A stretch of DNA of 64,000 nt from an uncultured Clostridia bacterium (GTDB lineage Bacteria > Bacillota > Clostridia > Christensenellales > Aristaeellaceae), in the NCBI GenBank assembly GCA_946536315.1, contig CAMNEH010000002.1, positions 1 through 64,000 on the forward strand, given 5' to 3'. The notes under the pieces were generated by a model that did no database searches, was not told the origin of the DNA, and saw only the letters and a program-made list of their open reading frames with translations. Of the stretch, positions 1 to 64,000 are shown in pieces; positions within the stretch are counted from its first letter, which is position 1, and the number at the start of each line of letters is the position of its first letter. Made by a program: the position numbers and the translations under genes.

Positions 1-1098
1 CCACTGCTTTTGCCGGAAAAACATCAGTTGAGAAGGTCACTGTCACAGGAGGTACAGTGGCAGAATCTGCGTTTGTAGGCTGCACAGGATTGATTACAGT
101 CAATCTTAACGAGGGCGTGACTGGTATAGGTCGTGACGCTTTTAAAAACTGTACGGAATTGACCAGCCTAAAGATTCCGGACAGTGTCACACAGCTTGAC
201 GGGGGCATGATTCAGGGCTGTACAAAGCTTGAGACTCTGGAAATTGGCTGTGGCATTCCGGAAATGACTTTAGAATATAATGCCAGTTTTACCGGCAGTG
301 GTGGCATGAATGGAAGAAATCCATTCTATATCGGCAGCGGCTCAACTTTGAAAAGAATCATCTTGCACGAAGGAATTACACAAATTGGTTCCAAAGTATT
401 TGGTAACTGTCCATATAAACAAAATACACCTATTGGTCATCCTGAATTGACGTACGTTAATCTTCCCAATTCTCTGCAGTCAATTGGTGAAGACGCGTTT
501 TACGGTGCGCCACTGACGGATGTGAAAGATATCACACTTTCTTACCCGACCACTGCTTTTGCCGGAAAAACATCAGTTGAGAAGGTCACTGTCACAGGAG
601 GTACTGTGGCTCAATCCGCATTTGTCGGCTGTACGGCATTGAAAACTGTTGATCTTAAGGAAGGCGTAACCAGCATAGGTCCTGAAGCGTTCAAAGACTG
701 CACGGAACTGGCCAGCCTCAAGATACCAAACAGTGTCACGCAACTTGGTGCAAATATGATTAAAGGGTGTACGAGCCTGGAAACTTTGAATATTGGTTGT
801 GGTATACCGGAATTGGCTTTAAAATCCAACAGCCATTTTACCTCAATTAATGCAAGCAACACAAACCCATTTTATATCGGCAGTGGCTCAAGTCTGCATT
901 ACATTATCCTGCAAGAGGGGATCACCAGGCTCGGACCGGAAATCATCGCCAACGGTCAATACTATCATTCTTCACATTCGGGGTATTCAGAATTGACGCA
1001 TGTCGATTTCCCTAAGTCCCTGAAGTCGATAGAAACAGACGCATTTTATGGAGCGCCCATCGCGACAGTTAAACTGCCCGATGGAATTACCAGTATCT
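1..1098 (+). repeat. Two ~549-bp tandem LRR units inside the BspA-like gene
   Basis: The first ~55 bases of the window (CCACTGCTTTTGCCGG...) recur almost exactly at 550, giving a unit of about 549 bp (183 codons). The two units encode parallel segments with 'TTAFAGKTSVEKV', 'SAFVGCT', 'IGCGIPE', 'NPFYIGSG' and 'DAFYGAP' in the same order. The boundary is nearly identical in DNA while unit interiors have diverged. More copies may lie upstream of the window. Confidence 0.7.
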
Positions 1099-4000
1099 CA
1101 GACAGTGCTTTCAGTAACTTCCTACAGGTGATTTACTCACTTGCTTACAGTTCGGTCATCGATGCATACGCATCCGGAAGAAATATTCCATATGTATTCG
1201 GAGATAAATCAAACTATCCCCGGTATCAGCTTACCCGTGTCGTACCCAGCCGGGGAAGTGGTGAGCGCGCCATCCAATACGAAGAAGGCAGCTTACATAT
1301 TACGCGCGGTACGGAAGGCGAAACCGCGGAACTTTCGGAAGATTTTATAATTCTCTCATCTGAAGAAGTCATTTACACCGATGCTGTCATCACGGAGGAT
1401 CCACCGGTAGCGGCCGGATATGCCTTCTACGGCTGGTTCACCGATCCTGAATTCAAGCATCCTTGGACTATGCTACTCATGCCCGCCGCAGATATCACGC
1501 TGTACGCACGCGTTGAACCTCTGTTGCATATCCGATATGCCGTTAATCTGGATACTGTCGGGACAGCAGATGAAACGCTTCCCGCGGGTTTTGCGCTTTA
1601 CAGGGAAGAGCGAATACGGGAATATGAGGCGATTCCTATCGTGCCTGATCCATTCATTGATGGCTATGCGTTTGTCGGTTGGTATATGGACACAGCGTTT
1701 ACTCTTGATTTTATCACTTCTACTGCTGATACAGGCGACATCACTATCTTTGGCAGGATGCACAAGGTCTCTGCCGGTGCGACGTATCGTCTGGTTGACG
1801 GAACATATGCGCTATCAGGGTATCACCGTGAAGAGGACGAAGGTGATACAGTCTATATTCCGGCCTGGTACAATGGCTTGCCGGTAACAGCTGTCAATGC
1901 GGATGCTTTTTCAGGCGGGGGAATCCGCGAGGTTTACCTTCCAGACTCCATTGAGCAAGTAGACGTTCATGCCTTTGATTATTCGGATGTCAGAATGATT
2001 TCCGTCAGCAAGGCAAACACAGTCTATTCGACACAAAATGGCGTCCTTTACAGCAAAGACAAAACAAAGCTGCTGCGCTATCCGCCTAAAAAGACCAGTA
2101 TTACTTTTACAGTTCCGGCATCTGTGACCGGAATTGGAGCTTATGCTTTTAATGGAAATACCAGGCTCGCCTCAATCGTTTTCCCAGAAGATCTCGCTGA
2201 AATTGGTACGTATGCATTTAACGGCTGCACCGGCCTGACATCCATTACACTTCCTGATTCTGTCTCTGTTTTAAGAGACGGCGCGTTTTCAGGGTGCAGC
2301 AATCTGGTTTCCTTCACGGCTTATGGCTTGACCGTTATAGAAGGATATAAGAATTCGGTTTCGTATGAAGAAGAGGGCCATACTGCAATTGAAGGAGGGG
2401 ATAATGATACTATCCCGAGAAACCAGAATATGATGGTATATGGCCCAATCGGAACCGGTGTCCTGAGAAACTGGTTCTCCTTCAAAATCAATGGAGTCAG
2501 CTATACGGCAAATTACAACCATTATTCTGTAAATCTGTACGTGGACGGAAAACTGCAAAGAACGGTTGCGGGTGAGGCTGGAATGCCGCTAAGCACCATT
2601 TTGCTTGATTCAGATGAGAATGATAACATGATTGCTGACTGGTATAGAGACGATGGTTTTCAGGAAATCTGGAATATCGAAACAGATCTGATGCCTGCGA
2701 CAACATTGAATCTATATACTTCCCTGATACCGGTGTATACCTGTGAAGAAATCACAGTCACGATTAACGGGCAGGAAATCAGCGGTATTGCGTTGACTGG
2801 CTATAACGGCAAAGCCTCAGGACTAACCATACCGAAGATGTTTCAGAATCATCCGGTCATTGCCATTGCCGACAGTTTCCTGTCAGGAAGCTGTACCGTG
2901 ACATCTTTAACGATTGGCGATCATGTTCTCAGTATTAATGAAAACGCGATGAGTGCCTTTACGGGTGTGATTATCTGTGATGCCGGAAGCCCTGCGGAAA
3001 GCTGGGCGGCAGAACGCGGATTGCAGGTTCGTGAGAGGGAGTATACCGTTACCTACAGTATTGAGTATGTGAATATTGCTGCCACCAAAGGCGCGCGAGG
3101 GACAGCGTTCTTCCTGCCGACGCCGCAGCTTGGTTCCTATACATTCGGCGGCTGGTTTACTGATTCTGAATGCACTGTTCCGGCCGTAGTGGATGACAAC
3201 GGTATGTATGTTATTGACGGAAATGATATCATCCTATACGGCTTATGGAATAACATAGAGACCGTTGACTTTGTGTATGAAATCGTCGGTGGCAGTATTA
3301 TCATTACAGGTTATACCGGCAATGCGCGGGATATAGTGATCCCGCAAACTATAGCAAGTCTTCCTGTGACTGCCATTGGCGACGATGCGTTTATGGGCGG
3401 CGAGATGCGCAGCATCGATCTGGGCAGTATAACTGAGCTGGGCGATAATGCGTTTGCAAATTGCGATTATCTTGTGTCGGTCGCTATACCCGATTCGGTC
3501 ACAAGTATTGGAACAGCCACGTTTGCAGACTGTGATTTGCTAAAATCGTGCATTCTGGGTGCCGGTGTTAGTAGCATGGATCCAACCTGGTTTGACGGGT
3601 GTGGGTTGTTTAAAAACGTAACAGTCTCAGATGCAAGTAATACCTTCAGCAGTATCGACGGTGTTGTATACAGCAAAGACGGTAATGTACTGGTGTTTTA
3701 TCCGTGCGGCAGAACCGCCGAAACCTTCGTGACTCCAAATGGTGTGACAGCCATTGGACAAAATGCTTTCCAAAGCCAGGATTACATGAAACAGATTGTG
3801 CTCCCTGATACCGTTACTGCTGTTCGGGATTATGCTTTCTGCGGTTGTAGTAACCTGATGTCCGTTTCTGCTCCTGGCCTCACCGATATCGGAAGCCACG
3901 CATTCTTTGGCTGCAGCAGTTTGATTACTGCAGATTTCGGAGCAGCCTTGAACCATATCGGAAGATTTGCGTTCGTCGGCTGTTCGTCCCTGAGCAGTAT

Positions 4001-5192
4001 TTATATACCAGAAAGCATGGTATTGAATCAGGACGAGGTTTACTTTGATTCGTCCAGCCTTACAATCACTGGCACATATGGCAGCAGTGCTTATGAGTAC
4101 GCTTCTAAGCATGGCATCGCGTTTTATGACCCTGATGCTACTAATGTTACATCTGTTTCTCTTGATCAGGACAGTTTAACATTGCTGCGCGGAGAAATCA
4201 CGCAGCTGAGGGCAATCGTTGATCCTGCTGATGCGCTTATTGGGCAGGAACTGACCTGGTATTCGGAGGATGAGAAGATCGCATATGTGGATCAGAATGG
4301 CACTGTTTGCGCCTTGGGCGGCGGTAGCACGAGAATTAGTGTATTCACTTCGAACGGTTTGTCAGCTTCCTGTGATGTCAATGTAGAGGTTCATGTCACT
4401 TGTATCATGATAACTCCTGACGAATTGCATGTAACCATTGGCAGTGTATACCAACTGGAGCCCGTTATTCTGCCTGCGTCTGCCACAGATAAGTCAATCA
4501 TCTGGACTTCCAGCGACGAAAGCGTAGCCACTGTGGAAAGCGGTCTTATCGTAGCTATTTCTGAAGGGACTGCAGTAATCTCAGCGCAAACTCATAATGG
4601 TTTAACGGCAACAGTAACGGTCCTGGTATTTATACCTGTAGAATCGATTGTTATTACCGGAACAAGCGGAAAACTGTGGCCAATAGAACCTATGAACTCG
4701 TTGCAACTCACTGCCTCCATACTACCTGATAACGCTACTGACAAAACGCTGACGTGGACTAGCAGTGATCCAGCTGTTGCCTCGGTCGATCAAAGTGGTA
4801 AGGTGACAGCACTGGCAGAAGGAAACGTAGAAATCACCGTAACAGCTAATGACCCGATGCAGGTATTCGCCACCTATATGATTCTGGTAGGCAGCGATAC
4901 TTTGTCAAAGATGACCTTACCTGCATCTTTGTTGACCATCGAAGAGGAAGCATTTTTCGGTATCGACAGTGTACAGTTTGTAAAGCTAGGCGAACATACA
5001 ACTACAATAGGCTCAAAAGCCTTTGCTGAAATGAATGGTTTATTGGTCATTAGTATACCTGAATCCGTTTCAGAATTGGCGAATAATGCTTTTGATGGCA
5101 GTACGCCAGTTCTGTTGTGCAAACCGGATTCTTATGCCGTTCAATATGCAATAATAAACGGAATGCCTTACATTCTTGTAGAAGACAGGTAA
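1..5192 (+). CDS. BspA-like leucine-rich-repeat surface protein, 5' end missing
   Basis: The reading frame is open to base 1, so the GTG at 57 given in the ORF track is only an internal codon and the true start lies outside the window. The visible part (about 1,730 residues) is built of BspA/LRR_5 repeats of the type 'LTSLKIPDSVTQL...AFxGC', found at both ends. Between them are InlB-like B-repeats ('YGWFTDPEF', 'VGWYMDTAF', 'GGWFTDSEC') near residues 450-540 and 1040, and three Big_2 Ig-like domains ('WTSSDESVATV', 'WTSSDPAVASV') near residues 1365-1620. No LPxTG motif, transmembrane tail or dockerin follows the last LRR. Families like this are exported and used for adhesion or host/particle contact; that role is inference here. 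The gene is clearly more AT-rich than the arg operon to its right, which suggests transfer or different selection. Confidence 0.85.
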   Translation, partial: TAFAGKTSVEKVTVTGGTVAESAFVGCTGLITVNLNEGVTGIGRDAFKNCTELTSLKIPDSVTQLDGGMIQGCTKLETLEIGCGIPEMTLEYNASFTGSGGMNGRNPFYIGSGSTLKRIILHEGITQIGSKVFGNCPYKQNTPIGHPELTYVNLPNSLQSIGEDAFYGAPLTDVKDITLSYPTTAFAGKTSVEKVTVTGGTVAQSAFVGCTALKTVDLKEGVTSIGPEAFKDCTELASLKIPNSVTQLGANMIKGCTSLETLNIGCGIPELALKSNSHFTSINASNTNPFYIGSGSSLHYIILQEGITRLGPEIIANGQYYHSSHSGYSELTHVDFPKSLKSIETDAFYGAPIATVKLPDGITSISDSAFSNFLQVIYSLAYSSVIDAYASGRNIPYVFGDKSNYPRYQLTRVVPSRGSGERAIQYEEGSLHITRGTEGETAELSEDFIILSSEEVIYTDAVITEDPPVAAGYAFYGWFTDPEFKHPWTMLLMPAADITLYARVEPLLHIRYAVNLDTVGTADETLPAGFALYREERIREYEAIPIVPDPFIDGYAFVGWYMDTAFTLDFITSTADTGDITIFGRMHKVSAGATYRLVDGTYALSGYHREEDEGDTVYIPAWYNGLPVTAVNADAFSGGGIREVYLPDSIEQVDVHAFDYSDVRMISVSKANTVYSTQNGVLYSKDKTKLLRYPPKKTSITFTVPASVTGIGAYAFNGNTRLASIVFPEDLAEIGTYAFNGCTGLTSITLPDSVSVLRDGAFSGCSNLVSFTAYGLTVIEGYKNSVSYEEEGHTAIEGGDNDTIPRNQNMMVYGPIGTGVLRNWFSFKINGVSYTANYNHYSVNLYVDGKLQRTVAGEAGMPLSTILLDSDENDNMIADWYRDDGFQEIWNIETDLMPATTLNLYTSLIPVYTCEEITVTINGQEISGIALTGYNGKASGLTIPKMFQNHPVIAIADSFLSGSCTVTSLTIGDHVLSINENAMSAFTGVIICDAGSPAESWAAERGLQVREREYTVTYSIEYVNIAATKGARGTAFFLPTPQLGSYTFGGWFTDSECTVPAVVDDNGMYVIDGNDIILYGLWNNIETVDFVYEIVGGSIIITGYTGNARDIVIPQTIASLPVTAIGDDAFMGGEMRSIDLGSITELGDNAFANCDYLVSVAIPDSVTSIGTATFADCDLLKSCILGAGVSSMDPTWFDGCGLFKNVTVSDASNTFSSIDGVVYSKDGNVLVFYPCGRTAETFVTPNGVTAIGQNAFQSQDYMKQIVLPDTVTAVRDYAFCGCSNLMSVSAPGLTDIGSHAFFGCSSLITADFGAALNHIGRFAFVGCSSLSSIYIPESMVLNQDEVYFDSSSLTITGTYGSSAYEYASKHGIAFYDPDATNVTSVSLDQDSLTLLRGEITQLRAIVDPADALIGQELTWYSEDEKIAYVDQNGTVCALGGGSTRISVFTSNGLSASCDVNVEVHVTCIMITPDELHVTIGSVYQLEPVILPASATDKSIIWTSSDESVATVESGLIVAISEGTAVISAQTHNGLTATVTVLVFIPVESIVITGTSGKLWPIEPMNSLQLTASILPDNATDKTLTWTSSDPAVASVDQSGKVTALAEGNVEITVTANDPMQVFATYMILVGSDTLSKMTLPASLLTIEEEAFFGIDSVQFVKLGEHTTTIGSKAFAEMNGLLVISIPESVSELANNAFDGSTPVLLCKPDSYAVQYAIINGMPYILVEDR

Positions 5193-5205
5193 CGATTGGT
5201 GTTTA

Positions 5206-5580
5206 AGGGAACACTGATTTAATCAACATTTCCGGTAGTAAATCAACCCCGTTTTGGCATATAAAGCGTCGTGAAAACAACAGAATAAAGGGGTTGAGAA
5301 CATGAATCAGATGACCTTCAGCGACATGGAATACAGTGAACGGAAGTGTGTCACTCATAAGGAGTAGCTCCTTCGGGAAAGGAACGAGATCATTCCGTGG
5401 GCTGACTGGGTCAACAAGATTGTGCCATACTATCCCACCGGGAAGTGCGTCCGTCCGCTGCGCGGGATCGAAGTTATGCTCCGGATGTGCTTGTTTCAGA
5501 TCTGGTTCAACCTGTCTGACGAGGGTCTTGAGGACGCGATCTACGTAACCGCTCAATAATCCGTACCTCCCCAAAGACCC
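5206..5580 (+). mobile_element. IS5-family insertion sequence remnant (left end only)
   Basis: An element-like left end ('AGGGAACACTGATTTAAT') starts just after the BspA-like gene. It is followed by about 90 bp of leader and the N-terminal part of an IS5-type transposase. No matching right end is seen; the sequence passes directly into a fragment of an unrelated gene near 5580. The terminal-repeat assignment is from memory of related elements and was not checked; the transposase similarity is the firmer evidence. Confidence 0.6.
5302..5559 (+). pseudogene. IS5-family transposase, N-terminal fragment, broken
   Basis: Reading from ATG 5302 gives MNQMTFSDMEYSERK, then TAG at 5365, then EIIPWADWVNKIVPYYPTGK, LRGIEVMLRMCLFQIWFNLS and DEGLEDAIY before TAA at 5557. 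This matches the start of IS5-group transposases (DUF772-like N-terminal domain), which run past 300 residues. Only about 85 codons remain, with an internal stop. The DDE catalytic part is absent, so the copy cannot transpose by itself. The ORF-track entry on the other strand (5203-5574) is its shadow. Confidence 0.8.
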
Positions 5581-5589
5581 AAGAAGAAA

Positions 5590-5935
<346 letters not shown>

Positions 5936-6027
5936 GGCAAAAGCCTCCTTGGTAGAATGCTGTGGTCGGCAGTCATCGCCCGATGCACAAAAAATACAAT
6001 TCATTGGCCCTACGCAGCAAAAGAAGC

Positions 6028-6056
6028 TTGACAGTTGTGCATGAATGATGTATATT
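6028..6056 (+). promoter_or_regulatory. Sigma-70 promoter of the arg operon
   Basis: TTGACA (6028-6033), a 17-bp spacer and TATATT (6051-6056) lie about 50 bp before the argC ATG. The -35 is perfect and the -10 is one base off consensus. Confidence 0.75.
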
Positions 6057-6080
6057 ATGCATCAAGCTTGCATATTATGC
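6049..6080 (+). promoter_or_regulatory. Probable paired ArgR (ARG-box) operators
   Basis: TGTATATTATGCAT (6049-6062) and TGCATATTATGC (6069-6080) share ATATTATGC with an offset of 20 bp, about two helical turns. They overlap the -10 and start site of the arg promoter. AT-rich boxes with TGCAT ends are typical of ArgR targets, so arginine repression is likely. The match was judged by eye. Confidence 0.5.
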
Positions 6081-6108
6081 GAGTGAACAGAGAAGGGCGG
6101 TCATCGGG

Positions 6109-7050
6109 ATGAAACAGGTATTTGTGGACGGCAGCGCCGGTACGACCGGTCTGCAGATCATGGAGCGGCTTCGGCGGCGATCGGATATCCGCCTGCTGAC
6201 ACTGCCGGAAGAGCGACGCAAGGACGAAGCGAGCCGCAGGGAGATCATGAACGATGCGGACCTGGTGATCCTGTGCCTGCCGGACGCAGCCGCCAGGGAA
6301 GCCGCCGCGATGATCCGCGATCCTGACACGCGCGTGATCGACGCGTCCACGGCGCACCGCGTGCATCCGGACTGGGCCTACGGTTTTCCGGAGCTCACCG
6401 GCCAGAGGGACCAAATCCGCGCCGCCCGTCGCGTCGCGAATCCCGGCTGTCACGCCAGCGGCCTGATCGCGCTGGTCCGGCCGCTGGTCGAGCAGGGACT
6501 GCTGTCACCCGATACGCAGATCAGCTGCTTTTCGCTGACGGGATATACCGGCGGGGGCAAGCAGATGATCGCCGGGTACGAATCGGCCGACCGCCCGTCC
6601 CTGCTGGACGCGCCGCGGATGTACGGGCTCAGCCAGCAGCACAAGCACCTGCCGGAGATGACGCAGGTCAGCGGGCTGCGCGTTTCCCCCATTTTCTGTC
6701 CGGTCGTCGCGCCGTTTGACCGCGGCATGGAGGTGGTCGTACCGCTGTTCGCGGACGGGCGGCTGACCCGGACCGCCGTGACAGACTGCCTGCGCGGCTA
6801 CTATACCGGGGGCACTGTCCGATTTGTGGACGGGGACAGCGAGGACGGCTTTCTTTCCGCCAACGCGCTGCGGGGCACGGACATCATGCAGCTGACCGTC
6901 GCTGGCAACGAAGAACGTCTGCTGCTCGTGGCGAGGTTTGATAATCTGGGCAAGGGTGCCTGCGGCGCGGCGATTCAGAACATGAATCTCATGCTCGGGG
7001 TTGACGAATATACAGGACTGGTACTGAGTAAGGAGGTATCCTCATGCTGA
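6109..7050 (+). CDS. argC: N-acetyl-gamma-glutamyl-phosphate reductase (short, type 2)
   Basis: This cytoplasmic enzyme reduces N-acetylglutamyl-phosphate to the semialdehyde with NADPH, the third step of arginine synthesis. It has the nucleotide-binding start 'VDGSAGTTGLQI', the catalytic cysteine in 'NPGCHASG' (Cys114) and 'SLTGYTGGGKQMI'. At 313 residues it fits the shorter type 2 ArgC group rather than the ~345-residue classic form. It is the first gene of argCJBD, about 50 bp behind the promoter, and overlaps argJ by 7 bases, suggesting coupled translation. Confidence 0.93.
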   Translation: MKQVFVDGSAGTTGLQIMERLRRRSDIRLLTLPEERRKDEASRREIMNDADLVILCLPDAAAREAAAMIRDPDTRVIDASTAHRVHPDWAYGFPELTGQRDQIRAARRVANPGCHASGLIALVRPLVEQGLLSPDTQISCFSLTGYTGGGKQMIAGYESADRPSLLDAPRMYGLSQQHKHLPEMTQVSGLRVSPIFCPVVAPFDRGMEVVVPLFADGRLTRTAVTDCLRGYYTGGTVRFVDGDSEDGFLSANALRGTDIMQLTVAGNEERLLLVARFDNLGKGACGAAIQNMNLMLGVDEYTGLVLSKEVSSC

Positions 7051-8261
7051 AAACGATCGGCGGCGGCGTCTGCGCCGCAAAGGGCTTCAGCGCCAACGGC
7101 ATCCACTGCGGCATCCGCAAAAACAGGCTGAAACGGGACCTGACGATGGTTTTCAGCAGCGAGCGCGCAGCCTGCGCCGCGGTATACACCACCAATCTGG
7201 TGCAGGGCGCGCCGCTGAAGGTGACCAGGGCGCACCTGGCGGACGGTTATGCGCAGGCGGTGATCTGCAACAGCGGCAACGCCAACACCTGCAACGCGGA
7301 CGGCATTCAGATCGCCGAGAAAATGTCCGCCCTCGCCGCGGAAGCGCTGGGCATCAGGACGGAGGATGTGGTCGTCGCCTCCACCGGCGTCATCGGCGAG
7401 CCGTTGGACCTGACACCGATCGCCGCAGGCATTCCTGACCTGGCCGCCGGACTGACGGCGGACGGCAACGTGCGCGCCGCCGAAGGCATCATGACCACGG
7501 ACACCATCGTCAAGGAAGCCGCCGTGACCTTCGACATCGACGGGCATACCTGCCGCCTGGGCGGCATCGCCAAGGGCAGCGGCATGATCCACCCGAACAT
7601 GGCGACGATGCTCGTGTTCATCACCACCGACGTGAATATTTCGCCGGAAATGCTGCAAAAGGCGCTGTCCAGCGACGTGCGCGGCACCTTCAACATGGTC
7701 AGCGTGGACGGAGACACGTCCACCAACGACATGGTCACGGTGCTCGCCAACGGCCTGGCCGGCAACGCCCGGATCGAGGCGGAGGGCGAGGCGTTTGCCG
7801 CGTTCATGCGCGCGCTGAATACCGTCACCGTCGCGCTCTGCCGCATGATCGCCGGCGACGGCGAGGGCGCGACCCGACTGCTGGAGTGCCGCGTATCCGG
7901 CGCGCCCGATCTCGCCACGGCGCGGACGGTGGCCAAGAGCGTCATCTGCTCCAGCCTGCTGAAGGCGGCCATGTTCGGCGCCGACGCCAACTGGGGACGC
8001 GTGCTCTGCGCCATCGGCTACAGCGGGGCGCAGGTGGACGTGGACCGCGTCGACGTGAGCTTTGAGAGCGCGGCGGGCACGATCAGCGTATGCCGCGCGG
8101 GCAGCGGCGTCCCGTTCTCCGAGGAGCTGGCCAAGGCCATCCTCAGCGAGAAGGAAATCGGCATCCTGGTCGGCCTGAACGCCGGCGACGCTGTCGCGAC
8201 GGCCTGGGGCTGCGACCTGACCTACGACTATGTCAAAATCAACGGCGATTACAGGACCTGA
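7044..8261 (+). CDS. argJ: Bifunctional glutamate/ornithine acetyltransferase
   Basis: ArgJ moves the acetyl group from N-acetylornithine to glutamate, closing the acetyl cycle; the bifunctional form also makes N-acetylglutamate from acetyl-CoA. The self-cleavage site is intact in 'KGSGMIHPNMATML', with Thr188 as nucleophile, so the 405-residue precursor should split into alpha and beta chains. 'GNANTCNADG' and 'DTSTNDM' are further family motifs. ATG 7044 sits behind AAGGAGGT inside the argC end. No argA or argE is seen here, consistent with the cyclic pathway. Confidence 0.95.
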   Translation: MLKTIGGGVCAAKGFSANGIHCGIRKNRLKRDLTMVFSSERAACAAVYTTNLVQGAPLKVTRAHLADGYAQAVICNSGNANTCNADGIQIAEKMSALAAEALGIRTEDVVVASTGVIGEPLDLTPIAAGIPDLAAGLTADGNVRAAEGIMTTDTIVKEAAVTFDIDGHTCRLGGIAKGSGMIHPNMATMLVFITTDVNISPEMLQKALSSDVRGTFNMVSVDGDTSTNDMVTVLANGLAGNARIEAEGEAFAAFMRALNTVTVALCRMIAGDGEGATRLLECRVSGAPDLATARTVAKSVICSSLLKAAMFGADANWGRVLCAIGYSGAQVDVDRVDVSFESAAGTISVCRAGSGVPFSEELAKAILSEKEIGILVGLNAGDAVATAWGCDLTYDYVKINGDYRT

Positions 8262-8272
8262 GGTGAAACACC

Positions 8273-9142
8273 ATGTCTGAACTGTTGTTTTCCAACGCGC
8301 AGCGGGCGGAGGTGCTCACGCAGGCGCTGCCCTATATCAAGCGGTATGTCGGGCGGATCGTTGTCATCAAGTACGGCGGCAACGCCATGGTCAACGAACA
8401 GCTGAAACAGCAGGTGATGGAGGACATCGTCCTGCTGTGGCTGATCGGCGTGCGCGTGGTGCTGGTGCACGGCGGCGGGCCCGAAATCTCCTCCCGGATG
8501 CAGCGGCTGGGCAAGCAGCCTGAATTCGTAGACGGTCTGCGCGTCACGGACCGCGAGACTGTGGACATCGTCCAGATGGCGCTGGCCGGCAAGGTCAATC
8601 AGTCGCTGGTCAACCTGCTCGGCATGAAGGGCGGGCGCGCGGTCGGCCTGTCCGGCATCGACGGACGGATGATCGCCGCGAAAATGAAGGACGAGCGGCT
8701 GGGCTTCGTCGGCCAGGTCACGCATGTGGACATTCAGCCCATTATGGACCTGCTCGGCAACGGCTACATTCCCGTCGTGTCCACCATCGGCGCGGATGCC
8801 GACGGCAATGTATACAACATCAACGGCGATACCGCGGCCGCTTATATCGCCGGCGCGCTGCAGGCGGAGCGGATGATCCTGATGACGGACGTATGCGGCA
8901 TCCTCCGCGACGTGAACGATCCCAAGTCCCTGATTTCCGAGCTCACGGTCGACGAGACCCGGGCGTTGTACGACAACGGCGTCATCTCCGGCGGCATGAT
9001 CCCCAAGGCGGACTGCTGCCTGACCGCCATCGCGCAGGGCGTGCGCAACGCCGTCATCATGGACGGGCGCGTCCCGCACGCCATATTGATGGAGCTGCTC
9101 ACTGACGAAGGCGCGGGAACGTGGATACGGGGCGGGAACTGA
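8273..9142 (+). CDS. argB: Acetylglutamate kinase
   Basis: This kinase phosphorylates N-acetylglutamate with ATP, the second step of the pathway and often its feedback point. It has the amino-acid-kinase start 'VVIKYGGNAM', 'LVHGGGPEIS', the ATP-binding region 'ILMTDVCGILRD' and the C-terminal 'SGGMIPKADCCLTA'. Its 289 residues are normal for the family. It follows argJ after 11 bases with GAGGTG as RBS. Confidence 0.95.
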   Translation: MSELLFSNAQRAEVLTQALPYIKRYVGRIVVIKYGGNAMVNEQLKQQVMEDIVLLWLIGVRVVLVHGGGPEISSRMQRLGKQPEFVDGLRVTDRETVDIVQMALAGKVNQSLVNLLGMKGGRAVGLSGIDGRMIAAKMKDERLGFVGQVTHVDIQPIMDLLGNGYIPVVSTIGADADGNVYNINGDTAAAYIAGALQAERMILMTDVCGILRDVNDPKSLISELTVDETRALYDNGVISGGMIPKADCCLTAIAQGVRNAVIMDGRVPHAILMELLTDEGAGTWIRGGN

Positions 9143-9176
9143 ATAGTGACCGCCCACGAAAACCAAGGAGGCCAGG

Positions 9177-10349
9177 ATGATGAATGAAATGATGCGGCTG
9201 GATCAGGAGTATATCGCCGGCACTTACAAACGCTTCCCGCTGGAGATCGTCCGCGGGAAGGGCTCGCTGGTCGAGGACGCGGACGGCAACAATTATATCG
9301 ACATGGGCAGCGGCATCGCGGTGACCTCCTTCGGCATCGCGGACGACGCGTGGCAGGCGGCGGTCACCGCCCAGCTGGGCACGCTGCAGCACATGTCCAA
9401 CCTGTACTATACCGACCCGTGCATCCGCCTGGCCAGGCTGCTGTGCGAAAAGACGGGCATGCGCAAGGTGTTTTTCAGCAATTCCGGCGCGGAGGCCAAC
9501 GAGTGCGCCATCAAGGCGGCACGCAAATACGCCGCGCAGAAGCACGGCGCGGATTGCTATACCATCGTCACGCTGAACAACAGCTTCCACGGGCGGACGC
9601 TGACCACCCTCGCGGCGACGGGGCAGGCGCATTACCACGAGCTGTTCTGCCCGCTGACGCCCGGCTTTGCGCACGTGAACGCCGAACAGCCCGGCGAGCT
9701 GGAGGCCCTCGCGGAAACCACAAAAATCGCCGCGGTCATGATCGAATGCGTGCAGGGCGAGGGCGGCGTGGTGCCGCTGTCCGCGGAATACGCGCAGGCG
9801 GTGCAGCGCTTCACCCAGGCGCATGACATTCCCCTGATCGTGGACGAGGTGCAGACGGGCAACGGCCGCTCCGGCGCGCTGTACGCCTACATGCGCTATG
9901 GCCTCTCCCCCGACATCGTCTCGACTGCCAAGGGCCTTGCCGGCGGTCTGCCGCTGGGCGCCACCCTGCTGGGCGAAAAGCTTCAGAACGTGTTCAGTTA
10001 CGGCGACCACGGGTCCACCTTCGGGGGCAACCCGGTCTGCTGCGCCGGCGCGTACAGCATCCTCAGCCGGCTGACCGATGATTTTCTCGCGGAGGTCCGC
10101 GCCAAGGGCGACTTCCTTCAGTCCGCCTTCCGCGGCGCGCCCGGCATCGAGGATGTCAGCGGCCTCGGCCTGATGCTCGGCCTGAAGACCGCGCGTCCCG
10201 CCGCCGACGTCGTGGCGGACTGCATGGCCGAAGGCGTGCTCTGCCTGACCGCGAAGGACAAGGTCCGCCTGCTCCCCGCCCTCAATATCCCCCAGGACCT
10301 GCTCGCCGCCGCCGCGGACGTCATCCGCCGCGTGGCAGCGAAGGCGTGA
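9177..10349 (+). CDS. argD: Acetylornithine aminotransferase
   Basis: This class III PLP aminotransferase converts N-acetylglutamate semialdehyde to N-acetylornithine using glutamate. Motifs include 'FFSNSGAEANECAIKAARKY', 'SFHGRTLTTLAATGQ', 'LIVDEVQTGNGRSG' and the PLP lysine in 'STAKGLAGGLPLGA' (Lys252). Its 390 residues are normal. The RBS AAGGAGG precedes tandem ATGs at 9177 and 9180. It is the last gene of the operon and ends 3 bases from the convergent recombinase gene, with no terminator visible between them. argF, argG and argH are not in the window. Confidence 0.94.
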   Translation: MMNEMMRLDQEYIAGTYKRFPLEIVRGKGSLVEDADGNNYIDMGSGIAVTSFGIADDAWQAAVTAQLGTLQHMSNLYYTDPCIRLARLLCEKTGMRKVFFSNSGAEANECAIKAARKYAAQKHGADCYTIVTLNNSFHGRTLTTLAATGQAHYHELFCPLTPGFAHVNAEQPGELEALAETTKIAAVMIECVQGEGGVVPLSAEYAQAVQRFTQAHDIPLIVDEVQTGNGRSGALYAYMRYGLSPDIVSTAKGLAGGLPLGATLLGEKLQNVFSYGDHGSTFGGNPVCCAGAYSILSRLTDDFLAEVRAKGDFLQSAFRGAPGIEDVSGLGLMLGLKTARPAADVVADCMAEGVLCLTAKDKVRLLPALNIPQDLLAAAADVIRRVAAKA

Positions 10350-10352
10350 GGA

Positions 10353-11423
10353 TCACTTTTTCCTTTCCGGCAGCACGGCGTGACGGGCGGCCTGGCGCTT
10401 GTGCTCTTCGCTCATCGCCGCGTAATGCCGGCGCGTGGTATTGACATCGCTGTGGCCAAGCACGTCGGCGACCAGATAAATATCGCCCGTCTCCTGATAC
10501 AGGTTGGTGCCAAAGGTGCTGCGCAGCTTGTGCGGGCTTAACCGTTTCTTGAGCGGCGCGGCGACCATCGCGTACTTCTTGACCAGGTTTTCCACCGCGC
10601 GCTGGGTGATGCGGCGGCGCTGCAGGGACAGGAACAGCGCGTCCTCATGCCCCGGCAGCGGATCGATCTGACAGCGTTCCGCCAGATAGCGCTTCAGCGC
10701 GTCCCCCACCTGATCCGGATAATACAGAATCGCCTGGTTGCCGCCCTTGCGCGTCACCTGGAAGGCGTTCTCCTCAAAATCCACGTCGCTCAGATTGATG
10801 CCGACCAGCTCGCTGACGCGGATGCCCGTGCCCAGAAACATCAGCAGGATCGCCACGTCGCGCGCGGCGGTCTTGCGGTTCAGCGCCTGCTGGCGGCTGG
10901 TCAGTCCCTCGCCGCTTTCGGCGCTGTCCAGCATGCGCGTCATTTCATCATAATCCAGTCGCAGGATCGGCTTTTCGTGCAGCTTGGGCAGGCTGACCAG
11001 GGTCGCGATGTTCGCGGGGATGCGGCCCGTTTTGAACAGGTAATCGAACAGCGACCTGAGCGAGCACAGCTTGCGCATGATGCCCAGCTCCTGATTGCGC
11101 ATCAGCGCGTCGTCCCGCGTAAAATACTGCCCCAGGTAGTCCTGAAAGCCTTCGATGTCGCGCGCGGTCACCATGGCCAGCTCCTGATCGCCGATCAGGG
11201 AAATGTTCAGGTCGGCGAAATCGGGATTCTCCTTCTGCAGATAGTCAAAAAACAGCCGGTAATCGTAGGCGTAGGCGAGGCGCGTCAGCGTGCTGGTGGT
11301 GTGCGCGACCGCGCGGAAAAAATCCGTGCAGGCCGGCGGCAGCTCGCGCTGCAGCTGACGCAGGCGCTCGGTGCGCCGGATATCCTGCTGCGTTTTATAG
11401 TCAATGGCTGGCTGATAGGGCAT
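10353..11423 (-). CDS. Tyrosine recombinase / XerC-like integrase
   Basis: A 356-residue site-specific recombinase. The N-terminal SAM-like DNA-binding domain covers roughly residues 20-150. The catalytic domain shows Arg in 'GTGIRVSELVG', 'HKLRSTFGT', 'LGHSDVNTT' and the nucleophile Tyr in 'RRHYAAM'. ATG 11423 follows AAGGAGG. There are no phage or transfer genes nearby and no obvious att repeats at its ends, so it may be a resident Xer-type recombinase rather than part of a live element. It is longer than classic XerC/XerD (~300). Confidence 0.85.
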   Translation of the reverse strand: MPYQPAIDYKTQQDIRRTERLRQLQRELPPACTDFFRAVAHTTSTLTRLAYAYDYRLFFDYLQKENPDFADLNISLIGDQELAMVTARDIEGFQDYLGQYFTRDDALMRNQELGIMRKLCSLRSLFDYLFKTGRIPANIATLVSLPKLHEKPILRLDYDEMTRMLDSAESGEGLTSRQQALNRKTAARDVAILLMFLGTGIRVSELVGINLSDVDFEENAFQVTRKGGNQAILYYPDQVGDALKRYLAERCQIDPLPGHEDALFLSLQRRRITQRAVENLVKKYAMVAAPLKKRLSPHKLRSTFGTNLYQETGDIYLVADVLGHSDVNTTRRHYAAMSEEHKRQAARHAVLPERKK

Positions 11424-11445
11424 AACGGCCTCCTTAGAACGGATT

Positions 11446-12300
11446 TTACGGGTGCTCCGCTGCCTGCCGGCGGTACTGCAGCGGCGTCATGCCGTACTGT
11501 TGCCGGAACCGGCGCACAAAGTTGCTGGGGTCCGGATACCCGCACTGCTGCGCCACGCCGGACACCGGGATCTCCGAATGTCTGAGCAGACGTTTGCCCA
11601 GCTGCAGCCGGCTGCTGACCACGTACTGCATGGGGCTGACCCCCACCGCCCGCCGGAAATGCGCCGACAGGCAGCCCGGTGAGACGTGGAAGCGCCTGGC
11701 CAGCGCGGTCAGTGAAAAGGGCTCCGTATACGTCGCGTCCAGCACGTTCAGGATTTCCTGCACCGGCAGGAAGGACAGGCGGTCCGCCGGCGTGAACAGA
11801 TCCGGGCGCAGCGCCTCCGCATCCGTCAGGATCAGCGTCATCATGGCGTCCAGCCGCGCTTCCAGGTGCCGGCCGCCCTCGGCCTGAATGGCCAGCAATC
11901 GCTGGAAATACGCGTCGAACACCGGCTTTTTCGCCATCGTATTCATCACGTACGGGAACTGCTCCCCGTGAAAGCGGAATACTGACAGCAGCAGCACATC
12001 GTTATGAAACGCCCTGAGCTCCGTGGGCGGGATCAGCACATAATAGCGCTCATACGGCAGCGCCACAGGACGCGAAGCATGACTGTCGAACGGGTTCAGG
12101 AAGATCAGCGAGCCCGGTCCGCAGTCATATTTTTGTCCGCGCACGATGATTTCCGCCGCGCCGCTGCGCACATAGAGCATTTCATCGTACGTGTGCGTGT
12201 GCATGCCATGCGCGACAGGCTGATCGTTATATCTGACCTCAAGGGGCATAAGGCAGGCTCCAAAATCGAATTTACATATTTTCGGTCCCTCAATCACCAT
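11446..12300 (-). CDS. AraC-family transcriptional regulator
   Basis: An N-terminal cupin-like sensor ('HGMHTHTYDEMLYVRSGAAE', about residues 30-100) is followed by two C-terminal HTH units ('LTALARRFHVSPGCLSAHFR' and 'GVAQQCGYPDPSNFVRRFRQ'). It is divergent from the 12359-28935 operon and is its likely regulator, probably sensing a sugar. Start choice is open: ATG 12300 is only about 10 bases from the predicted transcription start and has no RBS, while ATG 12249 (MPLEVRYN) has GGAG 8 bases upstream and may be the real start. Confidence 0.9.
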   Translation of the reverse strand: MVIEGPKICKFDFGACLMPLEVRYNDQPVAHGMHTHTYDEMLYVRSGAAEIIVRGQKYDCGPGSLIFLNPFDSHASRPVALPYERYYVLIPPTELRAFHNDVLLLSVFRFHGEQFPYVMNTMAKKPVFDAYFQRLLAIQAEGGRHLEARLDAMMTLILTDAEALRPDLFTPADRLSFLPVQEILNVLDATYTEPFSLTALARRFHVSPGCLSAHFRRAVGVSPMQYVVSSRLQLGKRLLRHSEIPVSGVAQQCGYPDPSNFVRRFRQQYGMTPLQYRRQAAEHP

Positions 12301-12316
12301 TTTTCAGGGACGATTT

Positions 12317-12345
12317 ATTATATCATACTGTTCAGAAAAGAACAA
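12317..12345 (-). promoter_or_regulatory. Promoter of the AraC-family gene
   Basis: On the minus strand, TTGTTC (12340-12345), 17 bp and TATAAT (12317-12322). The intergenic space is only 58 bp, so the divergent operon must be controlled from overlapping DNA; I see no equally good plus-strand promoter, which fits an activator-dependent operon. Confidence 0.55.
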
Positions 12346-12358
12346 GGGGAGCGATACC

Positions 12359-13657
12359 ATGCAGCACGAGCCGTTTCATTACCCGACGACCGAAGCGCTG
12401 AGCGAAACCGCCCGCAAAGCAGGGGCGTTTCTGCCCCTGAGTGAAAATACGTCCGCTCTTTTCCAGCCGCTTTCTCTGGCGGGGCATGAGGTCAGCAACC
12501 GGATCGCCTTCGAGCCGATGGAGGGTACAGACGGCACCGCAGACGGCGCGCCGGACACGCTCACGTTCCGACGCTATCTGCGCTTCGCCGAAGCCGGACC
12601 CGGACTGATCTGGTTCGAGGCGGTCGCGACGCTGCCCGAGGTCCGGGCCTCCGCGCACCAGCTGTGGCTGACGCAGGAGAACGTCGGCGCGTTCCGCCGG
12701 CTGCTGGACGAGATGCGGGAAGCCTCCCTGCGCGTGAACGGATACGCGCCGCTGATCGTGTGCCAGGCGACCAATTCCGGCCGCTATGCCAAGCCCACCG
12801 GTTCGCCCGCGCCGCGGATCGCGTATCACTGCCCGTCGCTGGAAGACCAGCCCCTGCCGGACAGCGCCGTCGTCACTGACGACGACCTGCGCCGCTTTGA
12901 GGACGCGTATGCCGTTACCGCGCGGCTGTGTGTGGCAGCCGGGTTTGACGGGATCGACATCAAATGCTGCCACCGCTATCTGGCCAGCGAGCTGCTCAGC
13001 GCCTACACGCGGCCGGGGCCTTACGGCGGGAGTTACGAAAACCGCACCCGCTTCCTCAAAAACTGTTACGCCGCCGCGCAGAGCGCCGTGCCGGCGGAGG
13101 TGTTCCTGACCTCGCGCCTCAACGTGTACGACGGTTTTCCCTGGCCGGACGGCTTCGGTGTCACGGCGGAAACAGGGCTCGCGCCCGACCTCACGGAAGG
13201 CGTCCGCCTGATCGGGGAGCTGCGCCGGGACTACCATATCCCGCTGATCAACGTGACGATGGGCAATCCCTACCGCAACCCGCACGTCAACCGGCCCTAC
13301 GACCACGGCAACTATGTACCCGACGAGCATCCGCTGGAGGGGCTCGGACGGATGATGCGGGGCGTCAGCGACATCCAGCGCGCCATGCCGGACCTGCCGG
13401 TGCTCGGCAGCGCGTTTACCTATCCGCGGCAGTTTGCGCCAAATCTGGCGGCCGGCATGGTTTCCGGCGGTCACTGCGCCATGGCCGGCTTCGGACGCAT
13501 GGCCTTCGCCTATCCCGAATTCATTCATGATCTGCGCGCCACCGGCCGGATCGACCCGTCGAGGGTCTGTGTGACCTGCGGCGGCTGCGCCTCGCTGCTG
13601 CGCGCGGGACGCCCCGCGGGCTGCGTGGTCCGTGACAGGGAGGTGTACCGGCTGTGA
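12359..13657 (+). CDS. Old Yellow Enzyme-family NADH:flavin oxidoreductase
   Basis: A single-domain FMN TIM barrel (432 residues) of the OYE/dienoyl-CoA reductase group: 'LFQPLSLAGHEVSNRIAFEP' at the start, 'GFDGIDIKCCHRYLASELLS' in the middle, and 'SYENRTRFL'. The C-terminus has 'CVTCGGCASLL', recalling the Cys cluster of 2,4-dienoyl-CoA reductase-type members, but the extra FAD/NAD domain of those ~650-residue enzymes is absent. Such enzymes reduce activated C=C bonds. In this sugar operon the substrate could be an enone or unsaturated uronide, which is inference. It overlaps the next gene by GTGA. Confidence 0.8.
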   Translation: MQHEPFHYPTTEALSETARKAGAFLPLSENTSALFQPLSLAGHEVSNRIAFEPMEGTDGTADGAPDTLTFRRYLRFAEAGPGLIWFEAVATLPEVRASAHQLWLTQENVGAFRRLLDEMREASLRVNGYAPLIVCQATNSGRYAKPTGSPAPRIAYHCPSLEDQPLPDSAVVTDDDLRRFEDAYAVTARLCVAAGFDGIDIKCCHRYLASELLSAYTRPGPYGGSYENRTRFLKNCYAAAQSAVPAEVFLTSRLNVYDGFPWPDGFGVTAETGLAPDLTEGVRLIGELRRDYHIPLINVTMGNPYRNPHVNRPYDHGNYVPDEHPLEGLGRMMRGVSDIQRAMPDLPVLGSAFTYPRQFAPNLAAGMVSGGHCAMAGFGRMAFAYPEFIHDLRATGRIDPSRVCVTCGGCASLLRAGRPAGCVVRDREVYRL

Positions 13658-14400
13658 AAATCTCGTTCGTCACCGGATCCAGCCGGGGCATCGGGCGCGG
13701 CATCGCCGACCGTCTGCGCGCCGCCGGCTGGCAGGCGATCTATTCCGGCACGCGGGATGCGCGCCCGGACGGGCTGCCGGAGGAGGCCTGCTACATTTCC
13801 TGCGACATTTCCGACGCCGCGTCGCGGGCCTCCGCGCTGCAGGCCGTGCTCGACCGTTTCGGCCGCGTTGACCTGCTGGTCAACAATGCCGGCGTTGCGC
13901 CGCTGGTGCGCGCCGATCTGATGGACATGACCGAGGAGAGCTTCGACCGCGTGCTGGGGATCAACCTGAAGGGCACCATGTTCATGACCCAGCTGTTCGC
14001 GCGGGAAATGCTGCGCGAGCGGGACGCTGGGCTGCCCAGCTGGGGCCCGCGCATCGTGAACATCGGCAGCATCAGCGCGAACACCTCCAGCGTCAATCGC
14101 GGTGAATACTGCATCAGCAAGGCGGGCGTCGCCATGGTCACGCAGCTGTTCGCCGACCGCCTCGCGGCAGAGGGCATTCCCGTGTTCGAGGTCCGTCCCG
14201 GCATCATCGCCACCGATATGACCAGCACGGTGCACGACAAGTACGAAAGGCTCATTCAGGGCGGACTGCTGCCGCTGCCGCGCTTCGGCCAGCCGGACGA
14301 CGTGGCCCGCGTGGTGCTCGCCTGCGCCGAAGGGTATCTGGATTACGCGGTCGGCCAGGTGCTGAACGCGGACGGCGGTTTTTCCCTGAGGAGGCTGTGA
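13654..14400 (+). CDS. Short-chain dehydrogenase/reductase
   Basis: A 248-residue Rossmann SDR of the FabG-like classical type. It has the NAD(P) motif 'VTGSSRGIGRGIA', 'NNAGVAPL', the catalytic Ser region 'GSISANTSS' and Tyr152/Lys156 in 'EYCISKAG'. The end 'GQVLNADGGFSLRRL' is typical. It starts with GTG overlapping the stop of the OYE gene. Substrate unknown; by context a sugar or keto-sugar alcohol. Confidence 0.85.
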   Translation: MKISFVTGSSRGIGRGIADRLRAAGWQAIYSGTRDARPDGLPEEACYISCDISDAASRASALQAVLDRFGRVDLLVNNAGVAPLVRADLMDMTEESFDRVLGINLKGTMFMTQLFAREMLRERDAGLPSWGPRIVNIGSISANTSSVNRGEYCISKAGVAMVTQLFADRLAAEGIPVFEVRPGIIATDMTSTVHDKYERLIQGGLLPLPRFGQPDDVARVVLACAEGYLDYAVGQVLNADGGFSLRRL

Positions 14401-14405
14401 GCCCT

Positions 14406-16124
14406 ATGAACACTGAACGCAGCGTCCACACGGTGGTCATCGGGTCCGGCTGCGCGGGGCTGAACGCGGCGGACACGCTCACCGCGCTGGGCATCGACTG
14501 CCTGCTGGTGACAGAGGAGATGAACGCCGGCACCTCGCGCAATACCGGCAGCGACAAGCAGACCTATTACAAGCTGTCCCTGGCCGGGGACGAACCGGAC
14601 AGCGTCGGCGACCTCGCGCGGACGCTGTGCGGCGAGGATATGCACGGCGACCTCGCGCTGGCCGAGGCGGCGCTGAGCGCGCCGTGCTTCCTGAAGCTCT
14701 GCGCGCTGGGCGTGCCCTTCCCCACCAACGCGTACGGGGAATACGCCGGATACCAGACCGACCACGATACCCGCCGCCGCGCCACCTCCGCCGGCCCGCT
14801 GACCAGCAATATGATGACCGAGGCGCTCGAGCGCGCCATCCGTGAAAAGCATGTGAAGGTCCTGGACCGCGCCATGGCCGCGCGGATCGTGACCGGGCCC
14901 GAAGGCGTCGCGGCCGTCGACGTCCTGCTCAGGGACGAGCGGCGGCTGGTCCGCATCCGGTGCGCCTGCGTCATCCTCTGTACCGGAGGCCCCGCGCACA
15001 TTTACCGGGACAGCGTCTATCCGGAAAGCCAGCACGGCATGAGCGGCCTGGCCTTTTCCGCCGGCGCGGAGGGCGCCAACCTGCACTGCTGGCAGTACGG
15101 GCTCGCCTCCGTCGCCTTCCGCTGGAACGTTTCCGGCAGCTATCAGCAGGTGATCCCGCGCTACGTATCCGTGGATGCCGAAGGCGTCGAGCGCGAATTC
15201 ATCGCGGATGCCCTCGGCGAAAGCGATGCGCTCAGCCGGATCTTTCTCAAGGGCTATCAATGGCCGTTCGACCCGGAAAAGGCAGAAGGCTCCTCCCGCG
15301 TCGACCTGCTGGTGAAGCGGGAAACCGACCTGGGGCGGCGGGTGTACCTGGACTATCTCCACAACCCGCGCGGCTACCATCCCGAGCGCCTGAGCGCCGA
15401 GGCCGCCGGCTATCTGGGAAAATCCCATGCGCTCGACGGCCGCCCGATCGACCGCCTGCTGCGTCTGAACGCGCCGGCCGTCCGGCTCTATCAGGACCAC
15501 GGCATTGACCTCACGCGCGACCGGCTGGAAATCCGGGTCTGCGCGCAGCATCACAACGGCGGCGTCGCCGTCGACGCCGACTGGCAGACCGCCGTTCCCG
15601 GCCTGTACGCCTGCGGAGAAGCGGCCGGCACCTTCGGACGGAAACGCCCCGGCGGCTCCGCGCTGAACGCCACCCAGGCCGGCGCCGTCCGCGCCGCACA
15701 GGCCATCGCGCGCTCGCGGCGTCCCTTGTATGAAGGACCGCTGCCGGAAACCGGCTGGCGCCTGCCCACCGGAGTGCTGGCGGCGTTCCAGGCCGAGATG
15801 TCCAGGGTCGCCGCCTTTCAGCCCGACCGCGAGGGCATGCGCGCGCTGATGTCCCGGATTTGCCGGACGCTGGACAGCGCTTCTCCGGCCGACCCGGGGG
15901 CGGACGACTTCGAGCCGCGCCTGCTGCTGTGGGACGCGCTGGTCACCCAGCGCGAGGTGCTGGCCGCCATGCTGTACGCGCTGGACGAGGACAGCGCCAC
16001 GCCCGGTGTGCTCGTGACCCGGAACGGGGACAACTGCCGGGTCCCCGCCCGTCCGATCCCTGACCGCGACCTGTGGTTTGAAAGCGTCTGGCGGACCTAC
16101 CGTGAATCCCATCAGCTCACCTGA
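14406..16124 (+). CDS. FAD-dependent oxidoreductase, fumarate-reductase/SDH flavoprotein-like
   Basis: It has an N-terminal FAD-binding 'VVIGSGCAGLNAADTL' and a C-terminal 'GLYACGEAAGTFGRKRPGGS', as in FAD_binding_2 proteins. There is no signal peptide, so it is cytoplasmic, unlike the exported reductase at 50905. The ORF track starts at GTG 14397, but GAGGAGG is only 2 bases before that codon and 11 bases before ATG 14406, which is preferred. The length is 572 residues. It lies between an SDR and a Gfo/Idh gene in the same operon. The electron acceptor or donor role is not known. Confidence 0.8.
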   Translation: MNTERSVHTVVIGSGCAGLNAADTLTALGIDCLLVTEEMNAGTSRNTGSDKQTYYKLSLAGDEPDSVGDLARTLCGEDMHGDLALAEAALSAPCFLKLCALGVPFPTNAYGEYAGYQTDHDTRRRATSAGPLTSNMMTEALERAIREKHVKVLDRAMAARIVTGPEGVAAVDVLLRDERRLVRIRCACVILCTGGPAHIYRDSVYPESQHGMSGLAFSAGAEGANLHCWQYGLASVAFRWNVSGSYQQVIPRYVSVDAEGVEREFIADALGESDALSRIFLKGYQWPFDPEKAEGSSRVDLLVKRETDLGRRVYLDYLHNPRGYHPERLSAEAAGYLGKSHALDGRPIDRLLRLNAPAVRLYQDHGIDLTRDRLEIRVCAQHHNGGVAVDADWQTAVPGLYACGEAAGTFGRKRPGGSALNATQAGAVRAAQAIARSRRPLYEGPLPETGWRLPTGVLAAFQAEMSRVAAFQPDREGMRALMSRICRTLDSASPADPGADDFEPRLLLWDALVTQREVLAAMLYALDEDSATPGVLVTRNGDNCRVPARPIPDRDLWFESVWRTYRESHQLT

Positions 16125-16140
16125 CAGGAGGAAATCAACG

Positions 16141-17301
16141 ATGCGCTCATCTGAATCCGCACGTCCCCGCATTGTGCTGGTTGGCGCCGGCATGTACGGC
16201 ACGCTGTACCTGAATACGCTGACCCAGCGCGACATGGGCGGCGACCTGACGGCCGTGGTGGACGTCGCCCCGGACCTTGAAACGCGGTTCCCCGTGCTGG
16301 CCGAACGGCATATTCCGGTTTGGCCCGGCCTCGAGGAATATTTCCGGAAGGGAGAAGCGGCGGACCTGGCCATCATCGCCTCCCCCATTCACCTGCACGA
16401 GCGCATGATCCGCGAATGCCTGGACCATGGACTGAACGTGCTGTGTGAAAAGCCCCTTTGCCTGACCGAGGATGAGACGCGCGGCCTTGACCGCGCGGCG
16501 CGCGAGAGCGGCCGTTTCCTGGCCGTGGGCTGGCAGCTGGACTATGAGCAGCCGGTGCTGGACCTGAAGCGCGATATTCTGGCCGGCCGCTTCGGCGCCG
16601 TGCGCCGCGCGCGCTGCATGCACGCCATGCGGCGCGGCATGAACTACTACGCGCGCGCGAACTGGGCCGGCCGCATCGCGGTCAACGGACAGCCCGTGCT
16701 GGACAGCCCGTTCATGAACGCCTGCGCGCACAACTTCCAGCTGATGACCTTCCTGCTGGGCTCCGCCATGCCGGACGCCGCTGCCGTGACCGCCGTTGAC
16801 GGCGCGCTGTACCGCGGCAATCCCACGGTGGAAAACTATGATATCGCGTTCCTGCGCTGCCAGACCGACGCCGGCGCGCCGCTGTATTACTATACCGCCC
16901 ATCCCCTCCGCGCCAAAAACCTGGGCCAGAACGGCGTGATGGAATTCGAGCACGCCACGCTGACCTGGGGACGGGGCGCGCCGTACCTGGTGGTTACGGA
17001 CACGGGAGAGCTCCTCAACTACGGTCCGGAGAGCGGCTCCACCATGCTGCGGAAGCTGAGCGCCGTCATCGGCTGCGTCCGTACCGGCGACGCCCCGCCT
17101 TGCGGCCCCATCGCCGGCCTGGGGCATTTGCAGGCGGTGCGATACGCGCAGGCGCTGGACATCCAGCCAGTCGCGGACAGTCATGTCGAGTGGCTGGACG
17201 ACGGTCCCGACCGGATCCCCTGCGTCAGCGGACTGGAGGAAGCGCTGATCCGCTGCGCCGCGCACTGGGCGCTGCCCGCGGAAACAGGAATCTCGCTGTA
17301 A
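16141..17301 (+). CDS. Gfo/Idh/MocA-family dehydrogenase (copy 1)
   Basis: A 386-residue NAD(P)-dependent sugar dehydrogenase-like protein. It has the Rossmann start 'IVLVGAGMYGTLYLNTL' and the signature 'GLNVLCEKPLCLT', with the lysine of the EKP motif. ATG 16141 follows AGGAGG; the track start 16078 lies inside the previous gene. The C-terminal domain has 'FMNACAHNFQLMTFLLG', where the His is placed like the catalytic His of the family. It is one of three such genes in the operon. Members act on cyclic sugars, inositols or keto-glycosides. Confidence 0.85.
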   Translation: MRSSESARPRIVLVGAGMYGTLYLNTLTQRDMGGDLTAVVDVAPDLETRFPVLAERHIPVWPGLEEYFRKGEAADLAIIASPIHLHERMIRECLDHGLNVLCEKPLCLTEDETRGLDRAARESGRFLAVGWQLDYEQPVLDLKRDILAGRFGAVRRARCMHAMRRGMNYYARANWAGRIAVNGQPVLDSPFMNACAHNFQLMTFLLGSAMPDAAAVTAVDGALYRGNPTVENYDIAFLRCQTDAGAPLYYYTAHPLRAKNLGQNGVMEFEHATLTWGRGAPYLVVTDTGELLNYGPESGSTMLRKLSAVIGCVRTGDAPPCGPIAGLGHLQAVRYAQALDIQPVADSHVEWLDDGPDRIPCVSGLEEALIRCAAHWALPAETGISL

Positions 17302-17396
17302 ACGTCGAAATGGAAGGATAACGCCTGTTTCTTTCCACATCCCACCGAATTATCGGCGGTACGCCGCTGATAAAATAAACCAAAGGAGAGACCCAC

Positions 17397-19019
17397 ATGA
17401 AGAAACTGCTCGCACTGTCCCTGGCTGTCGTGATGCTCGCGGCGGTCCTCGTCATTCCCGCCTCCGCGGCCGATGACAAGCCCTATGCCGGCGTCAAGCT
17501 GACCTGGTGGCTCAAGCTGCACGAGAACCTGAAGGGCGTCAACGTGGACGGCAAGCCCGTGGAAAACCTGGCCCAGACCAAATGGTATCAGGCTGTGCAC
17601 GATGCCACCGGCATCGAGATCGAATTCATTCATCCGGCCGCCGGCCAGGATACCAATGAGTTCAATCTGCTCACCGCCGTGCCCGACGAGATGCCCGACA
17701 TCGTCGAATACAGCTGGACCTCCTACCCCGGCGGCGCCTCCGCGGCCATCGCGGATGAGGTCATCATGCCGCTGAATGACGCCATCGCCTCCGGCAAGAC
17801 CCCCAACCTGAAGGCCATCCTGGACAACGAGATCGCCATCGACAAGTCCGTCAAGACGGCGGAAGGCGACTATTACGTCTTCCCCTTCCTGCGCGGCACC
17901 ACGTTCGTGGATAACAACTGCCTGTTCACCTCCGGCTTCTATATGCGCGGCGATATCCTGAAGGAGCTCAACCTGGAAGTGCCCGAGACCGTGGAAGAGT
18001 GGGAAACCGTCCTCCGCGCCGTCAAGGAAGCGCATCCGGACATGATCCCCTTCATCACCCGCAGCGAATGGATGAACCAGATCTTCGCCCCGGGCTTCGA
18101 CAACTTCTGGGATTACTATGTGGACAACGGCGTGGTCAAGTATGGCCTCACCGAGGATTCCCGCTATGAGTACCTGAAAACCATGGTCCGCTGGTACAAG
18201 GACGGCCTGTTCGATCAGGACTACCTGACCCACACCAGCGCCGGCGACGGCCGCGGCATCATGGCGACCGGCGGCGCCTTCGCGACCTATGACGCCTGCG
18301 GCGGCGGCGCGTCCAACATCTTCCCCAAGCTGCTCGAAGCGGGCCTGATCCAGGACGAGAGCGACATGGTCACGACCGTGCCCGTCACCAGCGTCAAGGG
18401 CCAGAACGCCAAATTCTCCAAGATGAACGGCCTGTATGACGCCTCCGGCTCCTCCGCGGCGATCTCCAAGCGCCTGGCGGACGAGGGCGGCGAGAAGCTC
18501 GAAGCCGCGCTCTGGCTGCTGGACTGGATGTATTCCGAGGAAGGCCACATGATCAACTGCTTCGGCATCGAGGGCGAGAGCTATAACATGGTGGACGGCT
18601 ATCCGACCTTCACCGATGTCGTGCTGCACAATCCGGACGGCCTGAGCGTTGCCGCCGCGCTGAGTATCTATGCCCGCGGACACCAGAACGGCCCCGTGGT
18701 GCAGGATACCCGTGTGAATGACCAGTATTACGCCTATACCGCGCAGATCGCCGGCATGAAGCTGTGGACCAAGACCGATTTCGGCGATTACATGTATCCC
18801 GCCGGCGCGGCCGTGGCCACCGAAAACGCCGATGACTTCGCGACCATCACCGCCAACATGAAGACCTACAAGGACGAGATGGAAGCCAAGTGGATCACCG
18901 GTCAGGCCGAGCTGAACGACGAAAGCTGGAAGGCCTATGTCGACCAGATGGAAGCCTTCGGACTGAGCCGCGCGATTCAGTACAAGCAGGCCGCCTACGA
19001 CACCTTCATGGCGAACTGA
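17397..19019 (+). CDS. ABC transporter sugar-binding protein (LplA-like)
   Basis: A 540-residue extracellular solute-binding protein, family 1. The signal peptide is MKKLLALSLAVVMLAAVLVI followed by PASAADD. A signal peptidase I cut after ASA is likely, and no lipobox Cys is present, which is odd for a Gram-positive binding protein. The mature part has 'LTWWLKLHENL' and 'LNLEVPETVEEWETVLRAV', as in LplA-type oligosaccharide binders. RBS AAAGGAGAG. It pairs with the two permeases at 24041 and 25035. The 95-bp gap before it and the stem-loop behind it suggest separate tuning of its mRNA level. Confidence 0.88.
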   Translation: MKKLLALSLAVVMLAAVLVIPASAADDKPYAGVKLTWWLKLHENLKGVNVDGKPVENLAQTKWYQAVHDATGIEIEFIHPAAGQDTNEFNLLTAVPDEMPDIVEYSWTSYPGGASAAIADEVIMPLNDAIASGKTPNLKAILDNEIAIDKSVKTAEGDYYVFPFLRGTTFVDNNCLFTSGFYMRGDILKELNLEVPETVEEWETVLRAVKEAHPDMIPFITRSEWMNQIFAPGFDNFWDYYVDNGVVKYGLTEDSRYEYLKTMVRWYKDGLFDQDYLTHTSAGDGRGIMATGGAFATYDACGGGASNIFPKLLEAGLIQDESDMVTTVPVTSVKGQNAKFSKMNGLYDASGSSAAISKRLADEGGEKLEAALWLLDWMYSEEGHMINCFGIEGESYNMVDGYPTFTDVVLHNPDGLSVAAALSIYARGHQNGPVVQDTRVNDQYYAYTAQIAGMKLWTKTDFGDYMYPAGAAVATENADDFATITANMKTYKDEMEAKWITGQAELNDESWKAYVDQMEAFGLSRAIQYKQAAYDTFMAN

Positions 19020-19030
19020 TTCCCCCCCTG

Positions 19031-19066
19031 TGCGTCGCAGGATGGCTCCGGCCATCCTGCGACGTA
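19031..19066 (+). promoter_or_regulatory. Strong stem-loop behind the binding-protein gene
   Basis: GTCGCAGGATGG and CCATCCTGCGAC form a perfect 12-bp stem around CTCCGG, extendable by a few pairs. No T-run follows. Such stem-loops after binding-protein genes often protect the upstream mRNA or give partial termination, raising binding protein over permeases; here that is inference. Confidence 0.65.
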
Positions 19067-19094
19067 CTGTCAATGAACAACCGGAGAAAAAAAC

Positions 19095-21128
19095 ATGAGC
19101 TGGGAAAAAGAAATCATCCGCCTCGTCAACCTGGACGCGCCGGCCCTGAGCGAGGCCAGAGCGCTCCTGCAGCGCGGCGACGAAGCCGGCTGCGCCGAAG
19201 CGCTGCTGCGCCATTTCCGTACGCGCACGTCACCGCGCTACCTGTTTGACATGGACGACCTCCGCCGCAACAGCGATCCCGGCCTGCTGGCGGACGCTGA
19301 GGAGGTCATGCGCGACACCCTGTACGGTTATACGTTTCCCCACGGGGTCGACTGGCATTTCAACCCGACCACCGACGCCGCGCACGACAACGAATGGAGC
19401 TGGAGCCTGTACCGCTTTATCTACTGGCAGCCGCTCGCGCGCGCGTACGCGCTGACCGGGGACGAGAAGTACCCGCTCAAGGCGCTGAGCCTGCTGAAAA
19501 GCTTTCTGCAGGCCTGGCCGCTTGAGGATTTTTTGGCGGATGAGGACGCCTACATCCGGGCGCACCAGTATCCCAGCTATCCCTGGCGGCATATTGAGAC
19601 CGCCATGCGCCTGTACACGGCCTTTCTCCCCTGCCTGGCCGCCTTCAGGCACAGCGAGGCCTTCGACGACGAGGGCTGGGCGCTGTATTTGGGCGCGATC
19701 CGCCAGCATGCGGATTTCCTGGTGACGCATTACACCAACCATGAGCGCAGCTCCAACTGGCTGACGATGGAGTCCGGCGCGCTGCTGCAGACCGCCATCC
19801 TTTTCCCCGAGCTCGATCAGGCGGACGTCTGGCTGAAGCACGGTTATCAGCGCGTGATGCACGAGCTGCGGTATTCGTTTGACAATGACGGCGTCCACAT
19901 GGAGCGCACGAGCATCTATCACATGGTGGCGTCGATCAGCTATTATCAGTGCGTCCGCCTGTGCGAGCTGAACGGCATTCCCGTGCCGCCCTACGCCCGC
20001 CCCGCCCTGACCCGGGCCTGCGAATTCCTGCTCAGGCAGCTGAAGCCCGATTTTTCCACCCCGATGATCGGCGACGCGGACCGCAACGACCTGCTCGCGC
20101 GCCGGAGCGACCGCTCGCTGTACGAGGGCATGAACCTGTCCATGGATCCCTTTGACCTGAACGAGATGCGCGCTTGGTTCCGCCAGATGGCCGAATGGAC
20201 CGGCCGCGGCGACTTTTTATGGGCGGCCACCGCCCGCGCGCAGGGGCATCCGCCCATCGAGCGCAATTTCAGCATGAAGGAAGCCGGCATCCACATCATG
20301 CGCACCGGGTGGGGACCCGACGACAGCTACATGCACGTTCACGGCGTGCAGCTGGAGCGCGGGGAAAAGAGCACGCACAGCCACAACGACACCGGACACC
20401 TCGAGCTGCAGATCGCGGGCGAGGACATCCTCATCGACGGCGGGCGGTACATTTACAACCAGTCCATCTGGCGCGACTGGCGGCATTACTTTACCGGCGC
20501 GCTGGCGCACAACACCCTCTATATGGACGACCTGACCATGGGCGCGGTGCCGAATGTCAGCCGGGTGCGCGGGGTGCGGCTCTTCCTGCACCGTTTTGAG
20601 GAAAACGCGCAGTTTGCCGTCATCGACGTCAGCCACAACGGCTATGTGTTCACGGACGACCCGGTCTGCCACCGCCGCACCGTCGTGCGGCTGGAGCAGG
20701 ACGTCTACGTCATTTTTGACCGCGTGACCGGTCTCGGCCTTCAGCCCCACGATTTCAGGCTGACCTGGCAATTCGCGCCGGGGCAATTGGCCGGGCAGGA
20801 CGGCGCGTGGCGCTATACCACGCCGCGGGATCGTCACTACGCCGTCACCGTCCGCGCGGACGCGGCCATGGACGCCGTCTGCCTCTGCGGCAGCACTGAC
20901 CCCATCGGCGGCTGGGTCAGCTACGGCTACAGCCTGCGCGAGCCGGCGCCGCAGCTCAGCCTGCGCTTTTCCGGTCCGGCGCCGTTCAGCTGCGTGACGG
21001 TCATCGCGCCGCCGGACTGCGCTGCCAGCATTGAAACCGCCGGCGAAAACGCCAGCGTGACCCTGGGCGGGCGCTGTCACAGCGTCCTGACCATCCGAAA
21101 CGACCGCATTGAAAGGACAGACGCATGA
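19095..21128 (+). CDS. Heparinase II/III-family polysaccharide lyase, cytoplasmic
   Basis: A 677-residue protein with an N-terminal alpha/alpha toroid (Hepar_II_III_N-like; 'WHFNPTTDAAHDNEWSWSL', 'NHERSSNWLTMESGALLQTA') and a C-terminal beta-sandwich beginning 'EAGIHIMRTGW' with 'HSHNDTGHLELQIAGEDILI'. The last segment resembles the His/Asn catalytic region of heparinase II and oligoalginate lyases. There is no signal peptide, so it should cut oligosaccharides after uptake, by beta-elimination at uronic acids. It sits between the binding protein and an epimerase, and overlaps the next gene by ATGA. The exact glycan cannot be read from the sequence. Confidence 0.85.
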   Translation: MSWEKEIIRLVNLDAPALSEARALLQRGDEAGCAEALLRHFRTRTSPRYLFDMDDLRRNSDPGLLADAEEVMRDTLYGYTFPHGVDWHFNPTTDAAHDNEWSWSLYRFIYWQPLARAYALTGDEKYPLKALSLLKSFLQAWPLEDFLADEDAYIRAHQYPSYPWRHIETAMRLYTAFLPCLAAFRHSEAFDDEGWALYLGAIRQHADFLVTHYTNHERSSNWLTMESGALLQTAILFPELDQADVWLKHGYQRVMHELRYSFDNDGVHMERTSIYHMVASISYYQCVRLCELNGIPVPPYARPALTRACEFLLRQLKPDFSTPMIGDADRNDLLARRSDRSLYEGMNLSMDPFDLNEMRAWFRQMAEWTGRGDFLWAATARAQGHPPIERNFSMKEAGIHIMRTGWGPDDSYMHVHGVQLERGEKSTHSHNDTGHLELQIAGEDILIDGGRYIYNQSIWRDWRHYFTGALAHNTLYMDDLTMGAVPNVSRVRGVRLFLHRFEENAQFAVIDVSHNGYVFTDDPVCHRRTVVRLEQDVYVIFDRVTGLGLQPHDFRLTWQFAPGQLAGQDGAWRYTTPRDRHYAVTVRADAAMDAVCLCGSTDPIGGWVSYGYSLREPAPQLSLRFSGPAPFSCVTVIAPPDCAASIETAGENASVTLGGRCHSVLTIRNDRIERTDA

Positions 21129-21892
21129 ACATCGGATACTGTGGAAAACCGGCTGCCGCGGCGCAGGCCGCGCAGGCGGGCTTTGATTACCTGGAGCTGC
21201 CGCTCAACATGATTGCGGGACTGTCTGACGAAGACTTCGAAGCCGCACGTCAGACGCTCGCGGACGCCGGACTGCCCACGCCGGCGTTCAACCTGCTGTT
21301 TCCGAAGGATCTGGCGCTGCTGTCCCCTCTCTGCGCCGACGAAGCCATCACGGAGTACCTCGGCCGCGCGTTTGAGCGCATGGAAGCGCTCGGCGGACGG
21401 ACCGTCGTTTTCGGCAGCGGACGCAGCCGCCAGCGCCCTGACGGCATTCCATATCCTTCCGCCTACAGGCGGCTCATCCGCGTGACCGCGCTGACGGGCC
21501 AGGCAGCCGCCGCGCACGGGATCACCGTGGTCATCGAGCCGCTGAACCGCGGCGAAAGCAACATGATCAATTCCGTGGGCGAAGGCGCGGGCCTGGTCGC
21601 CGCTGTCGACCTTCCCAACGTGCGCCTGCTCGCGGATTACTACCACATGGCCGTGGAGCACGAGCCGCCCGAGGACATCGCGCGGCTTTCCGGCATCAGC
21701 CACGCGCACATCGCCGCAGAGGCCGGCCGCCGCTTCCCCCTGACGGAGGACGATGGCTACCGCCGGATGTTCGCCGCGATGAAGCAGACCGGCTACAGCG
21801 GCCTGCTCAGCATCGAAGGAAAAACCGACAGCCTGCTCACGGACGGCCCTCAGGCGATCCGGCTGCTGAAGCGGCTGTGGGAGGAGGCGTGA
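21125..21892 (+). CDS. Sugar phosphate isomerase/epimerase-like TIM barrel (copy 1)
   Basis: A 255-residue AP-endonuclease-2/xylose-isomerase-like protein: 'FDYLELPLNMIAGLSDEDFE', 'VVIEPLNRGESNMINSVGEG' (metal-binding Glu), 'NVRLLADYYHMAVE' and 'GLLSIEGKT'. This fold serves as keto-sugar isomerase or epimerase and, in some gut pathways, as the lyase that acts on 3-keto-glycosides. Translationally coupled to the lyase gene. Confidence 0.82.
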   Translation: MNIGYCGKPAAAAQAAQAGFDYLELPLNMIAGLSDEDFEAARQTLADAGLPTPAFNLLFPKDLALLSPLCADEAITEYLGRAFERMEALGGRTVVFGSGRSRQRPDGIPYPSAYRRLIRVTALTGQAAAAHGITVVIEPLNRGESNMINSVGEGAGLVAAVDLPNVRLLADYYHMAVEHEPPEDIARLSGISHAHIAAEAGRRFPLTEDDGYRRMFAAMKQTGYSGLLSIEGKTDSLLTDGPQAIRLLKRLWEEA

Positions 21893-21893
21893 C

Positions 21894-23015
21894 ATGGACC
21901 AGGTACGTTATGGCATCATCGGCTATGGCAAGATCGGCAGCCAGCATGTCAAAAAAATCCTCGACGGCCAGGTGCCCGAGCTGCGGCTGACCGCCGTCGC
22001 CGACGAAGACCCGGCCCGGCTGGCCGCGGCCAGGCAGGCGCTGGGCGATTCGGTCGCCTATTTTGACAGCGGGGCCGCGCTGATCGCCTCCGGCGCCGTG
22101 GACGCGGTGCACATCTGCACGCCGCACTACCAGCACCCGCCGCTGGCCATCGCCGCGCTGAACGCGGGGCTGCACACCCTGGTGGAAAAGCCCGCCGGCG
22201 TCTATACCCGCCAGGTGCGCGAAATGAACGCCGTCGCCGCCCGTCACCCGGAACTGAAATTCGCCATGGATTTCAACCAGCGCACGGACCCCGCCTATAT
22301 CAAGGCGCGGGAGCTGGTCCGCGGCGGCGCGCTGGGCGATATCGTGCACACGCACTGGCTGATCACCAACTGGTACCGTTCCCAGAGCTATTATGACCAG
22401 GGCGGCTGGCGCGCCACCTGGCGCGGCGAAGGCGGCGGCGTGCTGCTGAACCAGAATCCGCACAACCTGGATATGTGGCAGTGGATCGTCGGCATGCCCA
22501 CGCGGATGCGCGCGCAGGTCTATTATGGCCGTCACCGCGCGATCGAGGTCGAGGACGACGTCGTCGCCCTCGCGGAGTTCGCCAACGGCGCGACCGGCAC
22601 CTATATCACCACCGTGATCGACGCGCCCGGCACCAACCGTCTGGAAATCGACGGGACGCGCGGACGCCTGGTCGTTGAGGGCGGACGTCTGCACCTGGAT
22701 CGCCTGTCCGTGGACGAGCCCGAATTCAACCGCACCTGGACCAAGGGGCTGGGAAAGCCGCCCATGACGGCCGAGGAGGTCCCCGTGGAGGGCGAATACA
22801 CCGCGCACGCGGGGATCATGCGCAATTTCTGCGCGGCCATCCTGCGCGATGAGCCCCTGCTGGCCGACGGACAGGAAGGCATCAACGGGCTGGAAATCTC
22901 CAACGCCATCCACCTGTCGGACTGGCTGGGCGGGCAGTGGGTCGACCTGCCCGTGGACGAGGACCTGTTCTGCCGCCTGCTCGCGGAAAAGTGCGGCGGA
23001 ACACTGCCGGCATAA
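21894..23015 (+). CDS. Gfo/Idh/MocA-family dehydrogenase (copy 2)
   Basis: A 373-residue protein with 'YGIIGYGKIGSQHVKKIL', 'LHTLVEKPAGVYTRQ' and 'FNQRTDPAYIKARELV'. 'GGGVLLNQNPHNLDMWQWI' is the C-terminal-domain signature with the catalytic-type His. It starts 1 base after the epimerase stop, behind GAGGAGG. This copy and copy 3 resemble each other more than copy 1, suggesting two related but separate substrates or a two-step oxidation/reduction. Confidence 0.87.
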   Translation: MDQVRYGIIGYGKIGSQHVKKILDGQVPELRLTAVADEDPARLAAARQALGDSVAYFDSGAALIASGAVDAVHICTPHYQHPPLAIAALNAGLHTLVEKPAGVYTRQVREMNAVAARHPELKFAMDFNQRTDPAYIKARELVRGGALGDIVHTHWLITNWYRSQSYYDQGGWRATWRGEGGGVLLNQNPHNLDMWQWIVGMPTRMRAQVYYGRHRAIEVEDDVVALAEFANGATGTYITTVIDAPGTNRLEIDGTRGRLVVEGGRLHLDRLSVDEPEFNRTWTKGLGKPPMTAEEVPVEGEYTAHAGIMRNFCAAILRDEPLLADGQEGINGLEISNAIHLSDWLGGQWVDLPVDEDLFCRLLAEKCGGTLPA

Positions 23016-23031
23016 CAAGGAGGAATAAAGC

Positions 23032-24072
23032 ATGAATCCTTTTAACGTCGCCGTGATCGGCTGCGGCGCGATTTCCGGCAACCATTTTCACGCGCTCGAA
23101 AAGCTGGATACCGCCCGGCTGACGGCGGTGTGCGATATCAACGCCGAGAAAGCGAACGCCGCCGCGGACGCGCAGCACGTTCGGGCCTGCACCGACTGGC
23201 AGGCGCTGATTCAGGACCCCGGCATCGACGCGGTTCACCTCTGCGTGCCGCACTGGCTGCACCGGCCCATGGCGGTCGCCGCGCTGCGCGCGGGCAAGCA
23301 CGTGCTGTGCGAAAAGCCGATGGGGATGAACGCGGACGAGGCCGCCCAAATGGCCGCCGCCGCGCGCGAGACCGGGAAGGCGCTGACCGTGTGCTTCCAG
23401 AACCGCTACAATCCCGCCTCGCGCAGGATGAAGGCCCTGATCGACAGCGGCGCGCTCGGCGCGTTTCTGGGCGGCAGCGCTTTCGTCGTGTGGAACCGCG
23501 GCGAACAGTATTACCAGAACTGCGACTGGCGCGGACGCTGGCGCACCGAGGGCGGCTCCGTGCTGATCAACCAGGCGATCCACACGCTCGACCTGATCAA
23601 CTGGCTGTCCGGCGGCCTGCGCGTCACGCACGGCCGCATGAGCGCGCACCGCCTGGCGCAGACCATCGAGACCGAGGACACCTGCGAGCTGCTGCTGAGC
23701 GACGCCGCAGGGCACCGCTGCCTGTTTTACGCCAGCAATTGCGGCGTGAACAACCTGCCCGTGCAGCTGCACCTGACTTTCGAGCAGGGCGAGCTGCACA
23801 TGGACGGCAGCCGCCTGACCGTCAAAACGCCGGACATGACCGCGCTGGAGGATTACAGCGCCCAGGTCAAAGTCGGCAAAGACTACTGGGGCAGCGGCCA
23901 CGGCCCCTTCATCGAGGATTTTTACCGCCGGCTTCAGGCCGGCGAAGCGCCGGCCATTCCCCCGGAGGACGCGCTTCGCACCATGCGCCTGATGGACGAG
24001 GCATACCGCGCGGACACATCAGAAAGGAGGCGGCCCGACAATGAGTGCGATCCCCCATCCCGGACGGAATAA
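23032..24072 (+). CDS. Gfo/Idh/MocA-family dehydrogenase (copy 3)
   Basis: A 346-residue protein with 'VAVIGCGAISGNHFHAL', 'GKHVLCEKPMGMNADEAAQM', 'FQNRYNPASRRMK' and 'GGSVLINQAIHTLDLINWLS'. RBS AAGGAGG before ATG 23032. Its 3' end overlaps the first permease by 32 bases, tying dehydrogenase and transporter expression together. Confidence 0.87.
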   Translation: MNPFNVAVIGCGAISGNHFHALEKLDTARLTAVCDINAEKANAAADAQHVRACTDWQALIQDPGIDAVHLCVPHWLHRPMAVAALRAGKHVLCEKPMGMNADEAAQMAAAARETGKALTVCFQNRYNPASRRMKALIDSGALGAFLGGSAFVVWNRGEQYYQNCDWRGRWRTEGGSVLINQAIHTLDLINWLSGGLRVTHGRMSAHRLAQTIETEDTCELLLSDAAGHRCLFYASNCGVNNLPVQLHLTFEQGELHMDGSRLTVKTPDMTALEDYSAQVKVGKDYWGSGHGPFIEDFYRRLQAGEAPAIPPEDALRTMRLMDEAYRADTSERRRPDNECDPPSRTE

Positions 24073-25021
24073 GGCGGCCGTTCCGCACAAAATGTCCCTG
24101 GGAAAACGCATCCGGCGCGATTTTCAGAAGCACTGGACGCTGTACCTGCTGTTTTTACCTGTGCTGGCCTACTTTCTCATTTTCAAGTACGCGCCGATGG
24201 CCGGCCTGGCCATTTCGTTCCAGAATTACAAGGCGGCCAAGGGCATTCAGGGCAGTCAATGGGTCGGCTTCATGCATTTCCGGAATTTCTTTAACGACCC
24301 ATATCTGCCGCGGCTTTTGCGCAACACCGTCACCATCGCGCTGAGCACGCTGATTTTCTCCTTCCCCATGCCCATTCTGCTGGCGCTCCTGATCAACGAG
24401 CTGCGCTCCAAGGCGCTCTCCCGCACCGTGCAGACCATCAGCTATATCCCCCACTTCATTTCCACCGTGGTCGTCTGCGGCATCATCCGCGGCCTGGTCG
24501 ACCGCACCGGCGGCGTGACCATGCTGCTGCACGCGCTGTTCGGCATGCCGGTCACCAATATGCTGTATGAGCCGTCGTACTTTGTGCCCATCTACATCGT
24601 ATCGGACATCTGGTCCAATATCGGCTGGAATTCCATCGTCTACCTCTCCGCGCTGACCGCCATCGACCAGGAGCTGTACGAGGCCGCGCGCGTCGACGGC
24701 GCCAACAAATGGCATCAGATCATTCACGTCACCATTCCCTGCCTGGTGCCGACCATCATCATCATGTTCATCCTGAAGGTCGGAAAGGTGTTCGACGTAG
24801 GCTATGAGAAGGTCATGCTGCTGTACACGCCGCTGACCTACGAAACCGCCGACGTCATCAACACCTATGTGTACCGCCGCGGCTTCGGCGGCGGCGCCGG
24901 GGAAACCGTGAACCTCAGCTATTCCACCGCCGTCGGCTTTTTCAACTCCGTTGTCTGTTTCATGCTGGTCTATTTCACCAACAAGCTGACCCAGAAAATG
25001 GGCGGCAACAGTCTGTGGTAA
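24041..25021 (+). CDS. ABC transporter permease, LplB-like
   Basis: A 326-residue integral membrane protein with six predicted segments, the first in 'LYLLFLPVLAYFLIFKYAP'. The EAA loop 'EAARVDGANKWHQIIHVTIP' contacts the ATPase. LplB-type permeases carry oligosaccharides. No ATPase gene is in the operon, as usual for this class, which shares an MsmX-type ATPase encoded elsewhere. Confidence 0.9.
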   Translation: MSAIPHPGRNKAAVPHKMSLGKRIRRDFQKHWTLYLLFLPVLAYFLIFKYAPMAGLAISFQNYKAAKGIQGSQWVGFMHFRNFFNDPYLPRLLRNTVTIALSTLIFSFPMPILLALLINELRSKALSRTVQTISYIPHFISTVVVCGIIRGLVDRTGGVTMLLHALFGMPVTNMLYEPSYFVPIYIVSDIWSNIGWNSIVYLSALTAIDQELYEAARVDGANKWHQIIHVTIPCLVPTIIIMFILKVGKVFDVGYEKVMLLYTPLTYETADVINTYVYRRGFGGGAGETVNLSYSTAVGFFNSVVCFMLVYFTNKLTQKMGGNSLW

Positions 25022-25034
25022 AGGAGGGAACGCC

Positions 25035-25916
25035 ATGAGCCAATCCGCTGAAAAGCGTCCCCGTGCGATCCGCATCCCGCTGGGCGAGCGCATCTTCTAC
25101 CATGTGGACGCTGTGCTGTTGATTTTTCTGTGCGTGCTGATCCTGATCCCGCTGATCCACGTTCTCGCCGGCTCCTTCAGCGACGGCATGTCCTATATGG
25201 GACACTCCGGCCTGCTGTTCTGGCCGCTGAATCCGACGCTGGACGCGTACCGCGCCGTCATCCGCAACCAGAATATCTGGACCGGGTACGTCAACACCCT
25301 GTTCATCGTCGTGGTCGGGACGCTGCTGAACATGCTGTTCACGCTGGTCGCCGCCTATGTCCTCAGCCGGAAGAACTATATGCTGAAACGCATTTTCACG
25401 ATTCTGGTCGTATTCAGCATGTACTTTTCCGGCGGCATGATTCCCTTCTTTCTCGTGGTCAAGGGCGTCGGGCTCTACAAATCCACCTGGGCGCTCATCA
25501 TCCCCTCGCTGGTCAACGTGTTTAACCTGATCATCATGCGCACGGCCATGACCGGCGTGCCGGACAGCCTGGAGGAGAGCGCGCAGCTGGACGGCGCCGG
25601 GCACCTGACCATCCTGTTCACGATCATCACCCCGCTGATCCTGCCCTCCGTCGCCGTCGTCGGCCTGTATTACGCGGTCTCGCACTGGAACAGCTGGTTC
25701 AACGCCATGCTGTTCATCAAGGAACGGCGGAAGTATCCGCTGCAGCTGGTCCTGCGAGAGATCCTGATCCTGTCCGACACGGACGAGGATTACACGATGA
25801 GCGAAACCATCAAGTTCGCCACGATCGTCGTGGCCACCGTCCCGATTTTGACGGTGTACCCCTTTATTCAAAAATACTTTGTCAAAGGCGTCATGGTCGG
25901 CGCCGTGAAAGGATAA
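25035..25916 (+). CDS. ABC transporter permease, YtcP/LplC-like
   Basis: The second permease (293 residues) of the same importer. It has a first membrane segment 'VDAVLLIFLCVLILIPLIHV' and the EAA loop 'LEESAQLDGAGHLTILFTII'. It begins 13 bases after LplB with AAGGAGG. Together with the binding protein at 17397 it forms a type I sugar importer. Confidence 0.9.
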   Translation: MSQSAEKRPRAIRIPLGERIFYHVDAVLLIFLCVLILIPLIHVLAGSFSDGMSYMGHSGLLFWPLNPTLDAYRAVIRNQNIWTGYVNTLFIVVVGTLLNMLFTLVAAYVLSRKNYMLKRIFTILVVFSMYFSGGMIPFFLVVKGVGLYKSTWALIIPSLVNVFNLIIMRTAMTGVPDSLEESAQLDGAGHLTILFTIITPLILPSVAVVGLYYAVSHWNSWFNAMLFIKERRKYPLQLVLREILILSDTDEDYTMSETIKFATIVVATVPILTVYPFIQKYFVKGVMVGAVKG

Positions 25917-25920
25917 GGGT

Positions 25921-26922
25921 ATGCGCGTTCCCTACGACACCATGCGCGCGGAGTTCGTCCGCGTGCTGAACAAATATGGCATCACCGGCGACCGGGCGGC
26001 GCTGTCCGCCACGCTGTACGCGGACGCCAGCCGTGACGGCATCTACACCCACGGCCTGAACCGTTTCCCCAAGTTCATCAAAAGCATCGAGGCCGGCCTG
26101 GTCGACGTGCAGGCCACGCCCGTGCTGGAGGCGGACTGCGGCGCGCTGGAGCGCTGGGACGGCCGCCGCGGACCGGGCAACCTGAACGCGCACGCCTGTA
26201 TGCGCCGCGCGATCGACCTGGCGCACGAACGCACCATGGGCGTCGTGGCGCTGCGCAACACCAATCACTGGATGCGGCCCGGCAACTACGGCCTGATGGC
26301 GGTTGAGGAAAACTGCATCGGCATCCTCTGGACCAACACCGTGCCCAACATGCCGCCCTGGGGCGGCAGGGAAGCGCGGCTGGGCAACAATCCCGTGGTG
26401 TTCGCCATCCCCAACGGGGATGACGCGCCGGTGCTGCTGGACGTGGCGATGTCCATGTTCTCCTACGGCAAGCTGGAGAGCTATGCCCGCGCGGACAGGC
26501 CCCTGCCCGTGGACGGCGGGTTTGACGAAAGCCAGCATCTGACCCGGAACGCCGCGGATATCCTGAAAACGCACCAGGCTTTGCCGATCGGCTACTGGAA
26601 GGGCAGCGGCCTGTCCCTGATGCTGGACCTGATCGCCGCGGCCCTGAGCGGCGGCCTGACCTCGCGCGAGGTCGGCGAGCAGCCCGGGGAGACCGCGCTG
26701 AGCCAGGTATTCATCGCCATCGACCTGAAGCGCCTGCCGGACGCGGACGCGTTCGCGGAGCGCCTGCGCCTGAGCCTGGCCGACCTGCTGACCTCCAAAC
26801 CCGTCGATCCGGCGAAGCCCGTGTACTATCCCGGCCAGAACATGATGCGGACGCGCGCTGACAATATGGCCAACGGCATTCCTGTGGACGAAAGCATCTG
26901 GGAGGCCGTATGCGCGATGTAA
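25921..26922 (+). CDS. YiaK-like 2,3-diketo-L-gulonate reductase (Ldh2 family)
   Basis: A 333-residue malate/L-lactate dehydrogenase-type NAD(P) oxidoreductase. It follows E. coli YiaK closely along its length: 'THGLNRFPKFIKSIE', 'VALRNTNHWMRPGNYG', 'WTNTVPNMPPWGG', 'SMFSYGKLE', 'LPVDGGFDE' and 'YWKGSGLSLMLDLIAA'. YiaK reduces 2,3-diketo-L-gulonate to 3-keto-L-gulonate. A similar keto-aldonate step is likely here; the exact substrate is inference. It starts 4 bases after the permease stop. Confidence 0.85.
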   Translation: MRVPYDTMRAEFVRVLNKYGITGDRAALSATLYADASRDGIYTHGLNRFPKFIKSIEAGLVDVQATPVLEADCGALERWDGRRGPGNLNAHACMRRAIDLAHERTMGVVALRNTNHWMRPGNYGLMAVEENCIGILWTNTVPNMPPWGGREARLGNNPVVFAIPNGDDAPVLLDVAMSMFSYGKLESYARADRPLPVDGGFDESQHLTRNAADILKTHQALPIGYWKGSGLSLMLDLIAAALSGGLTSREVGEQPGETALSQVFIAIDLKRLPDADAFAERLRLSLADLLTSKPVDPAKPVYYPGQNMMRTRADNMANGIPVDESIWEAVCAM

Positions 26923-27701
26923 CGCCCCGCTGGATTCCCGGCGCGGTCTCGGCGACGTTCAAAAAGCTGCCCCTGAGCGCGGATGAGATCCTCGCCCTGC
27001 TGCGCGAGTGCGGCCTGAAGACCGTCGAATGGTCCGAAAACGCCCACGTTTTTCCCGACGATCCGGACGGCGCGGCGGTCCTGCGGCAAAAGACGCTGGA
27101 CGCCGGGCTGACCATCGCGGCGTATGGCAGCTATTACCGCCTGGGCGAGCATGAGCGCCCGGAGGAGGACTTCCGGAAAAGCCTGCGCAGCGCGCAGGCG
27201 CTCGGCGCGCCGGTGATCCGGCTCTGGGCCGGTACCGCCGCCTCCTGGGACACCGACGAGGACACGCGCGCGCGCCTGACCCGCGAAGCGGCGCTGGTCG
27301 CGCGCATGTGCGGGGACGCGCAGATCAAGGCCGCGCTGGAATGGCATAAAAATACCCTGACGGACACGAATGAGTCCGCCCTCCGCCTGATCCGGGAGGC
27401 CGACGCGCCCAACCTGTACTGCCTATGGCAGCCGACCGTGGCGCTCAGCCCGCGCGAGCGCGTGGAGGGCATCCGGCAGCTGCGCGGCCGGCTGCTCAAC
27501 TTTCATGTGTATTCCTGGCCGGACGGCGCGCGCGGCCCGCTCAACGCCGCCGAATGGCAGTATTATTTCGACGCCGCGCGGGAGCCGAAGCAGACGCGCG
27601 CCGCGCTGCTCGAATTTGTGCGCGACGACAGCCCGGACCAGTTCCGGCGTGACGCCGCCGTCCTGGTTCAACTGACAGAAAGTGAGAATCGACATGGCTG
27701 A
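26910..27701 (+). CDS. Sugar phosphate isomerase/epimerase-like TIM barrel (copy 2)
   Basis: A 263-residue xylose-isomerase-like protein: 'CGLKTVEWSENAHVFPDD', 'VIRLWAGTAAS', 'IKAALEWHKNTLTDTNESAL' and 'NLYCLWQPTVALSP'. Some expected metal ligands are less clear than in copy 1, so its role may differ. It overlaps the YiaK-like gene by 13 bases. Confidence 0.75.
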   Translation: MRDVTPRWIPGAVSATFKKLPLSADEILALLRECGLKTVEWSENAHVFPDDPDGAAVLRQKTLDAGLTIAAYGSYYRLGEHERPEEDFRKSLRSAQALGAPVIRLWAGTAASWDTDEDTRARLTREAALVARMCGDAQIKAALEWHKNTLTDTNESALRLIREADAPNLYCLWQPTVALSPRERVEGIRQLRGRLLNFHVYSWPDGARGPLNAAEWQYYFDAAREPKQTRAALLEFVRDDSPDQFRRDAAVLVQLTESENRHG

Positions 27702-28935
27702 TCTGTTTGTCAAATCCCTGCAGATGATCAATCCCTTTGTGGTCGCCTCCTCCCCCGCCACCCAGGGCGCGCGCAACGTGCTGAAGAGCGCGGCCATGCG
27801 CCCCGGCGCGATCACCATGCGCAACTTCGGCCACGGCAGCGGCGGCGGCAGCTTTTTCGGCCCCGACGCGGCGACCGCGCTCAGCGGCGGCCAGGCCTTC
27901 CACAGCCACGCCGTCGGCCGGCAGGTGCCGGACCGTATTTCGACCCTGGAGCAGTACTGCGAGGAGGTCCGCACGGCGCGCCAGGCGCTGGACAGCGATA
28001 TCCAGCTCTGGGTGTCCGTGGGCCACTACAGCGATATCGTCAAGGGCGGCGACTGGGAGAAGGACTGGGTGCGCCAGGCGAAGGAGCTCAGCCTGGCCGG
28101 CGCGAACGCGCTGGAGCTGCACTTCAACACGCCCGGCGTCGCCGTCGCCAAGGACCGCATTTTCGACTACTATCAGCTGGTGCGCCACTGCACCACGCTC
28201 ATCCGCCAGGCCGCGCCGCCGCAGGTGAAGGTCATGGTCAAGCTCGCGATCGAGGGCTGCGACGCGCTGACCTCCATGCGCATCGCGCAGGCCTGCGGCG
28301 CGGACGCCGTCGGTCCGACCGCGCGCTGGAAGGCGTTCTGCATGGACCTGGACTGGCGGCGCACGCAGCCCCGGCCCGGCGCCGGCTATGGCGGCACGCA
28401 GGCCAACCCGCTGGTCTGCTATGCCGTGGCCGAGGCGCGCAGCCAGGGCGTCACGCTGCCCATGTACGCCGGCGGCGGCGTATTTTCCTTCGAGCAGGCG
28501 GCCAAGCTGATCATGGCCGGCAGCGACTGCGTTCAGTTCGGCGCGCTCGCCTGCTCCGGCGGCACGATGGCCTGCGCCAGGGTCATCCGCGACCTGAACG
28601 CCTGGATGGACCGGGCCGGCTATCCCGATATGGACAGCCTGCGCGGCGACGCGCTGCAGCTGTTCAATATGCCCGGGGATTTCGCCAAAGCGCGGCAGAA
28701 CCGCCTGGGCGACGCGTACCAGCAGGCCCAGCCCGACCCGGCCAAGTGCGTAGGCTGCGGGCGCTGCGTGGACGTTTGCTGGCAGGAAGGGATCGAGCTG
28801 GCCGACCGCAAGGCGCACAAAACGGACCGCTGCATCGGCTGCGGGTACTGCTTCCAGGTCTGCCCCACCGGGGCGCTCCATGTAGAGGCGGGAGACATCC
28901 TGGCGCAGGCCTTCACCGCCGCGCAGGATATCTGA
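27694..28935 (+). CDS. PreA-like dihydroorotate-dehydrogenase-fold flavoprotein with two [4Fe-4S] clusters
   Basis: The FMN TIM barrel of about 330 residues resembles the dihydropyrimidine dehydrogenase subunit PreA ('INPFVVASSPATQGARNVL', 'VKLAIEGCDALTSM', 'GGGVFSFEQAAKLIMAGSDC'). It is followed by a ferredoxin tail with 'CVGCGRCVDVCWQ' and 'CIGCGYCFQVCPTG'. ATG 27694 is preferred over the upstream GTG 27682. The last gene of the operon, just before a terminator. No PreT partner is present. A role in pyrimidine breakdown seems unlikely in this setting; it may pass ferredoxin electrons to an unsaturated sugar or aglycone. Confidence 0.78.
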   Translation: MADLFVKSLQMINPFVVASSPATQGARNVLKSAAMRPGAITMRNFGHGSGGGSFFGPDAATALSGGQAFHSHAVGRQVPDRISTLEQYCEEVRTARQALDSDIQLWVSVGHYSDIVKGGDWEKDWVRQAKELSLAGANALELHFNTPGVAVAKDRIFDYYQLVRHCTTLIRQAAPPQVKVMVKLAIEGCDALTSMRIAQACGADAVGPTARWKAFCMDLDWRRTQPRPGAGYGGTQANPLVCYAVAEARSQGVTLPMYAGGGVFSFEQAAKLIMAGSDCVQFGALACSGGTMACARVIRDLNAWMDRAGYPDMDSLRGDALQLFNMPGDFAKARQNRLGDAYQQAQPDPAKCVGCGRCVDVCWQEGIELADRKAHKTDRCIGCGYCFQVCPTGALHVEAGDILAQAFTAAQDI

Positions 28936-28952
28936 CGCGCCGACATTATTCA

Positions 28953-29003
28953 GAGCCCGGATCGCCTGTCCCCTTCAGAGGGAACGCGTCCGGGCTCAAA
29001 TTG
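28953..29003 (+). terminator. Terminator of the glycan operon
   Basis: GAGCCCGGA (28953-28961) pairs with TCCGGGCTC (28989-28997), with a small inner hairpin in the loop, followed by AAATTGTTT. It lies 17 bp behind the PreA-like gene. Confidence 0.65.
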
Positions 29004-29273
29004 TTTCCTTGATTTCACGAACTATATACTTTTTGAAATAGCCATAGATTTCATCATTGACTACTTGACGTCGTTTTTCTTCTTTACAAGTTGGTTCACT
29101 ACGATCGTTTGGTGTTATTTGTTGATTGCAATCGTCTGCATAAGCTCATCATTGATGTAGATCTCAGCAGTAAGCTCTGGTGGAGTGATCTTGGTCTTAT
29201 AACCGACCGACGAATACACGAATGCTTTCTTTCGGTGGGTTCGGTGACAGACATGGAGACACCTGGTCGAACG
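28998..29273. other. AT-rich gap with possible coding debris
   Basis: There is no convincing gene. On the minus strand one frame reads KTKITPPELTAEIYINDELM before a stop and another reads PTCKEEKRRQVVNDEIYGYF further on. Both look protein-like but match nothing I can name. They may be remains of a gene lost behind fic. The plus-strand ORF 29091-29474 in the track is not supported. Confidence 0.3.
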
Positions 29274-30266
29274 TCATCCTTTGATATAAGCCTGATTCCG
29301 GCTGTTAGGCTTGTCCGGATAAAGCATGCGGATCAATCCCTGTTCTATGGCGGGCAGCAGGGTCGTCTTGCGGAAGCTGACTCTGGATTTCAGGCCAAGC
29401 CTTTCCAAGAGCTGCGTCAGCGTGTATGGGATTCCCGTTTCCATCGCATTCATGAGCGCCTGCACCTGCGGTGAGAGCGCGGCGTCCCGGCCGGAGGCCT
29501 GTTCCAGCGCCCCATCCAGGGTCTGGCTGATGGCCTCCAGCATGAAGGAGATAAAGGCATCGGAATTCCCTGTGCCGTGACAGGCGGCGATGGCGGCATA
29601 GTATCCATCCTGAAAGGCATGGATGCGGCTTTCCAGCGGAAGGTACTGAAAAACCGGGTTCCACTCCGTCAGCAGCGCGGTCTGCCAGAGGCGCGCCATG
29701 CGGCCGTTGCCGTCCTCAAAGGGATGAATAAAGACAAATTCATAGTGAAAGACAGACGAGAGGATCAGCGGATGCACCCGCCCTCTGGCTGCGCGCATCC
29801 AGGCAAACAGAGAGGCCATATGATCCGGCACCAACTGTGGCGGCGGCGCCACGAAGATACAGCGGTCGCCGGAAAAGACACCCTCGTTGTGGGTGCGGAA
29901 CATCCCGGACTCCTGCACCAGCGCAGCGGTCATCACGCCATGCACGCGTTTGAGGTCCTCTAAGGAGTATGGGTCAAACTGTCCCAGCAGCTCATAGGCA
30001 TGCCAGGCGTTTTTCACTTCCTGAATCTCTCTGGCCGGGCCCAGCACCAGCTTTCCATCGATGACGCTCCGGACCTGGTCGAGGGAGAGAGAATTGGCCT
30101 CAATAGCCAGAGAGGAATGGATGGAGCGGATGCGGTTGTTGCGCCGCAGCTGGGGACGGGCCTCAAGCCCTTGGGACAGGTGTATGCGTTCAGCTTTGGC
30201 CGCAATCTCCGCCACCGCGTTGAGCATGGCATCGGTGAGGGTGTAGGGCGGGATATAGCTTTCCAT
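29274..30266 (-). CDS. Fic/DOC-family AMP-transferase with N-terminal inhibitory motif
   Basis: A 330-residue Fic protein counted from ATG 30266 (the track's GTG 30275 has the RBS too close). The active loop 'HPFEDGNGRMAR' starts at His181 and is intact. The class II inhibitory motif 'SSLAIEAN' (residues 51-58, Glu56) should block ATP until released. The C-terminal ~60 residues look like a winged helix ('YTLTQLLERLGLKSRVSFRK'). Fic enzymes add AMP to hydroxyls of target proteins; the target is unknown. It stands alone between the glycan operon and the leader-distal end of the CRISPR array. Confidence 0.88.
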   Translation of the reverse strand: MESYIPPYTLTDAMLNAVAEIAAKAERIHLSQGLEARPQLRRNNRIRSIHSSLAIEANSLSLDQVRSVIDGKLVLGPAREIQEVKNAWHAYELLGQFDPYSLEDLKRVHGVMTAALVQESGMFRTHNEGVFSGDRCIFVAPPPQLVPDHMASLFAWMRAARGRVHPLILSSVFHYEFVFIHPFEDGNGRMARLWQTALLTEWNPVFQYLPLESRIHAFQDGYYAAIAACHGTGNSDAFISFMLEAISQTLDGALEQASGRDAALSPQVQALMNAMETGIPYTLTQLLERLGLKSRVSFRKTTLLPAIEQGLIRMLYPDKPNSRNQAYIKG

Positions 30267-30290
30267 GGGGCGCACCTTCCTTTCCCGCTC

Positions 30291-30319
30291 ATGATATCAC
30301 CAAACTCATCAAGCTGCAA
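30291..30319 (-). promoter_or_regulatory. Possible fic promoter
   Basis: On the minus strand, TTGCAG (30314-30319), 17 bp and TATCAT (30291-30296), about 25 bp before the fic ATG. The -35 is weak. Confidence 0.4.
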
Positions 30320-30322
30320 TAT

Positions 30323-30370
30323 CTTGTATGTTAACTTGTATGCTATCTTGTACGTTAACTTGTATGCTTT
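30323..30370 (-). repeat. 24-bp tandem duplication upstream of fic
   Basis: CTTGTATGTTAACTTGTATGCTAT is followed directly by a copy with few changes. The unit itself contains two related halves (CTTGTATG/CTTGTATG). On the minus strand it could encode 'AYKLTYKIAYKLTYKI', but that ORF (30014-30445) otherwise overlaps fic in another frame and is not accepted. The rest of 30371-30626 shows no gene I can support. Confidence 0.6.
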
Positions 30371-30626
30371 CCTGAATGCTGTCCGATATGCGCGCCAGTT
30401 TTCCCCCGGCTGCTCCTGGTTTCCAGTGGCGATCTTATCCAGCACAGAATGGCTGCGTCGCGTTCCCAGCCGAATAGTTCAGACGGTGTCTGAATCATTG
30501 GATATACCGTTCTAAAACATGATCCTGTAAATGAAGGCAGTATGCAGCGTTTGAATATGCTGTCAGATCGCGAGTGAGCGGATGGATACTCTCAGACTAC
30601 GCTGGTAGACAACGCATGCAGCCATC

Positions 30627-32641
30627 ATTTGATTCCCCTATAAGATTACACTACTCTCAAACCAGTCATGAAATCAATGGAAACTCCATCGAGCTTGATT
30701 CCCCTATAAGATTACACTACTCTCAAACGATCTGTTCACGGAGCTGGTGAACAACCTGGCTTGATTCCCCTATAAGATTACACTACTCTCAAACGACTAT
30801 AGCTATCCAGAATTATTCGGTGATGCTTGATTCCCCTATAAGATTACACTACTCTCAAACTGATTTGGGGTCTTTGAGCGCCCAGGAGTGGCTTGATTCC
30901 CCTATAAGATTACACTACTCTCAAACAAAGAAGGCTGCATCCACCGCCTGTACGGCGCTTGATTCCCCTATAAGATTACACTACTCTCAAACAATATCTT
31001 ATGTCATACGCAAATCTTATGTGCTTGATTCCCCTATAAGATTACACTACTCTCAAACGGGGCCAGACGCCAGAAGCGCACGCCCGCGGCTTGATTCCCC
31101 TATAAGATTACACTACTCTCAAACGCTTGTCCGGCTCGCAGCCGAAGGACACGAGCTTGATTCCCCTATAAGATTACACTACTCTCAAACCTCATGAGCG
31201 CCGGTACAGAAGACATCGAAGCTTGATTCCCCTATAAGATTACACTACTCTCAAACAGAAAGACAAGATACGACCTCACTACACAAGCTTGATTCCCCTA
31301 TAAGATTACACTACTCTCAAACTCAATCAGCCCTGTGCACCGAGCTGATTAAGCTTGATTCCCCTATAAGATTACACTACTCTCAAACAGAAACTAATGC
31401 AATCTTGTATGCTGACAAGCTTGATTCCCCTATAAGATTACACTACTCTCAAACGACACCCGCATGGTCAGCGTCTGCGTGATCGCTTGATTCCCCTATA
31501 AGATTACACTACTCTCAAACAGTTCCCCGTCTTTTTCCTGCTGTCCTTCGGCTTGATTCCCCTATAAGATTACACTACTCTCAAACCTTTCGTCAGCGGT
31601 TTCGTGTGTTGCCAGAGCTTGATTCCCCTATAAGATTACACTACTCTCAAACGCGCGGCCTGGTTTTCTCATGCTGCTCGTCGCTTGATTCCCCTATAAG
31701 ATTACACTACTCTCAAACAGGCAGCCGGAAGCACTCGTCCCGACTCACGCTTGATTCCCCTATAAGATTACACTACTCTCAAACCAAAACCCAATGCAGC
31801 TGCTGATGCAGAAGGCTTGATTCCCCTATAAGATTACACTACTCTCAAACTAATAAAACTATTGGCAATGATCTGCTAAGCTTGATTCCCCTATAAGATT
31901 ACACTACTCTCAAACTACTGACGGGCAGACTGATGAAATTGACGAGCTTGATTCCCCTATAAGATTACACTACTCTCAAACGGCGTGGAAAGAAAGGCTG
32001 AAAAGATGGCTGCTTGATTCCCCTATAAGATTACACTACTCTCAAACGTTCACACCAATTTCGGTGAAGTTGATTCGGCTTGATTCCCCTATAAGATTAC
32101 ACTACTCTCAAACGGCATCCAAATCGCGCCAAACTTCGAGGATGCTTGATTCCCCTATAAGATTACACTACTCTCAAACAAGATTCTGGCGCGGAAGGAT
32201 GCCGAAGTTGCTTGATTCCCCTATAAGATTACACTACTCTCAAACCCGAGTCTCCCGGTTCCATTTTTGTGCCATGCTTGATTCCCCTATAAGATTACAC
32301 TACTCTCAAACGGACAGCTGGGACGAGGTGCTGCGGGATTTGCTTGATTCCCCTATAAGATTACACTACTCTCAAACACGCCATCCAAAGCAAACTCACG
32401 ACGGACAGCTTGATTCCCCTATAAGATTACACTACTCTCAAACTTGGTGCTGACACTAAAGCAAGAGACATAAGCTTGATTCCCCTATAAGATTACACTA
32501 CTCTCAAACGTGTTGTCCCGATTTACACCAGAACTACTCGCTTGATTCCCCTATAAGATTACACTACTCTCAAACCAGAAACTGGAACAGATGTGACTGA
32601 AGGAGGCTTGATTCCCCTATAAGATTACACTACTCTCAAAC
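30627..32641 (-). CRISPR. Type II-A CRISPR array, 31 repeats and 30 spacers
   Basis: The 36-bp repeat in crRNA orientation (minus strand) is GTTTGAGAGTAGTGTAATCT followed by TATAGGGGAATCAAGC. I counted 31 copies: 19 from 30627 to 31815 at exact 66-bp steps, then 12 from 31880 to 32606. Spacers are 30 bp, except one of 29 bp (31851-31879). All repeats look identical except the leftmost, where the final GC becomes AT; a degenerate repeat marks the leader-distal end. The array is therefore read leftward, with new spacers added at the right, next to the leader and csn2. Because the period is divisible by 3, it creates false ORFs reading 'LDSPIRLHYSQT'. Confidence 0.97.
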
Positions 32642-32768
32642 CTCAAAATCATGTTCTCCGCGCAGAATTTGTCCATTTGAGGCACGGCATATGGTCAAAA
32701 CCACATGAAACGGCACTACCACCGCAGTGTGCAATCTCAGAATCATTATAGCATTTTGTTGGCAAAAT
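32642..32768 (-). promoter_or_regulatory. CRISPR leader with array promoter
   Basis: This 127-bp stretch lies between the csn2 stop and the first repeat. Read on the minus strand it has TTGAAT, 16 bp, TATAAT near its start, and ends in TTTTGAG directly at the repeat. An ATTTGAG-like end is the known leader-anchoring sequence of type II-A systems, where Cas1-Cas2 integrates new spacers. Confidence 0.75.
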
Positions 32769-33437
32769 TCAATCAATTTCGCATAAATCACTGTCGATCA
32801 GGATGCGCGCTTCGCGCTGCAGACACGGTCGTTCGCAGGCTTCAATGCCGATCACATGATATCCATGGGACTGGATGGAGGCGGTCAGCGCTTCCATATC
32901 CTCATCACTGATATAGCTGCGGATATTGACCAGGAAGAACAGGCGTTCGGCATCATATTCAGTGATCAGTTCCATGTAATCGAGGAGCCGTTCCGGCAAC
33001 GATTCTCCGTCCGTCATCAGCTTCAGTCCTGTGGCCTTCAGCAGCGAAGCTATGGTAATATCGCTGTAATCAAGCTCACAGGGGATATCCAGCCCCAAAT
33101 CATCCAGATAGTTTTCCACCGCGGCCAGGATCGACGCGGTCGCTTCGTAATGCTCCGCTTCGTTGGCCTTTCTTTCCAGCGCAGCCAGGATTTTATTGAG
33201 CAGCGGTTTTCGGTTCAGCTCGAAAGGCACGAACGTATCCAATATGACAGCCCGTTTTGCAAAAGCCACCGGCCTGTCATTTTCTGAGAGCACTGAAACG
33301 CCGTCCTGCCCATTGATTTGTTTGCTGATATCTGTCAACAGTCGTACAAACAGGTCCTGGTTTTCAATCACCAGGGTATTATAACGCCCATTGTCCGTGT
33401 CGATCAGCGTTTCGATCTCAGGGTGCGCAAACTTCAC
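32769..33437 (-). CDS. csn2: Csn2, type II-A adaptation protein
   Basis: A 222-residue protein with the Csn2 layout: '[20 protein letters not shown]' near the N-terminus and a long helical middle. It ends in '[20 protein letters not shown]' and '[13 protein letters not shown]'. Csn2 forms a ring on DNA ends and is needed for spacer uptake in type II-A systems. Its start overlaps the cas2 stop by 4 bases (ATGA). It is the last gene before the leader. Confidence 0.9.
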
Positions 33438-33754
33438 AGCAGCACCAGCCTTTCATCCGTATTGAGCACCTCGCTGCTCGCTTCACCGACGATGTATTCC
33501 ATCTGTCCGAACTGCTTTTCCGTTACAGTCAATGCCTGAACCAGCCCCTTCGGAGGCTTATGCCGTCGGATCGTGTCGAGCACCGCCTTTTCCGCCGTCG
33601 GCGTAATCAGCAGGCGACAGTACACTGATTCCTGCATCATCAGGAAGCCGTTTTTGATCAACAGCTTCCTGAAATGCCGATAATTGGCCTTATCCTCCGA
33701 CGTATCAGTCGGCAGATCAAAGAATACGATCAGTCTCATAAAGCGGTAGCTCAT
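33434..33754 (-). CDS. cas2: Cas2
   Basis: A 106-residue ferredoxin-fold protein: '[20 protein letters not shown]' with the conserved Asp, '[19 protein letters not shown]' and '[16 protein letters not shown]'. With Cas1 it forms the spacer integrase. It overlaps cas1 and csn2 by 4 bases each. Confidence 0.94.
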
Positions 33755-34626
33755 GGCTTCAAGCGGTAGGACGGCACCGCTTCCCCATCGTCACGGTTCA
33801 ACGCGTTCAGGACGTTCCTTACATAGATTTTCACTGCGTTCAGCACCGTCTGCCTGCTTTTATCCACAATGACCTCCTGATGCAGTATTTCGAGTATGAC
33901 GTGTTTTTCCGCACTCGTGAACTGTTCCGGGGCCATACGGACCACAGCGCGGTCCACCAGGACCCGGAAGGGCTCCATCAAATCACAGCCGAGGTTGAAA
34001 TGATTGAACTGATTGTTGTGAAATACACCCAATTGCGTCAGGCAGCCGCAGGCAGATATTTCCCGGTTCACGATGGACAGCAGGATACTATATCCGTAGT
34101 TCAGCGCGGCATTGATCGGGCTGGCCGCGCCGCGCGTGAACTTCATGCCGAACAGCGCGTTGAAGTAGACCTTCGCGGCGTGACCCTCCCGGTTCGTGGC
34201 GTCCCCGGGTTCGACCTGCGCCTGATACTGCCAGAGCATTTCGCTTTCCGCACGATAGCCGCATTCCGCCAGGAAGTCCGCCTGTTTGCCGATCTTGTCG
34301 CGCATGATCCCCTGCCACATTTTTTGCTTTGTCTCTTCGCGCCACGCGATCTGCTGCCGCATGCGCTCAGCGCTGTCATGGCAGCCGTGATGCGGGACCA
34401 GTTCGGAAATCGGTTCACGCCTGGCGTCGCAAAAAATCACTTTGACCTTCTTATTGGTCAGCGCTTCGATCAGGCTGCCGGTCAGGGAGACCGCCGGGCT
34501 TTCGATCAGCAGAACCGCGACTTCGTCCAGGAATACGCGCCGGATTTCGCGCCCACGCACCGACATATAGCCGAGGCGGTAATCCAGCTTGCAGCGCCCT
34601 GTGATGACGACCGTACGCCAGCTCAT
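33751..34626 (-). CDS. cas1: Cas1 integrase
   Basis: A 291-residue type II Cas1. The metal-binding residues are present in '[16 protein letters not shown]' (Glu), '[20 protein letters not shown]' (His) and the Glu of the same segment. It inserts spacers at the leader end of the array. It overlaps the cas9 stop by 4 bases, so the four cas genes form one tightly coupled operon. Confidence 0.95.
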
Positions 34627-37600
34627 AACAGATCAAGGAGATTGCCGCTTCGCTGTTCCCATAAACCGCTGACGGAGCGGTCGATGATTCGGACAACGGA
34701 GTATGCCTTTGTCCAGTTGGAAATACATGTACTAAGTGTTGTTACAGCCGCTTTTTTTACCCCGCCAATCATTGACAAATCACAGCCGCCACCACCGTTC
34801 CTGGTGAAGAGCAGATGTATGTTAAGCAGCGTTTCCGCCTGATCTGTCAGAGATAGATCTTCAAAAAGCTTTCTGCCATTCTTCAAGACATCTACGGGCA
34901 TATTCATACGTTTGCGGAAGATGGTTTTTTCAGCTTTCTCAATATACAAGTCATATAAACGAAGGTTTTCTTCACGATTGACGCCATCATACTGTGAATC
35001 CGGTATATAGCGGATATTGTTCTGATGCTTTTCAGTCATTGATTCGAGGCGTTTGATGTATCGTTCAGTCGAGGAGGTGTGTACAAATTGCATGAGCGGC
35101 GCCATGACGATTCGTGATCCTCCATTCGAAGTACCTGAAATACACGCTTCGAAGCCATCGAAGGACAGGATCGTATTGACTTTCAAGATTCTGCCATCCA
35201 GAAGCCACTCCACACGCTCCACTGTTTTGCCCAGGATACTGCTGATACGTCCGGTCAGATACTCGATCGCGTATGTATTGTCTTTAAGGAAGCGCTCCGA
35301 TGCCATCAGCTCCACCGGCACCACCATCACATCCCGTTTTTTCCCGGCCTGATACTGCGCAAACACATAGAAACTGACCGAAGGTTTATTGTATCCGCCA
35401 TACTTTGCGATATCAAGGTCTGTTTTCCGCTGTACCTGGCCAAGTCCCGCCTTCAGCGGCATCTGATCGAACAGGCCGCCTTTTTTGCAGAAGGGATACT
35501 TGCTGAAATGGATATTATTCTTTGCCATATACGCGACCGCCTTGTCCTTCATGGTCGCGCCATCCCAGACGGTTTCGCCGTTACAGACGAGCGGGCGCGT
35601 GAAAAGCACCTTCGTGTTCAGTGAATACTCATCATCAATGTGGAACCACTGGCGCGTGAAGCGCATGTTGTACACATTCCCGACGACGATGTTCAGATAG
35701 GCATCCTTGGCATGGTGCAGCTCGTTGTAGCTGCGGCACTTGACGCAATCGAATTCCTGCCTGAATTCGGAGGCCAGCCGCGCTTTGACATATACAACCT
35801 CCGTATCCGGATACGTTTCCCGAATGATCGTAGCGACCGCCTTGGTGGACTGTGACGTTTCCGTCAGCTGTCGGTTGATGAAGCCCCACTTCTCGTCATC
35901 CGTGAAAGCCGTGGCCCGGGTCAGGCGCTTATACTTTTCTTCGCTGATCAGGCCAAGCGCCTTCAGCTTGGTCCAGTAGGGCCGCATTTCCGTCCGGATC
36001 GAAGCGGCGATGGGATAGCTGTCGCTCTTTGCGCCATTCACTTCCGACAGCACCAGCACCTTGTTGTTGATCACGCTGTCGTCCTTGACCTTGGACCGGG
36101 GATAAATATGCTCAATGTCGTACAGCTTGCCGTTCATCAGTTGGTCCAGGTCGATCGTCTTTCCCGTATACATGCACTTCCCCAGCTGCATATAGTAGAG
36201 GAACAGGCGATCCGACTGCAGGCGGTTGTCCACCTGTTCACCCATATCTGCCAGCTGCTGCCGCAGCAAACGCACGTCCTCTTCCTCGCATTGTTCATAC
36301 AGCGCCATGATCTGTTCGCGGCGCGCCTGGGTGCGCTTGCCCTTTTGCTCCGGCTTTCCTCCGCGCGCCATTTCCACAAAAATCTTGTCCGGCGCTTTGC
36401 CAAAAGCTTTCGTGACCTCCTTGACGATCTCCAGTGTCCGGATGATCGGGCGCTTGACGGCATTGGAAATATACATCGCGTCCAGCCGGTCTGTGAGGTT
36501 CATCGGATGGTCGGCATAATAATCCTTCTGTTCCGCCTGGATCTTTTCCATGAATGTATAGCGGTCCGACAGGATCTGCATCATATTGTCATTGGTATCC
36601 CAGAGCGCGCGCATTACCGTAAAGATCTCGCCGCTCTGGCGGTCAGCCCCCTCCAGTTCCGTCAAGAACCGCGCTGAGATGCGGCCAAAATCATGGTAAT
36701 TGAGATGCGAAATATATCGCAGGTCCTGCTCGGGTAAAAAGGCGTAGTGACCTTTCAGCCATCTGACAAAGCGTCCGCTGTCTTCAGCGTATGTCCGCCG
36801 TTCAATGATGTCCTCCACCTGCGCTTCCGTCAGCGCGCCGGTTTCCATCAGACGCGCGAAGTCATGCCAGGGCTTCAGGTCCGACTTGATATTCGTTTCC
36901 GTATCTACTCCGCTCACCTTGTCCGATTTATCCATATAGTGATTGGCGACCAGATAATCGCATAAACGCTTGAACGTCACCTTCCGGTACTTCATAAACA
37001 GGTCCGTATAAATGGTTTGCTTGAGCGCGACGGAAATAGGCTCGCCGTTGATTTTCAGATTGTTGATTTCATTGAGCACCGTAAATTTGTGATAGAGCAG
37101 GGAATCCTTCGGGAGCACCTTCTCGCCGGGCAGGTAGGTGCAGGTATTCGTGAGCTTGGCAATAAAAGCCTGCTCGCTGGCGTCCAGATCGACCTTTTTG
37201 TCAAAGTTCCAGGGATCAATCCTGCCCTCTGCCTTGCGTACCACCCAGGCATATTGGGACTGCGGGTTCAACGGGCCTACAAAATACGGCACCCTGAAGG
37301 TCATGATGCTGCGGATCTTATCTGAAACGCTCAGCCCATCCTGGTCTTTGAGCGAGAGGAAGGGCAGGTAGGTCTGCGCGTTTTTCAGGATTACGTCCAA
37401 TTCATGCCAATAGAGCTGATAGGGGATGACGCGGTTATCCGAATTGACCTGTTTGGGCATGAACGAACGGTCCTCCAGACGGCGCTTCATATCACTCAGC
37501 ATTGGCTCGTCTTCCGGCTCAGGCTGGATGGTGCTGACTAATTTGCTGATGAATTTACAGAAGTCCTCCTGGCTGGCCTTTCCTTCGATCGCAGCCGTAT

Positions 37601-38708
37601 CGCCATGATAGGCATAAGCGGTATACGCATGGGGATCATTGCTCCTGAAGACCGCAGGATACGCTTTGGGCAGGTATTTTCGTACGATATACTTCAGGTG
37701 CTTCAGGTCTTCCTTGTGTTGCCGATATACAGCGACTTTCGCTTTAGAGATGCAGTTGCTTTCCCCCGGCGCGGTCGCGCTGGCGCCGAGGATATCCTCC
37801 AACAGCGCCCAGTCATAGAGCGCTTTCATGCAAACGATCAGTTCGGCGTCCTCGCCCAGGGCGCTCATGACCTCTGCGAGTTCCTCCTCCTTGGAGCCCA
37901 GCGTGAAAGACTTGATTTCGCTGTAATCCGCGTTATTAAAGAGCTGTTCGGCCTTCATGGTCCCGCCGCACAGGCCCTTCAGCATCATCTCAGCGTCATA
38001 GGGAAAATCTTCAGTGTATTTTGATGGCTTGCCGCTGCCGAAACATATGGTTTTCAGTTGCCTGTAACGTTGGTTGATCCCCGCATGCAAATGCAGGACC
38101 TTGCTGAATTCCGCTATATCACAGCCTGTCCACGGCACCTGCTCGCCATTTGCCGCAAAATACGAAAGGAACTTTTCATAGACTGTCTGGAAATCGGTCA
38201 CCTTTTCCACATTTTCCCGATCAATCTCGTTCAGAAAATGTCCGCGATGGATCAGCAACCATTCACAGGCCAGATAGACCAGCCGAACGTCATGGGGATC
38301 AGTTGATGCCATCAGCTCCACGATCAGGTGATGGATCGTCGGATATTGACGGTTGTATTCGCGATCAGTAAAGCCCGGATCATTGAAAAAGAGATAGCGT
38401 TGTTCGCGTTCCTCCGGCTGCAGTCCGCTCATCTGCAGGCGCGCAAAAAAATGGGGATCCACTTTGGAGATCGCCGGCGAAAAAAGCTCCCGCAGCAATT
38501 GTACCCGATGCTGCCGGCGGTCCAACCGGCGGCGGGCAGTACGGAACCCACGGCGTTCCGCATTCAGCTTTGCCTCATCGAATACCGTGACACCCCAGGC
38601 AGGTTCGCCATGAAATTTCAGCACATTGTACGCTTCATCCGTGACGGCGTAACCGACCGAATCAGTGCCAATGTCCAGCCCAAGATAGATTTTTTCCTTT
38701 TCTGACAT
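34623..38708 (-). CDS. cas9: Cas9 nuclease, type II-A, 1361 residues
   Basis: RNA-guided DNA nuclease that uses crRNA and tracrRNA. RuvC-I is 'YLGLDIGTDSVGYAV' (Asp12), followed by an Arg-rich bridge helix 'ERRGFRTARRRLDRRQHRVQ'. The REC lobe runs to about residue 740, RuvC-II is 'IFVEMARGG' (Glu779), HNH is 'YDIEHIYPRS' (His867), and RuvC-III is 'LHHAKDAYLNIVVG' (His999, Asp1002). All catalytic residues are in place; the HNH has Glu866 where SpCas9 has Asp839. The last ~260 residues form the PAM-interacting part. Length is near that of SpCas9. RBS GGGGAGG precedes ATG 38708. The PAM cannot be read from the sequence. Confidence 0.97.
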   Translation of the reverse strand: MSEKEKIYLGLDIGTDSVGYAVTDEAYNVLKFHGEPAWGVTVFDEAKLNAERRGFRTARRRLDRRQHRVQLLRELFSPAISKVDPHFFARLQMSGLQPEEREQRYLFFNDPGFTDREYNRQYPTIHHLIVELMASTDPHDVRLVYLACEWLLIHRGHFLNEIDRENVEKVTDFQTVYEKFLSYFAANGEQVPWTGCDIAEFSKVLHLHAGINQRYRQLKTICFGSGKPSKYTEDFPYDAEMMLKGLCGGTMKAEQLFNNADYSEIKSFTLGSKEEELAEVMSALGEDAELIVCMKALYDWALLEDILGASATAPGESNCISKAKVAVYRQHKEDLKHLKYIVRKYLPKAYPAVFRSNDPHAYTAYAYHGDTAAIEGKASQEDFCKFISKLVSTIQPEPEDEPMLSDMKRRLEDRSFMPKQVNSDNRVIPYQLYWHELDVILKNAQTYLPFLSLKDQDGLSVSDKIRSIMTFRVPYFVGPLNPQSQYAWVVRKAEGRIDPWNFDKKVDLDASEQAFIAKLTNTCTYLPGEKVLPKDSLLYHKFTVLNEINNLKINGEPISVALKQTIYTDLFMKYRKVTFKRLCDYLVANHYMDKSDKVSGVDTETNIKSDLKPWHDFARLMETGALTEAQVEDIIERRTYAEDSGRFVRWLKGHYAFLPEQDLRYISHLNYHDFGRISARFLTELEGADRQSGEIFTVMRALWDTNDNMMQILSDRYTFMEKIQAEQKDYYADHPMNLTDRLDAMYISNAVKRPIIRTLEIVKEVTKAFGKAPDKIFVEMARGGKPEQKGKRTQARREQIMALYEQCEEEDVRLLRQQLADMGEQVDNRLQSDRLFLYYMQLGKCMYTGKTIDLDQLMNGKLYDIEHIYPRSKVKDDSVINNKVLVLSEVNGAKSDSYPIAASIRTEMRPYWTKLKALGLISEEKYKRLTRATAFTDDEKWGFINRQLTETSQSTKAVATIIRETYPDTEVVYVKARLASEFRQEFDCVKCRSYNELHHAKDAYLNIVVGNVYNMRFTRQWFHIDDEYSLNTKVLFTRPLVCNGETVWDGATMKDKAVAYMAKNNIHFSKYPFCKKGGLFDQMPLKAGLGQVQRKTDLDIAKYGGYNKPSVSFYVFAQYQAGKKRDVMVVPVELMASERFLKDNTYAIEYLTGRISSILGKTVERVEWLLDGRILKVNTILSFDGFEACISGTSNGGSRIVMAPLMQFVHTSSTERYIKRLESMTEKHQNNIRYIPDSQYDGVNREENLRLYDLYIEKAEKTIFRKRMNMPVDVLKNGRKLFEDLSLTDQAETLLNIHLLFTRNGGGGCDLSMIGGVKKAAVTTLSTCISNWTKAYSVVRIIDRSVSGLWEQRSGNLLDLL

Positions 38709-38709
38709 A

Positions 38710-38739
38710 TTGACAAACCTCCCCGAAGTGTTATATACT
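38710..38739 (+). promoter_or_regulatory. tracrRNA promoter, beginning 2 bp from the cas9 start codon
   Basis: TTGACA (38710-38715), 18 bp, TATACT (38734-38739); a TATATA with a 16-bp spacer is an alternative -10. The start point would fall at about 38745, at the first base of the anti-repeat. The same TATATA read on the other strand could serve as a cas9 -10, so the two promoters may compete. Confidence 0.75.
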
Positions 38740-38744
38740 TTGTT

Positions 38745-38850
38745 CGTGATTTCCCAAAGAAATTACACTACGCGTTCAAATAAGCTTATAGCGAAATCGT
38801 CGCTCTGCGACCTCACAGTGTGTGAGTAAGCCCCCTACCGGGGGTTTTTT
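38745..38850 (+). ncRNA. tracrRNA with a full-length anti-repeat
   Basis: The anti-repeat 38747-38781 (TGATTTCCC...ATTACACTACGCGTTCAAAT) pairs with the repeat along its whole length. GUUUGA pairs with UUCAAAU, then comes an asymmetric bulge (GA in the repeat, GCGU in the tracrRNA). GUAGUGUAAU pairs with AUUACACUAC, and after a few mismatches GGGGAAUCA pairs with UGAUUUCCC. The tail has hairpins GTCGC-TCT-GCGAC and CTCACA-GTG-TGTGAG and ends in the terminator CCCCCTACCGGGGGTTTTTT (38831-38850). The 2/4 bulge is like that of S. pyogenes. It is divergent from cas9, and any long cas9 5' leader would be antisense to it. Confidence 0.9.
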
Positions 38851-38933
38851 CATTGGTATATCCTCCGATTGCTTTACCGCGCAATGGTATCAATGCTCGC
38901 ATCGTCTCAGCATCCCATGCTCCGCCATGGCGT

Positions 38934-38966
38934 TTTCCCCTCCCGGCCCATCGCCGGGAGGGGAAA
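38934..38966. other. Stem-loop between tracrRNA and the permease-GGDEF gene
   Basis: TTTCCCCTCCCGGC and GCCGGGAGGGGAAA form a 14-bp stem around CCATC, just behind the stop of the minus-strand gene at 38970. No T-run follows on either strand, so it may protect the 3' end or terminate weakly. Confidence 0.5.
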
Positions 38967-38969
38967 GCA

Positions 38970-41168
38970 TTATTCTCGCGTCTTGGCCCCCTTGCTCTTG
39001 AGGAACTGCTTTTCCTGGTACATGAGGTGGTCGGCGCGCTCGAAGACGGCGTGCACGCGCGGGTCGGCGGCGGGGTCGAACACGGCCAGGCCGCCGGAGA
39101 CGACGACGTCGCCGGTGGGGATATGGCTCAGGGACCGGTCGTGCAGCTCGGCCATCAGCGCGTCGCGCGCGGCGTAGTCGCGGCCGGTGAGGAACACCAC
39201 AAACTCGTCGCCGCCGGTGCGGTAGACGGGGCTGTGCTGGAAGAGCTCGCAGATCATGGCGCTGGCGGCGCGGATGTAGTCGTCGCCCGCCTTGTGGCCC
39301 AGGGTATCGTTGACGTGCTTGAGGCCGTTGACGTCGCACACGACCACGGCGAAGGGCTCGGCGCGGCCGGCGTCGATGAGGGCGTCGGTCTCCGTTTCCT
39401 TCTCGATGTAGGAATGCTTGCTCTTGACCCCGGTCAGGGCGTCGGTGTGCACGATGGAGCGGACGTGGCCGAGCTCCTGCTCGCTCTCCTCCGCGCGGCG
39501 GCTCATCAGGGCGTAGTTGTTCAGCAGTACGCCCAGCGAGGTGCCGAACAGCAGCAGCACCGTCAGGATGCTGGTGGCGTTGGTCTGGCGGATGTGGTCC
39601 AGCTGCTCGGACACGATGCCCGTTTCCACCGTCACGCCCTCGCTGGCGTAATAGGCCTGCACGCTGCGCATGGCCGCGTCCGTGGCCTGGATGGTGGACT
39701 GGCTCATCCACACCAGCGAGACGAACAGGATCAGCGAGAGCAGCACGATCCACACGACGATGGACTTGCCGAAGCGCCGGAAGCGGTCGCGCTTCAGGAT
39801 GCCCCTGAAATAGATGAACCCGAGCACCGACCAGATGACGAACAGGAAGTAGGACTCGCGCTCCATGGTCCCGGCGGAGAACAGGTTGGGGATGAGCAGG
39901 TACAGCCCATAGCCCACCATGATCAGCGCGCCCGCGGCGCCGGTCGCCATGACCGCGCGGCGGCGGTCCAGCCGCGCCTGCTTGAGCGCGGCGGCGGACA
40001 CGATGCCGTAGATCAGCGTCGCGCCGAAGCTGGTCACATCCACGATCCAGCCGATCGCGGTGCGGCCCAAGAAGGGGATGACCGCGGACACGCCGACGAT
40101 CAGCATCATCGCCTTCGCGGGCGTGCCGAAGCGCGAGACATCCGCGAAGCGCTCCGGCAGGATGCGGTCCTGCGCGAGCGCGTAGAACAGGCGGCTGAGC
40201 ACGGTCAGGTTGCCGATCAGGCTGGTTAGCACCAGCGCCAGCAGCGTGACCATCAGCACCGCGACACCAAAGCCGCCCATGTACGTCTGCGCGGCGTAGA
40301 AGGCGGGCAGCGCCTCGATGCCCTCTAAGTTGCCCAGGTCGCGGATGTAGGCGAGCCAGCTTTCGTACCGCGGCGGATACGCGGTGACCGACAGCAGCGT
40401 AACGCAGATGTACAGCGCCGTGACCACGAGCACCGACAGCGTGAGGATGCGGAACGCCCTGCTGCGCTTGAAGTTGAACTCCTCCGCGCCGTGGGAGATG
40501 CACTCAAACCCGATGAACGCCCAGGGCGAGATGACCGCGATATTGACCACCTGGCTGAGCGCGCTGCCGCCGGGCACAAACGCCGGCTGCCAGCCCCCGC
40601 CCGAGCGCAGCGCGCCGACGATGAAGCACCCGATGATGCCCACGCAAAGCAGCAGCGCCATGCCGATCATCGCGCGCAGGGCCGCGCCGCGGTAACGGAT
40701 GCACAGCGCCGCCGTCAGCAGGATGGCCGCCAGCGTGAGCAGCGCTTCGCCCAGGTATACGTCGTAGCCGAACAGCGCGTACATGCGCCCGAACCGGAAC
40801 ACATTGCCCAGGAAATACCGCGCGAACAGCGGCAGCGCCGTCGCGTTCGCCCAGAAGACGGCCAGGTAGGTCAGCGCCGCGAACCACGCGCTGATAAACC
40901 CGAAATCGTACCCGAACAAATCCCGCGCATAGGCGTAAGCGCCGCCCGCTTCCGGACAGCGCTCGATCATGTACGCGTAATTGCGGCTCATCAGCAGCAT
41001 CACCAGCGCGCCGGTCACCATGCCCAGCACGCTGCCCAGCGGGCCCGCCTGCGCCAGGTAGGTGTTGCTGGTCACCACCAGCGACCCCCAGCCGATGCTC
41101 ACGCCGATTGAAAACGCCCACGCCCCCAGGGGCGACAGGTTGGCCGTCAAATGCTTTTCTCGTGCCAT
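38970..41168 (-). CDS. APC-type amino-acid permease fused to a GGDEF diguanylate cyclase
   Basis: Residues ~1-440 are a polytopic APC-superfamily transporter: 'LGAWAFSIGVSIGWGSLVVT', 'CPEAGGAYAYARDLFGYDFG', 'VVNIAVISPWAFIGFECISH' and 'LTSLIGNLTVLSRLFYALAQ'. Further membrane segments and an outside loop (~490-540) lead to a C-terminal GGDEF domain: 'HTDALTGVKSKHSYIEKE', 'FAVVVCDVNGLKHVNDTLGH', and an intact GGDEF at about 652-656 ('YRTGGDEFVVF'). No RxxD inhibitory site is seen before the GGDEF. So it should make c-di-GMP, perhaps in response to amino-acid binding or transport. Start ATG 41168 has GGAGGTG 6 bases upstream; the track ATG 41186 does not. It is the last of three c-di-GMP-linked genes on this strand. 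Confidence 0.9.
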   Translation of the reverse strand: MAREKHLTANLSPLGAWAFSIGVSIGWGSLVVTSNTYLAQAGPLGSVLGMVTGALVMLLMSRNYAYMIERCPEAGGAYAYARDLFGYDFGFISAWFAALTYLAVFWANATALPLFARYFLGNVFRFGRMYALFGYDVYLGEALLTLAAILLTAALCIRYRGAALRAMIGMALLLCVGIIGCFIVGALRSGGGWQPAFVPGGSALSQVVNIAVISPWAFIGFECISHGAEEFNFKRSRAFRILTLSVLVVTALYICVTLLSVTAYPPRYESWLAYIRDLGNLEGIEALPAFYAAQTYMGGFGVAVLMVTLLALVLTSLIGNLTVLSRLFYALAQDRILPERFADVSRFGTPAKAMMLIVGVSAVIPFLGRTAIGWIVDVTSFGATLIYGIVSAAALKQARLDRRRAVMATGAAGALIMVGYGLYLLIPNLFSAGTMERESYFLFVIWSVLGFIYFRGILKRDRFRRFGKSIVVWIVLLSLILFVSLVWMSQSTIQATDAAMRSVQAYYASEGVTVETGIVSEQLDHIRQTNATSILTVLLLFGTSLGVLLNNYALMSRRAEESEQELGHVRSIVHTDALTGVKSKHSYIEKETETDALIDAGRAEPFAVVVCDVNGLKHVNDTLGHKAGDDYIRAASAMICELFQHSPVYRTGGDEFVVFLTGRDYAARDALMAELHDRSLSHIPTGDVVVSGGLAVFDPAADPRVHAVFERADHLMYQEKQFLKSKGAKTRE

Positions 41169-41228
41169 GATACACCTCCAACGCATCGCAGGGGGGGACG
41201 TCCCCCTACGGTTCGGCCTGCGGCCTCA

Positions 41229-41249
41229 TCCGCCGAATGAATCGGCGGA
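41229..41249. other. Hairpin upstream of the permease-GGDEF gene
   Basis: TCCGCCGA and TCGGCGGA form an 8-bp stem around ATGAA. A second short palindrome, GGGGGACGTCCCCC, lies at about 41193-41206. They fall in the 272-bp gap before the permease gene and could stall or end transcripts from the EAL gene. Confidence 0.45.
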
Positions 41250-41274
41250 CGCTGGGATTCCGTGCTGAAAAGAA

Positions 41275-41462
41275 CTGGTACAGGTCCCGCTTTACCACTG
41301 AAGCTGTGAAGCCTGTTGAAACGATCCGACGGTCACTGCATGACTGTCAGTACACCGCGCAGCCGCTGCTGGTACAGGTCACGGCTTCACGACTGAAGCG
41401 TGAAGCCTGTTGATACGATCCGACGGTCACTGCACGACTGTCAATACACCGCGCACCCGCAC
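41275..41462 (-). repeat. 94-bp tandem duplication covering the 3' end of the EAL gene
   Basis: CTGGTACAGGTC...GTGAAGCCTGTTGA...ACGATCCGACGGTCACTGCA...ACACCGCGCA occurs at 41275-41368 and again from 41369, with few differences. The right copy contains the last codons and stop of the EAL gene ('CAVY*'); the left copy repeats those codons without a gene. The right copy also forms GGCTTCAC/GTGAAGCC, a possible terminator stem. Confidence 0.75.
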
Positions 41463-43651
41463 CGCCGGACCTCTTTCATGCGGTAGAGCGCGGTGTCCGC
41501 GTCGTGCAGGATATCGCCCTGGGGATTTTCACGGTCGGCGAAGGCCACGCCGACGCTCAGCGACACGGGCGGCAGGCCGTCCTCCGGCTGGGCGAGCAGC
41601 GCGTTGACCTGCTCCACCTTGTCAAACACCAGCTTGCGCATGGAGCTGTTCACGCGCGACATGATGATGGCGAACTCCTCCGGGCTCAGGCGGCACACGA
41701 AATCCACCGAGCGGAAGCTGCCGCGCAGCACCGACGCCACGCGCCGCAGCAGGGGCTCCGTAATGTCCGTGCCGTGCGCCGTCGCGACCGTCCTGAAATC
41801 GTTCACCGCGGCGACCAGCACCGCGATATGCTCCTGGTCCGCGTCATGCAGCAGCATATCAAACGCGCTGGCGTTGTACAGCCCGGTCACGGGGTCGTGC
41901 AGCGCGTCGTAGGTCAGCTTGCTCGGCGCCTGCGCGCGCTGGGGCGAGGCCGGCGACTCCGCGGTCTCCGCCTGCCGCCGGGCGAGCAGAAAGCGCTCGA
42001 ACTCCTCCGCCGGCACCGGGCGCGAGAAATAGTAGCCCTGCACCAGGTCGCAGCCCATCGTTTTCAGGGTGAACAGCTGCTCCGCCGTCTCCACGCCCTC
42101 GGCAATGGTCGGCACGTCCAGCGACGCGGCCAGGTCGAGCACGACCTCCAGCATGCGCGTGTTCTTGCGCTCGCGGAAGGCGTTGCGCACGAACTGCATG
42201 TCCAGCTTCAGCGCGTCCACCGGCAGCGTGGAGATCATGTTCAGCGAGGAATAGCCCGAGCCGAAGTCGTCCATCTCAATAAAGTATCCCAGCTCGCGCA
42301 GGCGGTCGACCATGGCGATCATCTGGTCCGAGTCCTGCGTGTAGGCGGACTCGGTGATCTCCAGCAGCAGGTCGCCGCGGTTCAGGGAAAACTCCTTCAC
42401 CAGGCCCTCGAAGATGTCGATCACCCCCGGGTCGAGCATGTCCACGCGGGACACGTTCACCGACACCGGCACCGACACGCCCAGCCGGTCCTTCCAGTCC
42501 CGTATCTGGCGCGCGGCCTCGCGCCAGACGTAGCGGTCCAGCTGCTGGACGAGGCCGTTGCTTTCAAACAGCGGCACGAACACGCCCGGGCTGACCATGC
42601 CCAGCTGCGGGTGCTTCCAGCGCACCAGCGCCTCCGCGCTGTTCAGCACCGGCTCCGCCGGGCGGATGTCGTACTTCGGCTGGTACCAGACCATGAACTG
42701 CTTCTGCTCGATCGCCTGACTGAAGCCGTCCAGCAGCTGCTCGGAGAACATTTCCGACTCGTGCAGGGCGTTATCGTAGATCGCGATGGCGCGGGTATAG
42801 CTGGTGCGCACGGTATCCGCCGCGAGCTTCGCGCGGTCAAACCGGCGCTCGATATCGATGCCCTTGTCCACGTCCGCGTATACGCCCATGCGCAGGCGCA
42901 GCCGCGCCTCGTCGTCGGCCGACGCGCTGTCCAGGATGGCCGCGTAGTCCGTGCCGTGCGGGACGTAGATCAGAAAGGTGTCCGCCTCCAGCCGGCAGAC
43001 GATGCCGCCCGCGACCTGCGCCTGCGCCTGCAGCCGCGCCGCCACGCGCTGCAGGATCCGGTCGGCGTACGCCTTGCCGTAGCGCTCGTTGATCATGTGA
43101 AAATGGTTGATGTCCACCACGATCGCGTCCATCGCCTGCGTCCGGTGGTGCAGGTCGAACTGCTCGGCGTAGCGGTAGAAGTATTCCCGGTTGTACAGAT
43201 TGGTCAGCGTGTCGCGCTCCGTCCAGCGGATGATGTCACGGTCCTCCGACAACTCGATGGTGCGCAGCACGCGCGCCAGCACCACCTTGGGGCTGGGGTA
43301 CGGCTTGGGGATGAAGTCGATCGCGCCGATGGTCAGGCTCTCGACCTCCGCCTCCTTGTCCGAGGTGACCACGATGACCGGGATGCGCGACAGCCGCGCG
43401 TCCGATTTCAGCTCCCGCAGGATGTCCAGCCCGTGCCGGTCCGGCAGCAGCAGGTCCAGCAGGACCAGGCTGAGCGTGTCCGCGTGCCCGCGCACCTGCT
43501 CGATCGCCTCCGCGCCGTTTTCCGCGTACAGCAGGGTATACTGCTCCTCCAGGATGCCGCCGAGCAGCGCCCGGTTGATCGCCTCATCATCCACCACCAG
43601 AATGGTGCGCTGCGTATGATTGGCCTGAAATGATTGCTGATTGTCCTGCAC
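41441..43651 (-). CDS. Response regulator with EAL phosphodiesterase and two degenerate GGDEF domains
   Basis: About 736 residues. REC covers ~15-130 ('TILVVDDEAINR', phospho-acceptor Asp66 in 'LVLLDLLLPDRHG', Lys in 'FIPKPY'). GGDEF 1 (~150-290) has a ruined active site ('CRLEADTFLIYV'). EAL (~310-560) looks active: 'AEALVRWKHPQLG', 'LEITESAY', 'MDDFGSGYSSL' and 'TIAEGVETAEQL'. GGDEF 2 (~590-730) is again degenerate ('CRLSPEEFAIIM'). The protein should break down c-di-GMP under control of phosphorylation. The GTG at 43651 is well spaced from TTTGGAGG, whereas the track start TTG 43666 lies inside the RBS. No sensor kinase is adjacent. Confidence 0.88.
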   Translation of the reverse strand: MQDNQQSFQANHTQRTILVVDDEAINRALLGGILEEQYTLLYAENGAEAIEQVRGHADTLSLVLLDLLLPDRHGLDILRELKSDARLSRIPVIVVTSDKEAEVESLTIGAIDFIPKPYPSPKVVLARVLRTIELSEDRDIIRWTERDTLTNLYNREYFYRYAEQFDLHHRTQAMDAIVVDINHFHMINERYGKAYADRILQRVAARLQAQAQVAGGIVCRLEADTFLIYVPHGTDYAAILDSASADDEARLRLRMGVYADVDKGIDIERRFDRAKLAADTVRTSYTRAIAIYDNALHESEMFSEQLLDGFSQAIEQKQFMVWYQPKYDIRPAEPVLNSAEALVRWKHPQLGMVSPGVFVPLFESNGLVQQLDRYVWREAARQIRDWKDRLGVSVPVSVNVSRVDMLDPGVIDIFEGLVKEFSLNRGDLLLEITESAYTQDSDQMIAMVDRLRELGYFIEMDDFGSGYSSLNMISTLPVDALKLDMQFVRNAFRERKNTRMLEVVLDLAASLDVPTIAEGVETAEQLFTLKTMGCDLVQGYYFSRPVPAEEFERFLLARRQAETAESPASPQRAQAPSKLTYDALHDPVTGLYNASAFDMLLHDADQEHIAVLVAAVNDFRTVATAHGTDITEPLLRRVASVLRGSFRSVDFVCRLSPEEFAIIMSRVNSSMRKLVFDKVEQVNALLAQPEDGLPPVSLSVGVAFADRENPQGDILHDADTALYRMKEVRRCGCAVY

Positions 43652-43676
43652 TTTTCTTTCCTCCAAAGGGTCACGA

Positions 43677-44630
43677 TTATTGGATCAGTTCACTGCTCGG
43701 CACCCACAGGCGCATGGGCTGCCGGATCTTTTTGTCGGTATATTCAATCATGGTGTAGTCGCCCTCCGCCTCATAGGCGGTGACGCTCTCGCCCGCCGCC
43801 AGCGTGACCGGGGAGGCGATATACCCCTCCCCCGGCCCGTACAGCGCCTTCGTGGCCCGGGCGACCCTGGCCTTCCTGGGCGACGCGCCGACCTCCGGCT
43901 CCGTCCGGTCCTCGTCGCGCTTCACGCGGATGGACGGCACCCAGGCCCGCAGCTTCCCGTTGGAGGCGGTGATCTCAATCATGCAGTAGCCGTTTTCGCG
44001 CCCGCAGACGCCCACCGCCAGCCCCGCGCCGACCGGCATCAGCGCCTGTTCGCGGTAGCTGTCCCCCGGCCCGAAGTACGTGGTGACCCTCCGGGTGATA
44101 TGGGCGGGCACGGGGCTCGGCGCCAGGACGACCTCAACGACCGGGGCCTGCGTGGGCAGCGCCTTCCCGCTGAGCGTGTTCAGGTAGCGGTCGCCGCTGT
44201 CGCGCACGTCCAGCAGCCCCGCATACAGGTCCAGCGCGCTCTGCGTCAGCCCCTTCAGCTCATACCGCCGGGCGTTGCAGTATATTTTCAGGCGCTCGCT
44301 GTCCCTGAAGCCCGCGTTGGCCAGGATCTCAAAATACCTGAGGGCCTGATCGACGCAGGCCTCGGCGTCGGAGAGATAGCCGTAGGCTTCAAAGTCGTCC
44401 GCCTGGCTGAGCGCGATCATGGCCTCGCAATAGAAGCGCCAGCTGCCCGCGTCGGCATAGCCCGGGATGCGCTCGAACTGCTCCAGCGCGTTCTGGTACA
44501 TGCCCAGCGCGGCATAATCCTGCCCGGTCTGATAAACGCTCTGCTTATCAACGGCCGGGCTGGCGCCCGCGCAGGCCATTCCGCCCGCCAGCGCCAGCAG
44601 CAGTACCGCGATGAAAAGCCATTTTCTCAT
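43677..44630 (-). CDS. Exported protein with TPR-like region and two SH3b-like domains
   Basis: 317 residues starting with a signal peptide, 'MRKWLFIAVLLLALAGGMAC'. The Cys might be lipidated, but the lipobox is poor. Residues ~30-150 are helical TPR-like repeats ('DYAALGMYQNALEQFERIPG'). Two bacterial SH3-like segments follow ('RRVTTYFGPGDSYREQALMP' and 'TKALYGPGEGYIASPVTLAA'), with 'AWVPSIRV' and 'LWVPSSEL' at their ends. It probably binds the cell wall. First gene of the c-di-GMP cluster, about 25 bases before the EAL gene. Confidence 0.75.
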   Translation of the reverse strand: MRKWLFIAVLLLALAGGMACAGASPAVDKQSVYQTGQDYAALGMYQNALEQFERIPGYADAGSWRFYCEAMIALSQADDFEAYGYLSDAEACVDQALRYFEILANAGFRDSERLKIYCNARRYELKGLTQSALDLYAGLLDVRDSGDRYLNTLSGKALPTQAPVVEVVLAPSPVPAHITRRVTTYFGPGDSYREQALMPVGAGLAVGVCGRENGYCMIEITASNGKLRAWVPSIRVKRDEDRTEPEVGASPRKARVARATKALYGPGEGYIASPVTLAAGESVTAYEAEGDYTMIEYTDKKIRQPMRLWVPSSELIQ

Positions 44631-44726
44631 ATTCAGTCACCCTGATATCATCATTCATTCTGCCCGGCCCGCGGGCGCGTATCCTGAAGGGACGGTCATT
44701 CCGCCCATCGTCCCCTGACACCGCCT

Positions 44727-44755
44727 ATTATACAAAAAATCCACCTGATTTGCAA
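44727..44755 (-). promoter_or_regulatory. Promoter of the SH3/EAL/permease-GGDEF cluster
   Basis: On the minus strand, TTGCAA (44750-44755), 17 bp and TATAAT (44727-44732), about 97 bp before the ATG. The rest of the 44631-44821 gap shows no gene. Confidence 0.6.
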
Positions 44756-44821
44756 CAGTCCTCAGGCGGATATGCAGGGCTTACGCACTATTCATTTCGA
44801 TATGATTGTTTCATACAAGTC

Positions 44822-46075
44822 CTACCAGTCCAGGCTTTCGGGATTCAACAAAAAGTCGTAGACGCTCATGACCAGAACACCTTTCTCGTTATACAGTGGC
44901 GCCAACGCGTCCTTCGTGATCATGATCTTCTTGAAAGCGTCTCCCGTATTCATCAGGGATCGCTGCTCCTGCTGCATTTTCTTTTCATCCGGCATCGCGA
45001 AGGCCGACTGAATATAATAGCGTTTAGAGCCCTTGTTGCAGACAAAATCAATCTCCAGCTGCTTTCTGATCTTTTTGCCTGCCTGATCGGTTTCATTCAT
45101 TACGATTACGCCGACGTCCACGTTATAGCCCCTGACCTTCAGCTCGTTAAAAATGATGTTTTCCATGGCGTGCGTTTCTTCGACCTGTCTGAAATTGAGT
45201 CTGGCATTCCTCAGCCCCAGATCTGTGAAATAATATTTAGACGGCGTATCGATATATTTCTTTCCCTTGATGTCATACCGTATCGCGCTGTCGATCAGGA
45301 AAGAGTCCTCAAGGTACCCGATATACCGTTTGATCGTTGTCTTGCTGATTTTCTTGTTCTTAACACTCTGAAAGGTTGCCGAAAGCTTGCTCGGATTGGT
45401 CAGGGAGCCAATCGCAGATGAGAGGATATTCAGCAGTTCTTCCAGCTCCGCCCTGTTTCTGACATTGTTCCGGCCGACGATATCGGAGATATAGGTCTCC
45501 TCGAACAAGGACTTCAGGAAATCAGCCTTCTGGTCCGGCGCCTGGAAATTCAGCACCAGCGGCAGTCCGCCGTAAAGCACATAATCACGCCATCCGCCGG
45601 CCCTGTCTCCATCATACACAGACATAAACTCCGCAAATGTCAATGGATACATGTGCACTTCATCGCCCCGCCCGCGGAACTCCGTAATGATATCCTTTGA
45701 AAGAAACTTCGCATTGCTGCCTGTCACATAGACATCGACATTCTTCCTTCTTGCCAGACTGTTCAGGACAGATTCAAAGTCGCCAAGAAGCTGTACTTCA
45801 TCCAGAAGCACATAGTACTGTTCCTGATCGTTGATTCTTTCGGTGAGATACGGGAAGAACAATTCCGGATCCTGATACTTTTTGTTTTCATAAGCATCAA
45901 AAGCCATCTCAATGATGTGATCATCCGGAACCTGATCATTTTTCAGGTACTCTCTGAACAATTCAAAAAGCAAATAGGATTTGCCGCATCTGCGCACACC
46001 GGTCACGACCTTGATCAGGCCATTATGACGCTTGGAAATCAGCTTGTTCAGGTAAATATCCCTGCGTATGACCAT
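44822..46075 (-). CDS. AAA-family ATPase with DUF4143 C-terminal domain
   Basis: About 417 residues. The P-loop 'VVTGVRRCGKSYLLFELF' lies near the start, Walker B is 'YYVLLDEVQLL', sensor-like 'VTGSNAKFLSKDI' follows, and then the DUF4143 nuclease-like part ('ENIIFNELKVRGYNVDVGVI', 'LEIDFVCNKGSKRYYIQ'). This family is common and often multi-copy in gut Firmicutes, and its function is unknown; roles in defence or toxin-antitoxin behaviour have been proposed. ATG 46075 is preferred over TTG 46087. More AT-rich than its neighbours, with its own promoter and two palindromic operators, so it looks like a mobile cassette gene. Confidence 0.88.
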   Translation of the reverse strand: MVIRRDIYLNKLISKRHNGLIKVVTGVRRCGKSYLLFELFREYLKNDQVPDDHIIEMAFDAYENKKYQDPELFFPYLTERINDQEQYYVLLDEVQLLGDFESVLNSLARRKNVDVYVTGSNAKFLSKDIITEFRGRGDEVHMYPLTFAEFMSVYDGDRAGGWRDYVLYGGLPLVLNFQAPDQKADFLKSLFEETYISDIVGRNNVRNRAELEELLNILSSAIGSLTNPSKLSATFQSVKNKKISKTTIKRYIGYLEDSFLIDSAIRYDIKGKKYIDTPSKYYFTDLGLRNARLNFRQVEETHAMENIIFNELKVRGYNVDVGVIVMNETDQAGKKIRKQLEIDFVCNKGSKRYYIQSAFAMPDEKKMQQEQRSLMNTGDAFKKIMITKDALAPLYNEKGVLVMSVYDFLLNPESLDW

Positions 46076-46101
46076 GCGATCACCCAATCAGCTCATGATA
46101 C

Positions 46102-46124
46102 AAAAATGCGGAATCCGCATTTTT
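46102..46124. promoter_or_regulatory. Palindromic operator 1 of the DUF4143 ATPase gene
   Basis: AAAAATGCGGA-A-TCCGCATTTTT is a perfect 11-bp inverted repeat lying over the predicted start point, between the -10 and the gene. It is part of a longer block, TGCGGAATCCGCATTTTTGT followed by CCATTT, that recurs 75 bp upstream of the gene's promoter. Confidence 0.7.
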
Positions 46125-46134
46125 GTCCATTTGC

Positions 46135-46163
46135 ATTATATCCTATCCAGGCCGGATATTCAA
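46135..46163 (-). promoter_or_regulatory. Promoter of the DUF4143 ATPase gene
   Basis: On the minus strand, TTGAAT (46158-46163), 17 bp and TATAAT (46135-46140). It lies exactly between the two operator copies. Confidence 0.7.
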
Positions 46164-46181
46164 TGCCCTATGTGACATTTT

Positions 46182-46207
46182 TGCGGAATCCGCATTTTTG
46201 TCCATTT
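46182..46207. promoter_or_regulatory. Palindromic operator 2 of the DUF4143 ATPase gene
   Basis: TGCGGAATCCGCA plus TTTTTGTCCATTT repeats the block at 46107-46132 in the same orientation, 75 bp away. One repressor binding both sites could loop out the promoter. Confidence 0.65.
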
Positions 46208-46259
46208 CAGCTCATGCTTGCTATTCAGTTCTCCGGCTGCGGCCGATGCGCTCAGGGGC

Positions 46260-48035
46260 TCAGGGCAGCTTTTCCACCGTCAGCGCCAGCGGGCCGCCTT
46301 CAGGATCAGCCGTATACTCCAGGGACGTATCGATGGAATAGCCTTCCGGCGCGTAGATCACCTGCAGATGATAGGGATACGGCGCGCCGACGAACGTGGC
46401 GACGCCCTGGTCATCGGCGGCGACGGGCGTGCAGGTGCTGTCCGTGCAGAAATTGACGAGGCAGCCCGGCACCGGATCGCCAAACTGATCGGTGAACACC
46501 ACGGTATAGGTGACCTCCGCCGCGGCGGACGCGTCCTGCGCCGTTCCCGCGTCCTGCGCGTCCCCGCCTCGCGCCGTGCCGTCCGCGTAGCGGTACACGC
46601 AGGAGATGCCCGAGGCGTTCAGCATCGTCTCGAACGCGTCGGCGGCCTGCTCCGTCGGGAAGAGGAACGCCGCTGCCTCATACGCCATGGTCGCGCTGTT
46701 GAACAGCACGAGGTTGCCGTAGGAATAGCCGTCCGCCGCGGCCGTGTCGGTGAGCTCGCCGTTCAGCAGGTCATAGGCGGTCCAGACGCCGCTGTTGCCC
46801 AGCAGCAGCGCGTCGTCACAGTTCAGGGTACCGGAAATGCCCGCGGCAAACCGCACGGTATCGCTGTTGACCACCCAGAACCCAACGCGCCCTGTGCCCA
46901 TATACGCGGCCATGTCGATCGCCTGGCCGTCTTCATCCGTGAAGACGATTTCCCGCGCGCCCTCATTGCGCACGTCGATGCCGGTTTCCGCCGCATAAGG
47001 ATAGCTGACCAGCGGATTACCGCTGAGCGCCGCCGTGGCCTCATCGCCGCTCAGCAGCGCGAAGTCCCTGAGCCACACCGCGTCGCCCTCGCGCTCGCCC
47101 GTATAGCCCTTGCTGTACCTGAGGCTGACGCGGTTTTCGCCTTCCCGCAGCGCCACGGCGTATTCCGCCCAGTCAAAGCGGCCGGTGAGCGCCCGCTGCT
47201 GTTCGCCATTCAGGCGGATCACGAAGCGGTCCGCGCCCGGCTCGCTCATGAGCCTGAAGGAGAAGCGCAGCGCGTCGCCCGCCTTCGCGTCGGCGCAGAC
47301 GATCATTTCGGCATCGCTGTCGCTGACGCCCGCGTTGCCGGAACGGACGCAGGCCACGCCGTCAAGCGTCTCCACGGTGAACGGCCAGGCGTACTCGTCC
47401 TCCGGCGCGGCGACCGTGAACGGCGCGCCGAGAACCGCCGCCAGCGCGTCCTCCGCGCCTTCGGCCGTCCGGGGCGGTCTGCGCTTTGGAAATTCGTCGA
47501 ACACGCGCGTTTCGGTATAGTCGTCGGCGGTCAGCAGCTCAAACGCGTTGAGGAAGGGATCGGCCGAGGGCTGCGAGCCCACGCTGATCAGCACCACGTT
47601 GCCAAAACGGTCCACCAGCACGCTGGTCGGGATGCCGGTGGTCACGAACCGCGCGTACATGCCGGCGTCCCCGTCGCGCGCGACCTTGAAGGTCATGCCG
47701 TGCGACGCCGCATAGGCGCTCAGCTTTTCGTTGGTGTCATTCGGCTCGCCGGATATGGCGATGATTTCCACCTGGTCCTGGTAGCGCTCGTACGCCTGCT
47801 GCATGAACGGGAATTCCCGCTCGCAGGGGCCGCACCACGTCGCCCAGAAATTTACCAGCACCGCCTGGCGGCGCGTCAGCGTTTCGGACAGGGAGAAGGT
47901 CTCCCCCGTGATCGTCGTCACGGTAAAGTCCGGCATCGGCTGGCCCAGGTACCTTTCCGGCCCGCTCTCCCCCGCCGCCGCGCAGGCGGCGCCCAGCACA
48001 GCAATCAGCAGCAGCGTGACGATCATCTTCTTCAT
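46260..48035 (-). CDS. Exported TlpA-like thioredoxin with long C-terminal extension
   Basis: About 591 residues. The signal peptide 'MKKMIVTLLLIAVLGAACAA' may be lipidated at Cys. A TlpA/ResA-type redoxin domain (~25-165) follows, with the active site 'NFWATWCGPCERE' and 'TTGIPTSVLVD'. The next ~400 residues contain beta-rich segments and an Ig- or Cna-B-like end ('TYTVVFTDQFGDPVPGCLVN', 'GVATFVGAPYPYHLQVIYAP'). It probably reduces or exchanges disulfides outside the membrane. Start ATG 48035 was chosen because GGAGG lies 11 bases before it; the track start has no RBS. Divergent from the rhodanese gene. Confidence 0.82.
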   Translation of the reverse strand: MKKMIVTLLLIAVLGAACAAAGESGPERYLGQPMPDFTVTTITGETFSLSETLTRRQAVLVNFWATWCGPCEREFPFMQQAYERYQDQVEIIAISGEPNDTNEKLSAYAASHGMTFKVARDGDAGMYARFVTTGIPTSVLVDRFGNVVLISVGSQPSADPFLNAFELLTADDYTETRVFDEFPKRRPPRTAEGAEDALAAVLGAPFTVAAPEDEYAWPFTVETLDGVACVRSGNAGVSDSDAEMIVCADAKAGDALRFSFRLMSEPGADRFVIRLNGEQQRALTGRFDWAEYAVALREGENRVSLRYSKGYTGEREGDAVWLRDFALLSGDEATAALSGNPLVSYPYAAETGIDVRNEGAREIVFTDEDGQAIDMAAYMGTGRVGFWVVNSDTVRFAAGISGTLNCDDALLLGNSGVWTAYDLLNGELTDTAAADGYSYGNLVLFNSATMAYEAAAFLFPTEQAADAFETMLNASGISCVYRYADGTARGGDAQDAGTAQDASAAAEVTYTVVFTDQFGDPVPGCLVNFCTDSTCTPVAADDQGVATFVGAPYPYHLQVIYAPEGYSIDTSLEYTADPEGGPLALTVEKLP

Positions 48036-48076
48036 CGATTCACTATCCTCCAGGTGCATTGATCTGGTTTCCACTT

Positions 48077-48105
48077 ATGATAGCACGCAGCATCCGGAAA
48101 CACAA
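48077..48105 (-). promoter_or_regulatory. Promoter of the TlpA-like gene
   Basis: On the minus strand, TTGTGT (48100-48105), 17 bp and TATCAT (48077-48082). It is back to back with the rhodanese promoter. Confidence 0.5.
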
Positions 48106-48128
48106 GCGTTCAATAATGGCAAAATTGG

Positions 48129-48157
48129 TTGACAAACGAACAAATATGCGATATAAT
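48129..48157 (+). promoter_or_regulatory. Consensus sigma-70 promoter of the FMN-binding/rhodanese gene
   Basis: TTGACA (48129-48134), 17 bp and TATAAT (48152-48157): a perfect match in both boxes and spacing, 33 bp before the ATG. Expression should be strong and constitutive unless repressed. Confidence 0.85.
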
Positions 48158-48190
48158 CGAAATTGCCAAATGAGAAAGGAGGTAGCCCCT

Positions 48191-49510
48191 ATGCTCAAAC
48201 GGATGCTGGTCTGTCTCATGTGCGCGCTGCTGCTGATGCCGGCAGCGCACGCCGCGGAGCTGTCGCTGGGAGACGTCAACGACTTCCTTAACGGCACCGC
48301 GAAGCTCGGCGAGGGCAGCAAAGCCAACCAGGTGGCCGTCATTCCCTTCAATCATATCGACGGCCCGAAGGAAGAGGACCTGTTCTACGCCTTTGTTCCC
48401 TTCAAGTATGTGGCGCGCAGCTACATCAAGTACCAGGTCACCTTCATCTCCTGTACCTGCCGTTCGGCGGACGTCAACGTCTGGTCCACCGCGTACCTGG
48501 AGCTCACCACACCCTCCAGCGGCAAGCTGGACGACGCCGCGATCCGCACGATCAGCTTTGACGCCGATTCCACCGGCCATTACCTGGGGGGCTTCTGGGG
48601 CGACAGCAATCCCCCACCCACTGCGGCGACCGCGACTTACGAGCGCTTTAAGGCCGAGTGGCTGCCCTTCTATACCGGCAAGACCTACGCGGAGCTCAAG
48701 GCCCTGAACACCATCGACGACATCACTGCCGAAGGCGCGCCGGACGTTGACACCTGGACGGGCGCGACCGTGTCCTCCAACAACGTGCTGCGCATTATCC
48801 AGGCCATGTTCGCCTATCATGCGACGGATTCCTTCTTTGACGCGGATCCGGACGCCGTGGCCCTGCGCGAAGTATTCGCTGCCAGGCAGACTGTCGCCGC
48901 GTCCGCAGCCGCTGCCGCCGGCACCACGGCCCAGGCCGAGCTCCCGCCCCCTGTGGACACCACCAAAACCTACCTGGCCAATAAGGATGACACTCAGGAA
49001 ACCTTCTGCGAGCCAGGCAACTTCGGCCCGACCTGCTCCGCCATCAACAACACCAACCTGCGTGAATACCTCGGCCGCACAGACGTCATGTACATCGACC
49101 TGCGCGACTACGCCGATTACGCGAAGAAGCACCTGCGCAACTTTGAGTGCGTGCCGTACTTCGCCCTGATCTTCAACGCGGAGGCCTGCAACGACGCGAG
49201 TCTGCCCCAGCTCTACGGCGGCACCGTGGATGCGCCCATTCCCGTCTATGTCGAATCCGACGAGCTGCTGGAAGCCCTCTTCCCCAAGAACAAGGTCATC
49301 TTCCTCATGTGCCAGAGCGGCGGCCGCGTGAACCAGCTGATGAAGCTGCTGAACGCCCGTGGCTGGGATATGAGTAAGGTGTATAACATCGGCGGCATGG
49401 CGCAGTACGCCGGCGCGGAATACCGTGACATCGTCACCGACACGCCCGAAATCGCGATCAACGCCACCTATTCCTTCGACGGCCTGACCCGGATCGCCCC
49501 GGCTCAATAA
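48191..49510 (+). CDS. Exported FMN-binding domain fused to a rhodanese domain
   Basis: 439 residues from ATG 48191 (RBS AAGGAGG; the track start 48059 is upstream of the promoter). The signal peptide 'MLKRMLVCLMCALLLMPAAH' is probably cut after 'AHA'. Residues ~30-230 form an FMN-binding domain with the flavinylation motif 'DTWTGATVSS' (acceptor Thr193), a target of ApbE. Residues ~300-430 form a rhodanese domain with the active loop Cys in 'FLMCQSGGRVNQ'. A covalently bound flavin next to a sulfur-transfer Cys points to extracellular redox or sulfur chemistry. The pairing with a divergent TlpA thioredoxin fits that. Confidence 0.85.
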   Translation: MLKRMLVCLMCALLLMPAAHAAELSLGDVNDFLNGTAKLGEGSKANQVAVIPFNHIDGPKEEDLFYAFVPFKYVARSYIKYQVTFISCTCRSADVNVWSTAYLELTTPSSGKLDDAAIRTISFDADSTGHYLGGFWGDSNPPPTAATATYERFKAEWLPFYTGKTYAELKALNTIDDITAEGAPDVDTWTGATVSSNNVLRIIQAMFAYHATDSFFDADPDAVALREVFAARQTVAASAAAAAGTTAQAELPPPVDTTKTYLANKDDTQETFCEPGNFGPTCSAINNTNLREYLGRTDVMYIDLRDYADYAKKHLRNFECVPYFALIFNAEACNDASLPQLYGGTVDAPIPVYVESDELLEALFPKNKVIFLMCQSGGRVNQLMKLLNARGWDMSKVYNIGGMAQYAGAEYRDIVTDTPEIAINATYSFDGLTRIAPAQ

Positions 49511-49527
49511 TCCCGTTCTTTCCATGG

Positions 49528-49556
49528 TCTGCGGCGGTTATCGCCGCGGGCTTTTT
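49528..49556 (+). terminator. Terminator of the rhodanese gene
   Basis: GCGGCG-GTTAT-CGCCGC with a few more G-C and G-U pairs outside, followed by CTTTTT, 18 bp after the stop. Confidence 0.8.
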
Positions 49557-49609
49557 GTATTCCGCTCCAGGTCCGGTCGGGGGCTGATCATTCACGGTTT
49601 ACAAAGCCC

Positions 49610-49638
49610 TTGATTTTCACACGAAAATCGGCGATAAT
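49610..49638 (+). promoter_or_regulatory. Promoter of the exported hypothetical gene
   Basis: TTGATT (49610-49615), 17 bp and GATAAT (49633-49638), 49 bp before ATG 49688. Confidence 0.55.
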
Positions 49639-49687
49639 CACACAGAGGGTTTTCACGATCCTATGACAGTGAAGGAGTGTGCGTTCC

Positions 49688-50524
49688 ATGATGAAAAAAC
49701 GGATGATCTCATCGCTGCTGGTCGTCTGGCTGATCTTCGCCGGAGCCGCCGCCCTCGCGGAGACGCGCGAAACGGTCATCGAGCGCGAGGGCGAAGCGGA
49801 AACCGTGACAGAGACGCTGTTCGAAAGCCCGCAGGGCTTCTCCTTCTGGTACGCCGACGAGTGGCTGGAAGCGTACGAGGGCACGATGTACGATATCGAC
49901 GGCGCAATCGTCGAATCGCGGTACTCGGACGACGGCATGGTCCTGTCGGCGATGCCCGCGGAGGACGCCGAGGAATATATCGAGGGCATCACCTCCGCCG
50001 ACGCGCGCGTCCAGGAGGATGTGTACCGCGAGCCTGAGGACGGGATGATCCTCTTCTGCACCGTGATCGCCGATCAGGGGCAGTACGTGCTCGCGGTCGG
50101 GGAATACGCCGAAGAAGCGGCCGAGGGCAACGGCGTCCTGCTGCAGCGCGTGCTGGACAGCGTCGCCACGTCGGCTTCGTCCCAGGACGCCGCCGCGATC
50201 CGCGCGGAATGGCGAAACGAGGCCGCCGGACAGATTCTCCTGACCGCGCTGTCGCCGGTCAGCGACGTCGTCCTGCTCCACCTGAACTGGGGCTACATGA
50301 ACGCCGACGGCGTTCCCGACATCACCTGGACCCCCTACGCGCCGCTGGGCAGCCTCAGCGAGGGCCAGTCGGTCGCGGTCACGCTGGCCTTCATCGGCGA
50401 CATGCCCGACAACGGCCTCATGTACACGGACGCGGACGGCGCTTCGCACGCCTTCGCCCTGGATATCAGCGGCGAGGACGGTCACCTGTACCTGTGGCCG
50501 CTGGACGCCGCTCAGCCGGAGTAA
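49688..50524 (+). CDS. Exported hypothetical protein
   Basis: 278 residues. The signal peptide 'MMKKRMISSLLVVWLIFAGA' is cut near 'ALA'. The first half ('FSFWYADEWLEAYEG', 'IVESRYSDDGMVLSAMPAED') resembles small exported proteins with a PsbP/DUF1795-like fold; this is a weak impression. The second half is beta-rich ('DVVLLHLNWGYMNADGVPDI'). I do not recognise a family. ATG 49688 is 10 bases from AAGGAGT, whereas GTG 49679 is too close. Its own promoter and the terminator in front make it a single-gene unit. Confidence 0.65.
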   Translation: MMKKRMISSLLVVWLIFAGAAALAETRETVIEREGEAETVTETLFESPQGFSFWYADEWLEAYEGTMYDIDGAIVESRYSDDGMVLSAMPAEDAEEYIEGITSADARVQEDVYREPEDGMILFCTVIADQGQYVLAVGEYAEEAAEGNGVLLQRVLDSVATSASSQDAAAIRAEWRNEAAGQILLTALSPVSDVVLLHLNWGYMNADGVPDITWTPYAPLGSLSEGQSVAVTLAFIGDMPDNGLMYTDADGASHAFALDISGEDGHLYLWPLDAAQPE

Positions 50525-50531
50525 GCGCCGT

Positions 50532-50715
50532 TCAGAACCGCGTCAGCAGGAACGCCATATAGAACGGCAGGGTGAGGATCCGCCCGGCGCGGCCGACGTT
50601 GTCATCCCCCAGCTTGATGGCGCTGTCGACATGGGTTTTTTCCGGATGATTGAGCAATGTTTTGGCGCTCTTGGCGTTTCCCGTCGAGGCCTTGACCTCG
50701 AGCAGCGTGCATTAA
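50532..50715 (-). pseudogene. C-terminal remnant of a second DUF4143 ATPase
   Basis: The minus strand reads LLEVKASTGNAKSAKTLLNH then PEKTHVDSAIKLGDDNVGRA and ILTLPFYMAFLL before the stop. This matches the conserved C-terminus of the AAA/DUF4143 family ('VEVKA...K..HVD..IKL...N.G....I.TLP.YMAFL'). It is preceded by AT-rich DNA with no frame for the rest. It differs from the C-terminus of the intact gene at 44822, so it belonged to another subfamily member. The AT-rich stretch 50716-50840 holds nothing else I can identify. Confidence 0.7.
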
Positions 50716-50840
50716 TCATATTTTTTCAGGGACTTTTGGACGAAACGAAATATTTTTCTAAGGTCTTTCGACCATTACTGAAATATTTTTCAAACGAGTT
50801 TTGTCCTTGGCTCCGAAATCAGAAATCCGGAGCATCAGAA

Positions 50841-50879
50841 ACAGCCGCGGCGGAGGGGGCTTCCCTCCGCCGCGGCTGT
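50841..50879 (-). terminator. Very strong hairpin behind the flavin reductase gene
   Basis: ACAGCCGCGGCGGAGGG and CCCTCCGCCGCGGCTGT form a perfect 17-bp stem around GGCTT, 26 bp behind the minus-strand stop at 50905. Only three T follow on that strand, but the stem is strong enough to end or protect the transcript. Confidence 0.65.
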
Positions 50880-50904
50880 GGTTGTATGGGTGGATTGGAT
50901 CGTT

Positions 50905-52707
50905 TTATTTGCCCTTGATCGCGTTGTTGACGGCGGTCATCACGCCCACGGACGTCATGGTCGCGCCGCTGACCACATCGACATAGGCCTTGTCGTTTTC
51001 GACGATGCGTTCAATGGTCTGCTCAAACGCGCGCTGCGAGAAGCCGGGGGTCTCCCACTCGTCCAGCACTTCGACCGCGGTGATGTCGTCGCCCATCTTG
51101 GTCACGCGCACCGTGATCGGCACCGGGCTCTTGCCCTCGCCCTGGCCGATATACTGGTTTTCGCCGGCCTCGAACTGCTTTTCGGCCACCGTCGGCGCGA
51201 AGGGCGTCTTGCCCTCCATCACGCTGCCGGCCCACGTATCGCCGATGCCCGCCACCGCGTTGCGCGCGCTGATGCGGCCATAGGCCATGCCGCCGCCGAT
51301 GTTGCAGGACGCCTGATAGCAGTGGCTCCAGATGTCGCCCAGCTCGCCCGCCTCATACAGGTGCGGGATGGCCGTGCCGTCCAGCGCGATGATCTCGCCG
51401 CCCAGACCGCGCTCCGGACCGCCCTGGGTGTTGCCCACGCAGTGGCTGATCGGGATGGAATAGAACGGTGCGGTCACGATCGGGTATTCCGCGGTCTCGT
51501 TGAACTTCGCCACGGACGCGGCGAGGGTCTCCGCCGGCACGTCGATCTTGGCGGCCAGCTCCTCAATGGTATCGGCGGACTCGAAGAATCCGTGCTCGAG
51601 CTCCCACTGATTGCCCTCGCTGAACGAGTTGTGGATCGGCGACACGCTGACCGAGTTCTGATCGAAGATCGCGAAGGAGCGCTGCGGATACAGCGACAGC
51701 TTGTATGTGCCATAGAAATAGGACTTGCCGTGGCCGCCCTTGCGGCTGTAGGGCACGTAGATCGCGCCGTCACCGCCGACCAGCATGCCCTTGCCCGCGG
51801 ACGCGCCGAAGGTCATCGCGTCGGTGTCCTTGAAGCGGTAGCCGGTGTTCGGGCCGACGATGTTCGCCATGTGCCACAGCCGCGCACCGACCTCCAGCGC
51901 CATGATGATACCGTCGCCGGTATTGTACAGGCAGTGGCCCAGGGACGGGGAGTCGTGCACGTCATTGAAATCCTCCAGCATGCGCGGGTTGTTCTCATAG
52001 CCGCCGCAGCAGAGGACGACGCCGCCCCGCGCGCGGATGAAGACGGGCTTGCCTTCGATTTCCGCTTCCACGCCGTGGATCATGCGGGTCGCCGGATCCT
52101 GCACCAGGTGCTTGGCGGGCGCTTCATACCAGACGGTGACATTTTCCTGCTCCTCGGCCTTCCGCTTGAGGAATTTGTACATCTGGCCGCTGGGCTTGAT
52201 GCCGCCCGCGCCCATGCCGTTGTTGCCGTCGATGGTCAGCGGGAAGATGCCGCCCGCGCCGTCCATATCCGGGAATTCGACGCGCTCGAACCGGGAGACG
52301 TTCGGGCCGCCCAGGTCCTTCAGCCACTGCTCGTTATGCATGAGCTCGCTGACATATACGTCGATCATTTCGTCCGTCGGCGTCGCGAAGCCCTCGCGCA
52401 TGGACTTCATGTAGGTCATGGCCATTTCCTTGTCGTCCACCATGGCCGCCCACTGCGCGCAGATCGCGGAGTTGCCGCCGACATAGCCTTCCGGCGCTTT
52501 TTCGAGCACCAGCACCTTCGCGCCCAGCTGCGCCGCTTCGATCGCGGTCGACGCGCCGGCCGCGCCGAGGCCCACGACCACGACGTCGTATTCGGCGTCC
52601 CAGTCGATGGTCTGCTCAAACACAGGCTGGCTTTCTTCCGCCGCCGCCAGCTGGAACGCGCCCAGCAGCATGCTCAGCGCCAGCAGCACCGAAAACAGTT
52701 TCCTCAT
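50905..52707 (-). CDS. Exported FAD-dependent reductase with covalent-FMN domain (fumarate/urocanate reductase type)
   Basis: 600 residues. The signal peptide is 'MRKLFSVLLALSMLLGAFQL' with a cut after 'AAA'. The FAD_binding_2 domain has 'YDVVVVGLGAAGASTAIEAA', 'GGNSAICAQWAAM' and 'GGVVLCCGGYENNP'. The C-terminal FMN-binding domain has the flavinylation motif 'DVVSGATMTSVGV'. Secreted reductases of this layout take electrons from membrane flavoproteins to reduce small enoates such as fumarate or urocanate; the substrate here is not known. ATG 52707 was chosen because GGAG is adjacent to the track ATG 52716. A LysR gene lies just upstream on the same strand. Confidence 0.88.
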   Translation of the reverse strand: MRKLFSVLLALSMLLGAFQLAAAEESQPVFEQTIDWDAEYDVVVVGLGAAGASTAIEAAQLGAKVLVLEKAPEGYVGGNSAICAQWAAMVDDKEMAMTYMKSMREGFATPTDEMIDVYVSELMHNEQWLKDLGGPNVSRFERVEFPDMDGAGGIFPLTIDGNNGMGAGGIKPSGQMYKFLKRKAEEQENVTVWYEAPAKHLVQDPATRMIHGVEAEIEGKPVFIRARGGVVLCCGGYENNPRMLEDFNDVHDSPSLGHCLYNTGDGIIMALEVGARLWHMANIVGPNTGYRFKDTDAMTFGASAGKGMLVGGDGAIYVPYSRKGGHGKSYFYGTYKLSLYPQRSFAIFDQNSVSVSPIHNSFSEGNQWELEHGFFESADTIEELAAKIDVPAETLAASVAKFNETAEYPIVTAPFYSIPISHCVGNTQGGPERGLGGEIIALDGTAIPHLYEAGELGDIWSHCYQASCNIGGGMAYGRISARNAVAGIGDTWAGSVMEGKTPFAPTVAEKQFEAGENQYIGQGEGKSPVPITVRVTKMGDDITAVEVLDEWETPGFSQRAFEQTIERIVENDKAYVDVVSGATMTSVGVMTAVNNAIKGK

Positions 52708-52736
52708 ATCAGGCATCTCCTTTTTTTGATGAAATT

Positions 52737-52753
52737 AGTGGAAATCTTCCACT
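52737..52753. promoter_or_regulatory. Palindrome upstream of the flavin reductase, possible LysR operator
   Basis: AGTGGAA-ATC-TTCCACT, a perfect 7-bp inverted repeat, lies 30 bp upstream of the reductase ATG in the 113-bp gap behind lysR. Its position suits a regulatory site. Confidence 0.5.
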
Positions 52754-52820
52754 TCTCGACAAGATTTTAACATGTATTCATCAAAAAGAGAAATGCCGAA
52801 GCCTTATCAATGGTGATGAT

Positions 52821-53732
52821 TTATACCTTTTTTGATATAAAATCCGCCGCTTCCCGCAGCGCGGCGATGGTGGGCCGGGCGGTTTCCTTCCGGTTCCAGG
52901 CCAGCGCGATGCCGAACCCCGCCCTGCATTCCCGGATCGGGCGCGAATCGATCAGATGGTTGTTGATGACGCTGGACGAATCGGGCATCACACCGACCAG
53001 ACGCTCGGACAGGATGCGCGAGCAGAACTCCTCCGGTCCATGTCCCGTATGGAAGGCCTCCTGCGGAATGCCCGCGGCCAGCAGCGCGCCGCGGATCATC
53101 TCGTGCAGCGTCGTGAGCGGCATCCCCTCGCCCGAGACGGCCGGCTCGGGGATCACGAACGCGCGCCCCCGCAGCGCCTCCAGCGAGATCTCACGCGTCT
53201 CAGGACCGTACTCGTCCTTGGGAAAGAAGGCGGAAAGCCCGCTGTCATCCAGCCGGACATAGTCCAGCTCCTTCCAGCCCTTCACGGTGCCCTCCATCAG
53301 CAGAGCGGCGTCCAGCTTGCCCAGGTACAGCCGCTCGAGCATCGCGCCGTGGGAGATGTTGATATGGTAGTCCGGATGCAGTTCGTGGACGCGCCCGATC
53401 ACGCGCAGCAGGAAATCAAACTGCGCGCGGCTGCCGTAGCCGATGCTGATCGTCCCCGGATCGCGGTCGGAGAGCCGGGAGACCTTCCGTTCCGCCTCCT
53501 CGCAGACGCTCAGCACGGTCGCGGCATAGCGGCTCATCAGCTCGCCGGCCTTCGTCAGGCGCACGTGGCGCGTGGTCCGCTCCAGCAGGGAAACGCCCAG
53601 CCGCTCCTCCAGGTCGCGGATTTTGCGGCTGAGCGCCGGCTGCGTGATGTGCAGCGACTCCGACGCGCGGGTAAAGCTCCCCTGCTCCGCAACGGCCAGC
53701 AAGCAGGCCAGATCCTGTAAATCAAATTTCAT
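52821..53732 (-). CDS. LysR-family transcriptional regulator
   Basis: 303 residues. The N-terminal winged HTH is 'LACLLAVAEQGSFTRASESL' and 'HITQPALSRKIRDLEERLGV'. The C-terminal part is a substrate-binding-type effector domain ('TISIGYGSRAQFDFLLRVIG', 'ALLMEGTVKGW'). Directly upstream of the flavin reductase, which it probably regulates in response to that enzyme's substrate. Its start is 7 bases after the stop of the phosphatase gene. Confidence 0.92.
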   Translation of the reverse strand: MKFDLQDLACLLAVAEQGSFTRASESLHITQPALSRKIRDLEERLGVSLLERTTRHVRLTKAGELMSRYAATVLSVCEEAERKVSRLSDRDPGTISIGYGSRAQFDFLLRVIGRVHELHPDYHINISHGAMLERLYLGKLDAALLMEGTVKGWKELDYVRLDDSGLSAFFPKDEYGPETREISLEALRGRAFVIPEPAVSGEGMPLTTLHEMIRGALLAAGIPQEAFHTGHGPEEFCSRILSERLVGVMPDSSSVINNHLIDSRPIRECRAGFGIALAWNRKETARPTIAALREAADFISKKV

Positions 53733-53739
53733 GCGCTTT

Positions 53740-55677
53740 TCAGTTCTCTTTCGTCATGCCTTCGTCGGACAGCGGACCGTCGTAGGCCAGGCACAGCATG
53801 GTCAGGTCGTCAAATTGCGGCGCATCGCCCACGAACGCGGATACCGCCCCGTCCAGCGACCGTACGATTTCCTCCGGCGCATCCGCCGCCGCGCTGTTCA
53901 GGGCATTCAGCATCCTGTCCGTACCAAACATTTCCTCATGGGCATTGGTCGCCTCCGCGACGCCGTCCGTATAGACCAGGAAGCGCGCGCCGGGTTCCAG
54001 CGCCACCGTATACTCCCGGTACCGCACCCCGGACATGCCGCCCAGCACAAAGCCGTGCTTATCATTGAGCAGCTCGAACGCCCCATGGGGGTGTCTGATG
54101 ACAGGATACTCGTGTCCCGCGTTGGCGGCAGTCAGGATGCCCGTCGAGATTTCCAGCACCCCCAGCCACACGGTGACGAACATTTCCTCCGGGTTTCGGG
54201 CGCAAATATCCTCGTTGACCATCTTCAGGATCGCCGCGGGGCTCTTTTCCTGCTTGGCCACATGGCGGATCAGAGAGCTGGACAGCATCATGAACAGCGC
54301 CGCCGGGACGCCCTTGCCGGATACGTCGCCGATCACCAGGCACAGATGATCGTCATCCATCAGGAAAAAATCATACAGGTCGCCGCCGACCTCCTTCGCG
54401 GGCGTCATGGCGGCGAAGATGTCAAACTCCTTCCTGTCCGGGAAGGGGGGAAATTCTTTGGGAAGCATACTGGTCTGAATGCGGACCGCCAGCGCGAGCT
54501 CCGTGCCGATGCGCGCGTTCTCCAGCGCCAGCGCGCGGCGTTCCCGCGCCGCAATCGCATAGTGGTCTGCCACCGCGAAAGCCATCAGCAGCAGCGCGGC
54601 GGTCGGCAGCCACAGGATATGCGTGATATAGCCCAGCTGATACAGGCCATAGCTGCCGGCCACGCCGAGGACGATCATCCCCGCGCAGACGCCCGCGCTG
54701 ACGATCATTCTGAGCCGCAGGAACAGGAAGGCCGCGACAGCGCTGAGCGCGAACAGCACGGCCAGCTGGACGGCGTTGTTCACTTCCGTTTTATAATGGC
54801 CCTCCAGCAGGCACTGGATGACGTTCGCCTGGTATTCCACCCCATACATCGGCACGCCTTTATTGATGGAGGTGAAATAAGCGTCCTGCAGCGACGCGGC
54901 GTAGGGGCCGATCAGGACGATCTTGTTCGCCCAGAACCCGGCGGGGAGTTCCCCGCTGATCAGGCCCGCGATCGACGCGCCTTCGTAATAATCCCCCGGC
55001 TGCGCCGTCATGGGCACATAAAAGTGACCGGTAGCGTTCACCGGCGGCGGAACGATGGTTTTTCCCTGCCGCTCCATGAAGGCCCGCGCGGTTTCATACG
55101 CCATGGAATACACGCGCCGTCCGTTTTCGGGCTGCACATACAAAAGCGCGTGCCGCAGGATGCCGTCCGTATCGAGCATGGCGTTGATATGGCCCTGCGT
55201 CGTATACGCGGCCAGCTCAAAATAGGGCTGCACATAATTGACGACGGCGGAAGCGTTCAGGGACACGGCGCGGCCATCCGCATACTTCACCTGATCGCCG
55301 TATTCCGCCATGGACGCGGTGACGACGTTGCCCAGCGCCGCGGCCGCCCCCGCCAGGCGAAGGTCCGCCTCGTCCGTCGTTTCCCCGGCGTACAGGATGT
55401 CCACAGCGACCACCGCCGGGAGATTGTCCGGGTCAGCCGCCAGCGCCTCCAGCGCCGACGCGACGACCGTCCTGTCCCAGGTGTTGTAGGGGCCGAACTG
55501 CTCCAGCGCGTTCTCATCGATCCCGATGATGACAATATCCGTCGACGTCACGCCCGGGTGCTGGAAGTAGGCGTCCTGCATCCAGCGGTCCGCCGGTTTG
55601 AGCGCCCCGGATGCGGCCAGCGCTGTCACCAGCAGCGCGGCAACCAGGGGAATCAGGAATTGTCCCGATTTCTTCAT
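53740..55677 (-). CDS. CHASE2 sensor with SpoIIE-type PP2C phosphatase domain
   Basis: 645 residues. An N-terminal membrane anchor is followed by an extracellular CHASE2 domain (~30-305; 'MQDAYFQHPGVTSTDIVIIG', 'VAVDILYAGETTDEADLRLA', 'KIVLIGPYAASLQDAYFT'). Three membrane helices (~310-385) lead to a SpoIIE phosphatase (~410-630; 'PAKEVGGDLYDFFLMDDDHL', 'VIGDVSGKGVPAALFMML', 'TDGVAEATN', 'DDLTMLCLAY'). It likely senses an external signal and dephosphorylates an anti-sigma-antagonist, but no such partner genes are nearby. It lies 29 bases behind the giant MBG gene, so the genes may be co-transcribed. Confidence 0.9.
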   Translation of the reverse strand: MKKSGQFLIPLVAALLVTALAASGALKPADRWMQDAYFQHPGVTSTDIVIIGIDENALEQFGPYNTWDRTVVASALEALAADPDNLPAVVAVDILYAGETTDEADLRLAGAAAALGNVVTASMAEYGDQVKYADGRAVSLNASAVVNYVQPYFELAAYTTQGHINAMLDTDGILRHALLYVQPENGRRVYSMAYETARAFMERQGKTIVPPPVNATGHFYVPMTAQPGDYYEGASIAGLISGELPAGFWANKIVLIGPYAASLQDAYFTSINKGVPMYGVEYQANVIQCLLEGHYKTEVNNAVQLAVLFALSAVAAFLFLRLRMIVSAGVCAGMIVLGVAGSYGLYQLGYITHILWLPTAALLLMAFAVADHYAIAARERRALALENARIGTELALAVRIQTSMLPKEFPPFPDRKEFDIFAAMTPAKEVGGDLYDFFLMDDDHLCLVIGDVSGKGVPAALFMMLSSSLIRHVAKQEKSPAAILKMVNEDICARNPEEMFVTVWLGVLEISTGILTAANAGHEYPVIRHPHGAFELLNDKHGFVLGGMSGVRYREYTVALEPGARFLVYTDGVAEATNAHEEMFGTDRMLNALNSAAADAPEEIVRSLDGAVSAFVGDAPQFDDLTMLCLAYDGPLSDEGMTKEN

Positions 55678-55706
55678 GTCGTTGACCTCGTTTCAGGAAC
55701 CATACA

Positions 55707-58700
55707 TCATTCCGTGCTCACCACTGTCAGCGTGCCCGTCGAGGTGGTGACGGTATAATTGCCCGCGCTTCCGCTGCTGAAGCTGTAGGTGAAGGTATTG
55801 TCGCTGGTGCCCACTTCGGTCTGGGCGCCGGTATAGGTGATCGATATCGCGTCGCTGCCGACCAGGCCCGTGACGGCCGCTTCATGGCAGGTCAGCGGCG
55901 TTCCGTCATATGGCTTTGAGTCCGAAGCCGACGTGATGGTGACCGCAGCAGGGCTGACCGTCAGCGTGCCCATATCCGCGTCAATCACATAGTTGCCCGG
56001 CTTCGCGCCGTTCCAGTGGATGGTGTAGCTGTTTTCGACAGCGCCGGCGTTGGTGATCGTGCCCGTCGCGGTGACGGTGATCGCCTCGTCCGGCGCCTGG
56101 CCGTAGACGCTCGCGCCCGCCGTCAGCGGCGTGCCGTCATAGGTTTTGCTGTCAGAATACGTGGTGACGGACAGCGTGGCCGGATTGACCGTGAGGGTGC
56201 CCAGGTTCTCCGTGACGCTGTAGTTGTCCCGGTTGACGCTCCCCCAGTCGATCGTGTATGTGTTGGTCGAGGAGCCGACGTCCGTCTGCGAGCCGTTGGG
56301 ATACACGCTCGGGTACTCGCCGTCAAGAAAGCCCGACATCGGCGCGGTGGTGTTCTCGATGGGCGCGCCGTTATACGTCTGGGTCCCGCCGCCGGTGGAA
56401 ATGGTCGCGCTCTTCCTGATCACCGTCAGGACGCCCGGCGATTTGGTCAGCGTATAGTTATTCGGGTCCGCGTCGCTCCAGACAATATCAAAGGTATTCG
56501 GCGCGTTTCCGGCGTTGGTCAGGCTGCCCGTGACCGTCACGGTGATCGATTCGCCCGCCACCAGGCCGGTCACGTGATAGGTGTCGCAGGTCAGAGGCGT
56601 TCCGTCGTACGTCTTGCTTCGGCCATCGGTGGCGACCGTCAGGGGCGCTTTGGTGACGGTCAGGGTTCCCTCGGTCACCGTGATATTGGTGAACCAGGAC
56701 GTGACATCCATCCCGCCCTTTGAAATTTCATAGTAGACGGTGTTCGGTGAGCTGCCCGCTTCGTACTGGACCGCGTCGGTCCCGACGGAATAATCCAGTC
56801 CGGCAGGCACGCCTGTCATGCTGGCTTCCGTATCGTAATGGGGATGGCCGTCATAGACCGCCGTCAGGGAGGCGGAGGTGACCTGGATGGGCGTGCTGTT
56901 CTTGTTCACCGTGAGGGTCCCCAGGCTTTCGACGATGGTATAGTTTCCGCTGTCAGCCGTGCCCCAGCTGATGGTATAGGTGTTGGGCGCGCTGCCCACG
57001 TTCTCAATGCTGCCGGTGGCGGTCACCGTGGCGGTTTCCCCGTCCGCAAGGCCGGTGACGGAGGCTTCCCCGCCGGTCAGCGCGGCGCCGTCATACGCTT
57101 TCTCTGCCGAAGCGGTGGTGACGGTCAGCGTCCGTTTGTCGACGGTCAGCGTGCCCTTGACCGTCTGAATGTTGGTAAACCACGAAGTGACGTCCGTGCC
57201 GCCCTTGCGGATGATCACGGCGGTCACGGTATTGTCGCCCGCGCCTACGTCCGTTTGGCTGCCGGTCACCGTCGCCTCGCAGGTCAGCCCGGCCGGGAGC
57301 CCGGTCACTGTAAAGCCATCGTCCGTCAGCGGCGCGCCGTCATAGGTTTTACCCGCGGAGGCGGCGGTGACCGTGACCGCGGCGCTGCTCGGCGTCACCG
57401 TCAGGGTGCCGAGCTCCTCTGTCACGGTATAGTTCGCGCTGTTCGCGGTGCCCCATTCGATCTCGCAGGTATTGGCCGTGGCGCCGACATCCGTGATGGT
57501 CCCCGTAGCGGTCGCCGTGGCCGTTTCGTCGCTCACCAGGCCCGTGATGGCCGCCTCCGCGCTCGTCAGCGGCGTGCCGTCGTAGGGCTTCGACGCGGAA
57601 CCGGTGGTCACCGTCGCCTCGCGCTTGGTCACGGTGAGGGTGCCGAGCGTTTCGGTGATGGTATAGTTGTCCGGATTGCCGCTCCAGCTGTTGATGGTAT
57701 AGGTATTCTCTGACGTGCCCACGTCCTTCTGGTAGCCGGTGGCCGTCACGTCCGGGTATTCGCCGTCCACGAAGCCGCTCATCGGCACGGAGGTGGCTAC
57801 GATCGGCTGGCCGTTATAGACCTGGGTTTCGGACTGGGTGGAGATGGTCGCCGGCCGCTTGCTGACGGTGAGGACGCCCAGGGTTGCCGCCACTTCATAG
57901 TTGTTTTCGTCAGCGTGGCTCCAGGTGATGCTGTAGGTATTCGGCGCGGTGCCGGCGTCGGTGATCGTGCCCGTCGTAGTCACTGCGATCTCATCGCCGT
58001 CCGCCAGGTCGGAGACCGTGCACAGGTCACTGGTCAGCGGGGTGCCGTCATACGTTTTGCTGGCTGAGCCGGTGGTGATGGTCAGGGGCGCTTTGCTGAC
58101 CGTCAGGGTGCCGAGGGTGCCGTCCGTTACCGTGTAGTTGCCCGCTTTGGCGGTGCCGTCCCAGGTGAGCGTATAGGTATTGGTCACGCTGCCCGCATTT
58201 GTGAGGGAAGCGCCGACGGCCGTCACGGTTTCGCCGTTCTGCAGGCCATCCACGTGCACCGCCGCGGTCAGCGGCGAGCCATCGTATTCCTTGCTCGCGG
58301 AATCGGTTGAGACGGTCAGCACGGCGGGCTCCACGGTGTTCGTGCCCGGCGTGATGCTTACGATTTCGTACTTGTCTTTCAGATCCGCCCTCAGGGAAGC
58401 GGTCACTTCGACAGAAACCGATCCGACATCCTTGATCGAGCCGGAGGTCATTGTTGCTTCAATGGCGGCCGTGGGCGTGTCGGCTGCAAGGATGCCTTCC
58501 CAGTGAAGCCCGTAAGTGTTCAGGGTCTTGCCGTCATAGGTCTTCGTTTTGCCCTTGACTGTCACGGTCACCGGCGCCTTGGTGACCGTCAGCGCGCCGG
58601 GGACCAGGCTCACGCCGGTGAAGCTCGACGTGCGGTCCTCATCATTCTGGTTATAGATGGTATAGCTGGTGATCGTGTTATCGCTCGTGCCGGGCAGCTT

Positions 58701-61700
58701 CTGTTCGCCGGACGTGACAGCTTCGGCGGTGAAGCCGGACGGGAGCCCGTCCACCGTATAATCAGAGCAGGTCTTCGTCATGCCGTTATAAACTCCTGTG
58801 ACGGATCCGGCGGTGATGGTGACCGGCGTGGTGTTGGCCGTCACGGTCAGTGTGCCGATCTCCTCCGAGACGATCTTGTAGTTGCCTTCTTTCGCGCTGC
58901 CCCAGCTGATGGTATACGTATTCTCCGCTGAACCGATATCAGTGATGGTGCCATTGGTGACTGCCGTGGCCGTCTCGCCGCTGATGAGCCCCATGACAGA
59001 GGCTTCCGGACTTGTGAGCGGGCTGCCATCGTATTCCTTGGATGCCGAACCGGTTTTGACCGTGATATTTTTCGGGTAGACCGTCAGCGTGCCCAGGATT
59101 TCTTGGATTTCATAATTATCTTTGTTGGTGCTGCCCCAATCAATGTCATAAGTGTTGGCGGAAGATCCGGCATCCTTCTGAGAGCCGGTAGTGGTGACGA
59201 TCGGATACTCGCCCTCCACGAAGCCGCTCAGCGACGCGCTGGTATTCGTTACCGTCGTGCCATTATAAGTTGTGACGACAGTTCCGGTGTTAATGGTCGC
59301 CTCACGTTTGCTGACCGTCAGGGTGCCGACGGTGGCGCTGATTTTGTAGTTATCCGGGTTTGCGCCATTCCAGTCGATGGTATAGCTGTTTTCCACCGAT
59401 CCGGCGTTTGTGATGGACGCCGCGGTCACCGTGATGGCGTCCGTCTCGGCGCTGCCGGTCACGGTGGCCGTGCCGGTCAGCGGCGTTCCATCATAGGTCT
59501 TGCTGTCCGTGTTGGTCGTGATGGTCAGCGTCCTGGGCTTGATGGTCACGGTGCTTGATGGCAGGGAGAGATTGTAATTGTCGCAAGCGGCGTTTGCCGA
59601 AATGATGGTGCATGTGCTGGGGTAGGTGCCCACGTCGGTGCCGCCGCCGCCCACTTCGATCAGGAACTCCGCGCCGCCCGGCAGTTTCAGCCTGTACGTT
59701 GTAACCGTCGGCCGGGTGATCGTATACCCCTCCAGGCCGTACGTCACGATTTGTCCGCCCGTTTGGGGGTAACCGTTATAAATCTCGGTCCCTTCTGCGC
59801 GGAAGCTGCCGTATTTGGGGTTGATCGTGAGGGAACCTTTGACCGTGGTGACATTCGTAAAGCTCGCGGTCACATCCCTGTTTTCACTGTCGAGGATCGT
59901 ATAGGCGGTCACCGTGTTGTCCGAGGTGCCTTTGTCTGTCTGGCTTCCTTCGACCGTGGCGGTGCAGGTGTAGCCGTCCGGCAGGCCGGTGACGGTAAAG
60001 TTGCTGTTGGTGAGCGGCGTGGCGTCGTAGGCTTTGCTGCTGCTGTGCGCTGTAATGACGATCCCGGCGGTGTTGCCCGTTACCTCCAGCGTGCCGAGGC
60101 TTTCCGTGATCGTGTAGTTGCCAGCTTTCGCGCCGTTCCAATCGATGGTATAGGTGTTGGCCGTCGTGCCTACGTCGGTGATTGTCCCGGTCGCGGTGAC
60201 CGTGGCGGTCTCGCCGGAGATGAGGCCGGTGATGCTCGCCTCGGCCTTGGTCAGCGGCGTGCCGTCGAACATCTTCGTGGCGGATCCCGTCGTGACGGTG
60301 GCCGGCGCCGGATGGACCGTCAGGGTACCGGGCTGCGTTTCGATGCCGGTGAAGAAGGCGGTCACATCCTGGCTGCCTTTCATGAGCTTGTAGGAGACGA
60401 TCTTGCTTTCGCTGCTGCCCGCGTCGGTCTGGCTGCCGGAGTACGTCGCCGTCAATACAACGCCTTCCGGGAAGACGCCGTCGATGTTGCATGCTTCGCA
60501 GCTCAGGGCTGTGCCGTCATAGGTTTTTTCCGGGGACGCGGCGGTAACTGTGATGGGCATGGTATTGGCGCTCACGGTCAGCGTGCCCAGACTTTCAGAA
60601 ATATCATAGTTTTCGGGATTCGTCGTACCCCAGTTGATGCTGTAGGTATTTTCAGCCGTGCCGACGTCCGTAATGGCGCCTGTCGCGGTAACGGTCACCA
60701 CCTCGTCAGGTGCCAGGCCAGTGATCCCCGCTTCATTCTCTGTCAGCGGCGTGCCGTCGTATTCCTTGGTATTGGAACCGGTGGTCACCGTCGCCTCACG
60801 CTTGGTCACGGTGAGGGTGCCGAGCGTTTCGGTGATGGCATAGTTGTCCGGATTGCCGCTCCAGCTGTTGATGGTATAGGTATTCTCTGACGTGCCCACG
60901 TCCTTCTGGTAGCCGGTGGCCGTCACGTCCGGGTATTCGCCGTCCACGAAACCGCTCATCGGTACGGAAGTCGCCACAATGGGCTGACCATTGTAGACCT
61001 GGGTTTCGGACTGGGTGGAAATGGTCGCCGAACGTTTGCTGACGGTGAGGACGCCTAGGGTTGCCGTCACTTCATAGTTGTCTTCGTCAGCGCCGCTCCA
61101 GGTGATACTGTAGGTATTCGGCGCGGTGCCGGCGTCGGTGATCGTGCCCGTCGTGGTCACTGCGATCTCATCGCCGTCCACCAGGCCGGAGACCGTGCAC
61201 AGGTCACTGGTCAGCGGGGTGCCGTCATAGGTCTTGCTGGCTGAGCCGGTTGTGATGGTCAAAGGCGCCTTTGTGATGGTCAGGGTGCCCAGGCTTTCCG
61301 TGATCTCATATTTATCTTTGTTGACCGTACCCCAGTCGACGGTACAGGTATTCTCGGCAGTCCCCACGTCGGTGATCGTACCGGTTGCGGTCACGTTGAT
61401 CTCGTCGCCATCCGCCAGGCCGGTCACGGTCACTTCCGCGTTGGTCAGGGCCGCTCCGTTATAGGGCCGGCTGGTCGATCCCGTGGAGATGGTCAGCGGT
61501 ATGGCGTTCACAGTCACTTCCGCGTTGGTGTATGAAATGCTGAAGTTCGACGCGCTGGTGGTGTTGAAGGCGCAGCTCCCGGCGAGCGTATGGGTCCCCA
61601 CGTCACCGGAGCCGAAACCTGTGACGGTCAGCACGATACTCTCATATTCGTAGGACAGTTTGAAGTTCGCTGTATAACCGTCGCTGGTGGGCGTCACGCT

Positions 61701-64000
61701 GAGTGGGTTCACGACCTGACCGGCCCTGTTGCCGTTCACATAGGTAATCGTGGGCTGCAGCGCGTCGCCCAGGAGAACGCTTCCGCCGCCGAGGCTGACT
61801 TCAAGCTGCAGCGGCACGATCTTCAGCGTGCCGGGATGCAGCTCCACCTCATACAGGGACGCCAGCTCCGGCTTCCTCCACCAATAGGTCAGGTCGTCAG
61901 TCATGGTTCCGACCTGCCAGAGCACCTCGTTGGAGGAAACGCCGATGCCTGTTTTCGCATCATCCGTGCCGTAGATACCTTCCCACCCGACAGTGGGGGA
62001 GACGGCATACCTGTTATCATACACCTTGGTCAGATCTTCCGACCAGACATTGACAATGGCTTTGTCGATGGTGAGCGTGCCGGGCACCAGCGTCACATTG
62101 GTGAAGAACGCGGTCGCGTCCTGGCTGTTCGGATCCAGGATCTGGTACGAATCGATCGTGTTGGGAATCGACCCGACTTCAAAGCTCAGCTGGGCGGTCA
62201 TGGTCGCTGTGGCGGTGAAACCGTCCGGCAGACCTTCGACAGTAAACTCACTGCTTTTCGCGATGCAGTCATAGGGCTTGTAACGCATATAGCTGGAGCC
62301 GGAAGTAATGGTGACCGGGGTGGTGTTGGCTGTTACTTCCAGAGTTCCCAGGACGTCCGTGACGGTATAGTTGTCTTTATTCACCGTTCCCCAGTCGATC
62401 GCGTAGGTGTTGTCCGCCGTGCCGACGCCGGTGATCGTCCCCGCCGCGGTGACATGAACCACTTCGTCCGGAACGAGGCCTGAGATAGCGGCTTCATCCT
62501 TTGTCAGCGGTGTGCCGTCATACACCTTGGTAGCGGAGCCTGTCGTCACTGTCACCGCCTTCGGAGTGACTGTCAGCGTACCCTTCTCCGTGATCACGTT
62601 GGTAAAGTGCTCCGTCACGTCCTGACTGCCCTTCAGGATCTGATAATCGGTGATCAGGTTATCGCCGCTGCCGGCGTCCGTCTGGCTGCCGGAGATCGTT
62701 ACATCCAGCGTAAAGCCATCCGGCAGCATCTCATATGTGAAAGTGTCGGAAGTGAGCGGTGTTCCGTCGTATTCCCTGGTCTCACTGTCCGCGTAGATAT
62801 AGATGGGATCAGTATTGTACGTTATCTCCAGTGTTCCCAGTTCTTCAATGATCGTGTAGTTAGCCGCCTTCGCAGTGCCCCATTCAATGGTATACGTGTT
62901 CTCCGCCGTGCCGACATCGGTGATCGTTCCGGTTGCCGTGGCGGTCGCCGTTTCATCCGGCACCAGACCGGTGATGGAGGCTTCGCTGCTGGTCAGCGCC
63001 GTGCCGTCGTACACCTTGCTGGCGGAGCCGGTCGTTACGGTCAGCGGGGCCTTGTCCACCGTGAGCGTGCCGGCCACTCCGGTGACGTTGGGGAAGAGCG
63101 CCGTAACGTCGTTGCCGTCCTTCATGAGCGTAAAGCTGATCTTGTTTTCGCTGCTGCCGGCTTCCGTTTGGCTGCCGGTCACGGTAACGACAGGCTCCAC
63201 GCCCGCCGGCAGGCTGCCGGTCACGGTGTATCCGGCGTCTGTCAGCGGCGTGCCGTCATACACTTTGGAACTGCTGGCTGCGGTGATGGTGACCACGACA
63301 TTGTTATTCGTGACTTCCAGCGTGCCGAGAATATCCGTGATCGCGTAATCATCCGCACGGACATCGCCCCAGTTGATGGTGTAGGTATTCTCCACAGAAC
63401 CCACGTCGGTGATGGTGCCGTTGGCGGCCGCGGTGACCGCTGTGTCGGTGGCCGCGAGGCCGGTGAGGGTCACTGTGCTGTCAGTGAGCGGTGTGCCGTC
63501 GTAGGGTTTGCTGGCTGAGGCTGTCTGGACGGTCAGCGGCCTCGGATGTACGGTCCAGTTGGCGGTGTTGCAGCTCCATGTGTAGCAATCCGCCCATTGC
63601 CCTCCGCCCATTATGTAAATGTAGTCGCCGCTCATCGTATGATTTCCGGTGTAGCTGCTGACTCCCTTGATATTCAGGAAGATTTTGTGACCTGTGAACA
63701 GATTGTAGAAAGCCTGGGTTGAAGTGATCCTGTTCTGGGAATTCACTGTGGTCGCATGGCTGCTTAAAGCGGCGGTTTCGCCCGCATGCGGGCCGTTGCC
63801 AAATACCAGCGTGACCTGAGGCTTCGGTGTATAGTCGAGGTAATTGGTACCCTGATATTCGTACTCGGTATCAGCGAGGGTGAAATTCAGCTGGAGGCGT
63901 TCAACGGTCAGGGTGCCGAGGGAGTCATGGATCTTGTAATTGCTTTCCTTGGCCGTGCCCCATTCGATGGAATAGGTGTTATATCCCGTTCCTGCAGTTG
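55707..64000 (-). CDS. Giant MBG-repeat surface protein, N-terminus outside the window
   Basis: The frame is open to base 64000, so GTG 63746 is not the true start. More than 2,760 residues are visible, made of about thirty MBG-type beta domains of ~80-90 residues. Their signature is 'TTGSASKTYDGTPLT...VTGL...VTATGTITDVGTAENTYTI.W......NYTITESLGTLTV'. The protein ends in the last repeat ('TGTLTVVSTE') with no LPxTG, membrane helix or dockerin. Such proteins are long exported stalks or adhesins. Anchoring must be at the N-terminus or non-covalent. The 12 or so plus-strand ORFs in this stretch are shadows of the repeat. Confidence 0.87.
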   Translation of the reverse strand, partial: TAGTGYNTYSIEWGTAKESNYKIHDSLGTLTVERLQLNFTLADTEYEYQGTNYLDYTPKPQVTLVFGNGPHAGETAALSSHATTVNSQNRITSTQAFYNLFTGHKIFLNIKGVSSYTGNHTMSGDYIYIMGGGQWADCYTWSCNTANWTVHPRPLTVQTASASKPYDGTPLTDSTVTLTGLAATDTAVTAAANGTITDVGSVENTYTINWGDVRADDYAITDILGTLEVTNNNVVVTITAASSSKVYDGTPLTDAGYTVTGSLPAGVEPVVTVTGSQTEAGSSENKISFTLMKDGNDVTALFPNVTGVAGTLTVDKAPLTVTTGSASKVYDGTALTSSEASITGLVPDETATATATGTITDVGTAENTYTIEWGTAKAANYTIIEELGTLEITYNTDPIYIYADSETREYDGTPLTSDTFTYEMLPDGFTLDVTISGSQTDAGSGDNLITDYQILKGSQDVTEHFTNVITEKGTLTVTPKAVTVTTGSATKVYDGTPLTKDEAAISGLVPDEVVHVTAAGTITGVGTADNTYAIDWGTVNKDNYTVTDVLGTLEVTANTTPVTITSGSSYMRYKPYDCIAKSSEFTVEGLPDGFTATATMTAQLSFEVGSIPNTIDSYQILDPNSQDATAFFTNVTLVPGTLTIDKAIVNVWSEDLTKVYDNRYAVSPTVGWEGIYGTDDAKTGIGVSSNEVLWQVGTMTDDLTYWWRKPELASLYEVELHPGTLKIVPLQLEVSLGGGSVLLGDALQPTITYVNGNRAGQVVNPLSVTPTSDGYTANFKLSYEYESIVLTVTGFGSGDVGTHTLAGSCAFNTTSASNFSISYTNAEVTVNAIPLTISTGSTSRPYNGAALTNAEVTVTGLADGDEINVTATGTITDVGTAENTCTVDWGTVNKDKYEITESLGTLTITKAPLTITTGSASKTYDGTPLTSDLCTVSGLVDGDEIAVTTTGTITDAGTAPNTYSITWSGADEDNYEVTATLGVLTVSKRSATISTQSETQVYNGQPIVATSVPMSGFVDGEYPDVTATGYQKDVGTSENTYTINSWSGNPDNYAITETLGTLTVTKREATVTTGSNTKEYDGTPLTENEAGITGLAPDEVVTVTATGAITDVGTAENTYSINWGTTNPENYDISESLGTLTVSANTMPITVTAASPEKTYDGTALSCEACNIDGVFPEGVVLTATYSGSQTDAGSSESKIVSYKLMKGSQDVTAFFTGIETQPGTLTVHPAPATVTTGSATKMFDGTPLTKAEASITGLISGETATVTATGTITDVGTTANTYTIDWNGAKAGNYTITESLGTLEVTGNTAGIVITAHSSSKAYDATPLTNSNFTVTGLPDGYTCTATVEGSQTDKGTSDNTVTAYTILDSENRDVTASFTNVTTVKGSLTINPKYGSFRAEGTEIYNGYPQTGGQIVTYGLEGYTITRPTVTTYRLKLPGGAEFLIEVGGGGTDVGTYPSTCTIISANAACDNYNLSLPSSTVTIKPRTLTITTNTDSKTYDGTPLTGTATVTGSAETDAITVTAASITNAGSVENSYTIDWNGANPDNYKISATVGTLTVSKREATINTGTVVTTYNGTTVTNTSASLSGFVEGEYPIVTTTGSQKDAGSSANTYDIDWGSTNKDNYEIQEILGTLTVYPKNITVKTGSASKEYDGSPLTSPEASVMGLISGETATAVTNGTITDIGSAENTYTISWGSAKEGNYKIVSEEIGTLTVTANTTPVTITAGSVTGVYNGMTKTCSDYTVDGLPSGFTAEAVTSGEQKLPGTSDNTITSYTIYNQNDEDRTSSFTGVSLVPGALTVTKAPVTVTVKGKTKTYDGKTLNTYGLHWEGILAADTPTAAIEATMTSGSIKDVGSVSVEVTASLRADLKDKYEIVSITPGTNTVEPAVLTVSTDSASKEYDGSPLTAAVHVDGLQNGETVTAVGASLTNAGSVTNTYTLTWDGTAKAGNYTVTDGTLGTLTVSKAPLTITTGSASKTYDGTPLTSDLCTVSDLADGDEIAVTTTGTITDAGTAPNTYSITWSHADENNYEVAATLGVLTVSKRPATISTQSETQVYNGQPIVATSVPMSGFVDGEYPDVTATGYQKDVGTSENTYTINSWSGNPDNYTITETLGTLTVTKREATVTTGSASKPYDGTPLTSAEAAITGLVSDETATATATGTITDVGATANTCEIEWGTANSANYTVTEELGTLTVTPSSAAVTVTAASAGKTYDGAPLTDDGFTVTGLPAGLTCEATVTGSQTDVGAGDNTVTAVIIRKGGTDVTSWFTNIQTVKGTLTVDKRTLTVTTASAEKAYDGAALTGGEASVTGLADGETATVTATGSIENVGSAPNTYTISWGTADSGNYTIVESLGTLTVNKNSTPIQVTSASLTAVYDGHPHYDTEASMTGVPAGLDYSVGTDAVQYEAGSSPNTVYYEISKGGMDVTSWFTNITVTEGTLTVTKAPLTVATDGRSKTYDGTPLTCDTYHVTGLVAGESITVTVTGSLTNAGNAPNTFDIVWSDADPNNYTLTKSPGVLTVIRKSATISTGGGTQTYNGAPIENTTAPMSGFLDGEYPSVYPNGSQTDVGSSTNTYTIDWGSVNRDNYSVTENLGTLTVNPATLSVTTYSDSKTYDGTPLTAGASVYGQAPDEAITVTATGTITNAGAVENSYTIHWNGAKPGNYVIDADMGTLTVSPAAVTITSASDSKPYDGTPLTCHEAAVTGLVGSDAISITYTGAQTEVGTSDNTFTYSFSSGSAGNYTVTTSTGTLTVVSTE
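57602..58092 (-). repeat. ~490-bp block duplicated within the MBG gene (copy A; copy B at ~60780-61270)
   Basis: The DNA at ~57602-58092 and ~60780-61270 is nearly identical, including CGTGCCCACGTCCTTCTGGT and TATTCGCCGTCCACGAA. Both copies encode 'ETQVYNGQPIVATSVPMSGF' and 'NTYTINSWSGNPDNY'. The offset is about 3.18 kb. Other repeats in the gene are far more diverged, so this is a recent duplication or gene conversion. Confidence 0.75.

Follow-up and report, generated by a model that had tools for sequence, protein, structure and literature searches.

An APC-family permease fused to a predicted diguanylate cyclase belongs to a clade of receptor-like modules with exchangeable signalling outputs

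In this study we looked at a gene from a gut or rumen Clostridia bacterium (genome 83% complete) that joins a whole APC-type amino-acid transporter to a GGDEF domain in one protein. It lies in the window, by which we mean the whole 64,000-nucleotide stretch of DNA that was analysed. The protein belongs to a clade in which one transporter-derived receptor serves at least four kinds of signalling output. The best explanation, to which we assign a probability of about 0.6, is that a permease-derived amino-acid receptor sets c-di-GMP synthesis and is opposed by a partner phosphodiesterase. The features are listed below, with the evidence for each in brackets.

38970–41168, minus strand: APC-GGDEF protein, 732 aa plus stop (single open frame, GGAGG ribosome-binding site, Pfam, full-length relatives)
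39789–41168, minus strand: APC-fold receptor core, residues 1–460, 12 TM helices (Pfam, AlphaFold2, Foldseek)
39501–39758, minus strand: TM13, outside helical hairpin (~50 aa) and TM14, residues 471–556 (helices from AlphaFold2, TMs by inspection)
39450–39500, minus strand: signalling helix from TM14 to GGDEF, residues 557–573 (continuous AlphaFold2 helix 516–574)
39006–39449, minus strand: GGDEF domain, residues 574–721, with the GGDEF motif at 39201–39215 (Pfam, genome scan, motif check in relatives)
41441–43666, minus strand: partner gene, with REC, degenerate GGDEF, EAL and degenerate GGDEF (RLSPEEF) domains (Pfam, adjacency or fusion in relatives, EAL scan)
41275–41460, no strand assigned: tandem duplication spaced by 94 nt, covering the partner gene end and the gap before the APC-GGDEF gene

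The start codon of the APC-GGDEF gene is placed at the ATG at 41168, preceded by a GGAGG ribosome-binding site at 41175–41179; the in-frame ATG at 41186 has no such site. Within this one frame, Pfam finds AA_permease_2 (E=9.6e-28, 97.7 bits against a cut-off of 27), AA_permease (3.5e-23) and GGDEF (E=4e-19). The transporter matches are to AA_permease families only, and no SLC5 (SSS) domain was found by Pfam. The sequence-only reading of this DNA had named a sequencing frameshift joining two genes as what would refute the fusion. A frameshift or assembly join was rejected as its source, because at least 10 other genomes or records carry the same fusion in an uninterrupted frame.

A model of the protein was built with AlphaFold2 from a 33-sequence alignment (mean pLDDT 88.4, pTM 0.74). 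It shows a complete APC fold, in which TM1 is broken at G26-W27-G28 (helix break 25–26) and TM6 at 218–220, followed by two added long helices (471–510 and 516–574) and a folded GGDEF domain. Together with Foldseek, the model identifies the fold as the inverted-repeat LeuT type, with both TM1 and TM6 unwound. The closest match of the membrane part is AdiC, with a target-normalised TM-score of 0.85, and LAT1, y+LAT and GkApcT were matched as well; against GkApcT, AdiC and LAT1 the target-normalised TM-scores are 0.74–0.85 at 16–23% identity. The earlier claim of a full APC-type transporter and a GGDEF domain in one ORF is thus borne out by Pfam and by the model. By inspection, TM13 exits the membrane into an outside hairpin of ~50 residues, after which TM14 runs as one helix into the GGDEF domain. 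This TM13/hairpin/TM14 region is kept in the GGDEF-bearing relatives and in several of the kinase-bearing ones. There is no STAC four-helix domain in the protein; the TM14 helix enters the GGDEF domain directly, with ~17 residues between them.

The GGDEF domain contains all four catalytic motifs (DVNGLKHVND, GHKAGDD, RTGGDEF and MYQEK), in agreement with the earlier statement that all signature residues are present. FQHS stands in place of RxxD, 9 to 6 residues ahead of the GGDEF motif; the I-site is therefore absent, as had also been noted. Both traits extend to the relatives, where RxGGDEF and DxNxLKxxND are intact in 17 of 17 related GGDEF chains and an RxxD I-site occurs in none of the 17. 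The cyclase therefore looks constrained, and the missing I-site is a trait of the lineage. Based on these motifs, the domain looks like an intact diguanylate cyclase that is apparently under constraint.

The APC-GGDEF fusion is kept in 17 related chains that are 46–63% identical to the window protein, and full-length relatives with intact frames come both from other genera of this bacterial family and from MAG records of rumen or gut origin. Several architectures were found for the same APC module. It is followed by GGDEF alone in L024, L025, L029, L038, L039, L077 and L084-L087, and by GGDEF-REC-GGDEF-EAL in one chain of ~1,310–1,520 residues in L021, L022, L023, L026, L028 and L078, an arrangement that recurs with broken frames in L077 and L079. 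A degenerate GGDEF-EAL follows it in L027, where the contig end cuts the gene, a hybrid histidine kinase (HisKA-HATPase-REC) in L030, L031, L080-L082, L089, L091 and L092, and HD-GYP in L088 and L090. Plain kinases, whose nature was read from sequence, are found in tandem in another class (L111 and L112). An APC-REC architecture in L083 is provisional, because its APC region is divided between two frames. The catalytic motifs are intact in all eight kinase H-boxes that were checked and in both HD-GYP domains. One APC module on GGDEF, GGDEF-REC-GGDEF-EAL, GGDEF-EAL, HisKA-HATPase-REC and HD-GYP outputs is the pattern expected of a sensory input.

Two of these loci have features of their own. 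The APC-GGDEF-EAL relative L027 (2913–5630) is on a contig labelled Sutterella (UBA9746), with all other carriers in Bacillota, which may reflect either mis-binning or transfer. The tandem APC-histidine kinase gene pairs of L111 (1507–6418) and L112 (396–5400), from the same phylum, have degenerate-looking kinase domains and are possibly heterodimeric receptors.

The fused modules group in a single clade. A tree of 39 modules splits 31 fused ones from 8 free-standing permeases with support of 100/99, and in a tree of 57 modules, in which a few free-standing rows are duplicates, 35 fused modules are separated from 22 free-standing ones by a branch with an SH-aLRT of 100. When the eight output labels are placed on the tree, 9 changes are needed compared with 31 in shuffles, and HD-GYP outputs arose at least two times. 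A census of ~1,180 genomes at a match threshold of 1e-60, free-standing matches counted, gave genomes with a match in the order (11/396), the class (12/391) and the phylum (10/399). All matches above 440 bits are fused, except one frame broken by a frameshift, and matches of 397 bits or less are free-standing. A transporter fold fused to a signalling output is thus conserved across genomes as 35 modules of a single clade that, as far as we could find, was previously undescribed. One could also argue for the reverse direction of control, in which the GGDEF domain, with GTP or c-di-GMP bound, would regulate amino-acid transport; KimA, an APC-fold transporter under c-di-AMP control, is among the Foldseek matches (8b70). 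Yet kinases and HD-GYP phosphodiesterases are attached to the APC module of this clade as well, and the GGDEF domain has kept its catalytic residues and lost the c-di-GMP-binding I-site in every relative, so that we regard this direction as very improbable.

A question that is raised by such a fusion is whether the APC domain binds its ligand or also transports it. In the fused clade the pocket is strongly conserved, with an entropy of 0.55 compared with 1.65 for all helix positions (permutation p ~1e-4), and in the free-standing permeases conservation is likewise high (0.72 compared with 1.60). W216, Y253, N108 and Y101 are invariant in the fused clade, and Y274 is found in 35/35 fused modules. 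Other positions separate the two groups. All 35 fused modules have E222, which occurs in none of the 22 free-standing ones (Asp in 19); H226 is present in 33/35 and 0/22, with Gln in 21 of the free-standing ones. W106 occurs in 32/35 fused modules, with Pro at the same position in 17/22 free-standing ones, and N320 in 26/35, with Phe in 21/22; position 320, in TM8, was matched by eye to AdiC Trp293. The alignment with GkApcT has no gaps in the stretch where Phe231 corresponds to W216, Asp237 to E222 and Thr241 to H226. GkApcT binds alanine via backbone atoms of TM1 (Ile40, Thr43 and Gly44) and TM6 (Phe231, Ala232 and Ile234), its Asp237 is essential, with mutation abolishing transport, and mutation of Lys191 stopped transport with binding kept (PMC5803215). 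GkApcT, AdiC and LAT1 (SLC7/APC) share the fold and the conserved elements that bind the amino-acid backbone, but they have no output domain, carry Asp at the position of E222 and have Thr or Ser at that of W27. The GWG motif of TM1 and the loss of the TM5 lysine were each considered as a receptor marker and rejected; both are shared with the free-standing relatives and therefore are not receptor-specific.

We read this pattern as a binding site that is kept and an inner gate that is altered. The clade-wide changes from Asp to Glu and from Gln to His at the cytoplasmic gate suggest binding more than transport, and loss of transport in the fused clade is likely, judging from these residues. Asp to Glu at position 222 is a conservative change, with which transport might still be possible. 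In this respect one option is a true transceptor, with uptake or exchange of an amino acid retained in the APC domain and GGDEF activity governed by the transport cycle. A mechanism of this kind has been proposed for CbrA, which transports histidine and carries a kinase (PMC7096432). The full 12-TM core, with the gating aromatic W216 (AdiC Trp202, GkApcT Phe231) and the TM7 Tyr253 conserved, would fit such a cycle. However, E222 and H226 replace the Asp and Gln of the free-standing relatives across the clade, and equivalents of the TM3 Glu and TM5 Lys are absent from the fused modules, though from the free-standing relatives as well; we consider this option unlikely, yet worth keeping in mind. 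The sequence-only reading had proposed that amino-acid binding or flux sets c-di-GMP output. The APC domain as sensory input to an intact cyclase domain is supported, and flux is the doubtful part.

The next gene upstream encodes the partner, which by inspection has the usual REC and EAL residues. Homologues of this phosphodiesterase are adjacent to APC-GGDEF or APC-kinase genes in 10 loci (L030, L031, L038, L039, L080-L083, L087 and L089), only a few tens of bases from the APC-GGDEF gene in L038 and L039, and are fused in 8 (L021, L022, L023, L026, L028, L077, L078 and L079); in L086 a homologue is close by. The 317-aa gene at 43677–44630 was considered as a third member and rejected, with no homologue beside the related loci and no Pfam match. 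In the 272-nt gap or nearby, including the tandem duplication, the riboswitch search gave no Rfam match. Within the 83% complete genome, the EAL domain of the partner is the only one found, and GGDEF domains occur in three proteins only: the window protein, the partner with its two degenerate copies, and a membrane cyclase, encoded on contig 151, whose GGDEF domain has an RxxD site. No PilZ domain or effector was found in the same genome, and a search of it for GEMM riboswitches gave no match, with the control search likewise silent. As no more than two candidates for an intact GGDEF domain and a single EAL domain were found in the host genome, the two-gene unit may account for most of its c-di-GMP turnover. 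The canonical REC domain of the partner also allows a simpler scheme, in which the APC domain, for which no ligand is known, serves only for membrane anchoring or as a scaffold for assembly, the cyclase is constitutively active, and all the control comes from the REC domain of the phosphodiesterase. An anchor would not need the strongly conserved pocket and gate residues, and we hold this scheme to be improbable.

Other features were observed in the window. Just downstream of the APC-GGDEF gene is a Type II CRISPR-Cas locus (30625–38708), with an array at 30625–32644 (66-nt period, with one 131-nt step), Cas1 at 33751–34626 (TIGR03639) and Cas9 at 34623–38708 (1361 aa). Another membrane signalling protein, a CHASE2-SpoIIE phosphatase, is encoded at 53740–55677. 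A 1711-aa surface protein at 57–5192 has BspA-type leucine-rich repeats, Big_2 and Listeria-Bacteroides repeats, and a 604-aa protein at 46260–48074 has an N-terminal ResA-like redoxin domain followed by ~430 residues without a Pfam match.

Based on these data we can suggest how the receptor would work. An amino acid, or a close analogue, would occupy the pocket that the APC domain has between its broken helices TM1 and TM6, and binding rather than transport would be the signal. The resulting change in the bundle would travel via TM13, TM14 and the outside hairpin into the continuous helix, which would set the geometry of a presumed dimer of cytoplasmic GGDEF domains and so switch c-di-GMP synthesis, the sign of the response being part of the proposal. 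Since there is no I-site, product feedback on the proposed cyclase would be weak. The REC-EAL partner would remove c-di-GMP from what is presumably the same pool, and the pair would act as a switch between synthesis and breakdown. In the kinase-bearing relatives, we infer, the adjacent REC-EAL protein would be an obvious phospho-acceptor; this could be the reason that the two remained linked as the output switched between kinase and cyclase. In CbrA, the closest studied analogue, histidine had no effect on kinase activity (PMC7096432), and ligand control of the APC-GGDEF output is therefore not to be assumed.

The sequence-only reading knew of no well-studied APC-GGDEF protein, and the literature agrees with it: in searches of freely accessible full texts, no APC-family permease fused to GGDEF, EAL, HD-GYP or a kinase was found, although the architecture may well stand, unremarked, in domain-architecture databases. 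LysP belongs to the APC family. In the LysP-CadC trigger-transporter system this amino-acid permease controls a signalling protein (PMC7096432), but the two are separate proteins, the output is an acid-stress response and transport is retained. In the SLC5-STAC histidine kinases CbrA, CrbS and MxtR, too, one chain carries a complete LeuT-fold transporter domain and, C-terminal to it, a signalling output; CbrA and CrbS are transporter-derived receptors (PMC13022988, PMC7096432, PMC5715377). Theirs is an SLC5 domain with STAC, whereas here an APC domain (AA_permease_2) is followed by TM13-hairpin-TM14 and a helix, and the outputs of the APC clade include EAL and HD-GYP, together with a partner phosphodiesterase. 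In some proteins the output joined to SLC5-STAC is a GGDEF domain (PMC7096432, PMC5715377), and the idea of a transporter as input to a diguanylate cyclase is therefore less rare than had been claimed. The ammonium sensor kinase Ks-Amt5 (PMC5764959) is a transporter turned receptor with a fused output, but with an Amt fold and a kinase; there binding is kept and the loss of transport was measured, whereas in the APC clade it is only suspected. The 5TMR/S-component receptors (PMC11109136), transporter-derived as well, have a transporter-related membrane fold and exchangeable kinase, GGDEF and EAL outputs, yet the fold is small and unrelated, without the APC pocket. Transporter-kinase fusions (CbrA, Ks-Amt5) and SLC5-STAC-GGDEF proteins are thus known, and no report of an APC-family version was found. 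What is added here beyond the earlier reading is the receptor clade with exchangeable outputs and the partner phosphodiesterase.

A wider and more tentative idea, which we find possible though we lean against it, is that one ancestral Bacillota permease lost transport and became a general receptor module that was later placed on kinases, diguanylate cyclases, EAL and HD-GYP domains, and that in the family of the window protein, with the linked REC-EAL partner, it is the main amino-acid-controlled c-di-GMP switch of the cell. If the receptor reading is true, there would be a direct route from a gut or rumen amino acid to c-di-GMP through a permease fold. The clade would also be a clean system for the question of binding versus flux in transporter-derived receptors, a question that the Asp-to-Glu and Gln-to-His signature of 35 receptors compared with 22 permeases makes testable by point mutation.
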